Assembly (NCBI GenBank): GCA_949130485.1
Contig: OX422186.1
Coordinates: 5,055,792-5,119,791 of the forward strand
Length of the DNA: 64,000 nucleotides
Source of the DNA: Agelas oroides
Taxonomy: Eukaryota > Porifera > Demospongiae > Agelasida > Agelasidae
Direction: 5' to 3'
Shown here: positions 1 to 64,000 of the stretch, one piece after another
How the letters are laid out: each line of letters begins with the position of its first letter
Numbering within the stretch: the stretch's first letter is position 1
Notes under the pieces: model-generated
Told to the model about the DNA's origin: nothing
Database searches by the model: none
The model's input: the letters and a program-made list of their open reading frames with translations, nothing else
Translations under genes and position numbers: made by a program

Positions 1-229
1 TATGGATATTTTTGCATAGTAGTAGGGCATATATACTGACAATCTATACATGCAAAATGCAACAATAAACTCATGCACAGTGCATGTAGTTACTCAAAAT
101 GCATATAACTAACTTCATAGCTAGTGGTTATAGAACTTGAAATTTACTGGAAGAAGTACTGTTTTTGATCATGCAGCCAGATGGAAAATGCTCTAAATAT
201 ATTTCATGTGGGATGTACTTTGTTGTAGC

Positions 230-1278
230 CTTATTTCCAAGCATCCATCTCAGCTTATTATTGCTTGCGGGAAAAAAGTCATTTTTACTGTGAGTGACAA
301 AGGCATGCAGGCTGTGGAATGGACCACTGCTTGGAGATCTGGTATCATTATGAGTTCAGAAATAGGTATTTGCAGCTATTTATTCAGTGAAGTGTAAGTG
401 GCTGATGTTACGTAACTCATGGCAATGGAAAAAGTTATAGCCCTGTTGCTTTCTATATCCACATGCCAACTAGGATTGTCAGGAGGCCAGAAACAATGCA
501 CATAGTTTCAGCTAAGCACAACGTACAGTCTTATTTCAATGCTTGCATGGGATGAGTGACGGTATTGACCAGTGATTTCAAGAGGCTGGCTATAGCTGGG
601 GTAAGGGAGAAGAAAATCTTCCTGTATTTGCCATCTAAGGAAAGCATTGGACATGTTTATGTGCAGGAAGTAGCAGAGTTTCATCCTAAAGATGCCAAAA
701 CAAAGGGAGGAGCTAAAGATGAAAACAGTGTTTCAAACAAGACCCTACCACTGCATGTGTCTAGGGTCTGCAGACCTCAACATTTAGGTTTGTGCACACA
801 GCACTGCATGCTTTCTCTACCCCTTGGGCTTACTGCACATAAACTGAATCTACCCACATTGTTGCATGTTCACCCTTTGCACTAGGCTAAGCTTGTGATG
901 CATGCAGCAATCCAAGAATGCTATGAAGGCTTATGGGATCTGGTGGATAATTGCATGAAGTTAGTGCAATCATTCATTTACAGACACTTCCTCCATGTAC
1001 CGTTAGGTGCATGCCCACCCCCAATTTTTATTGCCTAAGCTGTGCCCATGGGGACAATACAGTGTTATATATATATATGCAGCACACACGCCTTGATTCA
1101 GAATCATTGAACAACATCATTGCAGACTCAGAATGGATAATTATGACATCATTGCATCAGATTTCTGACCATTATGTTTACTAACATTTACAAAACCCTT
1201 GATTGTATCTCTCTTAGATTGCTCAAGGAGCAGCATTCTAGTTTAGAGAAGTATTCATGGCAAGAAGAGCAGCATTAA
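230..1278 (+). CDS. Possible 3' tail of an unrecognised multi-exon gene
   Basis: I do not recognise the product. Four short open blocks can be joined with consistent phases: about 230-365 (phase 1 donor AG|GTATTT), 557-600 (donor GGG|GTAAGG), 886-959 (acceptor CACTAG, donor AA|GTTAGT) and 1218-1278 (acceptor CTCTCTTAG, stop TAA at 1276-1278). The joined tail reads through LIIACGKKVIFTV, then LTSDFKRLAIAG, HAAIQECYEGLWDLVDNCMK and LLKEQHSSLEKYSW before the stop, which looks more protein-like than random frames. The acceptor before 557 has a poor pyrimidine tract. The first exons would lie before the window. The stop overlaps the start region of the next gene. Seen: open frames and splice consensus. 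Inferred: that they form one gene. The blocks could instead be chance ORFs in a 5' flank. Confidence 0.3.
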
Positions 1279-4200
1279 TGAGTCTGGAGCCTTATAGGCT
1301 AACTGGAGTTCAACTTACTGATCGGGAGTTGGGAGTAGGTGGTTCAGCAATTGTGATTGAACTTAAGTACATGGGAATGAAGTGTGCTGGCAAAAAGATC
1401 CATGAACACCTTTTAAAGTGTGGTGGTAGTGAGTACACTGATGTAACTCGTCAGTTCAGCAAGGAATGCCACATTTTAAGTAGAATCAATCATCAGCACA
1501 TTGTCCAGTTTCTTGGAGTCTATTTTCAAGATGTCAACATACCAATCCTAGTTATGGAGTTTCTTCCTACTAACCTTACTTCCTGCATTGAGAGACATGG
1601 AAATTTTCCAAATGAAGTGAAGTATTCCATCCTTCATGACATAGTACAGGGGTTACTCTATCTCCATAGCCAAACCCCTCCAATTATTCACCGTGATCTT
1701 TCTTCAAACAACATCCTCCTCAATCCAATTTTGACAGCTAAAATAGCTGATTTGGGTGTAGCGAGGATCTTGAATATGAGCCCTATTCAAGTGAGTACAA
1801 TGACACAGAAACCTGGTACCGATATATACATGCCTCCAGAAGCTATGGTAGCAGATCCACACTATAACACAAGTATTGATGTGTTTTCCTATGGAATTTT
1901 GATAATTCAGATATTTTGTGGCCAGTCACCTACACCCCATGATGGCCCAAATCGTTATGAGTCAGGTAGACTAGTTGCAGTCTCAGAAGCTGAACGACGG
2001 CACAAGTTTATTCGGGCCATGGGAGATGATCATCCTCTAATGAATGTTACTCTGAAATGTATTAGCAATAACCCTGATGAGAGACCTCACGCTAAAGAAA
2101 TAGTGAATGAATTAGAGGGATCAATCATTCAACCTTCTTTCAAGCAACGATTAGACACACTAAGGTATGTTGCAGTTACTGAAGCAGAGAAAAGTGTTTT
2201 GATAGGAAAAGATAAAGTTAAAGATCAAGGTAAGAAGACCACTATAAGTACTGTGCAAATACCAACAAAATACATGTGGATAGGATTGTTTGTAGCTTTC
2301 ATCTCGATCTTCATAGCATTTAATGTCGGAGTACAGAATGAGCGCAATCAAGCAAAAACAGGACCAATTTCTACCAAGGCACATGTTCACACAGAAATAA
2401 ATTCTGACTTTCTTCAACTTGCTCACAACTTTGTGAATACAACATTTGGAGAGTGTTCTGTTGGAGAGACAATTGTTTGTGATAGAGTGGTTCCAAGAGT
2501 ACTTCGTGACTTTGGCCAGATTTTGTGGATGAGGGGTAAGAATTTGCGAACTAGCATTTACCAAGGACATACAGTGGTAATTGGTGACAGAGTATATTAT
2601 GGAGGTGGTATAGCTGAGGAACAACATGAACACATTGTCTATTACTATAACATTAGATCAGATGATTGGACATCTTTGGATCCACTTCCCATAAAGTCGT
2701 TCGGCTTGGGAAAGTTCAATGGCAAACTGATAGCACTTGGTGGAATGACAAGCCAAGGTGAAGAAAATACCAAGGTGTACACATTTGATGAAGAATCAAA
2801 TTCTTGGATCAGTAGTGTGATTCCAACTATGCAAATGTCAAGAGTATTTCCTGAAGTCTTGAGTCTTCCGTCAGCATTGGTAGTTGCAGGTGGTCAATCA
2901 ATTCACTATTACAGGGATTATACTGGGTATTACTGGAAAAGATCAATAGAAGTTTACACACAGAAGACTGGATGGTACTGGAGCGATCAACCATTACCCG
3001 ATTCAGGCACAGACTTAACATTGACTGTATCTGGAAACAACTGCTTTGTTCTGATGGGTAACTACAGTAAAGCTCACATTTATTTACAATGGATAAGCCA
3101 TAAATCCCCTCTATCACTGTATGTACCCATTGAAAACATCTTGTGGGACAGAAACAAGACTGTACCAGGTAGGGCATATGAGTATCGTGACAAACTGATT
3201 TTTCCAAGTTATAGGTGGAAGCAGTTACCAGGAGGTAGGTCTAGTCAAGCAAGCAGTTTGGTAGCAACAGTGCTGGCTGGAAATCTCATAACCTTAGGAG
3301 CACAAAGGCAGAAAGATAGTTTTTTGAGGATGTATTCACTCACAAATGAATCTTGGAGTCAAATTAGCCAGCTCCCTGACAACTTGGATGGTGCCACAGT
3401 GGCAGCATTGTCTTCAACTGAACTGTTAGTCACTGGAAATAAGGAAAGTGGACTTCTGTCTGTATATAGAGGCTTTGTACAGATCACTCAAACCATCCCT
3501 ATACCTCCAGGTCCTATATCTTCAAATCTATTCAAGGCAATAAAACTTGTTGAGAGTAATGGCAACATAAATGCAGTAGGAGATGGAGGGAATGCTATAG
3601 GTCCATTCCAGATTCCAAAGCAATACTGGAAGATTGCAATAGATGTTGATCCTAGCTTGACTGCAAATGGAGAGACTTACCAGAACTGCAAAGGACCAGG
3701 AAGTGAACTGTATTCAATGAGAGTAATGCAGGTAAATCAAAGAAGATATATTCTTGCTCCTTATGTGTATGTGCTTGCATGCAAAATAATTTGCAAGGCG
3801 GTATCTACATCTACAATAATTAGTTATTTATGGTTGCATATGAAGAACAAACCTTGATGATGCTTCTGTAGCTTGTTGGTTTGATTAGGTGGCTTAGTGG
3901 TAACTAATTATCTCAGAAATCTCGGGATCAGGCAAATCCTACTTAGTTTCTATATATTTGCCATGGGTTTTTACTTACTTGCTTGGTGTTCTTAAACATT
4001 AATGATTTGAGATGTTTTTACATGTTTCTCATATCAGTGTTCAAATTGTGCATACATAATATTCAGTCACCATGTTTGAATTGACATTGCATTTACAAGT
4101 GCTCTGCTCACTTGCCGCCTTTAATGGTCCAAGCATACCACTATGTAGTCAGCCCACTCATTTTATTGATGTTTCTCACATAAGCTCTCTAGTTAACTAG

Positions 4201-4652
4201 ATAATTGGCTTATGAAGTATGGGATGTTTCTCACATAAGCTCTCTAGTTAACTAGATAATTGGCTTATGAAGTATGGACATAAGCTCTCTAGTTAACTAG
4301 ATAATTGGCTTATGAAGTATGGGATGTTGCTGAGTTTTCACCCAAACAAAATTTCAAGCAACCCCCTTCCCCCACCTAACATCAAAGTGCATGCATGTCA
4401 AATCAAAACTACGTAACAGTATGCATAATCTAAGACATAGTATTTTACTGTGCATACAATTAGGGAAATACAGATCATGCACACTTGTTTTTACTTATTT
4501 TACAGGCCTATATGAAGCACTTTGCTGCATCAAACAGGATTGGTCGAGATCCAACTCCTGAGGACTTGACAAGGATTCATAATGGTGGACCAGACGGATA
4601 CAAAAACAAGTTAACTGTCAAGTACTGGGAGAGAGTTAAGAAACACCTTTGA
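1257..4652 (+). CDS. TKL-like kinase / transmembrane / kelch / lysozyme-like fusion protein
   Basis: Two exons, 1257-3731 and 4506-4652 (phase 0, CAG|GTAAAT to TTTTACAG|GCC), give 873 residues. Residues about 20-290 are a protein kinase: glycine loop ELGVGGSAIV, lysine in CAGKK (46-47), HRDL (145-148), DLG in place of DFG (165-167), PPE in place of APE. One hydrophobic helix (WIGLFVAFISIFIAFNVGV, about 341-359) follows. There is no N-terminal signal peptide, so a type II topology with cytosolic kinase and outside C terminus is inferred. Residues about 400-750 carry kelch-like strands with paired glycines (YYGGGI, IALGGM, LVVAGGQ) and NxT/NxS sites. The C terminus is lysozyme-like: VESNGN with the candidate catalytic Glu766, VGDGGNAIGPFQI, YWK, and, only after splicing, ARIHNGGP-type RIHNGGPDGY and a YW near the end. 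Reading past the donor would destroy this domain, which supports the intron. Start could be M1 or M8 (1278). A strong internal donor CAAG|GTAAGA lies at 2230, just before the membrane helix. Confidence 0.85.
4168..4322. repeat. 55-bp tandem repeat, about 2.8 copies, inside the kinase-lysozyme intron
   Basis: Units at 4168-4222 and 4223-4277 are near-identical; a third at 4278-4322 lacks the first ten bases. Each carries the palindrome TAGTTAACTA. It lies inside the only intron of the kinase-kelch-lysozyme gene. Confidence 0.9.
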
Positions 4653-4862
4653 GAGCTCATCAGGCCCATACTTTTCATCATGTGTAGTAATTACTTGTAG
4701 TATTCAACACATAGTGAGTCACACAGTCACACATCATTATGTTTACAGAGTGTGTAAAAGGAAAGGCTGTTATTTCTTCACTTAGCATTGTATCCAGTTT
4801 GTGAAAAAATGGCTAGGGTTGATGCTTGTCTCCTCTAGGGTGTCACACCATGTCTCTTTTAC

Positions 4863-4868
4863 AATAAA
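4863..4868 (+). terminator. Poly(A) signal of the kinase-kelch-lysozyme gene
   Basis: Canonical AATAAA about 210 bases after the stop at 4652. Placement fits a 3' UTR end; the cleavage site itself cannot be read. Confidence 0.6.
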
Positions 4869-7850
4869 AATGTAAACAATACTGGATAAGCTCCAACTCA
4901 TGTGATTCTAACACATGGGACTGGGAGATTAAGAGAGGCTATAATTATAGTTATACATATACATAGATATATACATACAATATATATGTGTGTATACGTA
5001 CACTCCTTTAGGATACCTTCATCAAGCCATTTTCACACTAGCAAGGCTAGAGTCATAAATTATTCATGCTGCAAAGCGACATATCATATTAATTTGAATC
5101 ACAAAAATTTCTTCTAGAGATCTGGCAGGAGTTTTTGCAAAGTTTGGACCTAAAAAATGTCCTGCTATACACTATACCTGCGTGCTCAGGCTGGTCCAAA
5201 ATTCTGGGAATTCTTTGTTCAACAACATTGGTAGTAGCAAGGTAATTGTCTGACTTATCAGTTACTAAGATAAAGTAATTTAGTCCATCATCTTGCAAGA
5301 GTGGTCCTTGTTTTTATTATTATTTTTTTGGCTGAAAATTGCTGAGGTGAGGTGTAGAATATCAGTCAGCATGCATTCACCACAAAGGCATACAAGTACA
5401 CCGAAAAGGACATTAGAGTTGGTACTATATACTGAGTAACGAGATTTGTATCCTCTTCTATTTAAGCCTTGTTATAATCATGCGCTTTATTTCCTTGTAT
5501 GGGCAACACTTCATAGTGACAACTCCGATTTATACACCCCAATATTAATGAAATATGCAGTTATACATTAAACAGCTGATATACTCAAGATTGGACAGTA
5601 GTTGAGATATAATGATCTCTGTGGTATTCTATCATTATGTCATAGTTATGTAATCACTTCTGATTGTATTGCGCATGTGCAGCAATGAGAAGATATTGTT
5701 CATGATACAGATGAGAACGTGTGCTAGGCGGCTGGTGAGCAATCCAGGTGAATCCGTCCGAGGACACCACAATCTCAATGCCCCTTTTCATTTCTGTTCT
5801 GAGCTACGTGTTCACCGTAAATTACTAGGATGAAGTGTTAAAGATCAGAACGCATCACACTCTGACTTATCTATTGTTTTATTAGTAAAGATGGATGGAT
5901 CTACAGTTGTAATAAAATCCTAACCTTAATCCCAGGCCCTGCCCAGCTTTCCATTGCTTGCAGTATGGAAAAGCATCTCTTTAGGAAACTGTTAGTAATC
6001 AAGTTACCACACTGATTTTATACTGCCTCCAATATAAGACATCAGAATGGTGATCATAGTAGTTGTTCTAAGTACATGCCTCCTATAAATGATTGATTTT
6101 ACATGTATATATAGACTACTAGCATACACAAAGGAAACTATGGCTCCAGAGTTTAAAGTACGTAGCAAGATTCTTTGACTGCTGGTGTGACATTGTGGGC
6201 CAATGTATCCAGGTAGGCAAAAAAAATAAAATTCTTCATTGCATGCAGGTAGCTACCACCATTTTTAGCAAAGGTTATTATTGCATTCACAACCATCTAG
6301 TTGGAACTGATATCAGGGGGCTACCTGATATCAGTTCCAACTAGATGCATGAATCCATGATGAAACAATCTGGATGGCAACAGGTTCTGTGTTGGACATG
6401 GAGTCATCTCCTAAACCATAAATTATCAAATCCATCATTATCTCTGATTTATATCTTGAAGACACCAATAACAGATCATAACCCACTCATTCCAGTAATT
6501 GTGCCAACATTATGGGGTAATCGTCTGAATTAGCTAATTGTTTGTTTGGACTAACCCAACTGATCAAACTTTTAAAAGAGTTGTGACGTGTTCTCTTGGA
6601 ACAGTTTTGGCAGACCAGAGAGTCATACATAAATAGGACTATTAAAAGGCCATACACAAGCCTAATTTATGGCAAGAGTAGCTACCCTGTAGCTGACAAT
6701 TCACTGTTACCACAAAAACCACCTTATCTAGTGCAAATTACCCTCAATTGCCAAAAAGCCAGGCCAAACTGGTACTACTGACAGACCAAACCTACAAGTC
6801 ATGTCAATACTTCAGAGTGTCCTGATATTGTACAGCAGCTTTTAGCTGCAATCACCCTTCTTGCTGCTTGACTTAGATAGGATTTGCAGTCAATGGATAG
6901 CTAATCATTGAATCCAGTGCCTTAGGAGTAATGATTAGCATTATGATAGTCTGTTGGCTGGGAAAAAATTGGGGAAGTTTATAGCTATATACAGTAAATT
7001 ATATAGTCGAGCATGCAAGCATGTAAATAAAGGATGGGCTTGTGTTTAAGTTTTGGAGCCTCTATATACCCAGGTTCTCGTACCCTAAACTTGCAGTACA
7101 AAGCTACGTTTGAGACAGTATCAGACAGTCTACACAAGGACTGTTGAAGGACAGTACTGTCATTGCGACAGTAATAGTTATAAGGGACACTCAGCATGGG
7201 TTATATGATCGCATAAGTCATTATGGATTACATTACTCTCAGTATTCCAACTTCTGTTCCTTGTTTTTGCTGTGTTCTCACATCTAGCTACATGTTTTCT
7301 GTTGACTTATATTGACATATTGATTTCTAACAAATGATTTTATAGTGCAAAGCCATGCTCAAGTGAATGTGCATATTACACCTAATGTTCCACTATTGAA
7401 AGTAGCTGGAGACATGTGACAACTTCAACAGGCAAGAGTAAGCTTTGTTGTAGCTAGCACAGTGAATTAAAATTTCCAAACACTCATGTTTTACAAGAAA
7501 ATGTTTTTATTCAGAAAACCAAATAGTTTATTGCATGTCCACATAGTCTCAGGTGCTGCCCCTTTATGCACAAAGAAAACAAATCAACAACAAACAAAGG
7601 AATAAAAACTGAGAACACTTTCCTGCAAGCACGCAGAAGCTAACGACATTGAACACTTGCTATTTATACAACTGAACACATAATATGAAGAGTGTTTATA
7701 CAAAAGAAAATCAGCTTTGCGTACCTAACATACTGAGTTGAAGGCTCATGTTTCACAAGAAAATGACTTTATTTCAAGAAGTTGAAATAAAGCACTAATT
7801 AGCTACGTGGTCCTCGTGTCGCAGTTTAATTTCACTTTTAACAGTCTCCA
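4869..7850. other. Intergenic stretch with no recognised gene
   Basis: AT-rich sequence with only short, scattered open frames that I judge non-coding. It holds a perfect palindrome at 6294-6347 and, around 5933-5985, a truncated end of the TAGCCTCGTTCCC-type element family (CCCAGGCCCTGCCCAGC, then CTTGCAGTATGGAAAAG). Confidence 0.5.
6294..6347. repeat. Palindrome, 24-bp arms, 6-nt loop
   Basis: CATCTAGTTGGAACTGATAT at 6294 onward is matched exactly by its reverse complement ending at 6347, with loop GGGCTA-like bases between. No matching element ends were found, so it may be a solo foldback remnant. Confidence 0.9.
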
Positions 7851-7861
7851 TTGCTCAATTG

Positions 7862-7906
7862 TCACATTCCCAGGATTCCCCTGGGGAGAACCTGGGAACA
7901 AGGCTA
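7862..7906. mobile_element. Candidate 45-bp foldback mini-element
   Basis: Ends TCACATTCCCAGG and CCTGGGAACAAGGCTA are diverged inverted ends of the TAGCCTCGTTCCC family. Flanks CTCAATTG (7854-7861) and CTCAATAGG (7907-7915) resemble a target duplication with one mismatch. It creates part of the short open frame at 7851, so that frame is not native. Confidence 0.5.
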
Positions 7907-8590
7907 CTCAATAGGTAACAAACTCTACTGCTTTATTTGTGTACCTGAACACTATACTTCCCCCGAAACCGGTAGCTATGTTATTTCTGACTCAATAATC
8001 ACAGCATGTACATTCCTAACATCCTCAGTTGCACAAGATACCCCTCCCTACACTGTTGCTGTTGCCTCTTCTTTCCTTGGACTTGCCTGCTCCCCTCCCA
8101 GCCAGAGCAGCTGCTTTGCTGTATATGTAAAGCCCACAGAATTTACCCCCTGTCCTGGTGAGCCCTGCCACACACTGGATGAGTATGCTCAGAATGTTTC
8201 TCAATACTTCATATCAGAAATGACCATGGAGTTCTTACCTGGGGTTCACAGTCTGAGTTAACCATTCAATATCAGTGGCACCAACTGCCTGTCTTTGGTT
8301 GCCAGAAATGTCACAAGGAATGAAACTGTCATAGAGTTATCTGAAACTTTATGGCTCTATATATCTCCAACTTTAATGGGTTCAATGATTAACTGGTGCA
8401 ATGACCGTATATTCTTGGGGCCAAAATGTTGCATCTCAAGTTCATGTCATCTTTCAGAATGTGAGTAGCACAGTCACAGGTCCATGTCCAGGTATAGTTG
8501 TCAGGAATGTATCTGGAAATTCTTGCTTTTTAGTAAATTTACTTTATCAGCTTCTTACAGTGGGCCATTCTGAAAGTTGAATATGATGCT
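7907..8590 (+). pseudogene. Decayed fragment of a sponge extracellular beta-helix-type protein
   Basis: The frame reads a secreted-protein-like segment with CPGEPCHTLDEYAQNVSQYF and TMEFLPGVHSL, then hits an in-frame TAA (8260-8262) and continues in the same frame as FNISGTNCLSLVARNVT and ETLWLY until TAG near 8466. Further down, fragments such as VTGPCPGIVVRNVSGNSCF remain in another frame. From memory, CPGEPCHTLDEY blocks followed by NxT-rich strand repeats recur in sponge and cnidarian extracellular proteins of unknown function. No start, signal peptide or splice sites are visible. The in-frame stop and frame change mean it is broken. The family assignment is moderate; the broken state is directly seen. 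Confidence 0.6.
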
Positions 8591-8761
8591 CATGAACTAC
8601 ACAGAGTGACACAGACATCTTCCCTTACAATTCTCCCTTGTTCAGTTTTGTATTCTCACATTCAGCAAGCCATGTGGACGTTATTCTTGTGAACTTAAGG
8701 ACTAGTCACAATCACTATAAGTGGGTCAAGTCAATTACACCATATGCAGTATACATGCCAG

Positions 8762-8852
8762 TGTGACCATGCACACAGTGTGACCATGCACACAGTGTGA
8801 CCATGCACACAGTGTGACCATGCACACAGTGTGACCATGCACACAGTGTGAC
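8762..8852. repeat. 17-bp tandem repeat, 5 copies plus a partial
   Basis: Perfectly repeated unit TGTGACCATGCACACAG. The open frame across it on the minus strand is a by-product of the repeat. Confidence 0.95.
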
Positions 8853-9646
8853 TTTTATTGACTGTAACTCCTGTTGAAACAACGGAACCTTTACTAGGAG
8901 ACCTGTGACCCTGTATACCTCACATAATGTGACCTTCACGATAAACTTAAGATTTATACGAGATGTGTCATTCCAGCTGGCTAGTGGTGTCGACAAATCT
9001 ATATACTGAAGCTTTATAGCTACCCTCTAAACTGAATGGTTGCTCCTGGTTCACGCTGGCGGCCTGTAGGCTAGGAAGCTGTAGATGCTCATTACTATAG
9101 ATGAGACTTGGCAGAGACCTCAATGATAAGTCCGCCCTATTTTGGCACAGACCAAAGTTATAGCTAGCTATTCAAGTTAGCTACACTCTCATACTTGAGT
9201 GTGTATCCAGTGATCAATCTGTCAGTAAGACCCAGCAACCATGCAGACTCACAAGTCACGGTCCTTCGTGGCAGCTGATGAGGCTACATAGCTACATTGC
9301 CCAGGCTGAAGATGTTGAGCAAAGCTAGCTAGAGCTGGTTATTGTACATTTGCTAATACGCCAAATTCAAGGAGATTTTCAGGTTAAGTTATGAGTCCAG
9401 TCCACTAGTCCCGACTAGTCCAGTGATTGAGCGGCCCCGTTGTGGAAGATAGGAACCTCACACTGTTGAATGATGAGTGGTCAAAGCACCTGGAACCAGA
9501 ATACAGTTAGTCTGCATGTGCAGAGCCTCGGCCAGAGGTCAATTTTGATACACTGAATCCCCCTACGCCCTCTACGCCATGGGTGGAGCAGCTTGGCCCG
9601 GTGAGCAACAATTAGAAGCTAAACACAAACAACTTATGTTTATCTG

Positions 9647-12600
9647 ATGGCGGAGCTGGAGGAGGATATCTGCGACTCTGACCCTTTGCAGGACTACCTG
9701 TTAGATGACATCGAGACTTCGGGCCGAGAGCTGGGCTCGGGCTCTTATTCATCCGTGTTGGAGATGCGCTACAAGGGCATGCGGTGCGCGGGGAAGAAAC
9801 TCCACAAGACGCTCTACGGTCATGGGGTTTCAATGGGGCCCGAGATTCTCGAGCGATTTGGGACAGAGTGCGAGCTACTCAGTCAGCTTCGCCACCCGCA
9901 CATTGTCCAGTTTCTGGGCTTGTATCTAGAGGACGGTTCGGATGTGCCCGTGTTGGTTCTGGAGTACATGCCTGTCGCTCTCACTGACTGTATAGAGAAG
10001 TACGGTATACTCGCAGACGAGATCAGCTATTCGATTCTTCACGATGTAGCACTGGGACTACACTACTTGCACAGCCACACTCCAGCCATTATTCATCGTG
10101 ATTTGACGGCTAACAATGTTCTTCTCACTTCCAACATGACAGCCAAGATTTCTGATCTTGGCATGGCAAAGATCCTCAACCTTGCCCCAGCAGTGATGAC
10201 GCAGCGAATGACCGTCTGCCCTGGAACAATCAGCTACATGCCACCAGAAGCACTGACTCCTAATCCACTTTACGACACAAAACTCGACTGCTTCTCATTC
10301 GGTGTTCTCATTATCCACGTTTTTTGTGGAGAGTGGCCAATTGCACTGGAGTACCTTCGACCTGATCCGAAAAACCCAGGGCATTATCATCCCATGACAG
10401 AAATCGAGCGACGTGAAAAATATCTTCGCAGACTTGGTGCCAAGCATCCCTTGATTGGACTGATCAAAAAGTGTATTGCAAATGTTGCCTCAGAACGTCC
10501 TAAAGCATCAGATATTCTGGCTGAACTGAGCCATGTAATATCCCACTTTCCAGCCTCTTTTGAAACCCGTATCGAGATGTTGAATAGGGTGAAGGTTGAT
10601 GCAGAGGAGAAAGAGCAGTTGAGATCCCAAGTTGAACAATTTCGAAAGTTGTTTCATGAAAAAGAGCATGAATTTGAGAACCTTTGCTTTACCTACAGCA
10701 CTGAAGTGGAGCACCTGAGGGAGCAAATTGCCAGATTGGAACAGTCATATGCAGTTCGGGAGGCCCAGATTGCTGAGCTCCACTCTGAGAACAATCGACT
10801 TCACTTTGCGCTGGAGCAAAAGGAGGAGGAGGTACAACTGTTGAAAAGGAGAGTGGACCACCTTGATCAAGAACTTCGAACGGCCCATGCATCATTTCAG
10901 GAACGAGCATGGGAGTCAGCACAGCGGCTACGGCAACTACAGAGCAACGTGGATGCTCGAAGCCAGGAGAGAGAAGCAGTACTTGAGAGGTACATACTTG
11001 TGCTCTATAAATAGGGGAGATCCCTCCTGATTATCTGGAACACAGGGTAGGGGCCGAGGAGAGATTGCCTGGGTCTATTCACATGCAAACTCATGTTGCA
11101 TGTATTAAGGGCAGTCACAATCCACTTACCATGTTCTCCTGAACTATGTGTTCAATTCAACTGTTACCTTTCAAAGTTTACGATTAGCAAGAACAAGTAA
11201 GAATCAGTTGGAATTCAGACCTGTAGCTTACATTCACTCCTTTATCCAGGATTTTACATGTAAGTGCCCAGTGTTAACATCTGACTAGTGTTCCCAGCAG
11301 TGGTTTAGTTTTCAGCACTTCTACCATTACCCATGAATGCCCTCTGTATCGGTGTGATGCACTGCAATGCTATGGCAAATTGCACAACTAACATTTCACA
11401 TTGTTGTGGAATTGATGATTGATGCGTTAGCATACCTATTGGGTGGCAGAATAATCAATATCTGGACACCATGTGTATTCAGACACCCATCGCAAGTGCC
11501 AAGGCTAGAATTTCGAAAAATGTCCAATGTTTATGAATTGTTTCTGACAAAGCTACATGTATGTCCAGCATTTTAGTATCATGCATTTTGAATGAATAAC
11601 TCAAATGGATTTCCCCGAGTTTTGCAATCTGCTGTGAAGGGCCATTTCCATCCTGCTAAATTCCAAGCATTCAATGTCGTACCTTTCCCTGCTGCTGAGT
11701 GAGAGGGTGGATGCTGTGCCCACTCTTTTTTTCATTGTATGCAAACAGTGGTAAAAGCAGCTACAATGACAAAACAAGCTTCCAACAGCTATGACATTGA
11801 CATTGACAAATTAAGAAGTTTGTGCAGTGTGCAGGTGTGGAGATATAGGAAAGCTAGTGTGATGTTTTGAGCACACAAAGGCCCATCTGTACGTTTCAAA
11901 CAAAGCTGTGTATGGTAATTGTTGATTCTAAAGCGGACAGAAAGTATAATGTCTGCCCATTGTTATTCAGGGCCTTGAATGGCCAAGTCTGTGCTATAGC
12001 AAACAAGCAAGCCTCATGCAGGTATCTTAATACATATTACGGCGTCTGTAAAATGTAGTGTGGGTTTTGGGTAAACTGAAACTGAGAGTTATTCAACTCT
12101 TTGTCAGTAACCAATGGCCCAAACTGTTAGGGCGAGTGTGAGTGATCCCTGGCCCCTCTAGAGCAAGATTGTGTTGTTCATGTATGATGTATGCTTGTTG
12201 TTTGTGTGCAACCGAAAATGTTTTCCACCAAAAGTGAGTGAATGTCAATGTCTGGATGGTTACTTGGAATTGCTAGCTACCTTAATGGCTGCATGCTTCT
12301 TGTGAGAGAGAGACTGTATGTGATAAGTGCTACTGCATCATTGCTGCTTGATAAGTCAAACGACTGCACTCGCAGCATGCATGGCAACTTATCTGCCTCT
12401 AGTTTCTTTAAACTGCCTCAAGTAAAGACCATGCATGGCCAACAAGCCTGCCTGCTTACTGGATACTACCAAGTTTACACTCTCTGCAGTCATGCCATGA
12501 TTTGACTGGGTGAAGTATGGCTAAGGCACTAGTATTGTCTATACACTGGCTCAGCCTCCCCACCTGCTTTGTCTAAGGTTGCCATGGTGATAAATTGGTG

Positions 12601-15600
12601 TGTTTTATGCCATACATGGTGCTGACTAATGACAGTATTGTAGTGACTCCATGGATTATGAATTTATTGCTGACTCTCAAGGCATCCTAAGTGCACCAAG
12701 TGTGTAGAGCATTGAAATATGTGTCTTCACATATATAACACTTTGCTTTCACAATTTTCTGAACAAGGTACATTATCTCTGTCTAGCATTGCACAATAGC
12801 TGCAGTTCCAGTACTTATATGACAATGGTAAATGATTTAATTGCACCCTCTGAAAACATTTTGGAGTAGCTAGAAGGGTGCAGAACATTGTGGGGGTGAA
12901 TCTGAGCAAGTGCAGACACTCACCCTACCAGCAGTGATGCATGGAAGGTGAAGTTGGTAATTGTGGTGGGGAAGTTCAAATTTACTATGGGTCTTCTTGC
13001 TACTGCAATATAGAGACAGGTTCAACTTACCATCAAGTACACACAGTATCCTCATTTGTAGGGTCTTGCGAGGAAAACAAAGGCATATACACACACAGGC
13101 CCTTCAAGCTGTCTTAATTAGGAGGCTGCTTATTGCAACAGCTGCAGTGGTTAACTTCTTGAAGGCGTAATTATATAGCTTGGTTTAAATGTAGTGTGGG
13201 TTTTGGGTAAACTGAAACTGAGAGTTATTCAACTCTTTGTCAGTAACCAATGGTAGCCTCGTTCCCAGGCCCTGCGCGTTCGTCGCTTGCAGTACGAAAT
13301 TCGCGCAGAGGGCCTGGGAACGAGGCTAAACCAATGGCCCATGAAGACAGTATTGTAGTGATGGCCCATAAAGACAGTATTGTAGTGATTGCACAAAAAT
13401 GTAGTTATGCTCCTCGGTCTTGCCTAATATTGGCTACCCTTATAGTTCTAATTCACACACAGTGGACGCAATGTTTTAGTAGACATAATGTTTCAGTAGG
13501 TGCAGTGCTTTAGTTGCCGCTAACTAGTCACAAGAGTCAATATAATGTGCAGGTGAAATTTCCATTTACAGAACACATCCGGGTTCTTCCACGTAATTTG
13601 AGAATTGGAATACAGTGGAACCCCTCTAAGCAGACACCGTTGGGACCAGCGCTGTGTGTCTGTAATATGGAGGTACATGTATCCGTATTTCAGGGGCTTC
13701 CGGTATACTTCTGGGAGGTGTGGTAATGTGTACTCGGGCTGTTGAGCACAACGAGGCCACATTTTATGTAATATTTTCCTGAGCGTATTTTGCCTCAAAT
13801 GTGTTGTTGGATTACAACACAGGGATATAGTAGCCAGGTAAGCAGATAACTCATTTATGCTATGACTACATGTAACACCTCATTGAGAAACACTGAGAAT
13901 TGTGGTTTAAAATTCCTTATAATTGTCCACTTGAATTCAAGTTTGTCATCAGTTCTTTTGAATGTACCCTGTTAGCTGGGTGGCCACAGGTGTGTAACAC
14001 AACTGTGCTTATAATGTGCCGTGTTGTCTTGAGAAGCATGTGTGGTTCAATCTTGGTCTAGTGTGTTGCTGCATGTGTCCCATACCTCCCTTTCTTCTTT
14101 CCATTTATTTACTCCTCCCTTCCACTGCCCCCCCCCTCTGCCCCCTTTCTCCCATCCCTCTATCCATACCAGGCTTTCAAGAGGCCAGCTGGATGCTGCT
14201 CTCAAGCACTCTCTCCATGGAAGGAGCAGTGAAAATCTCTCTCAGGACTTTGAGGAGTTCTTTCTAAGTAGTGCTGATGAGATTGCTGATCTGCTCAAGC
14301 AAACACCAAATGTCAGCCACTTCAAGGCACATCAACTGGTGTGTGAGATGGTGCAGGTGAGAGGGAGAGAGGGGAGGAGGGTGGATGGGAAAGGTGTGAT
14401 TGAGAAGGAAACTATCAGGTAGACAGCAAGGCGGATGAGGTCCAACTGTAGAGAATCATCTAGCTCCCATTGGTAACTTTCATCATTATCGATTCTGGCT
14501 CACTGAAACCATAACCATTGAGAAGAGATCATAGTTTCAGTGAAGTGATATATACCAACAGATTTGACAGTGACAACAGATTCGATATTTTTCACAATGG
14601 TGTATACTTCACGTCCTTTTTTGTGGCTTCTGGCCTGTCTGTGACGTATGCTCAAGTACTGACATTATCACTGGCAGTTTGTTACTTTAAAACTGTAAGG
14701 TACTAAAAAGGAGTTTACACGTAAACCTGTTGCTAGGAAGGCTTAGCTTGTCTTTCTACATTTACCTGAAGTAGTACAGTGGACCCTCACTTATCCGGCT
14801 ACAACGGGACCAGGCCATCGCCAGATAGGTGAAATAGCCGGATATGTGAACCATCATGCAAATAGCGTCTACAGTGTATCATTATTAGCACTGCTGTTTC
14901 TTTTCCTGTCATATTATCCATTGTTGGTGCAAACAATCATCGTATTTCGACCTCTTCGAGCTTTGGAAAGTTGAAATTCCGGCATCTTCGCATGGTTACT
15001 CCTGCCTTCAAATGATCTAGCATAGCTACTTTGCTCCGTGCACACCATGGGCATTAAATAGAATGCGCATGCAGAGATCGAGGCCGGATAATCCGAGCAG
15101 CCGGATAGTTGAGGTTCGGATAAGCGAGGTTCCACTGTACTCATACGAGTTACTATGGACTCCTCTCTGGTAATGAGACCAACAAGAGCTTCACAAAGCA
15201 GTAAATTGAATTGTAGTGACTCGAGTGTGTAAAATTCGAGTACATGGTTATGCAATCCGCATGTGTCATTTATCGGCCATGTTATTGCTAGAATTTACCG
15301 ATGTTGATACTGCCCATGCAGGAAGTTGATTATTAGCCAATTATCAGTACATCACTTTTCATTATGTTACTTCATTACTGCTGCCTTGAGTAAACTGACA
15401 TTAGCCAGAGAATTATTCCTGTGGAGAAACTGTTGCCATAAAGAGATGTGCACTCATGGCTACTTTCTCTCCATTCTGCAGCAATCGTATGCCCAATGCA
15501 AGGCCCTGGTATTGCACAAGCTAAAGGAGTCAATGGAGAGGCTCTTCACTTTAGACCACACAAATGGCAATGGGGGTGAGACTACCCTTGCTGATATCAA

Positions 15601-18600
15601 GACTGCTTATGGCCTCCTGCTAAGGGCCACAAAACTTCCAGGTGCACTTCACTACAAGGTCATAGCTGAACAGGTCAGTTGGACATGTCCATTCACTTCT
15701 TTATTATTTATTATCCACCTATATAGTATCTCCGCTCTTGCTCACACTTTTCACTGTAATCTATGAAAGAGTGTCCAACCCCAACTTTTGACTCAATTTC
15801 CTACCTAGGGCCTAACTCAGAGTGGCTAACTAACGAAATACATCAGGTTTGCTGACATTAAAGGATGCTTTAAGGACTGCTAATCTGTTAATCATCTTCT
15901 TGGATAATTATGTAGGTATCCAAACTTTCCCAATTTACCCTGCTACAATATGTAGCACCTGGGTACAAAACTTTAATGTATGGCCATATGTCTGTTACTA
16001 TATTTAGAAATGATATTTCTAAGTATAGTAACAGACATATAGCCATGTTCCATAGGACATTTCTAATTTACCAGGTACTTGTGTCATTATACAATTCTAG
16101 ATATATACATTATGAGGTTCCTATATTATGGGACATTTCTGGGTACACATATTCCTAGGTACATGTATCTATGTTACTGGATCGACATACCCTATAACCG
16201 AGCCACAGGACATGATAGTTTATGACCATGTCCCACATTTTGTAAGTAACTCAACTCCTTATCATTGTCAATCATGCCTCTCAAAGCTCTTTCAGAGTGG
16301 GCTAACACATAAAACATCAGGTTTGCTGACTTTAAATAATGCATTATGGCTTGCTTAATTGCCGAGCGCCTTAGCGCGAGGCTACTAATCGTGCAGTGTA
16401 GTCAGCTCGCATTTGTATGTATGTATATCCGTCACACTTTGATTACGTGGGCGCGGTTTCTGTGGTCTCGTCCCCAGACTACTAGCCACGTGGTACTGGT
16501 CCGACCAGGAGGCGATCGAAAGATCGTGCGCGTGCGAGAGCCGAAACGGAGCAGGGGCCACATGGTACTGGTGGGAGCAGGAGGCGATCGACGTGTGAAA
16601 AAGATCGTCCGAGAGCCGAAATGGAGCAGAAGCAGTCAAAGCGTGATCGTGCTAGAGAGCGAAGACGGAAACAAAGGGACACTGCATCAGAAGAGAGTAA
16701 GGCAAAGGAGAAAGAGTCTGACAGATACTCGCATGACACTACGCTCACTTCCTGAAACTCTTCAGACGACCGCTTTGCCATCTTCATCGCTCTATCTCGT
16801 CTCCAGCACCTAGCACCTACACGCTACACGTGGTTACAACGGATATCTACTTGCATATTTCCGGATATTCTTCTGCGCGAGGCATACTCTGCGCATGCGT
16901 ATTCCTAGTTATATTCTTGAATAATTATATGTAGGTATCCAAAGCTCAGTCAACTGCTTGTGACATTCCTGATTTACCCTGCCATAATATGTAACTGCCA
17001 GTTGTAATGATGTTTCTAAGACTTAGAAACATGGTAACAGATATTTATAGCCATGTTGCTGGACAATTTTAGGTCCTTATTGTTAATGGACATTTCTAGA
17101 TACTTATTAAAGAGATTTTAGATGTTTTAAGGTAAAATAGAGGAAAGTGCAAAAGCCAGCAGTCGCTGGGAATGGAACCCAGGACACCTGGCTTGTGCAG
17201 CCAGTGCCACTCAGGTACAACAACCGGACAACCACCAGTCTTCTATATATACGTACTGCATAGGTGGTACTGAAATGCCTCAGTCGCACACATGGCAGCC
17301 ACTCAGTGTGTGCCATCAGAACCTCATTAGGAATTGACCACCCCATGAGAAAAGAACCCATACTAAGTGGTTGTCTCACCCTAGATGGTTAGATAATCTA
17401 ACCTCATCATAGGCGGTGGAACCGAGGGGGGGGGCTAAAGGGGCTAGGGGGGCTTGCCCCCCCCCCCAATTCTTAACCTGGAACCTCAGTGAACCTGGAG
17501 GTAGGCCTAAGTACATGTAACTATGATCAGTAAAGCTCACCTTGGGTCTTGAACTCGTGCGTTCGATACTATTACCATATCTATGCTATTATGCATGCGT
17601 ACTGCAAGTGCAAGTCTCTGCCCTTCAGTCTGAACTAGTTTCGAAGTGAAGTACATAGTAGAAACTGTTCTTGTCCAGGTCATCAATTCGTCTATAAGAT
17701 CCCCACCTCATCAGGTACAAGGTCGACTATAGTGACGGAAACGCCTCTTGACGACTGACGTGTATTGTGGCGAACGATGTAATTACTCCCGCCATGCACT
17801 CTAGTCGGACTAGTGGCATTTGGGTACAAATATGACCTCAAAAGCAATCTCAGAGCACCTAATTTTAAAGATTTTTCTGGGGGAGCATGCCCCCAGACCA
17901 CCCTAGCATGTGTGTGCTTGCACATGCACCATCATCCACCCTCCCCCAATCTCAGCAACCTTCCACCAAGAGTTAGTCTTGTAGCCAGACCCTCGCACAC
18001 AGAGAAGCAGGGTCTGGTAAAGTTGCATACATAAACTCTTTATAGGATATGGCCACCTTACAGGCTTCCTAAAAAAATTGAGGGTGTTGATTGAGTGAAA
18101 ATATGAATTAGCTACTGTAGACCTTGAAAACTTTGTTGCTGCCAATGAAGATACCAGTAATGAAGCAACCGTTTGATAGTACCTTGGAGAGTGCCACTGC
18201 TACTTTTGGCAGACAATTTAAACAGCAAAGTAGCAGGGCAGACCAAAATAAGCATATTTTATATCCGTTGCCGTAAAATGCCTCAGCTACATTAAGCATG
18301 AGCGCCTCCAAAAGGCTTACAACAACTACGAGGGACTTACGTAGCTATGCCTCTGTGACTTCTATGCTCCAAACAACTTCGCCGATGAACGCAGACTACC
18401 ATACAGAGGGGCTTTCATAGTTCTACTGCCCGGGTAGTGAAACCAAAGACTTTTATCCCTTTCAAAACAGCTTCCAGCTGTTCGAGATTCGCTGAAGGGT
18501 AGGTGAACAATGGTCATTTCAATTCTTGTATCAATCGCTAGTCCATGAAAATCAAATCACCATGTTGTTATTGCCTTCGTGGGCAGAAATGTAATTACAG

Positions 18601-20078
18601 TCATCAACCAATCAGATTCATCCCACCGAAATTCTGCGGACTTCAAATTTTGATGTATGCAACTTTACCAGACCCTCCTCCTCCTCCGCGTGCGAGGGTC
18701 TGGTTCTGAGACGAAGTAAGAGTGTGCAACTCCCATATGCACCAGCCATCTAGATAGGATGACATAGGCAATTCAGCAGTGAATATGCTTAGCAGGCAGG
18801 TACTTAATATGAAGCCATTCTAGGTGCTAGCAAAAGCCCACGTCTTTGCTGGTGTGTTTTCATAGCTTAGCACCAGAGGAGGTTGGACATGGTTGACCTT
18901 TGCTAATTGAAACAACTGAGGTCACACTAATTGATCTTGGATATTGCAAGGTAGAAAGTTTTTTAGCCTTTTCTATGACTGGATCCAGCCTTGAATCCTG
19001 ATTTAAAAACTGGGGCCCACTTCAGCGAAAGTTGAGAGAGCTAGTCTGTTGAGATACGAAAAAATCAATTAGTGTGACCTCAGCCATTTTAATTAGTAAA
19101 GTTCAACCATGTCTGACCTCCTCTGGCTTAGCACATTCACTGCTGATTGCCTACGTCATCCTATCCAGATGTATGGGAGTTACACACTCTTACTAGTCTC
19201 ATCCCCGCCTAGCTTTCCATCGCTTGCAGTATGGAAAAGTGGGGAGAGCCTGGTAGTATCTTTTCTCACATGAGCATGACATAATGGTGAAAATTTTCAG
19301 AATGAACAGGCTGCATTTCGCGTATTGTTCAACCAACTACACGCTCAACGCTCGGTGTACATGACAATCGCCCTCCGCTAGCTAGATACGTGTGTTAAGT
19401 TACCTGCTACGTTGGCTGTTTGTGCTGTTTTGGGCCCTGTGCACCCACGCACAATTAATCCCTTGCTACCATCCTTTCTATCCTGACGTCACTCACGTGA
19501 GAAAAGATACCAGGTCCTCTCCCGCTTTTCCATACTGAAAGTGACGGAAAGCTGGGTGGGGCCTGGGAACGAGGCTACACTCTTACTCCTCACATGCTAT
19601 TCTATTTCACCTCAAAACATCTTAAATCTATCATGAGGCAAGATGATCTAAGTAGGTACTTATTGTTAATGGAAGTTCTAGATATGAAGTTAGACCACTC
19701 TCCCCTTTCTTTAATTGTTAGTGGTAATGAATATGTACACAGCACTACAAAGTGAGAGCAAAAGTTTCATTCTTTTTACAGATTTTCAGGAGCTTCCTGG
19801 GCAGAGAGTGTTTCAAGCTTGCCTCACAGCAAGCCATCTCTTCCATGCAACAGCACATACAGCATGCCTGCAAGCTCACCTGGGACTTGGCTACAGCATG
19901 GCCACCACTAGTAGTTGCTCAACCAGGGAACTTCCGGGAAGAATGGCATGACAGAGAATATCAGTACTGGGACAGAGGCAACCAGGACTTGAAGCTTTAC
20001 TACACACGACCTGTACTCTTTCACAGCTGTGAAGGGAGGGTGGGGGTGAAGGGGTGGGTTGGAAACAGGAACACTTAG
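9647..20078 (+). CDS. TKL-like kinase with coiled coil and MIEAP-like C-terminal domain
   Basis: Four exons with matching phases: 9647-10989, 14173-14356, 15482-15673 and 19782-20078, giving 671 residues. Residues about 25-295 are a kinase closely related to the upstream gene: glycine loop ELGSGSYSSV, CAGKKL, HRDL at 150-153, DLG at 170-172, PPE. About 305-450 is charged heptad-rich coiled coil. Exons 2-3 are helical (SADEIADLLKQTPNVSHF; LHKLKESMERLF). The last exon has a helix ending TWDLATAWPPLVV and then YTRPVLFHSCEGRVGVKGW, the layout I know from the C-terminal domain of mitochondria-eating protein (MIEAP/SPATA18), where a helix, a PP turn and a P-L-Y/F...KG strand pattern recur. No signal peptide or membrane helix, so a cytosolic protein is inferred. 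Without splicing, exon 1 would stop at 11014 after a few non-conserved residues. Introns 1 and 3 are 3.2 and 4.1 kb and packed with MITEs. Confidence 0.85.
12051..12117. repeat. 67-bp repeat, copy 1 (empty site)
   Basis: Matches 13187-13253 from AAATGTAGTGTGGG to AACCAATGG. Here AACCAATGG runs straight into CCCAAACTG, while copy 2 has a transposon at that exact point, so this copy shows the empty target. Confidence 0.9.
13187..13253. repeat. 67-bp repeat, copy 2 (filled site)
   Basis: Near-identical to 12051-12117 in the same orientation about 1.1 kb away. Its last nine bases AACCAATGG are repeated after the inserted element at 13329-13337. Confidence 0.9.
13254..13328. mobile_element. 75-bp foldback MITE (TAGCCTCGTTCCC family), 9-bp TSD
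   Basis: Ends TAGCCTCGTTCCCAGGCCCT and its inverse are near-perfect. The target duplication is AACCAATGG (13245-13253 and 13329-13337). It has no coding capacity and lies in intron 1 of the kinase-MIEAP gene. Confidence 0.95.
14777..15137. mobile_element. 361-bp pogo/Tigger-like MITE with TA duplication
   Basis: Starts CAGTGGACCCTCACTTATCC and ends in the inverse of CAGTGGAACCTCGCTTATCC, flanked by TA on both sides (14775-14776, 15138-15139). CAGTGG ends with TA duplication are typical of the pogo branch of Tc1/mariner. It lies in intron 2 of the kinase-MIEAP gene. Confidence 0.85.
15979..16046. repeat. Palindrome, about 33-bp arms
   Basis: ATGGCCATATGTCTGTTACT is followed by its near-perfect inverse ending at 16046. 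The surrounding 15.8-16.2 kb sequence recurs at 16.27-17.1 kb, where the matching centre is the perfect palindrome ATGTTTCTAAGACTTAGAAA plus CAT at about 17009-17031. Confidence 0.75.
16354..16910. mobile_element. GC-rich insertion of unknown class, splitting a duplicated intron repeat
   Basis: The 15.8-16.0 kb repeat continues at 16.27 kb, is interrupted near GCTTAATT|GCCGAGCGCC and resumes at ATTCTTGAATAATTATATG, so about 560 bp were inserted. The insert is much richer in GC and CpG than its host. It holds an imperfect tandem duplication of about 74 bp (about 16487-16633: CACGTGGTACTGG... and CACATGGTACTGG...). A short frame gives SKRDRARERRRKQRD, reminiscent of basic repeats in Helitron-type proteins. 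The right edge CTAGT after a GC-rich near-palindrome would fit a Helitron end, but no TC start is evident. Class left open. Confidence 0.5.
17410..17972. mobile_element. Non-autonomous element with GGGGGAGCATGCCCCC core
   Basis: Begins around AGGCGGTGGAACC with a G-run and C-run hairpin (17427-17466) and ends near CCTTCCACCAAG. Inside is CTGGGGGAGCATGCCCCCAG at about 17877, a self-complementary block shared with 31576, 43875, 44190 and, inverted, 57290. Boundaries are approximate and no target duplication is clear. Confidence 0.5.
17982..18707. mobile_element. Terminal-inverted-repeat element (CCAGACCCTCGCAC ends)
   Basis: Left end CCAGACCCTCGCACACAGAG then GGGTCTGGTAAAGTTGCATAC; the right end at about 18655-18707 is the inverse with a few changes. 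Solo ends of similar sequence occur near 20618 and 21955. No coding frame of interest. Confidence 0.7.
18717..19192. mobile_element. Foldback element of about 476 bp
   Basis: Arms TAAGAGTGTGCAACTCCCAT and AACAACTGAGGTCACACTAA are matched inverted at 19050-19192, leaving a short centre. Another element sits directly against its right end. Confidence 0.7.
19194..19577. mobile_element. 384-bp MITE of the TAGCCTCGTTCCC family, 9-bp TSD
   Basis: Ends TAGTCTCATCCCCGCC and the inverse of TAGCCTCGTTCCCAGGCC; subterminal CTTGCAGTATGGAAAAG and CACGTGAG/TGACGTCA blocks. Perfect target duplication CACTCTTAC (19185-19193, 19578-19586). It is a shorter relative of the outer element at 26086-28977. It lies in intron 3 of the kinase-MIEAP gene, about 200 bases before the last exon. 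Confidence 0.95.
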
Positions 20079-20778
20079 CATAGAGCTAAACCACCAGTGC
20101 AGTTTAAAAGCCAAGCTGTTTATATTTGTTTGTGTGGACATTATCTGTCATATTTACTAATACACAAAAATTTTTATTATGTTAAAATGTTTGAAAATAT
20201 GGTGTAGTAATACTAAACTCTGATATTTTGGTGGAAAACTGTCTTTTTAGTGCATGAATAAGGGGATAAGCTCTGGAAGGCCATATTATTGGATGTGGGT
20301 GTTGGATCACTGTGACAAGTTTGAGTAAACAACCTAAATAAGGAAACACTGTGCTTGATGTCCACTGGTATTAACTTGACAAGCATGCAGTGGAAGACGC
20401 AGTGGGTTACATGAGTCAATACATGCTGACAATGCAGCAGCACCAATGAACTCATGCAACTCCACTGTGGATGAAAGACACAAAGGGAGGAGGGTAGAAG
20501 GGTACGTAGGTGACTGTGATTTGTAGACTGTATGTGTGCAGAGAGCATGGAAATGAAATAGTAGCTACATAGGTGGACAAATTGTCCCTAATAGGTTATA
20601 CCCTGGGTTATTCTAGTCTCATGCCCAGACCCCACCCGCGAGGAGAGGGTCTGGTGACATTCGGCTGATTCCTTGGGCTTTGTTAAAAATAATTCATAGC
20701 TTGCTGCATGCATATTAAATATGATAACTAATTTATGTGCCAAAAAGTGCTGTGTCATCGTGCTGAAGTATAGCCCTA

Positions 20779-20818
20779 GTCTCACAAGCCACACCCTCTC
20801 TGTGTGGGTGTGGCTTGC
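20779..20818. repeat. Short palindrome CAAGCCACACCC/GGGTGTGGCTTG
   Basis: Inverted arms around CTCTCTGTGT. Probably a solo foldback remnant. Confidence 0.7.
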
Positions 20819-20837
20819 AAACCACTACGTTCCCCTA

Positions 20838-21688
20838 AGGCCACACCAATTAAATTGATCATTAGTTTCTGGTCCTTCCCCTGTTAGCAAATGCATGTGG
20901 GCGGGCGGCTGATTAAGACTTAAGGACTAACCGAAGTCAAGACAGGAAATTGTGTTGTACATATAATTATACGCAAACTACTCAGATCTACTATAGGCTG
21001 CAAAGAACTGTGCAATGGCTCTACTCAGCTATACTAGGCTTCAGAGGACTGTGCTAAGACTCTACTAGGCTCAAAAGGACTGTGCTATGGCTGAAGGACA
21101 ACCATGGAGTACTAGTACAGCTTTCAACTCTTGTTAACGGGACTCCACTGTCAACTATGGCCCAAACGAATTGACAGCTGCGTTGAGCTCAACGCTGACA
21201 TCAATCAACTCTAAGTGCAGCAATTCAGTACCTAGATACTTCAGTGTAACTTTGATTCATGACATCTAAAATGTAAATCTGGTGTCTTATACCAGACATA
21301 AATATAAACATAAGAAAGACATAAGTATAAACAGTCTTGGATAGAGTGCCTTTTTGTTCCGCATCTATTTCGTGATTGATGTTGTTGACGTAGAATTCTG
21401 TGATGCTCACTTTGTCATCACCAACAGTGATTTTCCACGGATATACGATCTTGTTGCTGGAAGAAACGACGGTGCAGTTCACTAGCGTCATTTTAGGGGC
21501 TCACAGGCACAGGCACAGTTAGCTTCTCCCAATCGCTTGTTTACTGCTTTTTGACAGCACGTGGCACCGCTTCTAGAAGGTCATGACCCCCAAAACCATG
21601 AAAATTATTATAGTCGTAATAAATTGGACTTCCAAGAAAGGCATGCGGGCGGTGGAGCAGAAACTAATAATTAATTTGGTGTGGCCTA
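20838..21688. mobile_element. TIR element of about 850 bp (AGGCCACACCAA ends)
   Basis: Left AGGCCACACCAATTAAATTG, then TTAGTTTCTGGTCC and GTGGGCGG; the right end at about 21640-21688 is the inverse with small changes. An 88-codon minus-strand frame (21225-21491, starting MTLVNCTVV) lies inside. I do not recognise it and cannot say if it is coding. Confidence 0.65.
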
Positions 21689-22904
21689 ATAATAGTTTCA
21701 CTTCAGCAGCTAACAATAGCCATGTTACACACAGGACTCATATAGATCCTCAGAAAATGTAAAACTGGATGAGGTGTTAATATGCGAATTGCTCTAAGTC
21801 TGTATTTTTGTTTTGATTGCAAAATTATTTGGACCACTAGCTACAGTTAATGATGTTTACAAGAACAGACCATGCATGTACTCCAAGCCAACCACATCTT
21901 GCTCAATCATTCCCAGACCGTGTATCATGTGCTCAGTTGAGTCTCTCGTGCCCAGAGGGTCTGGTGACTTTTTGGCCGATCCCTCGGGCTTAATTAATGT
22001 TGATTAATTCTGGAGAGAAATTTCCCTCTGCCAATCACATTGCAGAAAACACAATCTGTAGTGCAACACAGGAAATCCTTGGTGTTTGTGCAGGTAAGGA
22101 GAGAGCTACACAACCTGGGAAAGAATCTCAATGGGCTTAATCTACCTGCTGGAATTATAGATGTTAAGTCATGGTTTGTGTTGGAGCATTCCGTAGTGGT
22201 TGCTTTATTAACAGGACAAATTAGTGTTTAGTGTGAAGCAGTTGGGAAGGCAGACATGCAGTGTATATACTGAGAAGAGCAGAGGGTACCAGGTGCTGTG
22301 GTATTTGTAGCATGAGAATTGGGCAGCTCCACAAAGCTAGACCAGAGGGAGTTCACCAGTTAGTGACATTGCATCGAACCTCTGTGGATGGTATTGACAG
22401 GTCAGTGAGTGTACATCATTGGAGTGTGTCCGCCTTTCATTGATCAGGGGATGGACTTCTACATGGAACATGCACTTAGCAGAGCTGTTTTGCTCCACAT
22501 GCAGTAGTATCATGACATCAAGGGGTACTGTGGATGTTGTAATAAATATGTGCAACTGGTACTAAAACATAATGAAATTATTAGGAGGTGGGATCACAAG
22601 TTAATGCACGACAATGTTTTTTCAGCAAAACAGTTTGTAAACATCCACAATTTAGACCACATCTTTGAGGCTGTGGGAGTAGTCTCACAAACTAGCAACC
22701 CCAGCATGGATTTGCTTTCAGTATCACACACTCAACCAAACACAGCATGGATTGCTTTCTGTCATGATCACACTTGTGGTACTGAAAATGATCTGTGCTT
22801 GGGTTGGTTGGTGTTGCTTGCAAGACATTATAATGCAGGAATTGGTTGGTTAGGCTCTTGTAATGTCAACAGGTGATTTGGGGTTGATTTGGCTCATGCA
22901 GGCT

Positions 22905-24760
22905 CATGAAGGAGCAGGTTGTTAGAGGCTTGCATGGTTGTAGTTACCAAACTATTTAATTTATCTATCTCCTCAGGAACCTTTCCTACCAAATGGAAAC
23001 TTTCCTCAGTTGTACCCATCCACAAATCTTCAGACAAGGGCAGTTCTAAAAACTATCGCCCAATATCACTGCTGCCCATACTAAGCAAACTTCTGGAGAA
23101 ACATGTTTATGGTCTACTGTCAAAACATCTACAACTTTCTGAACCAATTTATGATTCACAGTTCGGTTTCCAACAAGGAAAATCAACTACTACTGCTCTA
23201 TTGGAAACTACTCATAACTGGTTGCAACTGCTGGAGAGTGGGAGTGACGTAGGAGCCATCTTTTTCGATTTCAAAAAGGCCTTCGATTCTGTGCCCCATC
23301 GCGCATTGATAGACAAGCTTAAGGGTATCAATCTGAATCCTCTACTTCTGCACTGGATTCAGAGTTACCTCTCTGGCAGGAGTCAACAAGTCCTAGTGAA
23401 TGGGGAGAAATCGGACCCACTACCTGTATTGTCAGGTGTCCCTCAGGGGTCAGTCATTGGTCCTCTTTTGTTCCTGATATATATTGATGGCATCAAAACA
23501 ACCCCCCTATCTGGTGAAAGCCATCTAACATTATATGCTGATGATATGCTGCTGCTTTATAGACCAATTACAAGTATAGCTGATTTTGCATTGTTGCAAC
23601 AAGACATTGATAGCATCTCCGACTGGGTTGACAAAAACTATCTGCAATTTAATGTTCAGAAATGCAAATTCATGCACATAACAAGAAAGACCAAATGCAG
23701 TCAACCTGCTTCACACCTAACCCTTTATGGCCAGCCTCTAGAGAGAGTCAACACATACAAATATCTTGGTCTGTTGCTATCAAGTGACTTATCCTGGACC
23801 CAGCACATTAGTAACATATGTACTAAAGCTAAGAAGCTCCTTGGCCTAATCTACCGTCGTTTTTATATCAATTCTCTACTCCTGCGAGTCTCTTTCAGAT
23901 GTACATCTCGTTAGTCCGTCCCAATATGGAATATGCCAGTCAAGTATGGAGCCCATACAAAGTCGGAGAAGTTAATTCTTTAGAACATGTTCAAAAGTTT
24001 GCACTATGTATGTGTGCTAAATCTTGGGACACTAGCTACCAAGAATTACTTCAGTTGTTCTCCCTACCAGATCTCCAGCAACGCTAGCCTGGTACCCGGC
24101 GCGGAGGAAGAGTGCCTGGTGCACACTGATGCGCTTCCGGTTAATTAAAAATGGCGTTGCTCACGTTTATGACGTTCACACTGTTTAGGGGCGTGTGCTC
24201 TGACGAAATTTAAGTTGTAAAGATCCTACCGTGGCCCATTTAGCGAAAATGGCATCGTTGTGCCACCTTTGCGGATCCCCTGTGGCTTATAGCCACCATA
24301 GAGTAGCATTGTTTGGTAAGGCTAGCCAGGAAAGACTAGCATCAAGGATAAGCGCTATAACGTTGAACGATGACGACGGCTTACCGAATCTCATGTATGC
24401 GAAGTGCAAGTGGAGAGTTGAAAGTTTAGAGAACCATCGCTGAAGGGCTTGAGAAATCGCTTGCTGAAAATCAGAACTTTCATTACACGCCATTATATTA
24501 TCCTGACAAGTTTACTATATCGAGTCCGAACTCTGACGTCACATGACACGGAAGAATCAGAAAATAGTCCGGAGTCCCCACATCTTGGGGAGATTAAACG
24601 CATGCGCAAACAGTGTGTACCAGGCGCTTCTCCGTTTTTCGCGCGCGCCGGGGACGAGGCTACAGCAACGCAGGCTTTACCTGGATCTGTGTACAATGTT
24701 TACATTGAAATAATATTTGGTGTTTGTACACCAAACCTCTAGCATAACCACTCGTGAAGT
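22905..24760 (+). pseudogene. 5'-truncated, broken non-LTR retrotransposon (RT domain)
   Basis: Reverse transcriptase read directly: NYRPISLLPILSKLLEKH, QFGFQQGKSTTTALL, FFDFKKAFDSVPH, SGVPQGSVIGPLLFLIYI, LYADDMLLLY, then YKYLGLLLSSDLSW. This is CR1/jockey-type non-LTR RT. The endonuclease part is absent. Near 23870-23885 the frame shifts by one base: the sequence continues in another frame as LFQMYISLVRPNMEYASQVW. At 24084 it is cut by a 578-bp MITE and resumes at 24672 in register (LQQR then RLYLDLCTMF), with a further in-frame TAA at about 24709. It is closely related to the copy at 38.2-39.9 kb. Confidence 0.9.
24085..24662. mobile_element. 578-bp MITE inserted in the LINE, 9-bp TSD
   Basis: Left end TAGCCTGGTACCCGGCGCGG and right end GCGCGCCGGGGACGAGGCTA are inverted; subterminal CTGGTGCACACTG pairs with CAGTGTGTACCAG. 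The target duplication is CAGCAACGC (24076-24084, 24663-24671). Removing element plus one copy restores the RT frame across the site. Confidence 0.95.
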
Positions 24761-25297
24761 GAAATTATAAATTACTGAGGGAATTGGTTGCCACTGTAGC
24801 TACTCAGCTACAGAGTAAGCTGAGGCGAATTAGAAATGCTATATAGCAATTGAGCAAAATGGCAGTCACAGCTCTCAGCAATCTCTACTGGCTCTATCTA
24901 GCTTATGCCTATACTGCCATTTTTCTCAATTGCTAAGGGGATAAGTATACGAGGATGTTAAGAGGCAGTATGTACAGACTGCTGAGTGAGGTAATGTATA
25001 GTTTGCTACAGGATATATTCTGTAGCCAAGTGCAGCTGAGGGGCTGTAGAAAATGCCTGCTGGTTGGAGTGTATGGAAAGGATCACTGAGGCACAGCAAA
25101 GATTGCTGAGGGGAATTGCTGCCATTGTGTACTTGGCTGGAGAGAATGCCGAGAGTAATAGAAATGCAGAGGACTGCTGAGTGGCAGTGGCTGTGATTGT
25201 GCTTGGCTTTAGAGAGAACACTCAGGAGTAGCAGAAATTATTTACCGAGGTGCAGTAGACTGCTGAAAGAGAATTATGACTGAGAGTAGAGTATAGT

Positions 25298-25512
25298 CAT
25301 ATCAGTAAGTTTGATAGCTGTTGCGCCTACCGTTCTGGAGAAATCCGTGTTTTACGGATATCCCACTGCTGCATCTGTTTCCCTTGGGCTACCGACACAG
25401 TTTGTTCGCTGTTGTTATAGTAACAGCTAGCTTTCATGCCTGCCAGTCTGATAGTGATATCGAAGTTTTTGGGCCAACTTCCGGTTGACGACGACGACGA
25501 CTCAACTGAACG
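25298..25512 (+). repeat. Dispersed direct repeat, copy 1
   Basis: About 215 bp matching 29224-29489 in the same orientation, from CAGTAAGTTTGATAGCTGTT to the GACGAC run after CTTCCGGTTGAC. The copies flank the nested transposon cluster. No coding assignment. Confidence 0.85.
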
Positions 25513-25516
25513 CAGG

Positions 25517-26080
25517 TAAGGTAGATGCTGGTATTATGAGCCACCTAAGCTAAATTACTACTCATTAGTGTAATTTGTTTTTTCAGCCGCATCTAAAGGT
25601 TCAAAACATTTCTCCAGAGAATGTGCCACTCAAAAAATAAAGTTGGTATTTTTCCCCCTAGGCTGTGGTTCTAAAACAAAGAACCTCTACAAAGCACTCT
25701 TGCATGTATTATGAGTCGCCTGCTGGTATTATGAGTCACCAGGTGCTTTATTGATTGAAACATTTTCAGATGGAGCTCAAACTGTATCCTAGCATTTTAT
25801 AATCTCTCTTTGTGCTACTCGCCATTTTTCTTGACTGGAGCACCTTCCAGTCTACCATGGTATTAATGATAACATACCCTGTTCAGCGTTCATACTTTGA
25901 GGTCCACAAAATCATCAAACCTTGAAAAATACTTCATAACGAATACATTACGATAGGGAAGTTGCTAGATAATGGCACCTGCATGTACCCTAAATGGACA
26001 CCAAGTTTGGAAATTTTAGGAGTAAAATTTACATGTGGACCCACAACACCCTCTGACTCATAATACCAGCACCTACCTTA
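25517..26080. mobile_element. TIR element of about 564 bp (TAAGGTAG ends)
   Basis: TAAGGTAGATGCTGGTATTA (then TGAG) at the left is matched by its inverse, with one change, ending at 26080. A related copy of the end motif (GCTGGTATTATGAGTCACC) recurs inside at about 25722. No coding frame. Confidence 0.75.
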
Positions 26081-26494
26081 TAGCCTAGCCTCGTTCCCAG
26101 GCCCGCGCCCAGCTTCCCGTCGCTTGCAGTACGGTTAAGCGGGAGAGGGCCTGGTACATTTTCTCACGTGAGTGACGTCACGGGTAGAAAGGCGGTAGAA
26201 AGACTTTAATTGAACGTGGGCGAGCACGACTAAATTGCTCACTGATTGCTGGTGTGTGTCTTCACTGTTTTGGCTTGGTAAAACTCTCTGTCCTCCCGAC
26301 TGTCTCGTGAATAGCGACATAAAAGCGCCTTCGTGCGCTGCTATCTTTCGACTCGGAATAGTCGCGCTCCAGTGCGTGCGTGCGAGCGAAGTTTTTCGTG
26401 GTTTACATGACGCCCACGTTCGCATAATTTGCCCTGTCCGTGACGTCACTCACGTGAGAAAATGTACCAGGCCCTCTTCCGCTTAACCGTACTG

Positions 26495-28927
26495 GAATCT
26501 CGTTATGTACAGACTTGCTCATGAGAAAAAGATTACGGGTTTACCCCCAATTTAGATTTTAACCCTCTCGCTACGAGATTTAACTTCACCGAATTTCTGC
26601 CTACAAGCATGCATTCAGGGAGTATGCAGCACATCGAGGGACAAGTAAGCATGGTATCAGTATAGCAATAAAATTAGTTAGTATTGAATATCCCAAAAGG
26701 ATGCATTTCTGGCAGCTGTGTAGCTAGGGGGAAACAGACTAACATAATTTTCAGAGCAGCCTCCAGCACCACAGAAAAAAGCTTAAATTATATTTTCTAT
26801 TTCTATCCATGAGTCTTGACTGGTCAACACTCTTGTGTTTGGTGCACAATTAGTAAACCTGCTGTGCAATGCTGTGGTGTGCATTTGTGCACTACGTTGC
26901 TGTACACTGCAATCTAACTATGCACCAAGGGTCAAACATTGTTGAAATTGTCAACGCTGTGTGATGAAATTGAAATCAGGCTTAAAAATGAAGCTATTTT
27001 ACATCTGTTCAATGTGGTAATGTTCCTATGTTAGAGGCAAAAATTTATTCTCAGACTGATATATTTTCGGAACTCAGACTTCAAAGGTCTGAGCAGGGTA
27101 GCAACTTAGCCTCGTTCCCAGGCACGGAGGATGGGAACGAGGCTAGGTAGCAACTGTGCCAGATCATCAGAGCAACAAGACATGCTGGTGCTGGGATAGT
27201 TTTCGACACCCGAAGCTACTGTAGTACGCGGGGATAGAAAATTACGCCCGAAAATACATTGTAAAATAACACGTAACATCTTTGCCACCTCCTCCGAACA
27301 GGAAAGACTAAAATACTTGCCCTTCCACTGGCCTCGCCTATGAACCCATACCATGCTGCAGCAGTTGCCAAATTTGGCTAGCGATGTGATATAATACATG
27401 ATTATCAGACTTGTCTGCTTTTTCCGAGGATAGATGCTTGAACAGATGTAGTATTTCTTTTGCTAAATCCCGGGTAGAAGACTGTTTGGAGTTGAATTTC
27501 AAGTATATACTATCAAACATTAGCCCACCTATCCTACAGTTCTGTAATCCAGAAATTATGAAATTATGCATGCTTAAGAGCTTCAAATTGAACCCTCACT
27601 ATGCATGCACGTATTAAAATTATGCATACCTTCTGCAATGTCTTAATATACTTAAAATCCTTACCTAGTTCGATTGCACCTTTAATGCTGTGTTCTTATG
27701 TTACATATCAAGCAAAATTCTCATTTCTATACTGTCGCACTTGCATGTATACGAAACCAGTCTCACACTGCAAGCTCAGGGTGTGAGGAGAGCCTGGGTA
27801 GGAGACTATGATACACTTCCCCACCATTGCAAAATATAAACAACAAGCTTGTGCATATGAATATAATTATGTGATAAACTTCTTTACAGGCTAAATGGGA
27901 AAATAACCACATAATTATATTCATATCACAGCTTTTTGGTTTGTATTTTGCAAGGTCAACGCAAACAGCAGTGAATACAGACATCCTTCTCGGAGACTAC
28001 AGATGACTCAGGACACACTGCGCACAGATGAACCTTCCCCTAGCATCCCTCTCTTTGAGCACTGGAAAAGACAGCATAATCAAAGAGAGGCTGGGTATAT
28101 ACATTTACTTCAAGTGTTAGGCATCCCATCCGTAATCCTGTGCTATCATCTCCAAGCTGGATAAAGCTTGCATTTGACTGATATTCACTTTTTCGATAAA
28201 TGCATGATTGTATTTTTCAGTAACCACTTTGCCTTACATGCCCAGAACTTGTAGTGTGTGGCTACACTGACAGATAACTATCCCCTCAAACTATATATCT
28301 TCCTGGCACTTATGAGGCAGTGTTCAACCTGCTCCTTTGGATTCTTTGTTCTATCATCGAACATGGCAGCTATATAGCATGCACAGCTTTGACAAGACTT
28401 AGTGTGAACAAGTAGATCAACCTCAGAGCCCTGATCCCACATGCAAAATGTCTGAATGTGCACACGCTGCCATGTAGAGTCAATTCTTATTTTGTCCACT
28501 CTATCGTGTTCATAGTATACTCGGAAAAACACACACCACAGCATTGCACAGCAGGTTTACTAATTGTGCACCAAACACAAGAGTGTTTACCAGTCAAGAC
28601 TCATGGATAGAAATAGAAAATATAATTCAAGCTTTTTTCTGTGGTGCTGGAGGCTGCTCTGAAATGTCAGTCTGTTTCCCCCTAGCTACACAGCTGCCAG
28701 AAATGCATCCCTTCTCTGATATTCAATACTGACTAGTTTTAATACTATACTGATACCATGCTTACTTGTTCTCTTCTCCCTTGATGTGCTGCATACTCTC
28801 AGAATTTATGCATGCTTGTAGGCAGAAATTCGGTGAAGTTAAATCTCGTAGCAACAGGGTTAAAATCTAAATTTGGGGTAAACCCGTAATTTTTTTCTCA
28901 TGAGCAAGTCTGTACATAACGAGATTC
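26495..28927. mobile_element. Inner foldback element of about 2.43 kb with ~400-bp TIRs, 9-bp TSD
   Basis: GAATCTCGTTATGTACAGAC at 26495 is the inverse of the sequence ending at 28927, and similarity continues for about 400 bp to GCTGTGGTGTG (about 26885) and its mate near 28535. Perfect target duplication ACCGTACTG (26486-26494, 28928-28936). Long TIRs and 9-bp duplications fit Mutator-like/foldback elements. The centre carries short unrecognised minus-strand frames (27106-27399, 27338-27586, 28278-28544) that might be exons of a captured or transposon gene; none has a motif I can name. Confidence 0.9.
27107..27145. mobile_element. 39-bp foldback mini-element nested in the 2.43-kb element
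   Basis: Begins TAGCCTCGTTCCCAGGCA and ends GATGGGAACGAGGCTA. The flanking GGTAGCAACT is present on both sides (27097-27106, 27146-27155). This is essentially two ends with a 7-8 base spacer. Confidence 0.95.
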
Positions 28928-29223
28928 ACCGTACTGCAAGCGACGGGAAGCTGGGCGCGGGGCTGGGAACGAGGCTAGGTATAGCCTCGCTTCGCTCAGA
29001 ACTACATCAAGTGTGCAAATAACCTCACTCCGCGAACGTCCGCGTTTGCCCTCGTATTGACTACTTTCTACGTTCCCAATCCATGTATCCTGGGAACCAG
29101 ACCAGTCTTACCACGTAAAAATGGCTCCTGTTGTAAGCTTGAGTTGGTAGGAACAAAGAGCGTGTTCAGTATTATGGTACAGTTACTATTTGTCTGCCGT
29201 TGGTTGCTCATAGGTGGAACTGT

Positions 29224-29489
29224 CATACCAGTAAGTTTGATAGCTGTTGTGCCTACTGTTCTGGAGAAATCCGTGTTTTACGGTTATCTCACTGCTGCAT
29301 CTGTTTCCCTTGCGCTACCGACACAGTTTGTGCACTGTTCTTTAGTAACTGCTAGAGCTTTCATGCCTGCCAGTCTGATAGTCGATACCATAGATCATTC
29401 TTGAGATATCGAAGTTTTTAGGCCAACTTCCGGTTGACAACGACGACGATGACGACGACGACGACGAAAAATCTCAATTGAACCCGAGT
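29224..29489 (+). repeat. Dispersed direct repeat, copy 2
   Basis: Matches 25298-25512 with an extra ~24 bases before GATATCGAAGTTTTTAGG and a longer GAC/GACGAT run. The open frame across it is not conserved in copy 1. Confidence 0.85.
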
Positions 29490-29570
29490 ATAGCCTCGCT
29501 ACGCTCGGAATTAATGAATTACTGACCAGATTTGAATCTGGCTGCTATTGGTAACGCTATTTTGTTGGAG

Positions 29571-30590
29571 CTCTTGGGTATGCAGATGACGTTGTTCTTT
29601 TGGCCCCCTCTGCCTCAGCTATAAGAATGATGCTCAATACCTGTTGTCAATTTGCCCAATAATCCAGGAAAACACAACTTGTTCGATTCACCTTAGGGAA
29701 CACTTCAAAACTTTTTTTCTAAAAATTAGCGTCATTATGACGTTAAGTCTTGGACCCCCTCCCCCCCCCCCCCCCCTCTTAGCGTCATGGCAAAAGTAGC
29801 TGATAGTCATACCAGGACTTGAAGACAGTGGCAGATATACATGTAGGACAGTCTATATTATTATGAAGGATGGTTCGAAGTTCATGCTAAAATTTGCGTC
29901 ATGGCCCTAACCCCCTCCCACCCTTAGCCTCATAATGACGTGAATTTTTGAAAATAGTTTGGAAGTGTCCCCTTACCTTGCTCCTCACCTAACCCATCTC
30001 TACATCACCGACTTTTCTGTTTGCTGGCCAACCTCTCAAGCTGGCTGAGAGAGCCTGTCATCTAGGTCATATCTTATAATACGTTCGGACCTATCTGATA
30101 CTGATGATATTTTGAAGGTTCAAACCGACATGTGCCGTAGAGCTAACTGCCTTTTATCTACCTTTTACGCCACTAATCCTACTGTCAAGACTTTCTCATT
30201 TTGTACTTTGTCTTTCTCTATGGCTCTGCACTGTGGAGATTGTCATCTTCCAGTCTGTACTCACTGGAAGTCACTTTCAACAATTTGTTGAGAAAAATTT
30301 GGAAGCTTCCTCAGCATTGTCATACAAGCATCCTTCACTGCATTAGTAGTCTTCAAAGCCTCTCTTAATGTTGTTATTTATCGTTCAAGTATGCTGTGTC
30401 AGAAAGCAAGAGCCACAGGAATTCCTTTAATTCGTGATATCTTCACAGAAGCACCTCAGTTATCATACACTACCTTTTTTTTAATTACAATCGATACTGG
30501 AGAACCTGATACTGATAAAATGTGCTCAAATTTTATTAGAGATGTCAAGCTATTTCCACAAGAGAACAAGAGGACTTACTGACGAAATTT
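29571..30590 (+). pseudogene. Decayed non-LTR retrotransposon RT fragment
   Basis: GYADDVVLLAPSASAIRMML, the RT active-site block, is at about 29580; after an insertion it resumes as SPTFLFAGQPLKLAERACHL near 30010, then DDILKVQTDMCRRANCLLST and CLSLYGSALWRLSSSSL up to 30.3 kb. Stops and frame changes break it. Its active-site and C-terminal blocks differ from the 22.9 and 38.3 kb copies, so it is a different LINE family. Confidence 0.85.
29696..29972. mobile_element. MITE of about 277 bp inserted in the LINE fragment
   Basis: GGGAACACTTCAAAAC...ATTAGCGTCATTATGACG is paired inverted with CATAATGACGTGAATTTTTG...GGAAGTGTCCCC. TTA flanks both sides. It holds an 18-C run at about 29759-29777. 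Confidence 0.8.
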
Positions 30591-30697
30591 ATTACTCGTG
30601 TACTTATTAATAGTAACTCTTATATAACATTTAACACTATCCTTTATATATTATTATATATCTCTTCTTACACCTACTGTGGTGTGTACAATGAAAT

Positions 30698-30721
30698 TTA
30701 ATAATAATAATAATAATAATC

Positions 30722-30754
<33 letters not shown>
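30698..30754. repeat. (AAT)n microsatellite
   Basis: About 18 AAT units interrupted once by CAT, just after the LINE remnant; possibly derived from its A-rich tail. Confidence 0.95.
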
Positions 30755-30755
<1 letters not shown>

Positions 30756-31132
30756 ATAGGGGCAGTAAAAATTGCTGACAGATATCATGATTGCCATTGC
30801 ACAAAATGCGGAGGTATTGTAGTAACTAACACCTATAGTAACATTCGTTTTTCGCATAAGCCACACCCCTTAGTGCTCGTCGATTATAATCGGAAGCGGG
30901 CTCTGCTTTGCAAGTCATTCTCACGCTCGCACGCCTCTTCAACGCGTTCCAGTGCTTGCGCCGAACCGCAGCCTTTTGTAAGTGCTTCGTACAAGGAAAT
31001 GCTGGGCAATAGCTAGAACGGAGCACGATGAGAAGCACTGCATGTCTACAAAACGAGTTCTTTAATAGGCCTATCATATAAGTCGCTGCATGTAGCACTG
31101 TGAGGCCCCAGTATAGCTCTTTGGTTTATTTA

Positions 31133-31543
31133 TAGTCTCATCTCCAGGCCAAATCTTCCGTGCGCGCAGTTTGCGGGCCCGTCGGAAAGGGTCGCCTTGG
31201 CGTTTAATAGCCCTTGAAGAAAGCCATTCTCCGGGGTATACAGCGGTCAGTTTGCCAAGGTAAGCGAGTAAGTTAGCGTGATTTTCGAATGTACGTGTCT
31301 GTGTACGCTCACCATAGCTTGCCGTACTGCCAGGTAATGTAGCGTAGTGCTGCCTAGTCCCGTTCTGTCAGCCATAAAGCTTTCGCAACTGAACGAGTAT
31401 AGTCTATTCTGTCCATAAAGCGTGGGGGAGTTCATTCGTTCGCCCACTTGTAATTAAATTAAGTTCTCTCTATATACCTATGACGTTTCTCTCGTGATAA
31501 TTCTTTTTCGTTTGCGCGCGGGGAGAGCCTGGAAACGAGGCTC
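31133..31543. mobile_element. Diverged TIR element related to the TAGCCTCGTTCCC family
   Basis: Left TAGTCTCATCTCCAGGCC with GTGCGCGCAGTTTGCG; right GCGCGCGGGGAGAGCCTGG and AAACGAGGCT. No clear target duplication. Right next to it, 31576-31605 carries the GGGGGAGCGTGCCCCCAGAC block. Confidence 0.6.
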
Positions 31544-31892
31544 CGCTTGCCTCAGAAGCACGCTCATTTGAAAACCTTTTCTGGGGGAGCGTGCCCCCAG
31601 ACCCCCTTACATTACAATCGCACAGCCAATCACATACTATGTGCGCAGCAATCTCCACTCTGTGCCCCTTTCCTTCTTCAATATCTGGATCCGCCCATGG
31701 CAACTACTATTGCAGTCTCACTACTGAAGCTCTGCCCGCCTTGGCAGCTTTGCACCTGCACCCTTTCGATGTCTACCCTCGCGAGTCAGACCCAACCAAC
31801 CAATAGGTACCGGATACTGAAAACGATCGGTATCTGGCCTGGCCTGCGAGATTATTTGTTACAGTGCGCTACGACAGGACCATGTAGGTCAA

Positions 31893-31962
31893 ACTAGAAC
31901 TCGAACTCGATCTCGATCTCGATCTCGAACTCCAACTCGAACTCGAACTCGAACGCGAACTT
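31893..31962. repeat. CTCGAA/CTCGAT hexamer repeat
   Basis: About eleven hexamer units (ACTCGAACTCGATCTCGATC and so on) some 240 bases upstream of the ankyrin-ROC-COR start. Confidence 0.95.
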
Positions 31963-32200
31963 TATCCATGATCCCCTTAGCGAAGTGTGTTTCAAAGCTC
32001 TAATCTGATTGGTTGGGTTAGGGTTAATTTAGGATGTTGTTAGGGCAACGGCGCTTATGCGCTTTACAGGCCTACTGATAGGGCTAACTAGAGCTTTGAA
32101 GAGCATTTCGGAATAGCTCACTTTGAGACTACGCCAACTGGCGATCGTTATTCGTTAGCTCAAACATTGTGCATACTGGGGTATTTGCTATGTACCGGAG

Positions 32201-35200
32201 ATGACTGAGACAAAGTGCAAGCTAGATCTACTGGCAGCTTTTCGCGTAGCAAACGTAGCTGAAGTTCAAAGACTACTACCTCAACTCAAGAACCCAGCAG
32301 TCGTTAAAAATAACTGTTTTAAGGACGGGAAAACTCTACTCCACTACTCCTGCCGCCATGGCTGGCTGGACGTGACCAGGAGATTAGTGGAGCTCTACCG
32401 CTGTGATCCAGAGAGTACTGACAGGCTGGATGATACTCCGTTGCACGAAGCTTGTCGTAAGGGTCATGTAAGAATTGTGAGGTACCTTGCTGGTACTGGG
32501 TGTAGCACACAGTGTGAGAACAAGATGGGTGATACTCCACTGCATGAGGCTTGTTGTGAGGATCGTGTGGGCACAGTGAGGTACCTTGTTAGGGAACAGG
32601 GGTGCAGTACATTAATTCAGAACAAGAGTGGTGCTACTCCACTTCATGTGGCTTGTCGTAAGGGTCATTTGAATGTTGCAAAGTATCTTTTTGGTGAGCA
32701 AGAGTGCAGTATAGAATGCCAGGACAAGAATGGTAATACCCCACTACATGTAGCTTGTCGTGAGGGTCATGTGGACATTGTAAGGTACTTTGTTGGCAAA
32801 CATAGATGCAGTACACAATGTCAGAACAAGAATGGTAATACTCCACTGCATCTGGCAAGTTGTAAAGGCCACATAGGCATCGTGAAATACCTTGTTAGTG
32901 AATTGAGGTGCAGTACAGTACATTATGAAAACAAAAATGGTAACACTCCACTGCATGAAGCTTGTCGTAAGGGTCATGTAGACATTGTGAGGTATCTTAT
33001 TAGTGAACGGAAATGTAGTATAACACGTCAGAACAAGACTGGTGATACTCCACTGTTCGTTGCTTGTCGTGAGAATCACTTGGGTGTTGTGAAGTACTTC
33101 TTTAGTAAACAGCACCGAAGTATAACATGTCAGAACAAGGAAGGGAATACTCCACTGCATGTGGCTTGTAGTAAAGGTTATGTGGACATTGTACGGTTCC
33201 TTGTTAGTAAATGGAGATGTAGTACATCATGTCAGAATGAATTAGGTAATTCACCACTGCATTTGGCTTGCCGTGAGGGTCACATGGACACTGTGAGGTA
33301 CCTTGTTAGTGAACAGGGGTGTAGTACATTGTGTAGGAACAAGTGGGGTGATACTCCATTGCATCTAGCTTGCAGCTATAAACATCTGCATGTAGTTGAA
33401 TTTCTCCTAACTAAGAAAAACTGCAGTGAAGCTTGCAAGTCCAAGAACAATAGTGATGAAACTCCCCTCCACTACTGCTGCCATTATGGTTGGCTAGACC
33501 TGGCTAGGAGGTTGGTGGAGCAATACTGCTGTGATCCAGAGAGTAAGAACCGGAGGTGTGATACTCCACTGCATATGGCTTGTCAGAATGGGCATGTGGA
33601 CATTGTGCGGTACCTTGTTTGTGAACGAGGGTGTAATACTGCATCTCAAAACATGGGGGGTAATACTCCATTGCATATAGCTTGTAGCTATAAACATCGG
33701 GCTTTAATTGAAATCCTTCTTACTGGGCAAAACTGCAGTGTAGCTTGCGAATCTAAGGACAAAGATGGCAAAACACCTCTCCACTATTGTTGCCACCATG
33801 GCTGGCTGGATGTAACCAGGAAGTTGGTGGAGCAATACCACTGTGACCCAAAGTGCGAGAACTTGTGGGGTGATACTCCACTACACAAGGCTTGTTGCAT
33901 AGGTAATTTGGACATCGTGAGGTATCTTGTTAGTGAACAGGGTTGCAGTACAGCGTGCAAGAACAAGGATGGTATTACACCACTGCGTGAAGCATATTCT
34001 AAGGGTCATGTGGACATTGTAAAGTATCTTGTAAGTGAAGAGGGGTGTGGTGCAGCATGTCAGAACAAGGATGGTGATACTATACTACATGAGGCTTGCA
34101 GAGAAGGGCTCCTAGACATGGTTAAAGCCCTTGCCAGTGGACAGGATTGTGAGGTAGCATTTAACTGTCATAACAAAGATGGTGACACTCCACTGCATGT
34201 GGCTTGTCGTGAGGGTCATGTGGATACTGTGGCATACCTTGTTACTGAACAGGGGTACAGCACAGCATGTCAGAACAAGGACACTGATACTCCACTGCAT
34301 GTGGCTTGCAGGTGGAACAGGACTGACACCGTGCAGTTTTTGTTGTCCACTGGGAGAGTTGACCCATGGTGTAAAAATGCTACCAATCAAGTACCAGTGC
34401 AACTGACTAATAACTATGAAATATCGAAATTATTTGCTGGATTGACCAAGGGTAACTTGGAAACAGCCATTAAGATTTTCATCTTTGGCAATCCAGCTGC
34501 TGGCAAGAGTACCCTGGTAAAGATCATTGAGAACAAGGTGACTAGTCGGTTTGGAGCAATAGCAGGCCAGTTTAGAAATGTATCTGGTGTGAAGCTTAAG
34601 ACTGCTGGTATGAATGCAGTCACTCTTCAAAGTAGTAGATTAGGTGTAGTCACCATTTATGACCTAGCAGGTCAGTTTGAGTACTACTCCAGCCATGATG
34701 CATTGGTAGGGAATCTAATTTCTTCTTCGACTGCCATGTTCATAGTAGTAGTCAAGCTCAGTGAGAAAGAGGCTGAGGTGATCCAGACTTTGCAGTACTG
34801 GATATCCTTCATTGAGAACTGCTGCAGCAGAGTGGAGGCCATTGCCCACCTGGTGATCATTGGCAGCTGGGCAGACAAAGTAAAGGAAGCTGGAAAAAGC
34901 ACCGATCAGAAGTGGTCCAACATCAAAAAAGCTTGCATCTCCTTGAACAGTCCTCTAACTTTTGTAGGATTCACAGCTCTAGATTGTCGCAAACTGGCAT
35001 CTAGTGGGTTAGATAAGATCTGTAACATGATTGAATCCAGTTGTGCTACCCTAAGAGAAGCTGTGAAGCAAAAAGTGATTGTCTACCCTCACTTGTTACA
35101 TGATTTTATTAACACCAAGCTTAGTACCAAGGTTGTCTGCAGTGTTAAGGAGCTGTGTGCCCACATTACAGCAGAGGATAATGCTCTTCTCCCAACTGAA

Positions 35201-36655
35201 CCCAATCTGCTATCACCATTGCTGAGTAGCCTCAATGATGGAGGGCACCTGCTCTACCTTCCAAACAAGAAAGATTTCCAAGCAGGATGGATTGTTATCA
35301 ACAAGCAAGCTGTTCTGTCTGATATCAGTGGCACTGTCTTCGCTCCAGAAAACTTCAAACAGCACTATGACATAGCAACCAGTACTGGAGTTGTGCCAAA
35401 GTCCAAGATTGCTGGTGTATTTGCAGAAAAGTACGATGTTGACATGATCTTGTGTGTTCTAACTATTTTTGAGTTCTGTGAGGAGATAAAGGACTCTTTT
35501 ACCCTCTCACTGATAGCAAGCAGTGACCCTTTCGTGGAAGGTACTGCAGCTATGGCCATAAGTGATGAATCCACAGAGAGCTACTACTTTTTTCCAGCTC
35601 TAGTCCGAATAGAGCACCCGACGGATGTATGGCAGAGCAGTGCTCCTAGGCAGTACCGGTGTGGATGGTGTCTGCAATGTTCCAAAGAAGGGCAGCACCT
35701 TACCTCCCGATTTCTACATGTGATGCTCCTTCGCTTGGCCTTCTCCTTTGCCCTGGCCCCTGACAGCTCTCGGTGTGATGAAGCCTCACCTGTGCTGCAA
35801 AGAAGATGTGCCATTTGGAAAAATGGAATCCAGTGGTTAGGTCAAAATGGTGTTGAAACTATCATTGAGGTATCTGAACATAACAAATTGGTGCTAATAT
35901 TGATGTCGTGTCTAGAAGGAGAGGAGATGGCATGTGTTCAACTTCGTTCCTCACTTGTCTCAAAAGTTCTGGTAATAAAGGAAGAAACTTGTCCTCACAT
36001 ATCTACCACTGAGTTGTTGATTGATCCATCAAACTTGTCTTGCTACCCTCTCCCTAGTTCAAGTGAGCTGACACTCTATAAAATGGCAGATCAAGTTGTC
36101 AAAGCTATTAGAGAATGCAAGCCATGTGCAGTTGATATAACTGGTAGAAAGAAAATGATGCTAGACGATTGTTTACACTTTGAGCCATTCCACTGCATGC
36201 ATGTAAAACAGATCAGTACATTGTTTGATCCAGATTTGGCAGATCAAGAAGTTGATGATATCTTCCTACATGATCTAGCTACTGACATCTACCCCAAGTT
36301 GATGCAACAAGCCCCAATAAAAGTGGTGTTGCAAATGTTCAATATTATCAATGATTGCCTTTTTTACAACTATTGTGATCAGTTCCCTGATGAGAAGGAC
36401 AATCCAGCAATGAAATGCTTTCGTCTCCTTCTGACATGGAAAAATTGTGACACTGGTGGCAGCACATACCAGAGCCTTCGTACCATACTGGGCAAGTACA
36501 GTATCTTCTGTGGAAGAAACCCATTGGTAAGGACTTGCATATTGTTTCATTACTTGTCATTTGGACTTTATAAACACATACCAAAATATAGTGCATTGTG
36601 CTGTCGATGTTTTGGAAATAGCTGCAAAAAATGTACCCAGTACATTAGTTGCTGA
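32201..36655 (+). CDS. Ankyrin-repeat ROC-COR (ROCO-family) protein, first/only long exon
   Basis: The open frame is 1484 codons. Residues about 42-735 form some 20 ankyrin repeats with the core GNTPLHVACREGHVDIVRYL pattern. A ROC (Ras-of-complex) GTPase follows: P-loop GNPAAGKST (763-771), switch-II DLAGQ (821-825), and SWADK (889-893) in place of the usual NKxD. A COR domain follows (GGHLLYLPNKKDF, VINKQAVLSDISGTVFAPENF). The last third contains YFFPALVRIEHP and a death-like helical tail (NPAMKCFRLLLTWKN, STYQSLRTILGKYSIFCG). No LRR or kinase is visible, unlike LRRK. A donor TTG|GTAAGG at 36527 (phase 0) suggests coding stops there at residue 1442 and continues in an exon I could not find; the 43 residues beyond look non-conserved. 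ROCO proteins are cytosolic GTPases that dimerise through COR; a signalling or death role is inferred. Confidence 0.9.
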   Translation: MTETKCKLDLLAAFRVANVAEVQRLLPQLKNPAVVKNNCFKDGKTLLHYSCRHGWLDVTRRLVELYRCDPESTDRLDDTPLHEACRKGHVRIVRYLAGTGCSTQCENKMGDTPLHEACCEDRVGTVRYLVREQGCSTLIQNKSGATPLHVACRKGHLNVAKYLFGEQECSIECQDKNGNTPLHVACREGHVDIVRYFVGKHRCSTQCQNKNGNTPLHLASCKGHIGIVKYLVSELRCSTVHYENKNGNTPLHEACRKGHVDIVRYLISERKCSITRQNKTGDTPLFVACRENHLGVVKYFFSKQHRSITCQNKEGNTPLHVACSKGYVDIVRFLVSKWRCSTSCQNELGNSPLHLACREGHMDTVRYLVSEQGCSTLCRNKWGDTPLHLACSYKHLHVVEFLLTKKNCSEACKSKNNSDETPLHYCCHYGWLDLARRLVEQYCCDPESKNRRCDTPLHMACQNGHVDIVRYLVCERGCNTASQNMGGNTPLHIACSYKHRALIEILLTGQNCSVACESKDKDGKTPLHYCCHHGWLDVTRKLVEQYHCDPKCENLWGDTPLHKACCIGNLDIVRYLVSEQGCSTACKNKDGITPLREAYSKGHVDIVKYLVSEEGCGAACQNKDGDTILHEACREGLLDMVKALASGQDCEVAFNCHNKDGDTPLHVACREGHVDTVAYLVTEQGYSTACQNKDTDTPLHVACRWNRTDTVQFLLSTGRVDPWCKNATNQVPVQLTNNYEISKLFAGLTKGNLETAIKIFIFGNPAAGKSTLVKIIENKVTSRFGAIAGQFRNVSGVKLKTAGMNAVTLQSSRLGVVTIYDLAGQFEYYSSHDALVGNLISSSTAMFIVVVKLSEKEAEVIQTLQYWISFIENCCSRVEAIAHLVIIGSWADKVKEAGKSTDQKWSNIKKACISLNSPLTFVGFTALDCRKLASSGLDKICNMIESSCATLREAVKQKVIVYPHLLHDFINTKLSTKVVCSVKELCAHITAEDNALLPTEPNLLSPLLSSLNDGGHLLYLPNKKDFQAGWIVINKQAVLSDISGTVFAPENFKQHYDIATSTGVVPKSKIAGVFAEKYDVDMILCVLTIFEFCEEIKDSFTLSLIASSDPFVEGTAAMAISDESTESYYFFPALVRIEHPTDVWQSSAPRQYRCGWCLQCSKEGQHLTSRFLHVMLLRLAFSFALAPDSSRCDEASPVLQRRCAIWKNGIQWLGQNGVETIIEVSEHNKLVLILMSCLEGEEMACVQLRSSLVSKVLVIKEETCPHISTTELLIDPSNLSCYPLPSSSELTLYKMADQVVKAIRECKPCAVDITGRKKMMLDDCLHFEPFHCMHVKQISTLFDPDLADQEVDDIFLHDLATDIYPKLMQQAPIKVVLQMFNIINDCLFYNYCDQFPDEKDNPAMKCFRLLLTWKNCDTGGSTYQSLRTILGKYSIFCGRNPLVRTCILFHYLSFGLYKHIPKYSALCCRCFGNSCKKCTQYISC

Positions 36656-38153
36656 TGCACCCCCTTGTCCTCCAGTTCCCAAAACTTGTAGACTTGTAGT
36701 TTATTTTTAGTTTAATTTGGCTGCAGATTCAAATTGTTTAATTTAGTTTAGTTAAAATATAAAAAGGGTTAGATCAATACTTTTAGTTTTAGTTAACTAC
36801 CATTTTTGGGTGATTTCAAATTTGTATAGTTTATAAACTAAGACAGCACTATGTCTAGTTTCAGTAAACTAAAACAACACTGTGCACAAGTCTATGCATT
36901 CGTCTGATCTACCTCCTATACAGAGTTTTAACTGATCTACGATACAGAGGTAATGGTGAGTGGACATTTTACCTGTACATAGTAACCAGATACTAACATT
37001 TTCTCAAATACCTAATAGAAGACATAATCCAATCCAGGGAAAGTAATTCAATTGAGAATTTATAGGTGGGTCTAACTTATCACCAGGTAGTACTGATTAA
37101 TTTTGGGTAGATCCAGCAATGTACCAGGAATGAAGCTTGTCAGTTGTCACAGCCAGTTTATTTTGTGACAAGAAAGCATGGTCAAGGCAATTTCCAGGAG
37201 AAAGAGCTAACCCATAAGCGCCCAACTAGAATAGCCTGTTGTTGCTGCAGCTGCTGCTATGTATCAAGAAGTGAGACTCTTGACTACAAAAAATCTGAAA
37301 CTGAGAACTGAAGACCAGTAACTTGCTTTGTATTAAATTTTGTTTTTCTTTGGCAAAGGATTTTCCTGTTTGAATCATTTAATTTGCTTGCATTCTGTAA
37401 ATAGGGTCCAATAGTGGGGAAAAAACTTGCCGCCTGACCACAGTTTTTATTTTGAGTAGCCTGGTGTGCATTCTGCATACTGTATGTAGAGACGATCTGG
37501 TTTTTGTGGTTTATTTCGTGAATGCAGACTAACTTGCAAAATATATTGTTGATGTTCATTACCTGCAGGTGTCTCCCTCACAGGAAATCAAAAACTTATG
37601 ATTAACATCAAACCATACTATTCATTGGGTACTCTGTATTCCTGCCATAGTTGCCATAGTGAGTCAGGTTGCTATAACAACATGTCCAGATAAACAGCAA
37701 CACTATTTTTTTACACCTGATATCACATCAATATAGAAGTCTACAGTATACATGTGATGCATATACTTTCTTGTAGGCAGTATGTCATTGGTCTTTATCT
37801 TTGTTCAATCTGCAGTACTAACCTCTAGGTTTTATCAACATCTTAGGGTGTGGTTTAGAGTTAATGAATAAATGGAACAGTAGCTGAAAAGATTTAAAGT
37901 TTAGAGCTAAAAGCTTTATACCAAGGCTTTATCAAAACAGGCCTTTTCAAAACAAGCTTTACCCTCAAAGGATGAGCCAGACCTGGCACTTCTGTCAGGA
38001 ATAGAAAGACCCACCTGTACCAGCTTTACACTCTTTGCACATTGTTAACCAAAGCAATCTGATTCTAGCATTAATATTAATTTTGTGTATAGGCACACGC
38101 AGCATGCGACATCATGTAAACAGGGAAATTTTACTTAGGAGTTATTGTGAGGG
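36656..38153. other. Non-coding stretch after the ankyrin-ROC-COR exon
   Basis: AT-rich, no recognised gene. If the donor at 36527 is used, this is intron; a further exon may lie here or beyond, but none stands out. Confidence 0.4.
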
Positions 38154-39870
38154 TTTTTTTTTTTTTTTTTTTTTTTATATATAAAACTTTATGCAAAAGG
38201 CAATGGATGCACAAAATAGCCATATGCTAATAAGGAGTGCACCCTGTTAAAGGGGGACAACACAAAAACGAACACAGCACTACAAATAAGACAAAAGGAC
38301 CAGGAGCAGTGAGCTATAAGTATATTATGTACAGGATTATAAAGAACTATAATTAACAATGTTACTCTTAAAATGCTGCAGAGGTAAGTTAACAACAGAC
38401 TCAGGAAGCAAGTTCCACGCATGAACAGTATGTGGCACAAATGAGTGAAAATATGCGTTGGTACCAGCAAATGGTTGTTGGAGCAGTAGTTGCCTGTTTG
38501 TACGCTGACTGTGATTTGGCCTTGTGGTGATCATATTGGGTGGGAAGAAGCATAAACCATGAACAATTTTGAACAACATGCACAGGCTGGCCTGAGCTCT
38601 TCTGGGTTCCAGGGCAATAATATCCGTCAATGACAAAAGGTCCTGGTAACCACTGTCCCAAGATCTGGTTGCCATACGTAATGCAAATTTTTCCACATCC
38701 TTCAGCTGTTTAATGTGTTTTTGCATGTATGGGTTCCACACTGGACTAGCATATTCAAGGTGAGGTCTAACCAGTGAGAGGTACAATTGGAGCAAGGTGT
38801 CTTTGCTGGCATTACTGTAAAATCTTCGATACAGGAGACCAAGAATCTTTCTGGCTTTTGAGCAGACAGAGTCTATGTGTTGAGAAAAGGATAAGTCACT
38901 AGCAAGAATCACGCCAAGATATTTGAAGCATTCTACCTGTTCTAGGGGTGTATCTCCGAGGTATAAAACTCCAGGATAAGTAGGCCTTCTTTTTCTAGAT
39001 ATCACCATATACTTGCATTTGGCAGAATTAAAGGTAAGATGGTTCTGTTGTACCCATTTGTCAATGCTTGAAATATCATCCTGTAAAAGTTGAAAATCTT
39101 CCCTTCCTTTGATGGTACGAAACAGTAGGAGGTCATCTGCGTAGAGAACAGAGTGACTGCCATTTGAAATGGGTAGGTATGTCAGGTCGTCAATATAAAT
39201 TAGAAAAAGAAGAGGGCCCAAAATGGATCCTTGGGGTACCCCAGATAGAGCATGCGAGTCTGATGAGCTTGATCCATTAACCACTACCATCTGCTTTCTG
39301 GAAGTAAGATAGTTTCCTACCCAGGCCAGGATGTTGATATTTAGACCAGTCTGTTGTAGCTTTTCCATAAGTACTTTGTGGGGAACAGAATCAAATGCCT
39401 TTCGTAGGTCAAAAAAGACAGCTCCGATTTCACTACCCTCATCAAGCATTCTCAGCCAGTTGTCAACTGTGGCTAGTAGTGCAGTCACTGTAGACTTCCC
39501 TGGCTGGAAGCCCCACTGAGAGTTTGAGAGAGGATGCATGATATGGAGATGGTCTGAGATAATATGATGAACATGCCGTTCCAACACCTTGCTCAGAATA
39601 CTCAAGAGAGAAATAGGCCGATAATCATTAGGGGTAGTAGCTTTTGATGATTTTGGTATTGGTACAATAAGAGACATCTTCCATTCTGTAGGTACAGTGC
39701 CAGTTTGGAGGGACAAGTTCATCAAAACAGTCACAGATGGTGCTATAGCACTAGCTGTAGCCTTTAGCATGTGAGCTGATATTTTATCTGGGCCTGTTGC
39801 CTTGCTAGTGTCCAAAGTTGACAGGGAGTGATAGATCTCATCGACTGAACACAAGTTGAGTGAGCTATAT
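38154..39870 (-). mobile_element. Non-LTR retrotransposon, 5'-truncated, RT frame intact
   Basis: A 505-codon minus-strand frame (39854-38337) covers the whole RT: DTSKATGPDKISAHMLK, NDYRPISLLSILSKVLERH, WGFQPGKSTVTALL, FFDLRKAFDSVPH, SGVPQGSILGPLLFLIYI, LYADDLLLF, then KYLGVILASDLSFSQH, LYLSLVRPHLEYASPVW and a C-terminal SFVPHTVHAWNLLP. The + strand T-run at 38154-38176 is its poly(A) tail. The endonuclease region is missing and an in-frame stop lies just before the frame, so it is a 5'-truncated insertion, recent enough to have no internal stop. CR1/jockey-type by sequence; same family as the 22.9-kb copy. Confidence 0.92.
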
Positions 39871-39889
39871 TATTATAGCCTGTTAAGCT

Positions 39890-41330
39890 GGTCTCAGGAC
39901 TGCAGGGCTGCGGGCATTAACTGTTTACATAGTGTTAGAAGATGAGATACTGATTGTCCAATTAATGAGTTTATATATTATGAATTTATTGTATATAACT
40001 TCAATGATGTAGCTCCAGAATCACATGAAGTTAATCATGTGGTAAAAGAGCCAGCTGAATACAACCCCCCCCCCCCCACAACAAATGTGTGTTCAAAAAC
40101 ACAAGGGGGGAGGTGAGGATCAAGCACAGCAATCAGAACCACTTGTTAGCCATGAGTAACCAACTTTTAGCCATGACTCATTTCCAGCCACAATGACCAC
40201 ACAGTGCGCATTTAGTAGTAGCAACCAGGTCAATTCTAGTATTATATGCAATTTTTGTGGATAAGGTGTTAACTGTGCAACCTTCCTGAGACTAAGTTTG
40301 AAAAAGGAGTGTCAGATAGAAATTTGCGTACAGGTCAGGCAGTGGCCCACCTCTTTTTGCTAGAGTTTATAAGGGCTACATCCCTTGTCTAGCCGAGGTT
40401 CTAGCAGAACATGAATTAGGTTGCAAATGAAATTCATTTTGTAATTGTGTGTTTGTGTCATATAAATAAAGAGGGTGGAAATCTTCATGGCTATATTCAT
40501 TTAATATCAGATGAACTATTCATGCACTATGGGTAATTTACACCTCTGGGCAGTATTCATGTACTTTTACACAATGAGTATTCATGCCTTATTGGAACTT
40601 TGAGTAAACAAAGGTTGTGACCCTACACTGTGGTAAAAGTTGGAGGTGGTATGGGCCAATGTCCTGCAACTGAGGTGACCCATCTTAGGTTAACTCAACC
40701 TCCAGTTTTTTCAGCAAAAGATGCCTACTGCAACAAATTTAGTGTGTAAAGTAAATAACTGTGATGTGGCTTTACCCCAGTAGTCCAGGGAGTATAGTTT
40801 ACATTACCATGAAAAAAAATATACATTAGCAAAATATGCGCTCAGATTAAATGTCTGCATGTTTTAGCTGGCCTAACAATTATATTCATTACATGAAACT
40901 GCATCTTAGATTGTAACAAGGAATGTACACCAACAAGGTTCCCTTTACCAGCTACACATCTTCACCCCTAACAGTGATTCAAAAAGGGATTTCCCTGCTT
41001 ACATGCCATCACTATACCTGCTTATGTGAGATCATATGTTCGATATGCATCTGTATAAAATCATTGCTATATATATATGTCCATTGAGTGTGCTACATAT
41101 GCTTCAGTGTCCTTCAGGCTAATGATGCATGAGTGTAAAGCAGTTAAAGGTATGCCTTGCTGTTCACAATAGATGAGTCATGTGTGGCGCTCCTTCCTTG
41201 AGAGTGAAGCTCATGTGTTTTGGTAAAGTGTTATGATAAAACTTTTAGCTAAGTATCAATGAATCTTCTAAAGCATCTGCAGCACTAAACTCTATTCTGT
41301 GAACATAGGGGCATTGGAATTGGATTCAGG
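39890..41330. other. Intergenic, no gene seen
   Basis: AT-rich with short C-run at about 40067-40078 and GGGGGG at 40105. No coding frame, RNA gene or element ends recognised. Confidence 0.4.
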
Positions 41331-41412
41331 CCCGTAGGCAGGGGGGTTCGGGGGGGGGGGGGGGGGGGGGTTCGCTTGAACCCCCCCCCCCCCCCCCCCC
41401 CCCCCCCTCCCC
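41326..41412. repeat. Homopolymer G-run/C-run hairpin at a MITE end
   Basis: CAGGCCCGTAGGCAGG leads into about 29 G broken by TTCG, then TTCGCTTGAA, then about 30 C. The same module, shorter, is at 42878-42920 (GGGGTTCGAGGGGGTTCGC). It is the left end of the element family complete at 43468-43990, with slippage-expanded runs. The run length should be treated as unreliable. Confidence 0.8.
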
Positions 41413-41721
41413 CCTTTTGACCTCCAAAAGATTTTATATTAAACTCACACGTGGAAATAATTTACACGTCCAGTATAGCAACGCGGAAATTGCCCATGAT
41501 CAGCATTATCAGGTCTGAAGGTAAAAGTTGACAAGCGTGCTAGCAACCCCTGGGCAGTGCCAGCGGCTTGAATTGTGTACATAGCGTGTAACTAGGCTGG
41601 ACTAAGTGGTTTATCGCTGCCAAGTAATCTATTTTCTACTTGTTTGAAGCCATTTTCTGCCCGCTATAGACGTCGTAGCTTACTAGCAATTTGAAACGGC
41701 ACGATTCTACCACTCAGATAC

Positions 41722-42582
41722 TTAGGCCCTAATTCGTGACGGGTCCTAATTCGGGACACTTTCAATTTCTCACCGCTTTTCCAGGCGGCTGTCAGCTGTA
41801 GTTGAGCAATGTTTAGTACAAGTATACAGTATTTCCTACAGCAGCTTTGCATCGATTTTCGGAATGCTAGCTCCACCTATTACATAAAAATTACGTAATA
41901 ATTACCCGTGTTAAATAATTTGCGCAAATATCACATATCTAGCCGGTGAAATAGCAACCAAGGCTATCGAGTCAGTACAGGCGAAACAGCCAAGAGCAGC
42001 AGTGTCCCAGAAAGCTGTGGAAACCAAGCAGTTGAGCCCTAGGTTGGCAGGAGAGTGGTTTGGCATACCCAATACTACAGCTAAATTTGGAACAGGTAGA
42101 CCTGCTTTCGGTCCAGTGCTTGGTGAAGGAGGGCAGAAAATCATTGTACAGTCTTGTCAGTTGCTTCCTCAGCAGGCTTCGGGGCTTTAACATGCATAGC
42201 TACTTTTGCATATTAAATTTTAACCATTCTCACTTGATTCCAGTAGAATTTATTTTATATACTTGACTGCTTCTTCAAAACCTTCCACGAGTGTTGGAAA
42301 ACGTTTTTAAACCCCTCTGGACCTCAGAACAGGCTGTCCTGTGTGGAATCAGTCAATTTACGGAAGTGTCCCGAATTAGGCACCACCCCCCTAAATTTTG
42401 CTATGTTGAACCACATGAACAAAGTCGTTCGTTCTCGGGTATCCTGCGGACTTTGAACTTCAAACTTGGAATGCAAAAGTACGATGCCTGAAGTACACGT
42501 ACAGGTCTATTGTGCTACTTACCAAGGGACGTGCCGTTAATTGGTAAGCAAAGCTGAAAAAGTGTCCCAAATTAGGGCCGGT
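41722..42582. mobile_element. TIR element of about 860 bp (GGCCCTAATTCG ends)
   Basis: Left TAGGCCCTAATTCGTGACGG and TAATTCGGGACACTTTC; right AAAGTGTCCCAAATTAGGGC; an extra internal GTGTCCCGAATTAGG at about 42367. Short frames inside (both strands, about 41911-42193) are mutual shadows and not recognised. Confidence 0.6.
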
Positions 42583-43467
42583 TTCCAAGTTATATGAAGG
42601 TAGAACTCCTACCTCAAGTGAAAACTGGAGGCTGTTCGCTCACTGTGTTTGAGTAAACGTTTCGTGTCTGACTGCCTCGGCTAAACTCCCCGAACTAGCA
42701 CCGCCTCTTCCTACCTTTCCAGAGTGATGATGTCAGCCAAAAGGTGTGGTCTAGCCTCGTTACTACTCAGTATAAAGGGGCTACCCCCCAGTAAACGGTG
42801 AGTATTACTTTACGGGCCAGTTTAGTGGCCTTCCGCGTGGGCTAACTGGCAATTATTGGGCCACTAAAGTGGCCTCCCGCAGGGGGGGTTCGAGGGGGTT
42901 CGCTCGAACCCCCTTTTGGCCTCAAAAAGGTTTTATACACCGCTTTTAACTCACATGCCCTACCGTTTGAAAGTGGTCCACTAGCCTCGATGCTATCGCT
43001 GTCCAAATGAGTCTGGTCAGTGCTTTTTTTTTCTTCTATAAGAATTTTTTTTTGATCGCACAAAGGATACAAGGATAGCTAGCCGTAGGCTAATACAAGG
43101 CCTGTACCCTACTTACACACTATAGAGTGACTAATCATGCAGTAACATAGCAGTTGCCAAGGTTTTCTAGCTAAGGATATTTGTTGCCAGTCTTTGAACG
43201 AGTTCTTGCAGTGATTGGGGTGAGGAAATGTAGCTTGGTGAGTATGTACTTTAGCTCTCAGAGAACCACCCACATTGACGAAAGAAACTTCCTCACACTC
43301 CTCAAGAAAAGCAGCATCAAACTCCGTTTCCCTTGCACCTACATGTTACAGATTTTATCTAACCCACTAGATGCCAGTTTGCGACAATCTAGAGCTGTGA
43401 ATCCTGCATACGGTATTTCTGACATATTTTCAGTATTCTCTGTGTACTATTTTAGCATCTGCGCATG

Positions 43468-43992
43468 CAGGCCCGTAGGCAGGGGGCCCCTTTTAACAAC
43501 GCCTAGCTATACATGTTAGGTATCCTACCGTTTGTACGTGGTTCACTAGCCTCGTTGCCATTGAGAATCAGCGCTGTCCAAACAAGTTTGATTGTTGCTA
43601 GGACCGATTTTGTTCATAGACGACCGGCGAGTGAATGCGGAACGCGCGCGCGTATAAAGTGGCAACGCCGCTGAGGTGAAAGGACGTGCGCAAATACGTG
43701 CGTAAATAAATCGGCATTTCAGGCGCTCGAGAGTTCACCACTTAGCCTTCTATTGAGTCACTGCCAACAATGAGCGGCAACTGAACAACCTTTTGAGTCA
43801 TACCATTCTTTTTGAAGACGCGTGGAGACGTCTGTTCCAAAATGGCCTCAAGCAACCTCAGAGCATCAAAATTTCATGGGGGTGCATGCCCCCAGACCAC
43901 CAGTCTTGAATGCTTATGAAGTTATCCATGCATACTGGCATGCACACATTCATGTAACCCCCCTTCTGAAAATCCTGGCTACGGGCCTGGTC
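43468..43992. mobile_element. MITE with CAGGCCCGTAG ends
   Basis: Left CAGGCCCGTAGGCAGG; right CCTGGCTACGGGCCTG is its inverse with one change. It holds GGGGGTGCATGCCCCCAGAC at about 43877 and TGTAACCCCCCTTCTGAAAA before the right end. Partial copies lie at 41326, 42840-43075 and 44140-44287. No clear target duplication. Confidence 0.7.
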
Positions 43993-44139
43993 ACCCACCT
44001 GCTGTTCTGTTAACCGTAGTACCTTCTCTCGTGGAAATTCGATGTCAGCAAATGCATACATGGACAGTTAAAAATTGGATACAATACTCCGCGAGCATTG
44101 TAGCTTATACTGCATGCTTCTACAGCTCTGCTGACAGTG

Positions 44140-44287
44140 TCCCAAAATGGCCTCAGAAGCAATCTCAGGGTGTCTAATTTCTAAACATTTCCTGGGGGAG
44201 CATGCCCCCAGACCCCCCCCCCCCCCCCTAGTCTTGCATGCGTATACATGTAACCCCCCTTCTAAAAAATCCTGGCTACAGGCCTGC
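44140..44287. mobile_element. Right half of a CAGGCCCGTAG-type MITE
   Basis: CTGGGGGAGCATGCCCCCAG at about 44191, a C-run, TGTAACCCCCCTTCTAAAA and CCTGGCTACAGGCCTG. The left half was not found next to it. Confidence 0.65.
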
Positions 44288-44819
44288 TGAGAATCCACCA
44301 TTTTCCCTTGACTTGGCAATAAGACTTCCTAATGACCTCCGAGCTGCTAATGCCACCTTCTCTACTGATTTTTTATCGTCAAGATACTCCATTTATCCCA
44401 ATAACCCAGGTATTTATACTCACTGCAAGATTTGGTCATTATAATAAAAGTAGTACAAATGCTGTTTACGTCTTTTAGGCCTAATGTGCATTATTTTATG
44501 TCTTTTCAGCGTTAATGAGTATGTCATTCTCACAGCACCATGTAGTAGTTTTGTCAATTAGTTTTTGTAGGTTCCTTGGATCGGAACCAGAAGTACAATA
44601 TCGTCTGCATAGGCCAGAGCAGGTACTGCAAAATCATCACATCTAACTCCAAGTTCACATAGTTCTTAAGTAAGTCATTTACAAAATTTTTTATAAACTA
44701 AACAATGTTGGGGATAGTAAGCAACCCTGCTTTACTCCAGAATTTACATTAAACAAGGGGGTATATATTCCTTATGAAGTTCCACTGAGCATTCAAAATC
44801 TTGGTACATGCTTATAGGA

Positions 44820-45955
44820 GGGTCGTCTCTAATCGCTGGACTGGATTGTGGACTGGATCGCTGGACTGGACTGCTGGACTGGATTACTGGACTGATCTTT
44901 GAACTAAAATTGTGTGTATCACATGACCTCCACCCAATCAGATGTGCTGAATTGGGTCACATGTTTGATGCTTAGCGGCTAATAGATTGCCGAGAAACAA
45001 AGGATGCGGCATGCAGCAACTGTGGGAGTTTTGTGCCTAAGAGACCTTAAAGGTATGCGTATACTACAGCAGATGGAGCAGCTTGGTAGGCCAATTGGCA
45101 CTGTAATCTATTCCAAGGCCTCTCGCTGACCAAGCATAGTTTTTACATGGCTACATTCAACAAGACTACAGTATTACATAGCCTGGTAGCCACTAACCAG
45201 TATAGCATTTGACACCAGCGATCTCCATGACAGGGTGTTGTTTGTACCAAAACTAAGCAAAATGTCCTCATTTATAAATGATGGGGTGCATTTATAAATG
45301 AGGGCTCCCATTTATAAATGAGGGCTCCCATTTAAATAAATGAAGGCTCCCATTTATAAATGAGGGCTCCCATTTAAATAAATGAAGGCTCCCATTTATA
45401 AATGAAGGCTCCCATTTACAAATGCACCCCATCATCTATAAATGGGAGCCTCATTCATAAATGGGAGCCTCATTTATAAATGGGAGCCTTCATTTATTGA
45501 AATGGGACCCTCATTTATAAATGCATCCCACCATTTATAAATGGGAGCCCTCATTTATAAATGCACCCCATCATTTATAAATGAGGACATTTTGCTTAGT
45601 TTTGGTACAAACAGCACCCCATACTCCGGCAGTACATTGTTTTTAGTAAAGAGGCCTTTGTCAGTACTTTTGATGATCTTTTGCATGTCAGAGGGTGCTT
45701 TGAGCTCACTGCGTGTACACCATGAATCCACGATGCATATCCGTCCATGTAGTTTGTGCATTGTGCACTCATGTACATTCCCTAGCATGCAGTGGAAAGA
45801 TGAAGTGCAGTTACTGTAACCAAATTTACAACATTTGATTGGATGGAGGTCATGTGATATGAACAAATTAAGTCCAGTAATCCAGTCCATCAGTCCAGTC
45901 CAGCAATCCAGTCCAGCAATGTGGTCCACAATCCAGTCCCGTGATTAGATACGAC
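44820..45955. mobile_element. Foldback element with ~130-bp TIRs and a palindromic core
   Basis: Left GGGTCGTCTCTAATCGCTGG...ACTGGATTGTGG and right inverse (CCACAATCCAGTCC...GATTAGATACGACCC). TIRs run to CATGACCTCCACCCAATCA and its mate. TTATAGGA(G) flanks both sides; the exact duplication is 8-10 bp because edge bases overlap. The TIRs are made of iterated CTGGACTGGAT units. Confidence 0.9.
45241..45611. repeat. Palindromic array of CATTTATAAATG units with perfect 80-bp arms
   Basis: 45241-45320 is the exact reverse complement of 45532-45611 (starts TTTGTACCAAAACTAAGCAA). Between and within the arms are ten exact CATTTATAAATG palindromes plus variants (CATTTAAATAAATG, CATTTACAAATG, CATTCATAAATG), spaced by GAGGGCTCC or its inverse. 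Unit orientation flips near 45426. Confidence 0.97.
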
Positions 45956-46596
45956 CCTTATAGGAGTGTCTATATAGAAATGGTCCTCTTATTCCGAATA
46001 ATGAAAGTTTACTCCACAACAGATCCCTATTTATAGAGTCAAAGGCTTTTTAAAGTCCACAAAACAAGCGTAAGTGTCATTGCCTTCAGTTTATGATTAA
46101 GTACCATGTTGTGAAGAGTAAGAGTCTTGACATGTTCTATGTGGTCTAAAGCCATTTTGAAGATCTCATGCATCTCTAGTAGGAACATTAGGCGTCTATT
46201 TAGGATGGAGGTGTATACAGCACTTTGTGAGCTGATCCCTCTGTACTTGTCTGGGATGTGTTTATTACTCATGCCTGATTTGGGTATTGGGAAAATAACA
46301 GCTTTCCTCCAAGCTGAGGGGCACACACCATTTTCAAAACAATAATTAAACACGTAAAATTAATAAGGAAACTAATAATTGGTTCGTGCTGCAAGTAACT
46401 TGGATCAATGCTATCAATTCCCACAGCTTTGTTGTTAGGTGCTGTTTTGAGCTTGTGCTTGGGTGACTTCTTCCCTAGTGATAGGTTCATTGAGTTCATC
46501 AGAGTCAGGTATGGCATCTATTCTAGCTTCAGGACTGGGGTGAAGACATCCATCTGCTCAGTACAACATCCCTTTCAGGGGACATGTTACCATCTT

Positions 46597-47555
46597 CAGT
46601 TTACACGCAGACCCCAGGGCTTCCGTACATTTTATTCCACCACGCAAATCAGATTAGCAATTACAAGTAGTCAACTAAAGTTCAGCTTGTGTAAACTATT
46701 ATTACGCAACAGTTCACAATATGGCTGTCATTCAGTTGCTGTTGCAAGTCCCGCGAACTTCCGGGAATTTCCAAGCAGATTACTGAACAATATCACGACT
46801 TTGCTCAATCATAACTGGAAAAGCACTTGGAGTTTGACTGAGTTATACGAGTATTGTGTAGTCGGAGTGGGGAAAAACGTGTCCAGAAATTTACGGAGCT
46901 CTTGGCCGTTTTGCCCCTAGTTGTGCGCCAAATCGAAAATCGATCACAGCTGAAAGCGATCACAGCTGAAAGCGGTTACTAGGGCACTTGCATAAGCGCT
47001 TGTATCTCGGAGAGTACGATAGCTATGGAGATTGGACATTTTGTAAGTTATAGCAAAGAGCCAGAAAGGCTATGTAGCGATGGTTGCGCTTTCGTAGCGT
47101 GTTCTGTACCATGTCTACGTTCAAGCCTATGAAGCGATTTTTTGCCGATATTGTACACTTAGTATCTACCGTGTGACTTGAGCTTTTAGCTTCTAACTCG
47201 ACTATGTTACAGTGCTGAATGTACTGTATATACGCTGTGAAGATCGTGTTCTAGCTCCACTTTGCCCCTAGTTGGGCGGTAAATCAAAGATGGCTCAGAA
47301 TTGTACTTGTGTCTTGTGAGCGGATGTAGTCTCTACCGCCGTATGCGGCACCCAGCAGGTACAGTGACACTATGAACTTACACTTGGCGGCCCCCACAAC
47401 AAGCTGTATAAGTATCATCTCGATCCAGGTTTGCTACTACGAAATATAAAGCTTGAAAGTTGGCCGTGTGTAGAGCTCATTACATATTCATACCGGATTT
47501 GATGACGTCACACGATTATGCGGGTGGAATAAATTTCGGGGTCTGCGTGTAGACT
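46597..47555. mobile_element. TIR element of about 0.96 kb inside the LINE
   Basis: TTTACACGCAGACCCC and TTTATTCCACC...GCA at the left are inverted at 47515-47555 (GGAATAAATTTCGGGGTCTG, CGTGTAGAC). The LINE reading resumes on either side. No coding frame recognised inside. Confidence 0.7.
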
Positions 47556-48267
47556 GCTTCTAATTGTACCTGAAGTGGGATTTGAGAGTCCTTGTTGCTT
47601 TCCGAAATGCCTAACCTCTTTATATCCCTCCAAAATTGCTTAACTGTTTTAATAGCAATTGTAACTTGTTCCATTTGATGTATTTCTGCTTCTTACTTCT
47701 TACGGCTCTATCAAAATTGTGTTGTGTCCTTACAAACTCTTGTTTCAAGACTCTATTAAATTTGTTCCTTAACCAGGCTTTACAGGCCTTTCCTTTTGAT
47801 CGTAAAACGGATAATTCTTTATCCCACCACTTTTTCCTAGTTCTATTTGTCTGCTTCCTTTAGATGGGAAGTTCTTTTTAAGTATGATATTACAGGGATT
47901 CATATACCTGATCAATATTTTTAATGCCATTCTTAAAGTGTGAACTAAGAACTTCTATTCCAGCAGGATTGCTGAGAAAATCATCTGGTACTTGAACTTT
48001 TGGCAATCGTTGTGTAGCTGTAGCAGTATTAGTCTGTAAACCATTTACACTCTTATTTCTATTGGGGATTGTGTCATGTGATACTTGCAGGCAGAAGTTT
48101 CCACTCAGAACTGAATGGTCAGATGGAAATTTTTCTACCTCTATTTGATTCTGTGAAATTAGATCTGAGGCATAATCAATATTAAAGTTCTCAAACATTT
48201 TAAAGTGCTTGGTAGAGACAAAAACTATACAGATGCACCTTTAGCTGAAACACAAGTATATTTTCAC

Positions 48268-48314
48268 TAGCCTCGTTCCCTATTTGATTCTCTGAGCACC
48301 TGGGAACGAGGCTA
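48268..48314. mobile_element. 47-bp foldback mini-element in the LINE endonuclease region, 9-bp TSD
   Basis: TAGCCTCGTTCCC at the left, GGGAACGAGGCTA at the right, spacer of about 21 bases. Perfect duplication TATTTTCAC (48259-48267, 48315-48323). The LINE frame joins across it once one copy is ignored (GENI then LVF). Confidence 0.97.
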
Positions 48315-48570
48315 TATTTTCACCAAATCTATTTAGCATGCAAAGATCACAATCTATTAGAAACTCTAAAATTTTACCACCATGACATTGACAGCAGAAT
48401 GGTCAATGGATAGCCTAGGGGGTATGACAGTGTCACAATGATCTAACATTTGGGTGTCTGGCCTGTCTGAACATCTAGCATTAAAGTCACCACAAATCAT
48501 GAAGTTATCAAGCAAATGGAGCTTGAGGACTAATATATCTATGGCTGTAATTTAAAGAGTGTTTTGTTGG

Positions 48571-50522
48571 ACTAAATGGCATGCCATGAGTATAAGAGAC
48601 AATATTCATATGTGACTCGGCTAACGGTCAAGGGGCCCGCCAGCATGGTATAAAACAGTACATGTGTACATTGTTTGTTGATCTTACTGATTGATTGCAG
48701 ATATCTGGCAGGCCTGAGAGAGGCAGGGTGCATGTAGTTTTCGTCCAACTGCCAGCGGACAGTTTCTCATATTGAATAGTTTAGTCTTTTGAATTTCTGA
48801 CAGGAAGTGACGCAATTCGAATGTAACAGACCTGGTTCACACACCCAAACCTTACACAATTGAATGTTGCAGCCATCAACCATTATTTTCTGAAAATTGT
48901 TACATGAGGTGATGACATCAATTGCATAAGGTCTATAGTTTATTCATAACATTCAACTTCGCATGTGCACGGATGACTCTCTATGGATGTTAAAATGACG
49001 CGTTTATATCTGTCGAGTAACTTTTTATTAACCAAAAATTGCATTCAGTATCTATGGATCCAAAGAGACCTAGTTACCAACGTACTGTACGATGGCCTGA
49101 CAGAGCCAATTTTTGAATATCGTTGGCTGTTGTCATTTTACAGAGGCGAAAAGTCGTGAGGTGTGTACAGTTTTAGTGGACAAGGGGCTATTTCTCAAAA
49201 ATCGAACGACATTTGCAACAAAACACTCCGTCTGGCCTGCATTTGGAGTGCGGACTACGCCCCATTTTGTATCCCATAACCTTAATAATCAAACCTTGGA
49301 ATACAGTAGATTGAAAATCAAATGTTACTCAACAATGAAAATAGTGTTAATATTCAATGTGCAGAATTACCCGCCAGCAGTTAGATGAAAAGTGCATTCA
49401 CCTGGCAGTCTGGATTTGTACCAATGCCTTACCTGTGACACACTAACCCTAACCAAAAGAAAAATCAAGCACTGGAACATAAAAAAAAATGTTAGGACCG
49501 TTGGGGACCAGAGAATGATGACTTACCCATTACATTGGAGTAAACCATTGACTTAGCAGTGTCCAAATGAAATGCTTCATAGTTTATAACTTGTGTTAAA
49601 AGCTTGTTTGTACTGAGTAATGATGCTGATGATTGGTGTCAATAGACACTATGTTCCATAAACTCCCAGCTGTCAGCTTATCAGAGTCAACCAAAGTGGA
49701 GAGCCTGTCAGAATGTTAGTGAAGACATCACACTTTTGTTTGAGGCTGTTCTCCTATCAAACTATACTGAAAGAAACAAAACATTTCCAAATGTTATGGG
49801 TCATCTCGGTGTCGATAGTATCAAAGATGCAAGGAATGGTTCTTAAAGAAATGAAAACCTTCTTTAGTTGGGTCATGCCATCCAGTCTTTTATTTTAGAA
49901 TACTTGTTTGGCTAGACATTCCTGGCATGTCTGCGGCATAACTGGGTAACCAAGACAATCCTCCAGGGACAGATGTACAGCAATACAAACTTCTAGCTTC
50001 CAGCAATAATGATTAGTAGGTCTTAACTAAATGAAAACCAGACTTTGAATGAAAGGTGCTTGTTGGAAGAATTTCCTTGATTTGTGTGATGTAATGTACC
50101 AAAGACATGGTCAGAGTTCTAACTGTGGATCAGAAAGGAAAGCACAAGACAATGCTACATCACATTACATCCATGGGTCACTGCCATGAATCAAGGTCAC
50201 ATTACCATAATATATATAATTATACATTTCATGCACTGCAATACCCAAAGATATTACATGAAAGCAATGATCTAGGTGTGACATCAAGCAAATAGAGGTA
50301 CACATAACAATAAGGCAGCAACAGCTGATGATATAGAGTGCACAAATAACTAGCAACAGTTGGAAAAGAGCTATATATACAACCTAATCACAAAAGAAAT
50401 TTTATTTCTGAGTTACAGAAAAATAATTCAACTGCATGTAATAGGAATAGAGGTATCAAAGCAATCTACACCTACTTTACCGCATGCAACTGGTGATTAC
50501 TTAACCACAATGCGCTGCTACA
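48571..50522. other. Intergenic, no gene seen
   Basis: AT-rich, short frames only. Nothing recognised on either strand. Confidence 0.4.
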
Positions 50523-50824
50523 TTATAGTTCATCTTTGACAATGCTCATGTAATCCATGCCATGCATATCAGCTATCTTGTTAGCAAGCCTAACATTATA
50601 GAAAGGATGATCAGCTACAACCTTTACTACTTGTTCCCAGCATGCTTTGCCTGTGTCAAGATATGCCTCCAGGCACTTCCTTTTCTTTATTGTATCCATC
50701 TTGTTGCTAAACGTATTGAGAACAGCTTTGCTCACTCCTAGGTTCTCACAGAGTCCCTCCCAATCTTCAATTTCTGCGACTGCCTTTCCAAGTTCTTGCT
50801 TGTCCGAGATACTGTGGCATCTCA
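50523..50824 (-). other. Last exon: death-like domain ending in KDEL
   Basis: Acceptor CTACCTGCAG|TG, phase 1, matching the CCP exons. About 100 residues with the W...L..LG and C...L..W death-fold spacing, then [20 protein letters not shown] and SIVKDEL before TAA. This block (W-L-L-LG, DTGKACW, DHPFYN) is one I associate with sponge and cnidarian death-domain proteins. Confidence 0.75.
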
Positions 50825-53800
50825 CTGCAGGTAGGTAAAAAGAGCATGTCATGAGTGTTGGCCAGATCCCACTCACCAAGTAAAACAGTGATTCATCAGT
50901 GAGGTGGCAAGCATAATAATATTGTGTCTTATATTATTACAGTGGAACCCTGCTTAATGGACACCTCTCAACAGTGGACACCCACGAAATAACAGACAAT
51001 TCTGAGAGTTCCAACCATTTCTCCATAGACATTAGAAACCCCTGAATAGCGGACACACCGCTACTCCATATAACGAACACTTTTCGCACTCCCAATTGTA
51101 CACGATTTAGTGGACACTTGTCGACCTTTTCACCAAGACTGTCCACCATCAATGCTGGAGTTAATAAATTGACACTAGATTAGCACTGTACTAGCCTCTG
51201 CTTAGCCTTCCTGCCAGCGTACAGCAAGGGAAAGCTCTGAAAACGTATGCTCAACAGCCTGATTACGCAGTACCACACCTACTGTAAATATACCAGAAAC
51301 CCCTGAGTTAGGGACACCTTGCTATAAATTGTTGGTCACAATGATGTCCGCTATAGAGGGGTTCCACTGTATATGAAATAATGTGCTCAGTGGATAAAGC
51401 AATGTGAGACATCTGCAGTCGGAAATGTAATACATTCTAGAGCCGGTCACTGAAATCTCTATAGCTCCTGCTGAGGTTCAATTGCGGTTCAAGCAGCATT
51501 CATTATTAATCATATACCTAGTATACAATAGCAAGCTTTTCAAACTTTGATATCTTATGTATGTGAGCATCAATGCATAAGATAGTTGAAACTAGAAAGG
51601 TATCAATTAAGAAGAAGTCAGACTTCTTCTTAATTGATACCTTTCTAGCTTCAACTATCTAGATTTCAAACAACATATACCCCATGTGCATGTTCACGTC
51701 CTGTAAAGTGGGTGACTTTGTAAACATCTAGGCCTACCTTTCTTCAGGGGGAAGTGGTTCATTGATTGCATTAAAACATACCAAGAGTTACCAATCCCAT
51801 TGTGGGAGAGCAATGGACCTCAGAATGGCACTACTAGACTAGTCTAGAGTTTTCTTCACTAGAATCATGCTTGGGGTCCAGTTCACACTAGCTGTCATTT
51901 GTCATACTGACATTGGTGTCTATGCAGTGTACAATGCTCAAAAGCGTGGTTCTTGCACATATGCACATGTGGAAAGAGTTTGGTCCCCTACTAGACAGAC
52001 AACATGAAATACTTGGCCCACTGTACACATGCACACATGACTGATGTAGGGCAATATAACAACATACAGTGACATGTAGGTTCACTCCCAGACCACACTC
52101 CTGTAGCTTGACATGTGCAATTAACGTCTCCCACCAGCTTGTAGCCTGGATTACAACTGTAGGTGGCTGTCAGTCCAAATGTTGTTCCATCAGTGTGACT
52201 AACTTGGCCATTGGCTGGGTTAGCCAGAGTGCCACAGTCTACAACTGTCAAAATGAGGAACATTTCCAGTATAGTCAAGTATATTACTTGATTGTGTCCA
52301 AAATGCAAGAAAAAATATCACTACACACTCCATATTCAGTCTGCATACTCACTCATGACAAGTTTACCCTGTTAATGCTCTGTCTTTGGTTTTGGTTATT
52401 TAACTCCCTATTGGCATGATTGCAGCAATTTACAAATAATCATGATTTTGGTACAGTGAGCAGTTGGTATAGATTAGTAGATGTATTTTGAAGCTGTGTA
52501 GGGAAGAATCCTATGTGTACAATAGAAGGTTGAGAACAGTGGACAGATGCATGACAGATGACATAGTTTTGAACCTGAGCTAAGTGAGTGAGATATGAAG
52601 GATCCTGACTGAACTCTGGCTACAATAGCCAACCCAGAGATGGAGTAATATCTCACTCACCACCAAGCCTGTGCAATAATTGGAACATTTAACCTGACTC
52701 TGAGGATAATCCAGACACTCCTGAAAATACAACATTTTCGGATGCAATTTGTACTGACATCAAGATTGGCACGGTAAATATTGAAATTGCTTGTTTGGGT
52801 GATTTTCCAAATAGGTGCCTATGTTACTTTCTGTAGGTCAGGATATTATTCCGATTTTTAATGATATTTTGTTGACAGGCTTGACAGACAGATGGATGCA
52901 AACGGATTGCTTACCCCTGCTATGTGCAGGCAAGCATGGGGTAACAATTCACACAAGTAAATGCCAGGCCAGAATGTGAATTAATAACTTGCTCACCAAC
53001 AGTTTTGGGAAAAGAGTTACTTGCAGGCATTAGTAGTTAATATGTTATAGGTGAAGCTATGTCTTGCTATCATGGCAGAATTCGATATCTTGCTCCTCCA
53101 TGTGGGTAGGGCCTTTCAACGCCAACATTCATGAACTATAGGTGTATTTTGTGTGGTTGAGTTTAACAACATACGTTGGCAGGTAGGTTCACTCCCAGAC
53201 CATTCTCCTGTAGCTTGACACATGCGAGTACTGTCTCCCAGCAGGTTGTAGCCTGTATCACAACTATAGGTGGCTGCCTGTCTGAATGTTGTTCCAGCAG
53301 TATGACTAACTTGGCCATTGACTGGGTTAGTCAGAGTGCCACAGTCCACAACTGTTGAAATGAGGAAAAGGAATACATCATGTACATGTATGTTACTGTG
53401 GTTAGGGTTCAAAATACCCAATGTGCATGCATAAAAAGCTTAGCCTACCATTCCATTAGCTATCAATGAACTATATAATTATCACTGCAGAACTAGAGGT
53501 AGTACAAAATTCCCACTGCACGCACAGCACACACAGTAGGGTAACAGAAACATATGTTGACAGCTGGTGCAGCTAGATTCCCTACTACACAGCAATGCTT
53601 AGCCCACTATGTCAACAATAAATTACATGTGAAACAAGGTAGGCCAAGATGTTGTACGAACATACGTTGACAAGTAGGTGCACTCCCAGACCAAACTCCT
53701 GTAGCTTGACATGTGCGAGTACTGTTTCCCACCAGGTTGTAGGCTGGATCACAACTGTAGATGGCTGCCTGTCCGAATGTTGTTCTTCCAGCATGACTAA

Positions 53801-56800
53801 CTTGGCCATTGACTGGGTTAGTCAGAGTGCCACAGTCCACAACTGTCAAAATGATAAAAGATGAATTCGCATACATGTATGTAAATATTCAGGCTAGAGT
53901 GTCATTCAGCACATAGCCTGTGTAAGGAGCTTACTTGCAGACAACAGTAGTTAGATGAAGTACATAAGTAAAGCTATGTTGTGCAAGATTGAAGTGTCAT
54001 GTCCATGTGAACAGGGCCTTTTAGCTACGCAAACATTGTCACGGAGCACCTTGGGGTGTGGTTTCATGATTGAGGTGAGCCTGAGCAAGCCTCACACCAG
54101 CAGGACTGCATCGTGCACGTGTGTGTATGTTTGCTTGCTTGCTTGCTTGGACCTACTACTTAATCCCTAACCAATTCATGTTATGCAGAACAAACTGGTT
54201 GGAATAAACGAAAATGTTTGAATGAAGTTGATTGTGAGAGACTGTATGTGAAGGAAGTTGCTTTTGAACCAGGCTTCCAAGTTAATACCAGTGGCTGTGA
54301 TTGCGTGGATGAAAATAGTTCTGTGAGTTTGCCAGTTTGTTATGTTGAGCATGTACCATTGGAGAGCTAGCAGTTGTGTAGATAAGTGAGGCTGTTCAAA
54401 ATATGCAGAGGGCAGCGTACTCTCGGTAGCTACACCCTGTTAAGCAAGAAGACAGAGATCTAGTAACGTTTCATTATAGCAGTTTTGTCCAACACTGTAC
54501 AGTGCAGGACCAATCACAGCACAGTATTTAATCTCATAAATGCTGATAACATTGCTTGAACAGGAAATTACAAGGTGTGAACCATGAGCAGCTGCTTTGT
54601 TAGACTTCACGTGATAGTCATTTCTAATGCAAAGTAACTATATGAAATTTGTGTGCAACAAGTGGCTACAATGCAAGTTACCCCGGCTCCCCTCTGTTAT
54701 TACAGAACAAGGTGTGGCTGTAGCGCGACTAAGTGTGGCAGAGATTCTCTTGCTAGCTTCATGGTTTGACTTTGAATGTGCTAGTTGAAGAGCCACGTAT
54801 TTAGCATGCATGTCTCCAAGTAGGGACTGGGCATGACAGGTGAGGCTGTGTTTCACAGAAAATAGAGGTCAAAGGAAGCTAGAACGTTCAGTCATACTTA
54901 ATGGTGGCTATCCAAGGAAGACAAATGGCTGCTGTTCCTTGCCTTGCATGGTAAGCTATTCTCTGCATTCATGACACTTCTTTTAAGGCTGCCTCATGTA
55001 AGAACTTGCATCTTGGGTCCACCCATGGCTGTATACAGTGACAAAACTTGCTGTACATGCATGGCATGTTAACTGTGACAAGCTATGAAATCTCCCAGCA
55101 ATGGGCTGTTTGTTCAGGCTCACCCCATCATCTGCTTAGTATACTTCATTAACAACATACGCTGACAGGTAGGTATGCTTCCAGACCACACTCCTGTAAC
55201 TTGGCACATGCGAGTGCTGTCTCCCACCAGGTTGTAGCCTGTGTTACAAGAGTAGGTGGCTGTATGTCCAAATGTTGTTCCAGCAGTGTGAGTAACTAGG
55301 CCATAGACTGGGTTAGTCAGAATGCCGCAGTCCACAACTGCATGTGGAATACATCATGTAAAAATAATCGATATGTGTGCTATACGTTAATATACACTGA
55401 CTAGAGTTGAATATATATATACCCAATGTGCATGCATAAAGAGGCTACCAACTCCACTACAACTTGGCAAGACAGGAGAACCTATGTATAGGGAGGAGCA
55501 ATGCACCCCAGGATCACAGTACCAGCCTGGTCTACAACTCTGTTTGGCTAGAAACATACTTGGGATCAAGCTTATACCATCATACCTCCTCTAGATGTTT
55601 GTGTTCACTATGTGTATAAGGTCTATAAACGCATTACACAATGTGCTTGTTGTGCATGTATGCAGATGTGTGTAGACTAAAGAGTGGGGTTCCCAAGTTC
55701 TTGGCTCATTGTGTACATGCACACATGTATGTAGGATAATAACAACTTACGTTGACACATAGGTGCACTCCCAGACCACACTCCTGTAGCTTGACACATG
55801 CGAGTACTGCTTCCCACCAGGTTATATCCTGTATTACAACTGTAGATGGCTGTCTGCCCAAATGTTGTTCTCCCAGTGTGGCTAACTTGGCCATTGGCTG
55901 GGTTACTCAAAATGCCACAGTCTACAACTGAGAAGTAGAGGAATACATGTGTTTAATACCCCCAAGATGCAAGAAAAAGGACCCACATAAATCATCAAAT
56001 TGCCCACCCTTACAAAAATGACACTGTGGTTTGAAAGCATTTTTCACAACTGTGCTGCGAAGGTAGTTCCAAAAGACACAAAGAAAGCTTCACCAGACTT
56101 AAAAAAGCCTTGGAAGGCTTAAACGACACCCCAGACAACAGAAGCTGCCAACAAACTTTTGTTATTCTCACAAAAAGTATGTACATACTAATGTATGGGG
56201 CTTTCCGTGTCTTTGGAAAAAGCCTTGCCTGGCAGAGTGTGAATTAACAGTCTTGTTCACCACCAACCTTGGCAACTTTAAAGAGCTAACTTGCAGGAAA
56301 CAGTAGTTATGTAAAGTATGTATACATCTTATGTCTTCCTATTCATTGCAGAAGTGTCATGTCTTGCTTTCTCATGTGGGTAGGGCCTTATATTTATGTA
56401 TAAAGTTCTGTGAGCATCTTCAGCTGTGATGTGGTTTCATGATATACTAGTAACTCAAGTGTAAGTGAGCCTCACACCCGTAGTATGACTATGAGTGAGC
56501 CTCATAGTACAACTGTGAGTGAGCCTCACACCCGTAGCATAACTGTGAGTGAGCCTCATAGTATGACTGTGAGTGAGCCTCACACCCGTAGCATAACTGT
56601 GAGTGAGCCTCACACCCATAGTGTAACTGTGAGTGAGCCTCACACCCATACTGTACATGTAACTGTGAGCGAGCCTCACACCCATAGCGTAACTGTGAGT
56701 GAACCTCACACCCATAGTGTACATGTAACTGCGAGCGAGCCTCACACCCATAGCGTAACTGTGAGTGAACCTCACACCCATAGTGTACATGTAACTGTGA

Positions 56801-59800
56801 GTGAGCCTCACACCCATAGTGTACATGTAACTGTGAGCGAGCCTCACACCCATAGTGTACATGTAACTGTGAGCGAGCCTCACACCCATAGTGTACATGT
56901 AACTGTGAGCGAGCCTCACACCCATAGTGTACACGTAACTGTGAGCGAGCCTCACACCCATAGTGTACACGTAACTGTGAGCGAGCCTCTCACCCATAGT
57001 GTACATGTAACTGTGAGCGAGCCTCACACCCATAGTGTACACGTAACTGTGAGCGAGCCTCACACCCATAGTGTACATGTAACTGTGAGTGAGCCCCACA
57101 CCCATAGTGTACATGTAACTGTGAGTGAAATGTAAGCATTGTGCACAAAGGCATGACGGCTTTCTTTCAAACAAAATAGCATAGTGCCAACTCTCCAATA
57201 GCATGTTTAGGGACATTAGTGTTGAAAAATAGGCACTTATAAGAAAAAGGAGGGACATAGATACATGTGTAAGCGTGTACATGCTAGGGGAGTCTGGGGG
57301 CATGCCCCCCCCTTGATAATTTTTTGTTCCGCTCTGGATGTGCTTCTGAGGCTATTTTTCTTGCTGATACTTACTTAAATTCCTGCTTATGCTTCTTTGA
57401 AGGCCAGGCCCATCCACATCTTGATGGTCCGCCACATTAATTTCTATAATAATGTTCTACTATACATACGTTGGCAGATAGGTGCACTCCCAGACCACAC
57501 TCCTATAGCTTGACACATGCGAGTGCTGTCTCCCATCAAGTTGTAGCCTGTACTGCAACTGTAGATGGCTGCCTGTCCAAATGTTGTTCCAGCGGTGTGA
57601 CTAACTTGGCCATTGACTGGGTTAGTCAGAGTGCCACAGTCCACAACTGTCAAAATGAGGAACATATCCTATACATGTGTGTTACTTTAGCCTCATTCCT
57701 AGGCCACTCCCAAATGTATCTTGCAGCCACGACCTGGGAACGAGGCTAGGTTACTTGCTATTGTCTGCATGCAACAGGAAAGGGACAAAAGAATCTGGAG
57801 TCTAGCTCACATGCATTGTAATGCTTCTTCCAGATGGTTGTGCTTATTATGTGTACAAAGCTCTAATGCTTTCTTTCATATATGCACACATACAATGAGT
57901 GGGATCCAAGATCCCCTACAACACAGCAATGCTTGGCCCACTATGTCAACAATAGGCCAAGATGTTGTACAAACATACGTTGACAGGTAGGTGCACTCCC
58001 GGACCAAACTCCTGTAGCTTGACATGTGCGAGTACTGTTTCCCACCAGGTTGTAGGCTGGATCACAACTGTAGATGGCTGCCTGTCCGAATGTTGTTCTC
58101 CCAGTGTGACTAACTTGGCCGTTGGCTGGGTTACTTAGAGTACCACAGTCCACAACTGTCAAATACATGATAAACATGTAAGTACTTGCTAATACACTCC
58201 CTTTGAGTAAATGCTCTCTCCCCTCCTTTGCACCCAATTTTATGTAGGTATGTTGCTCTGCAGAGATGATTTTAAGTATTTGTGTGCCCAGATGGGAACC
58301 ACTATTCTTGCTTGTAGACCACCTCCCACAGTGGACAGCGTACAAGATTTCTCCTGTGTCGGACCCTTGGGAATCTTGGAACCAGCGAACATTCCTGCAG
58401 GATCTGCCGACTGTCGCCCAAGACAGCTGCCATGTGTAACAGCACTTTAGAAACAACCTAGCCAATGCTGACCAAGCTCTGTCTACAAAATGGGTTGCGC
58501 CAACTTATAACATGTAGTCAAAGTTGGATGACAAATATGCTTGTCATCAGTGGTTTAAGGGTTATTATGTCACATAAGGACTGCAGCATGGGTCCATCAA
58601 AGGCATGCAGTTTACAGCGACAAATCTGCATGGTATGTGAGCTGTGACAAGCTATTTATGGGCTGTTTGTTCAGGCTCATGCACCCAACGATGATGAAGC
58701 ATCTGCACAGTACACTTCATTAACAACTTACGTTGACAGGTAGGTACACTTCCAGACCATACTCCTGTAGCTTGACACGTGCGAGTACAATCTCCGATCA
58801 GGATGTAGCCTGTGTTACAACTGTAGGTGGCTGCCTGTTTGAATGTTGTTCCAGCAGTGTGACTAACTTGGCCATTGACTGGGTTTGTCAGAGTGCCACA
58901 GTCCACAACTGTTGAAATTAGAAATACATCATGTACATGAAACTATAAATTCAATACATGGTACAATATATTTACAGTAGTTGATGGTAACTAGAGTTGA
59001 ATATACCTACGTAATGTGCATGCATAAAGGAGCTACTAACCCCACTACAACTTGGCTGTAAGATGTCCAACTCTGCTTTGGGCAACACAGAAGTAACTAT
59101 GTATAGGGAGGAGCAATGCACCCCAGGATCACAGTACCAGCCTGGTCTACAACTCTGTTTGGCTAGAAACATACTTGGGATCAAGCTTATACCATCATAC
59201 CTCCTCTAGATGTTTGTGTTCACTGTGTGCATAAGGTCTATAAACGCATTACACAATGTGCTTGTTGTGCATGTATGCAGATGTGTGTAGACTAAAGAGT
59301 GGGGTTCCCAAGTTCTTGGCTCATTGTGTACATGCACACATGTATGTAGGATAATAACAACTTACGTTGACACATAGGTGCACTCCCAGACCACACTCCT
59401 GTAGCTTGACACATGCGAGTACTGCTTCCCACCAGGTTGTATCCTGTATCACAACTGTAGGTGGCTGTCTGCCCAAATGTTGTTCTCCCAGTGTGGCTAA
59501 CTTGGCCATTGGCTGGGTTACTCAAAATGCCACAGTCTACAACTGAGAAGTAGAGGAATACACGTGTTTACTATCCCCAAGATGCAAGAAAAAGGACCCA
59601 CATCATCAAATTGTCAGCATTCTTACTAAAATGTGTCAAGTAAAAGTACTATAAACTACTTCACTGATGCTTCAGTGCACTAAAGTGAAGATCAACAAAC
59701 TATTAGGCATTCTGTGTCTTTGGAAGACTTCCACCTTTTTCTGTAGAACCATCTGCTTCTAGACAAAAAGCCATTTGATTCACTGAGGAAACCTTCCAAT

Positions 59801-62800
59801 TCTCAAAGGAACCATTTGTGCTGCATTTGTCAAAAAAATGTAATATTGGGCCAGTCTGGAAACACCAATAAATAATTTCCGGGCCAGAATCGAAATCATT
59901 TTTCTTGTTCACTGCACAGCCTAGGAGAAGAGCCTTATGTGCAGGCAACAGTAGTAAGTATATAGGTGAAGCTGTGTCTTGCTATTCACTGCAGAAGCGT
60001 CATGTCTTGCTCCTTTATGTAGGTAGGTAGGACCTTTTATCTACTGTCATTACTATGCATGATCCAATCTTACATAAGAACGTGAAATTCATGATGAATC
60101 CACTCAAATGTAAGGTCACAACCTTTTTAGCATAAGTATAGTATTAGAATAGTGATGGTAAGCAAACAATCATGAACTACGTAGTTTCTGTGAGCATCTT
60201 TGGCCGGGATGTGTTTCATGATATACAGCTCATTAATAACATACGTTGGCAAATGGGTTCACTCCCAGACCATGCTCCTGTAGCTTGACACATGCGAGTG
60301 CTGCTTCCCACCAGGTTATATCCTGTATTACAAATGTAGGTGGCTGTATGTCCAAATGCTGTTCCAGAGGTGTGACTAACTTGACCGTTGACTGGATTGG
60401 TTGGGGTGCCACAGTCCACAACTGTCAAGTGGAAATGTACATGTTACTGTGACTGGAGTTCAATGTACCCAGTATGCATTCAAAAGGACCATGACAGCTG
60501 TAATACATGTATGTACCACTGTGCTTTGGGTGAGTGGAAGTGGTAATGTGTGAAGGCCATGGGAGAGGAGCAATGCACCCCAGGATGACAATATCAGCCT
60601 GGTCTACAGGTCTCTATGACTATAATGATACATGGAGCCCAGCTCATACCACAATACTTCTTCCAGTTTAGTCTGTGTACAAGGCCCAAATGCACTAAAA
60701 GAACTTCTTGCACATGTGAAGAGTCAGGTCCCCTACTAATTTACATTAACCAAATGCTTGGCCAAATGCTTGGCCTGCTGCATACACACACATGCAAGGT
60801 AATAACAACATACGTTGACAGGTAGGTGCACACCCAGACCATGCTCCTATAGCTAGACAAGTGCGAGTACTGTTTCCCACCAGGTTGTAGCCTGTATTAC
60901 AACAGTAGGTAGCTGTTTGAAAGTTGTTCTCCCAGTGTGGCTAACTTGGCCATTCTCTGGGTTACTCAGAGTGCCACAGTCCACAACTGTTGAAAGGAGA
61001 GATAAGTATGTTCATTTACACTCCACAATATAAAAAATATTGACATAGCTAAATAATTCAATTGCCAGAAACAAAAAACAATGGACGCCAATCTGAGCAC
61101 ATTAATACCAACACCATGGTACATATCTCATTCGCTACCAAGCCTAAAGATGGCTCAAGCAGACAATACTAGTTGTACTTTAGCTGTCAGTGAAGAGTAG
61201 ACAAACGAACCGGCGCATCTTCTGCATATACAATTTCATTTCATTTCATAATTCAGTATTCAAAAACAACATACTTTGACAAGTAGGTATGCTCCCAGAC
61301 CACACTCCTGTAGCTTGGCACATGCGAGTGCTGTCTCCCACCAGTTTGTAGCCTGGATTACAACTGTAGGTGGCTGTCTGTCCGAATGTTGTTCCAGCAG
61401 TGTGACTAACTTGGCCATTGCATGGGTTAGTCAAATTACCACAGTCCCAAACTATCAATAAGATAAACACATGTTACTTGATAGTTATTAGTCTATTCTG
61501 ACCAATCAGATGGTATTATTCGAAGGTTACAGATTGTATTTCTCTGCACATGCAATAAGCATCCTGTTGCTAGCGGAAATAAGGCAAAACTACACCTTTA
61601 CGTCCACAAACCAACATACTCTGTGGGTAAAGTTACAATTGTAGATGTGGTTTATGAACCATACATGACATGTGCAACAGCATTTATAACGTATTTAGGA
61701 ATTTTAGACATTTGTGTCTTCTTAGCCTAAATGTGTTGCATAAGTGAAGTGCTTCTTGAGTGTATTTACATAAATATGCTAAGGGTGCAAGCTTTGCAAG
61801 ATAGAAAGAGCTTGGTCTGCTATGTAATGTGTATATGCAATCATGACATACGTTGGCAAGTAGGTGCACTCCCAGACCACACTCCATTAGCTTGACATGT
61901 GCGAGTGCTGTTTCCCACTAGCTTGTAGCCTGTATTACAACTGTAGGTAGCTGCCAGTCCGTATGTTGTTCCAGCAGCGGTACTAACTTGAGCATTGTTT
62001 GGGTTAGGTAGAGTGCCACAGTCAACAGCTGTCAAATAGAGAAATACATACACTCTACTTATGCCCCATGCAATTGTGAGATGCAAGAAATCATTTCACA
62101 GGTAGAGAAAGCTATAAATATCTGTGAAGCTATTAGTGTTGAATGTGTGTGATAATCATACTTTGTGGAAATCTAGTTTGTTAGTCTAATTGCAGTAGGT
62201 AATGTTTACAGCGAGAACAAGTGTCAAGTGAGAAGAAAGAGTGGAGCTATGTTGAGAGCTATGCATGAACATAGTCCCACAGTTGCAACTGTAAGTTGCT
62301 GTCTGCTAGAATGTTGGTCCAGCAGTGTGAGTAATTTGGGCATTGTGAGCACTGAGCAGCCTCATGTAGGGCTTTCTTTCATTAGCTTCTTTGCTTACAG
62401 TCCATATGATAGTTACTCTATCTAGATTGTTCTACAGTGATACTATGAGAGTGGTGCGCCAGCTCACATGTTTCATTTACAGCAGCTCTAGCAATACATA
62501 CCTTATAATCTCCTGGAAGCATGCAGATACCTTATAATCTCCTGGAAGCATGCAGATACCCCTTTCTATGTTATGTATGTTTATCTTAGATCTGCTAAAT
62601 GTTGATGATACACTAGTTGCAGAAGAAGCACACTCGTAATTAGCTGTGTTTTATGATATTCGGCATGTAATGGCTTTCCGTTGGGTATTTGACAAATGGC
62701 TCAGTGAGGTGACTCACCAACTTACCATCAAACAAACAAACCATGCACACCACATACCAAAAACATACCTGTTGCTTGAGGGCCTGTTCTTTCACCTGGA

Positions 62801-63581
62801 GAGTTTTTTAATAATGAATTTGCATCTTGTGTGCGGTGATCAATAGTGTAGTGGCTACTAAATGCATTCATCTTACTATGTAATATGGCTGATGTACATA
62901 TTGTATTTTGAAGAGCTAGTGAAAACATTATAGATAGGGTGCAAGCCTTTAAGTAGTTAGTGTCACCCAGGAACCACTCTCACTGATGATTGTACGTTGA
63001 AGACTACATGTTTTTGAAGAGCTCTCATACCTATATTATTAACTGTCAGTTATACAACAGAGAGTTAAAAACATAAAAGAAATATAAGGAAAGTATGCAA
63101 AATAGTACACAAACAAAGTAGGGATAAAGATAAATATACAAAGTCCCATTCCTACATCTTTTTTGTGTATTTTTTTTTTTCAAGGCTAACCACACCCCAA
63201 GTGGAAAGAAAGTGGTATACAATTTTCAAACGTGTACTTGCACAGCATGCACAGGTCATGAACAACAATATACTCAGGTACATATCAGCCAACCGTGCAG
63301 TTCAGCTGTGTCGGCATCAGAGAAGTATGTCGCTTGCACTGCTTAGCATTCAGGATACTTAATTAACATTTGAAAACCTTTTAGCTATAGTATAAAACCA
63401 CGCTGTAGCTACAGCTTCTGTTCATTGTAGCATAGTGTTAGCTAGGGAGTCCTTTCAAGTACTGAAGTGATGAGATGTGATGTATGCATAAACTGACTCC
63501 ATTTGGCCTACAAGGTAACATGTAAAACGTACCTACTGCACAGAGCACACATAAAAGCAGAAGTCCAATCACATTCAACAT
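50523..63581 (-). CDS. Secreted-type multi-CCP (sushi) protein with C-terminal death-like domain and KDEL end
   Basis: Exon 1 (63581-63533) encodes [16 protein letters not shown], a signal peptide, ending in phase 1. CCP exons, all phase 1-1 and exactly 177 nt: 62028-61852, 61451-61275, 60421-60245, 59542-59366, 58908-58732, 58155-57979, 57646-57470, 55927-55751, 55337-55161, 53842-53666, 53351-53175, 52244-52068. Each reads [16 protein letters not shown]...YSC..GY.LVG.STR.CQATG.WSGS.PTCQ, with the four CCP cysteines. The last exon (50824-50523, phase 1) has [31 protein letters not shown] and [12 protein letters not shown], a death-like fold, and ends VKDEL. Together 49+12x177+302 nt = 824 residues in frame. 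No membrane segment was found between the last CCP and the death-like exon. CCP modules bind ligands or complement-like partners outside the cell; death-like folds act in the cytosol, so a missed membrane exon is possible. An acceptor (TTTGTAG) just 5' of the start implies an upstream non-coding exon. Confidence 0.8.
50940..51369. mobile_element. 430-bp pogo/Tigger-like MITE with TA duplication
   Basis: CAGTGGAACCCTGCTTAATG at the left; the right end GAGGGGTTCCACTG is its inverse; TA flanks. Lies in the intron before the death-like exon. A half copy of the same end is at 13613. Confidence 0.85.
51580..51660. repeat. Hairpin with 40-bp arms and a 1-nt spacer
   Basis: AGATAGTTGAAACTAGAAAG...GAAGAAGTC, then A, then the inverse with a single mismatch (39 of 40). 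It lies between the last CCP exon and the death-like exon. Confidence 0.97.
53110..55980. repeat. Segmental duplication block 1 (four CCP exons)
   Basis: CCP exons at 53175, 53666, 55161 and 55751 correspond in order and flanks to those at 57470, 57979, 58732 and 59366. Intron sequence upstream of 55751 (GTATAGGGAGGAGCAATGCA, TAAAGAGTGGGGTTCCCAAG) is almost identical to that at 59100-59330. The 53666 exon nearly equals the 57979 exon. Confidence 0.8.
56462..57130. repeat. 36-bp minisatellite in a CCP-gene intron
   Basis: About 19 units of GTGAGYGAGCCTCACACCCA (then TAGTGTACATGTAACT), with shorter 24-30-bp variants at the left. Every variant is a multiple of three, so both strands stay open (216 codons plus, 282 minus). 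It lies between the CCP exons at 55751 and 57470. Confidence 0.95.
57260..57350 (-). mobile_element. Inverted fragment of the GGGGGAGCATGCCCCC element
   Basis: AGTCTGGGGGCATGCCCCCC at about 57291, followed by the inverted TGCTTCTGAGGC block seen at 44147 and 17840. Ends not resolved. Confidence 0.5.
57440..59600. repeat. Segmental duplication block 2 (four CCP exons)
   Basis: Partner of 53110-55980, same strand and exon order. It lacks the 55.9-57.4 kb minisatellite, which lies between the two blocks. Confidence 0.8.
57690..57748. mobile_element. 59-bp foldback mini-element in a CCP-gene intron
   Basis: TAGCCTCATTCCTAGGCC and CCTGGGAACGAGGCTA. Flanks share GTTACTT on both sides (7-bp identity, an eroded duplication). 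Confidence 0.85.
60814..60986 (-). pseudogene. Frameshifted CCP exon
   Basis: Acceptor TTTCAACAG|TT and donor CAAC|GTATG are intact and the frame begins [20 protein letters not shown], but the exon is 173 nt instead of 177. A 4-nt loss around ACTTTCAAACAGC shifts the frame before the second cysteine. If spliced in, the downstream CCPs and the death-like end would be lost; skipping it keeps the frame because all exons are phase 1-1. Confidence 0.85.
62267..62352 (-). pseudogene. Remnant of a further CCP exon
   Basis: The minus strand reads [11 protein letters not shown], a stop, then QTATYSCN, matching the middle of a CCP module. Both ends are lost. It lies between the signal-peptide exon and the first intact CCP exon. 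Confidence 0.75.
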
Positions 63582-64000
63582 CTTCCTACAAAGAGACCAA
63601 AAAGGTAACTCATCACACTTGTGTTGATGTCTTGAAATTTCATAACACGTACAATATACATGTAGTGGGTATTTGAATGACACATTATATGTGGTAGCTA
63701 TACCACAAAATTGCCCTCAATTGAGGATAATTAGAAAATAATTGTGTACATCTAAAGATTTACAAAGCCTAGATCAAAAGAACTACTTCTGTTCCACACA
63801 CTGTCATCAAGGTGGCTATAATGTGAGTGTTAACCAGTGACTACCATCTTCTTAACTGTCCAGCTAGAATGCAGCAAGATCCACAGACTGTCAATCCTTC
63901 ACTGACAAAGTGACCAATTGGCTGAAAATTCTCAACTCAGAAAATACTGTAATGTTGTAGGCAGATCTTTGATGTGTATAGACCCCAAAGCATAGTACAT

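Follow-up and report, generated by a model that had tools for sequence, protein, structure and literature searches.

The i-type (destabilase) lysozymes (PF05497, GH22i) have a catalytic Glu and Asp and GPxQI-like and RIHNGGP blocks, and the sponge domain described here belongs to the same family and has all of these. However, i-type lysozymes are small, secreted and held by a disulfide framework, whereas the sponge domain lacks that framework and is placed C-terminally on a predicted membrane kinase. Drosophila PGRP-LC is a type II membrane protein with an ectodomain of peptidoglycan-hydrolase fold, like our model of the sponge protein, but the fold is that of an amidase-type PGRP domain, and neither kinase nor kelch is present; no amidase-type PGRP domain was found among the 15 Pfam families matched by the sponge protein. 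A classical receptor kinase consists of a signal peptide, an N-terminal ectodomain and a C-terminal kinase, while the sponge order is reversed and its frame starts at the kinase. Tobacco CHRK1-type plant receptor kinases resemble the sponge protein in that a polysaccharide-hydrolase domain is predicted outside and the kinase inside; their ectodomain is described as of the chitinase family (GH18), without kelch, in contrast to the destabilase plus kelch of the sponge protein (PMC5485988). No GH18 domain was present among the same 15 Pfam families. The CHRK1 ectodomain is presumably at the chain end opposite to that of the sponge lysozyme domain. In the original prediction, it was stated that no receptor with such a layout was known: among the matches listed in the literature searched none had the order kinase-helix-kelch-lysozyme, with the plant GH18-ectodomain kinases as a near precedent (PMC5485988), and the layout can be called unusual.

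The sponge protein is the 873-residue predicted product of a gene of Agelas oroides, and the gene model matches exactly the DNA of the window, i.e. the whole stretch of 64,000 nucleotides that was analyzed. The features of the gene are the following (the C7 paralog is a relative of the gene in the same genome; slashes in junctions mark exon borders).

1257..3731, + strand: exon 1, 825 open codons in a single frame, with the start codon, kinase, helix, kelch and first 71 lysozyme-domain residues
1320..2108, + strand: TKL-type protein kinase domain, residues 22-284 (Pfam PF00069, Pkinase, 1.5e-39; PF07714, 8.9e-34)
1392..1751, + strand: kinase catalytic residues Lys46 (1392-1394), Glu70, Asp147 (1695-1697), Asn152 and Asp165 (1749-1751)
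2271..2336, + strand: predicted single membrane helix, residues 339-360, 19-residue hydropathy mean 2.27
2436..2480, + strand: predicted outer segment next to the helix; it carries an N-glycosylation sequon (Asn394) and the pair Cys400/Cys408, which the C7 paralog also has
2493..3485, + strand: kelch propeller, residues 413-743, one Cys
3519..3731, + strand: residues 755-825, the portion of the Destabilase/i-type lysozyme domain encoded by exon 1; contains Glu766 (3552-3554) and Asp776 (3582-3584)
3732..4505, + strand: predicted intron, phase 0, 774 bases
4506..4652, + strand: exon 2, last 48 lysozyme-domain residues (RIHNGGPDGY) and stop
4863..4868, + strand: polyadenylation signal AATAAA

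The occurrence of a kinase, a membrane helix, a kelch propeller and a lysozyme-type domain in one predicted chain, as originally proposed, is well supported by the open frame and by the Pfam search of the joined 873-residue model, which found Pkinase, Kelch_1 and Destabilase. The 873 codons contain neither stops nor frameshifts. There is an in-frame stop (TAG) at 1239, shortly 5′ of exon 1, and the DNA similarity to the C7 paralog starts exactly at the ATG at 1257, being absent from the 400 bases upstream. As the kelch-to-lysozyme joint falls within the single frame of exon 1, and as the part of the domain in exon 1 matches, by itself, three lysozyme genes of the same genome (C8 genes), only the last 48 residues depend on the splice. 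Concerning the phase-0 junction 3731/4506, both splice sites are consensus (donor CAG/GTAAAT, acceptor TTTTACAG/GCC), and three C8 lysozyme paralogs, intronless at this point, align over it without gaps (VMQ/AYMKHF versus VIQAYMDRYA and similar), so that the predicted splice is supported, although indirectly. A 55-base tandem repeat lies inside the predicted intron (4168-4328). An Rfam scan of the 64-kb window gave no RNA family.

In the kinase, Asp147 is in HRDLSSNN and Asp165 in DLG, and the catalytic Lys, Glu, HRD Asp, Asn and D-x-G Asp are all kept. So, the HRDL and DLG motifs noticed earlier belong to an intact catalytic set within a strong Pkinase match. The assignment to the TKL group, taken from the best solved neighbours, is supported by Pfam and by the nearest solved kinases in the PDB, TNNI3K, RIPK2, CTR1 and roco4, which we take to be members of that group. 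Compared to the C7 paralog, dN/dS was 0.20 for the kinase, 0.41 for the outer part and about 1.0 for the helix, the first two values indicating purifying selection on the kinase and on the outer part.

Concerning the predicted helix, the family frames were less hydrophobic: eight of them (four kinase, four kelch) reached 1.45 at most, and ten further kinase tails gave 1.69 in one case and ≤1.13 in the other nine. Among the family frames examined, a helix was seen only in the fusion gene and in the C7 paralog, where hydropathy was 2.15 at 32% identity, i.e. the hydrophobicity is kept and the identity is not. The charges flanking the helix (+3 inside, +2 outside) gave no clear orientation by the charge rule. 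The kelch of the fusion gene contains 1 Cys in 331 residues (0.30 per 100) versus a mean of 2.90 and a minimum of 1.97 in 23 distinct kelch relatives, while the kinase half, with 2.0 per 100, is not depleted (mean of relatives 2.57, minimum 1.81, n = 14). The Cys depletion of the kelch supports, indirectly, a topology with the kinase inside and the kelch and lysozyme domains outside. Its three sequons (0.91 per 100 versus an average of 0.40) are a weaker sign of outer location. The inside/outside split originally claimed is thus favoured, indirectly, by a depletion that affects the kelch and not the kinase, by the conserved hydrophobicity of the helix and by the sequon and Cys pair shared with the C7 paralog. 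A different view would be that the hydrophobic stretch does not form a membrane helix and that all the domains are cytosolic, the lysozyme domain meeting muropeptides in the manner of NOD-type receptors. This would agree with the lack of a clear helix in the other family frames examined and with the presence of RIPK2 among the nearest solved kinases, but the hydropathies of both helices, the Cys depletion of the kelch and the shared sequon and Cys pair make it extremely improbable.

The kelch propeller was matched by Kelch_1 with 4.3e-8 on the joined protein. On the ectodomain, the value was 1.2e-9 with two stretches, versus 1.1e-25 with four stretches for the kelch of a gene of the C7 array. 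Since no more than two kelch stretches pass individually, the GG-paired strands reported earlier are distinct in the first half of the domain but weak in the second, although kelch relatives can be aligned over about 413-743. Judging by these comparisons, the kelch of the fusion gene is diverged. AlphaFold, run from the sequence of the kelch part alone (window 2337-3506), gave a pLDDT of 32, too low to define a closed propeller or its number of blades.

The Destabilase family (PF05497) matched residues 760-871 of the spliced protein with 4.7e-10 and 40.2 bits, versus a cut-off of 26.2, while the exon pieces taken apart fall under the cut-off (exon 1, 16.4 bits, E 0.011; exon 2, 21.9 bits, E 2.1e-4). 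Each piece singly matches the three C8 lysozyme genes, with identities of 44-46% for exon 1 and 48-55% for exon 2. In the PDB, no lysozyme was found with the exon 1 piece alone; the neighbours of the whole domain were 8bbu (1.9e-13), 2dqa (1.6e-7), 3ab6 (1.7e-6) and 4pj2 (2.3e-6), all of them lysozymes, which we take to be of the i-type, 8bbu being presumably of leech origin. The match of residues 755-873 to a lysozyme fold is therefore significant, and the early Glu of the original prediction (Glu766) is confirmed as part of a lysozyme-like domain. In the columns of Glu766 and Asp776, Glu and Asp were present in all eight of the alignment rows; they presumably correspond to Glu18 and Asp30 in the numbering of Tapes japonica lysozyme. 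The Q-I and H-N-G-G blocks are conserved, and neighbouring residues have changed, as in DLTRIHNGG in place of DIARIHNGG. The domain contains one Cys (Cys811) and lacks the conserved multi-disulfide framework, so it was classed with the destabilase superfamily, as a Cys-poor representative, rather than with the classical i-type lysozymes.

The interpretation that we prefer, to which we would give about an even chance, is that the protein is a single-pass type II membrane kinase, the lysozyme domain of which engages peptidoglycan and signals through the kinase. The N-terminal TKL kinase would be in the cytosol, followed by one helix, and the kelch and destabilase domains would face the exterior of the cell or the lumen of the phagosome. 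The lysozyme domain would engage, and probably cut, the peptidoglycan of captured bacteria, while the kelch propeller could space or pair receptors, or bind a partner. Clustering by the polymeric wall would then switch on the kinase, and bacteria would be sensed with the very enzyme that digests them. We infer this peptidoglycan-sensing function from the domain content. It is possible, though doubtful, that this is an animal receptor kinase with a working lysozyme, in which C-terminal cutting or holding of peptidoglycan drives the TKL kinase, sponges having added the destabilase fold to an expanded kinase-kelch family.

With the same topology, the lysozyme domain could instead be a tethered digestive or bactericidal enzyme, the kinase serving trafficking or phagosome maturation and not the sensing of wall fragments. 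The active-site Glu/Asp pair is kept, two of the three lysozyme relatives in the genome look secreted (the first and third C8 genes show, as read by eye, an apparent signal-peptide exon upstream), and phagocytic uptake of bacteria by sponges has been described (PMC11576321), all of which would suit such a role. However, it leaves unexplained the addition to a kinase-kelch protein with a kinase more constrained (dN/dS 0.20) than the outer part, and it is considered unlikely.

Four destabilase-family loci (the fusion gene and the three tandem C8 lysozyme genes) are present in the genome, distributed over two large contigs of 12.6 and 10.4 Mb. Comparison of the fusion domain with the three C8 genes gave a pS of 0.71-0.82 and a pN of 0.34-0.39, and the saturated synonymous change precludes a usable dN/dS. 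Kinase relatives occur at no less than 92 further places and kelch relatives at at least 75, with identities to the family of up to 51% for the kinase (C7 helix paralog excluded) and 24-37% for the kelch. In the kinase-kelch family genes (the C7 array and others) the kinase and kelch are homologous to those of the fusion gene, but each has a frame of its own, the two lying at least about 1 kb from each other, with a coiled-coil-like tail (by eye) where the helix stands in the fusion gene, and there is no lysozyme. A kinase match was present in 7 of 32 kelch-match loci, many of the others being covered only about 1.5 kb upstream; three kelch loci (L054, L055 and L056) showed no kinase match in 10 kb each, so some related kelch exons are outside kinase genes. 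The idea that the C7 paralog might likewise carry a lysozyme domain was rejected, the best match within 18 kb around it having an E of 0.93. The four-part layout was seen once in this genome, the C7 paralog is interrupted towards the end of its kelch part, and the fusion gene has a kelch whose second half is difficult to recognize, as could be expected of a young or decaying chimaera of little function, perhaps rarely transcribed in full. Nevertheless, a chimaera of this kind is made very improbable by the 873 uninterrupted codons, by splice sites that follow the consensus, by the polyadenylation signal, by the constraint on the kinase and by the intact active sites.

Elsewhere, relatives of the domain were found at 10 prokaryote loci (27-47% identity, tblastn), from Verrucomicrobiota and other prokaryote MAGs, and in 7 of 50,697 phage records, all of Cellulophaga phages (about 33% identity). 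None of 16 pattern matches in viral contigs was confirmed as a close relative of the domain, and no close relative was found in plasmids. Like the sponge domain, the prokaryote MAG and Cellulophaga phage proteins are Cys-poor and of the Destabilase family, but there the frame encodes little or nothing besides the domain, while in the sponge it is fused to a predicted membrane kinase. In a tree of 18 rows (4 sponge, 10 prokaryote, 1 phage and 3 solved animal lysozymes), 4 of 15 inner branches were well supported and the fusion domain was placed apart from the three C8 genes; the tree does not settle a descent of the sponge domain from prokaryote or phage proteins. The catalytic Asp is absent in 5 of the 17 rows covering that site, all five prokaryotic, which indicates that loss of catalysis may occur in the destabilase fold. 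This, together with the changed neighbouring residues, would agree with a fold used in a lectin-like manner, the receptor recognizing the wall without cutting it, just as in animal PGRPs a hydrolase fold has been reused as a receptor. A pure binder seems distinctly unlikely, however, as the fusion gene retains its two catalytic acids along with the Q-I and H-N-G-G blocks.

How sponges distinguish food bacteria from symbionts is an open question (PMC4557011), for which a kinase carrying its own lysozyme provides a concrete molecule. If the preferred interpretation, a membrane kinase signalling from its lysozyme domain, is true, digestion and detection of bacteria are united in one chain. The four sponge destabilase-family loci also bear on the history of lysozymes, as early-branching animals are said, in a 2026 report, to lack lysozymes except the g-type, the exception being a single i-type sequence from the sponge Suberites, for which contamination or secondary acquisition is considered possible (PMC12855814). 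Contamination is argued against in Agelas oroides by the location of the loci on contigs of 12.6 and 10.4 Mb, by the predicted intron of one locus and its fusion to a kinase that has numerous relatives in this genome, and by the apparent signal-peptide exon in two of the three others. Given the absence of the classical Cys framework, the sponge destabilase genes may represent a separate acquisition. Silicatein-like genes, which we take to be recognizable by their silicatein motifs, are also present in this genome and identify the sponge as a siliceous one.

The kinase-lysozyme (fusion) gene was modelled as two exons, whose positions in the window are listed here together with related lysozyme genes of the same sponge genome (C4, C7 and C8 are contigs of that genome).

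Features of the kinase-lysozyme gene and of related lysozyme genes
C4:5055792-5119791: the window, in a genome of 259 Mb and 141 contigs
1257: start codon, with an in-frame stop (TAG) upstream at 1239
1257-3731: exon 1, 825 open codons up to a consensus donor at 3731
4506-4652: exon 2, closing the protein at 873 residues
C8:10218745-10223867: three further destabilase genes in tandem, 46-49% identical to the fusion-gene domain

The joined protein was matched in Pfam, from the N- to the C-terminus, by Pkinase (1.5e-39), Kelch_1 (4.3e-8) and Destabilase (4.7e-10), so the three kinds of domain predicted to share one protein were all found in one joined model. The lysozyme-like nature proposed for the C-terminal domain was borne out by the Destabilase match and by matches to four distinct solved lysozyme sequences. 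Glu766 and Asp776 lie opposite the Glu and Asp of two solved lysozymes, and are identical in all eight alignment rows. When the set was widened to 18 rows, the catalytic Glu was present in 17 of the 17 covering rows and the catalytic Asp in 12, the five rows lacking it being all prokaryotic. Unlike the classical i-type lysozymes, with their Cys framework, the domain is Cys-poor. Concerning the kinase, all the catalytic residues are present (Lys46, Glu70, Asp147, Asn152 and Asp165), and the closest solved kinases are TNNI3K, RIPK2, CTR1 and roco4.

The splice divides the lysozyme domain into pieces that score 16.4 and 21.9 bits, under the Pfam cut-off of 26.2, so that the family call requires both exons; in pairwise comparison each piece by itself still matches the C8 genes. 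In the latter the domain is uninterrupted by an intron, and their contiguous VIQAYMDRYA (or VIQSYMNRYA) aligns with VMQ|AYMKHF of the fusion gene without gaps over the joint, which argues for the predicted splice 3731|4506. The start at 1257 is supported by the C7 paralog, the only other helix-bearing kinase-kelch gene among the places scored, because the DNA homology begins right at the fusion-gene ATG and a stop directly precedes the start of the paralog. As read by eye in the DNA, a short signal-peptide exon lies upstream of the first and third C8 genes, whose products thus look secreted, while none was recognised for the second. Long tandem repeats, also seen by eye, lie between the three genes (C8:10218001-10228000), and may have driven their duplication.

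The relatives of the gene were counted with two queries, both giving lower bounds. With the 534-residue outer part, 81 places were scored out of 417 candidates: two in the fusion gene, three C8 lysozymes, the C7 paralog and at least 75 kelch stretches of 24-37% identity. The query of the first 451 residues gave 94 scored places out of 583, of which only the fusion gene and C7:9850062-9851432 matched at full length, including the helix; at the other kinase places (at least 92, some of them more distant kinases) the match does not extend past residue 334 and falls short of the helix. In the fetched stretches L042, L048, L050, L051, L057 (two genes) and L058, kinase and kelch occupy separate frames of the same strand, with the kinase upstream. 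No kinase match was found beside kelch in L054, L055 and L056 (10 kb each), and the kelch family is therefore wider than the kinase-kelch genes. In the family genes examined by eye, the kinase frames continue into coiled-coil-like tails. A second TKL kinase of this family (9650-11008, plus strand; 46% identical) is followed by a long tail of this kind, with no kelch, helix or lysozyme within its exon.

A single 553-codon frame of the C7 paralog covers kinase, helix and the beginning of kelch, with stops in the remaining kelch; no lysozyme match was found in the paralog. In a kinase tree of 16 rows, the two helix-bearing kinases paired (100/100) outside the clade holding the C7 array genes. From this separation and from the layout of the paralog, we infer that the helix form probably split off from kinase-kelch genes and lost the intron between the parts, and that this copy then carried or gained the lysozyme domain.

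As the frame opens directly with the kinase, an N-terminal signal peptide is absent, and a type II membrane protein would be the simplest reading. The charges flanking the helix (+3 and +2) give no orientation. The fusion-gene kelch has one Cys in 331 residues, versus a mean of 2.90 per 100 (minimum 1.97) across 23 distinct kelch relatives, each matched over 250 residues or more in the fetched loci, with the five loci that hold the two helix-bearing genes excluded; the Poisson estimate for one Cys or fewer is 7e-4. As a control, the kinase half has 2.0 per 100, versus a mean of 2.57 (minimum 1.81) in 14 relatives. A weaker sign are the three kelch sequons (0.91 per 100, versus an average of 0.40 in the relatives), and directly past the helix the sequon at Asn394 and the pair Cys400/Cys408 are shared with the C7 paralog. 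The Cys depletion, the sequons and the juxtamembrane Cys pair are consistent with an oxidising outer space for the kelch side.

Relative to the C7 paralog, dN/dS was 0.20 in the kinase (289 codons), 0.41 in the outer part (182 codons) and about 1.0 in the helix, where hydrophobicity was nevertheless retained; free change with hydrophobicity kept would be expected of a membrane anchor, but the helix comprises only 22 codons. Part of the outer-part change may postdate the breakage of the paralog.

On the likeliest reading, the fusion protein would sense the bacterial wall via its lysozyme domain, which may cut the wall or only hold it, and may sit either on the cell surface or inside the phagosome. 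The kinase would be engaged by the same wall polymer that the lysozymes of the animal digest, a gain for a phagocytosing filter feeder. Since peptidoglycan is a repeating polymer, it could cluster receptors, whose kinases would then phosphorylate each other. Drosophila PGRP-LC is a type II receptor bearing a wall-hydrolase fold. Plant receptor kinases of the CHRK1 type join a sugar-hydrolase-type ectodomain to a kinase, 91 sequences with a chitinase-type ectodomain being recorded (PMC5485988). In choanoflagellates and sponges, seven-helix receptors fused to kinases are on record (PMC12716839), and a figure legend includes Kelch, with the protein unspecified, in the domain list for Eph-like proteins from unicellular animal relatives (PMC6993872). 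Because no published case of kinase, kelch and lysozyme together was found among the papers listed from the open-access literature, whose coverage is far from full, the four-part layout is taken as a candidate new form, on the basis of one full copy in the genome sequence of one species.

The lysozyme domain also bears on a recent paper containing the statement that i-type lysozymes are absent from sponges other than Suberites (PMC12855814). Elsewhere, a destabilase-like protein is encoded on a 5.5-kb contig that bears the label of a Euryarchaeota MAG, which may be wrong. This protein has an apparent signal peptide, shares 47-50% identity with the fusion domain and shows equal Glu-Asp spacing. 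Cellulophaga phages Calle and phi38:1/phi40:1 encode lysozyme-like proteins of the destabilase family, at about 33% identity. The Calle records call them lysozyme and those of phi38:1/phi40:1 hypothetical protein; in Pfam, the complete phage protein gave no more than a weak match to SLT.

Other features were observed in and near the window. Pieces of an NLR-type gene lie a few kb away from the fusion gene, in the adjoining upstream stretch C4:5045792-5055791 (its positions 5481-2373, minus strand), with NACHT across two frames and an NLRC4_HD2-like stretch slightly below cut-off. A 1476-residue frame at 32225-36652 (plus strand) has ankyrin matches in 17 stretches and, right at the cut-off, a Roc-like GTPase domain, with no kinase within. 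Repeated similar exons at 52000-59600 (minus strand) resemble sushi (CCP) domains, one tested at 7.6e-13 and the rest judged by eye. Reverse-transcriptase frames of mobile elements (RVT_1) lie at 22910-23909 (plus) and 38343-39869 (minus). Finally, two of four peptidase pieces from the same genome carry the active site CGASYAFS (Ser for Cys), which we take to be that of silicatein, the mark of a siliceous sponge.
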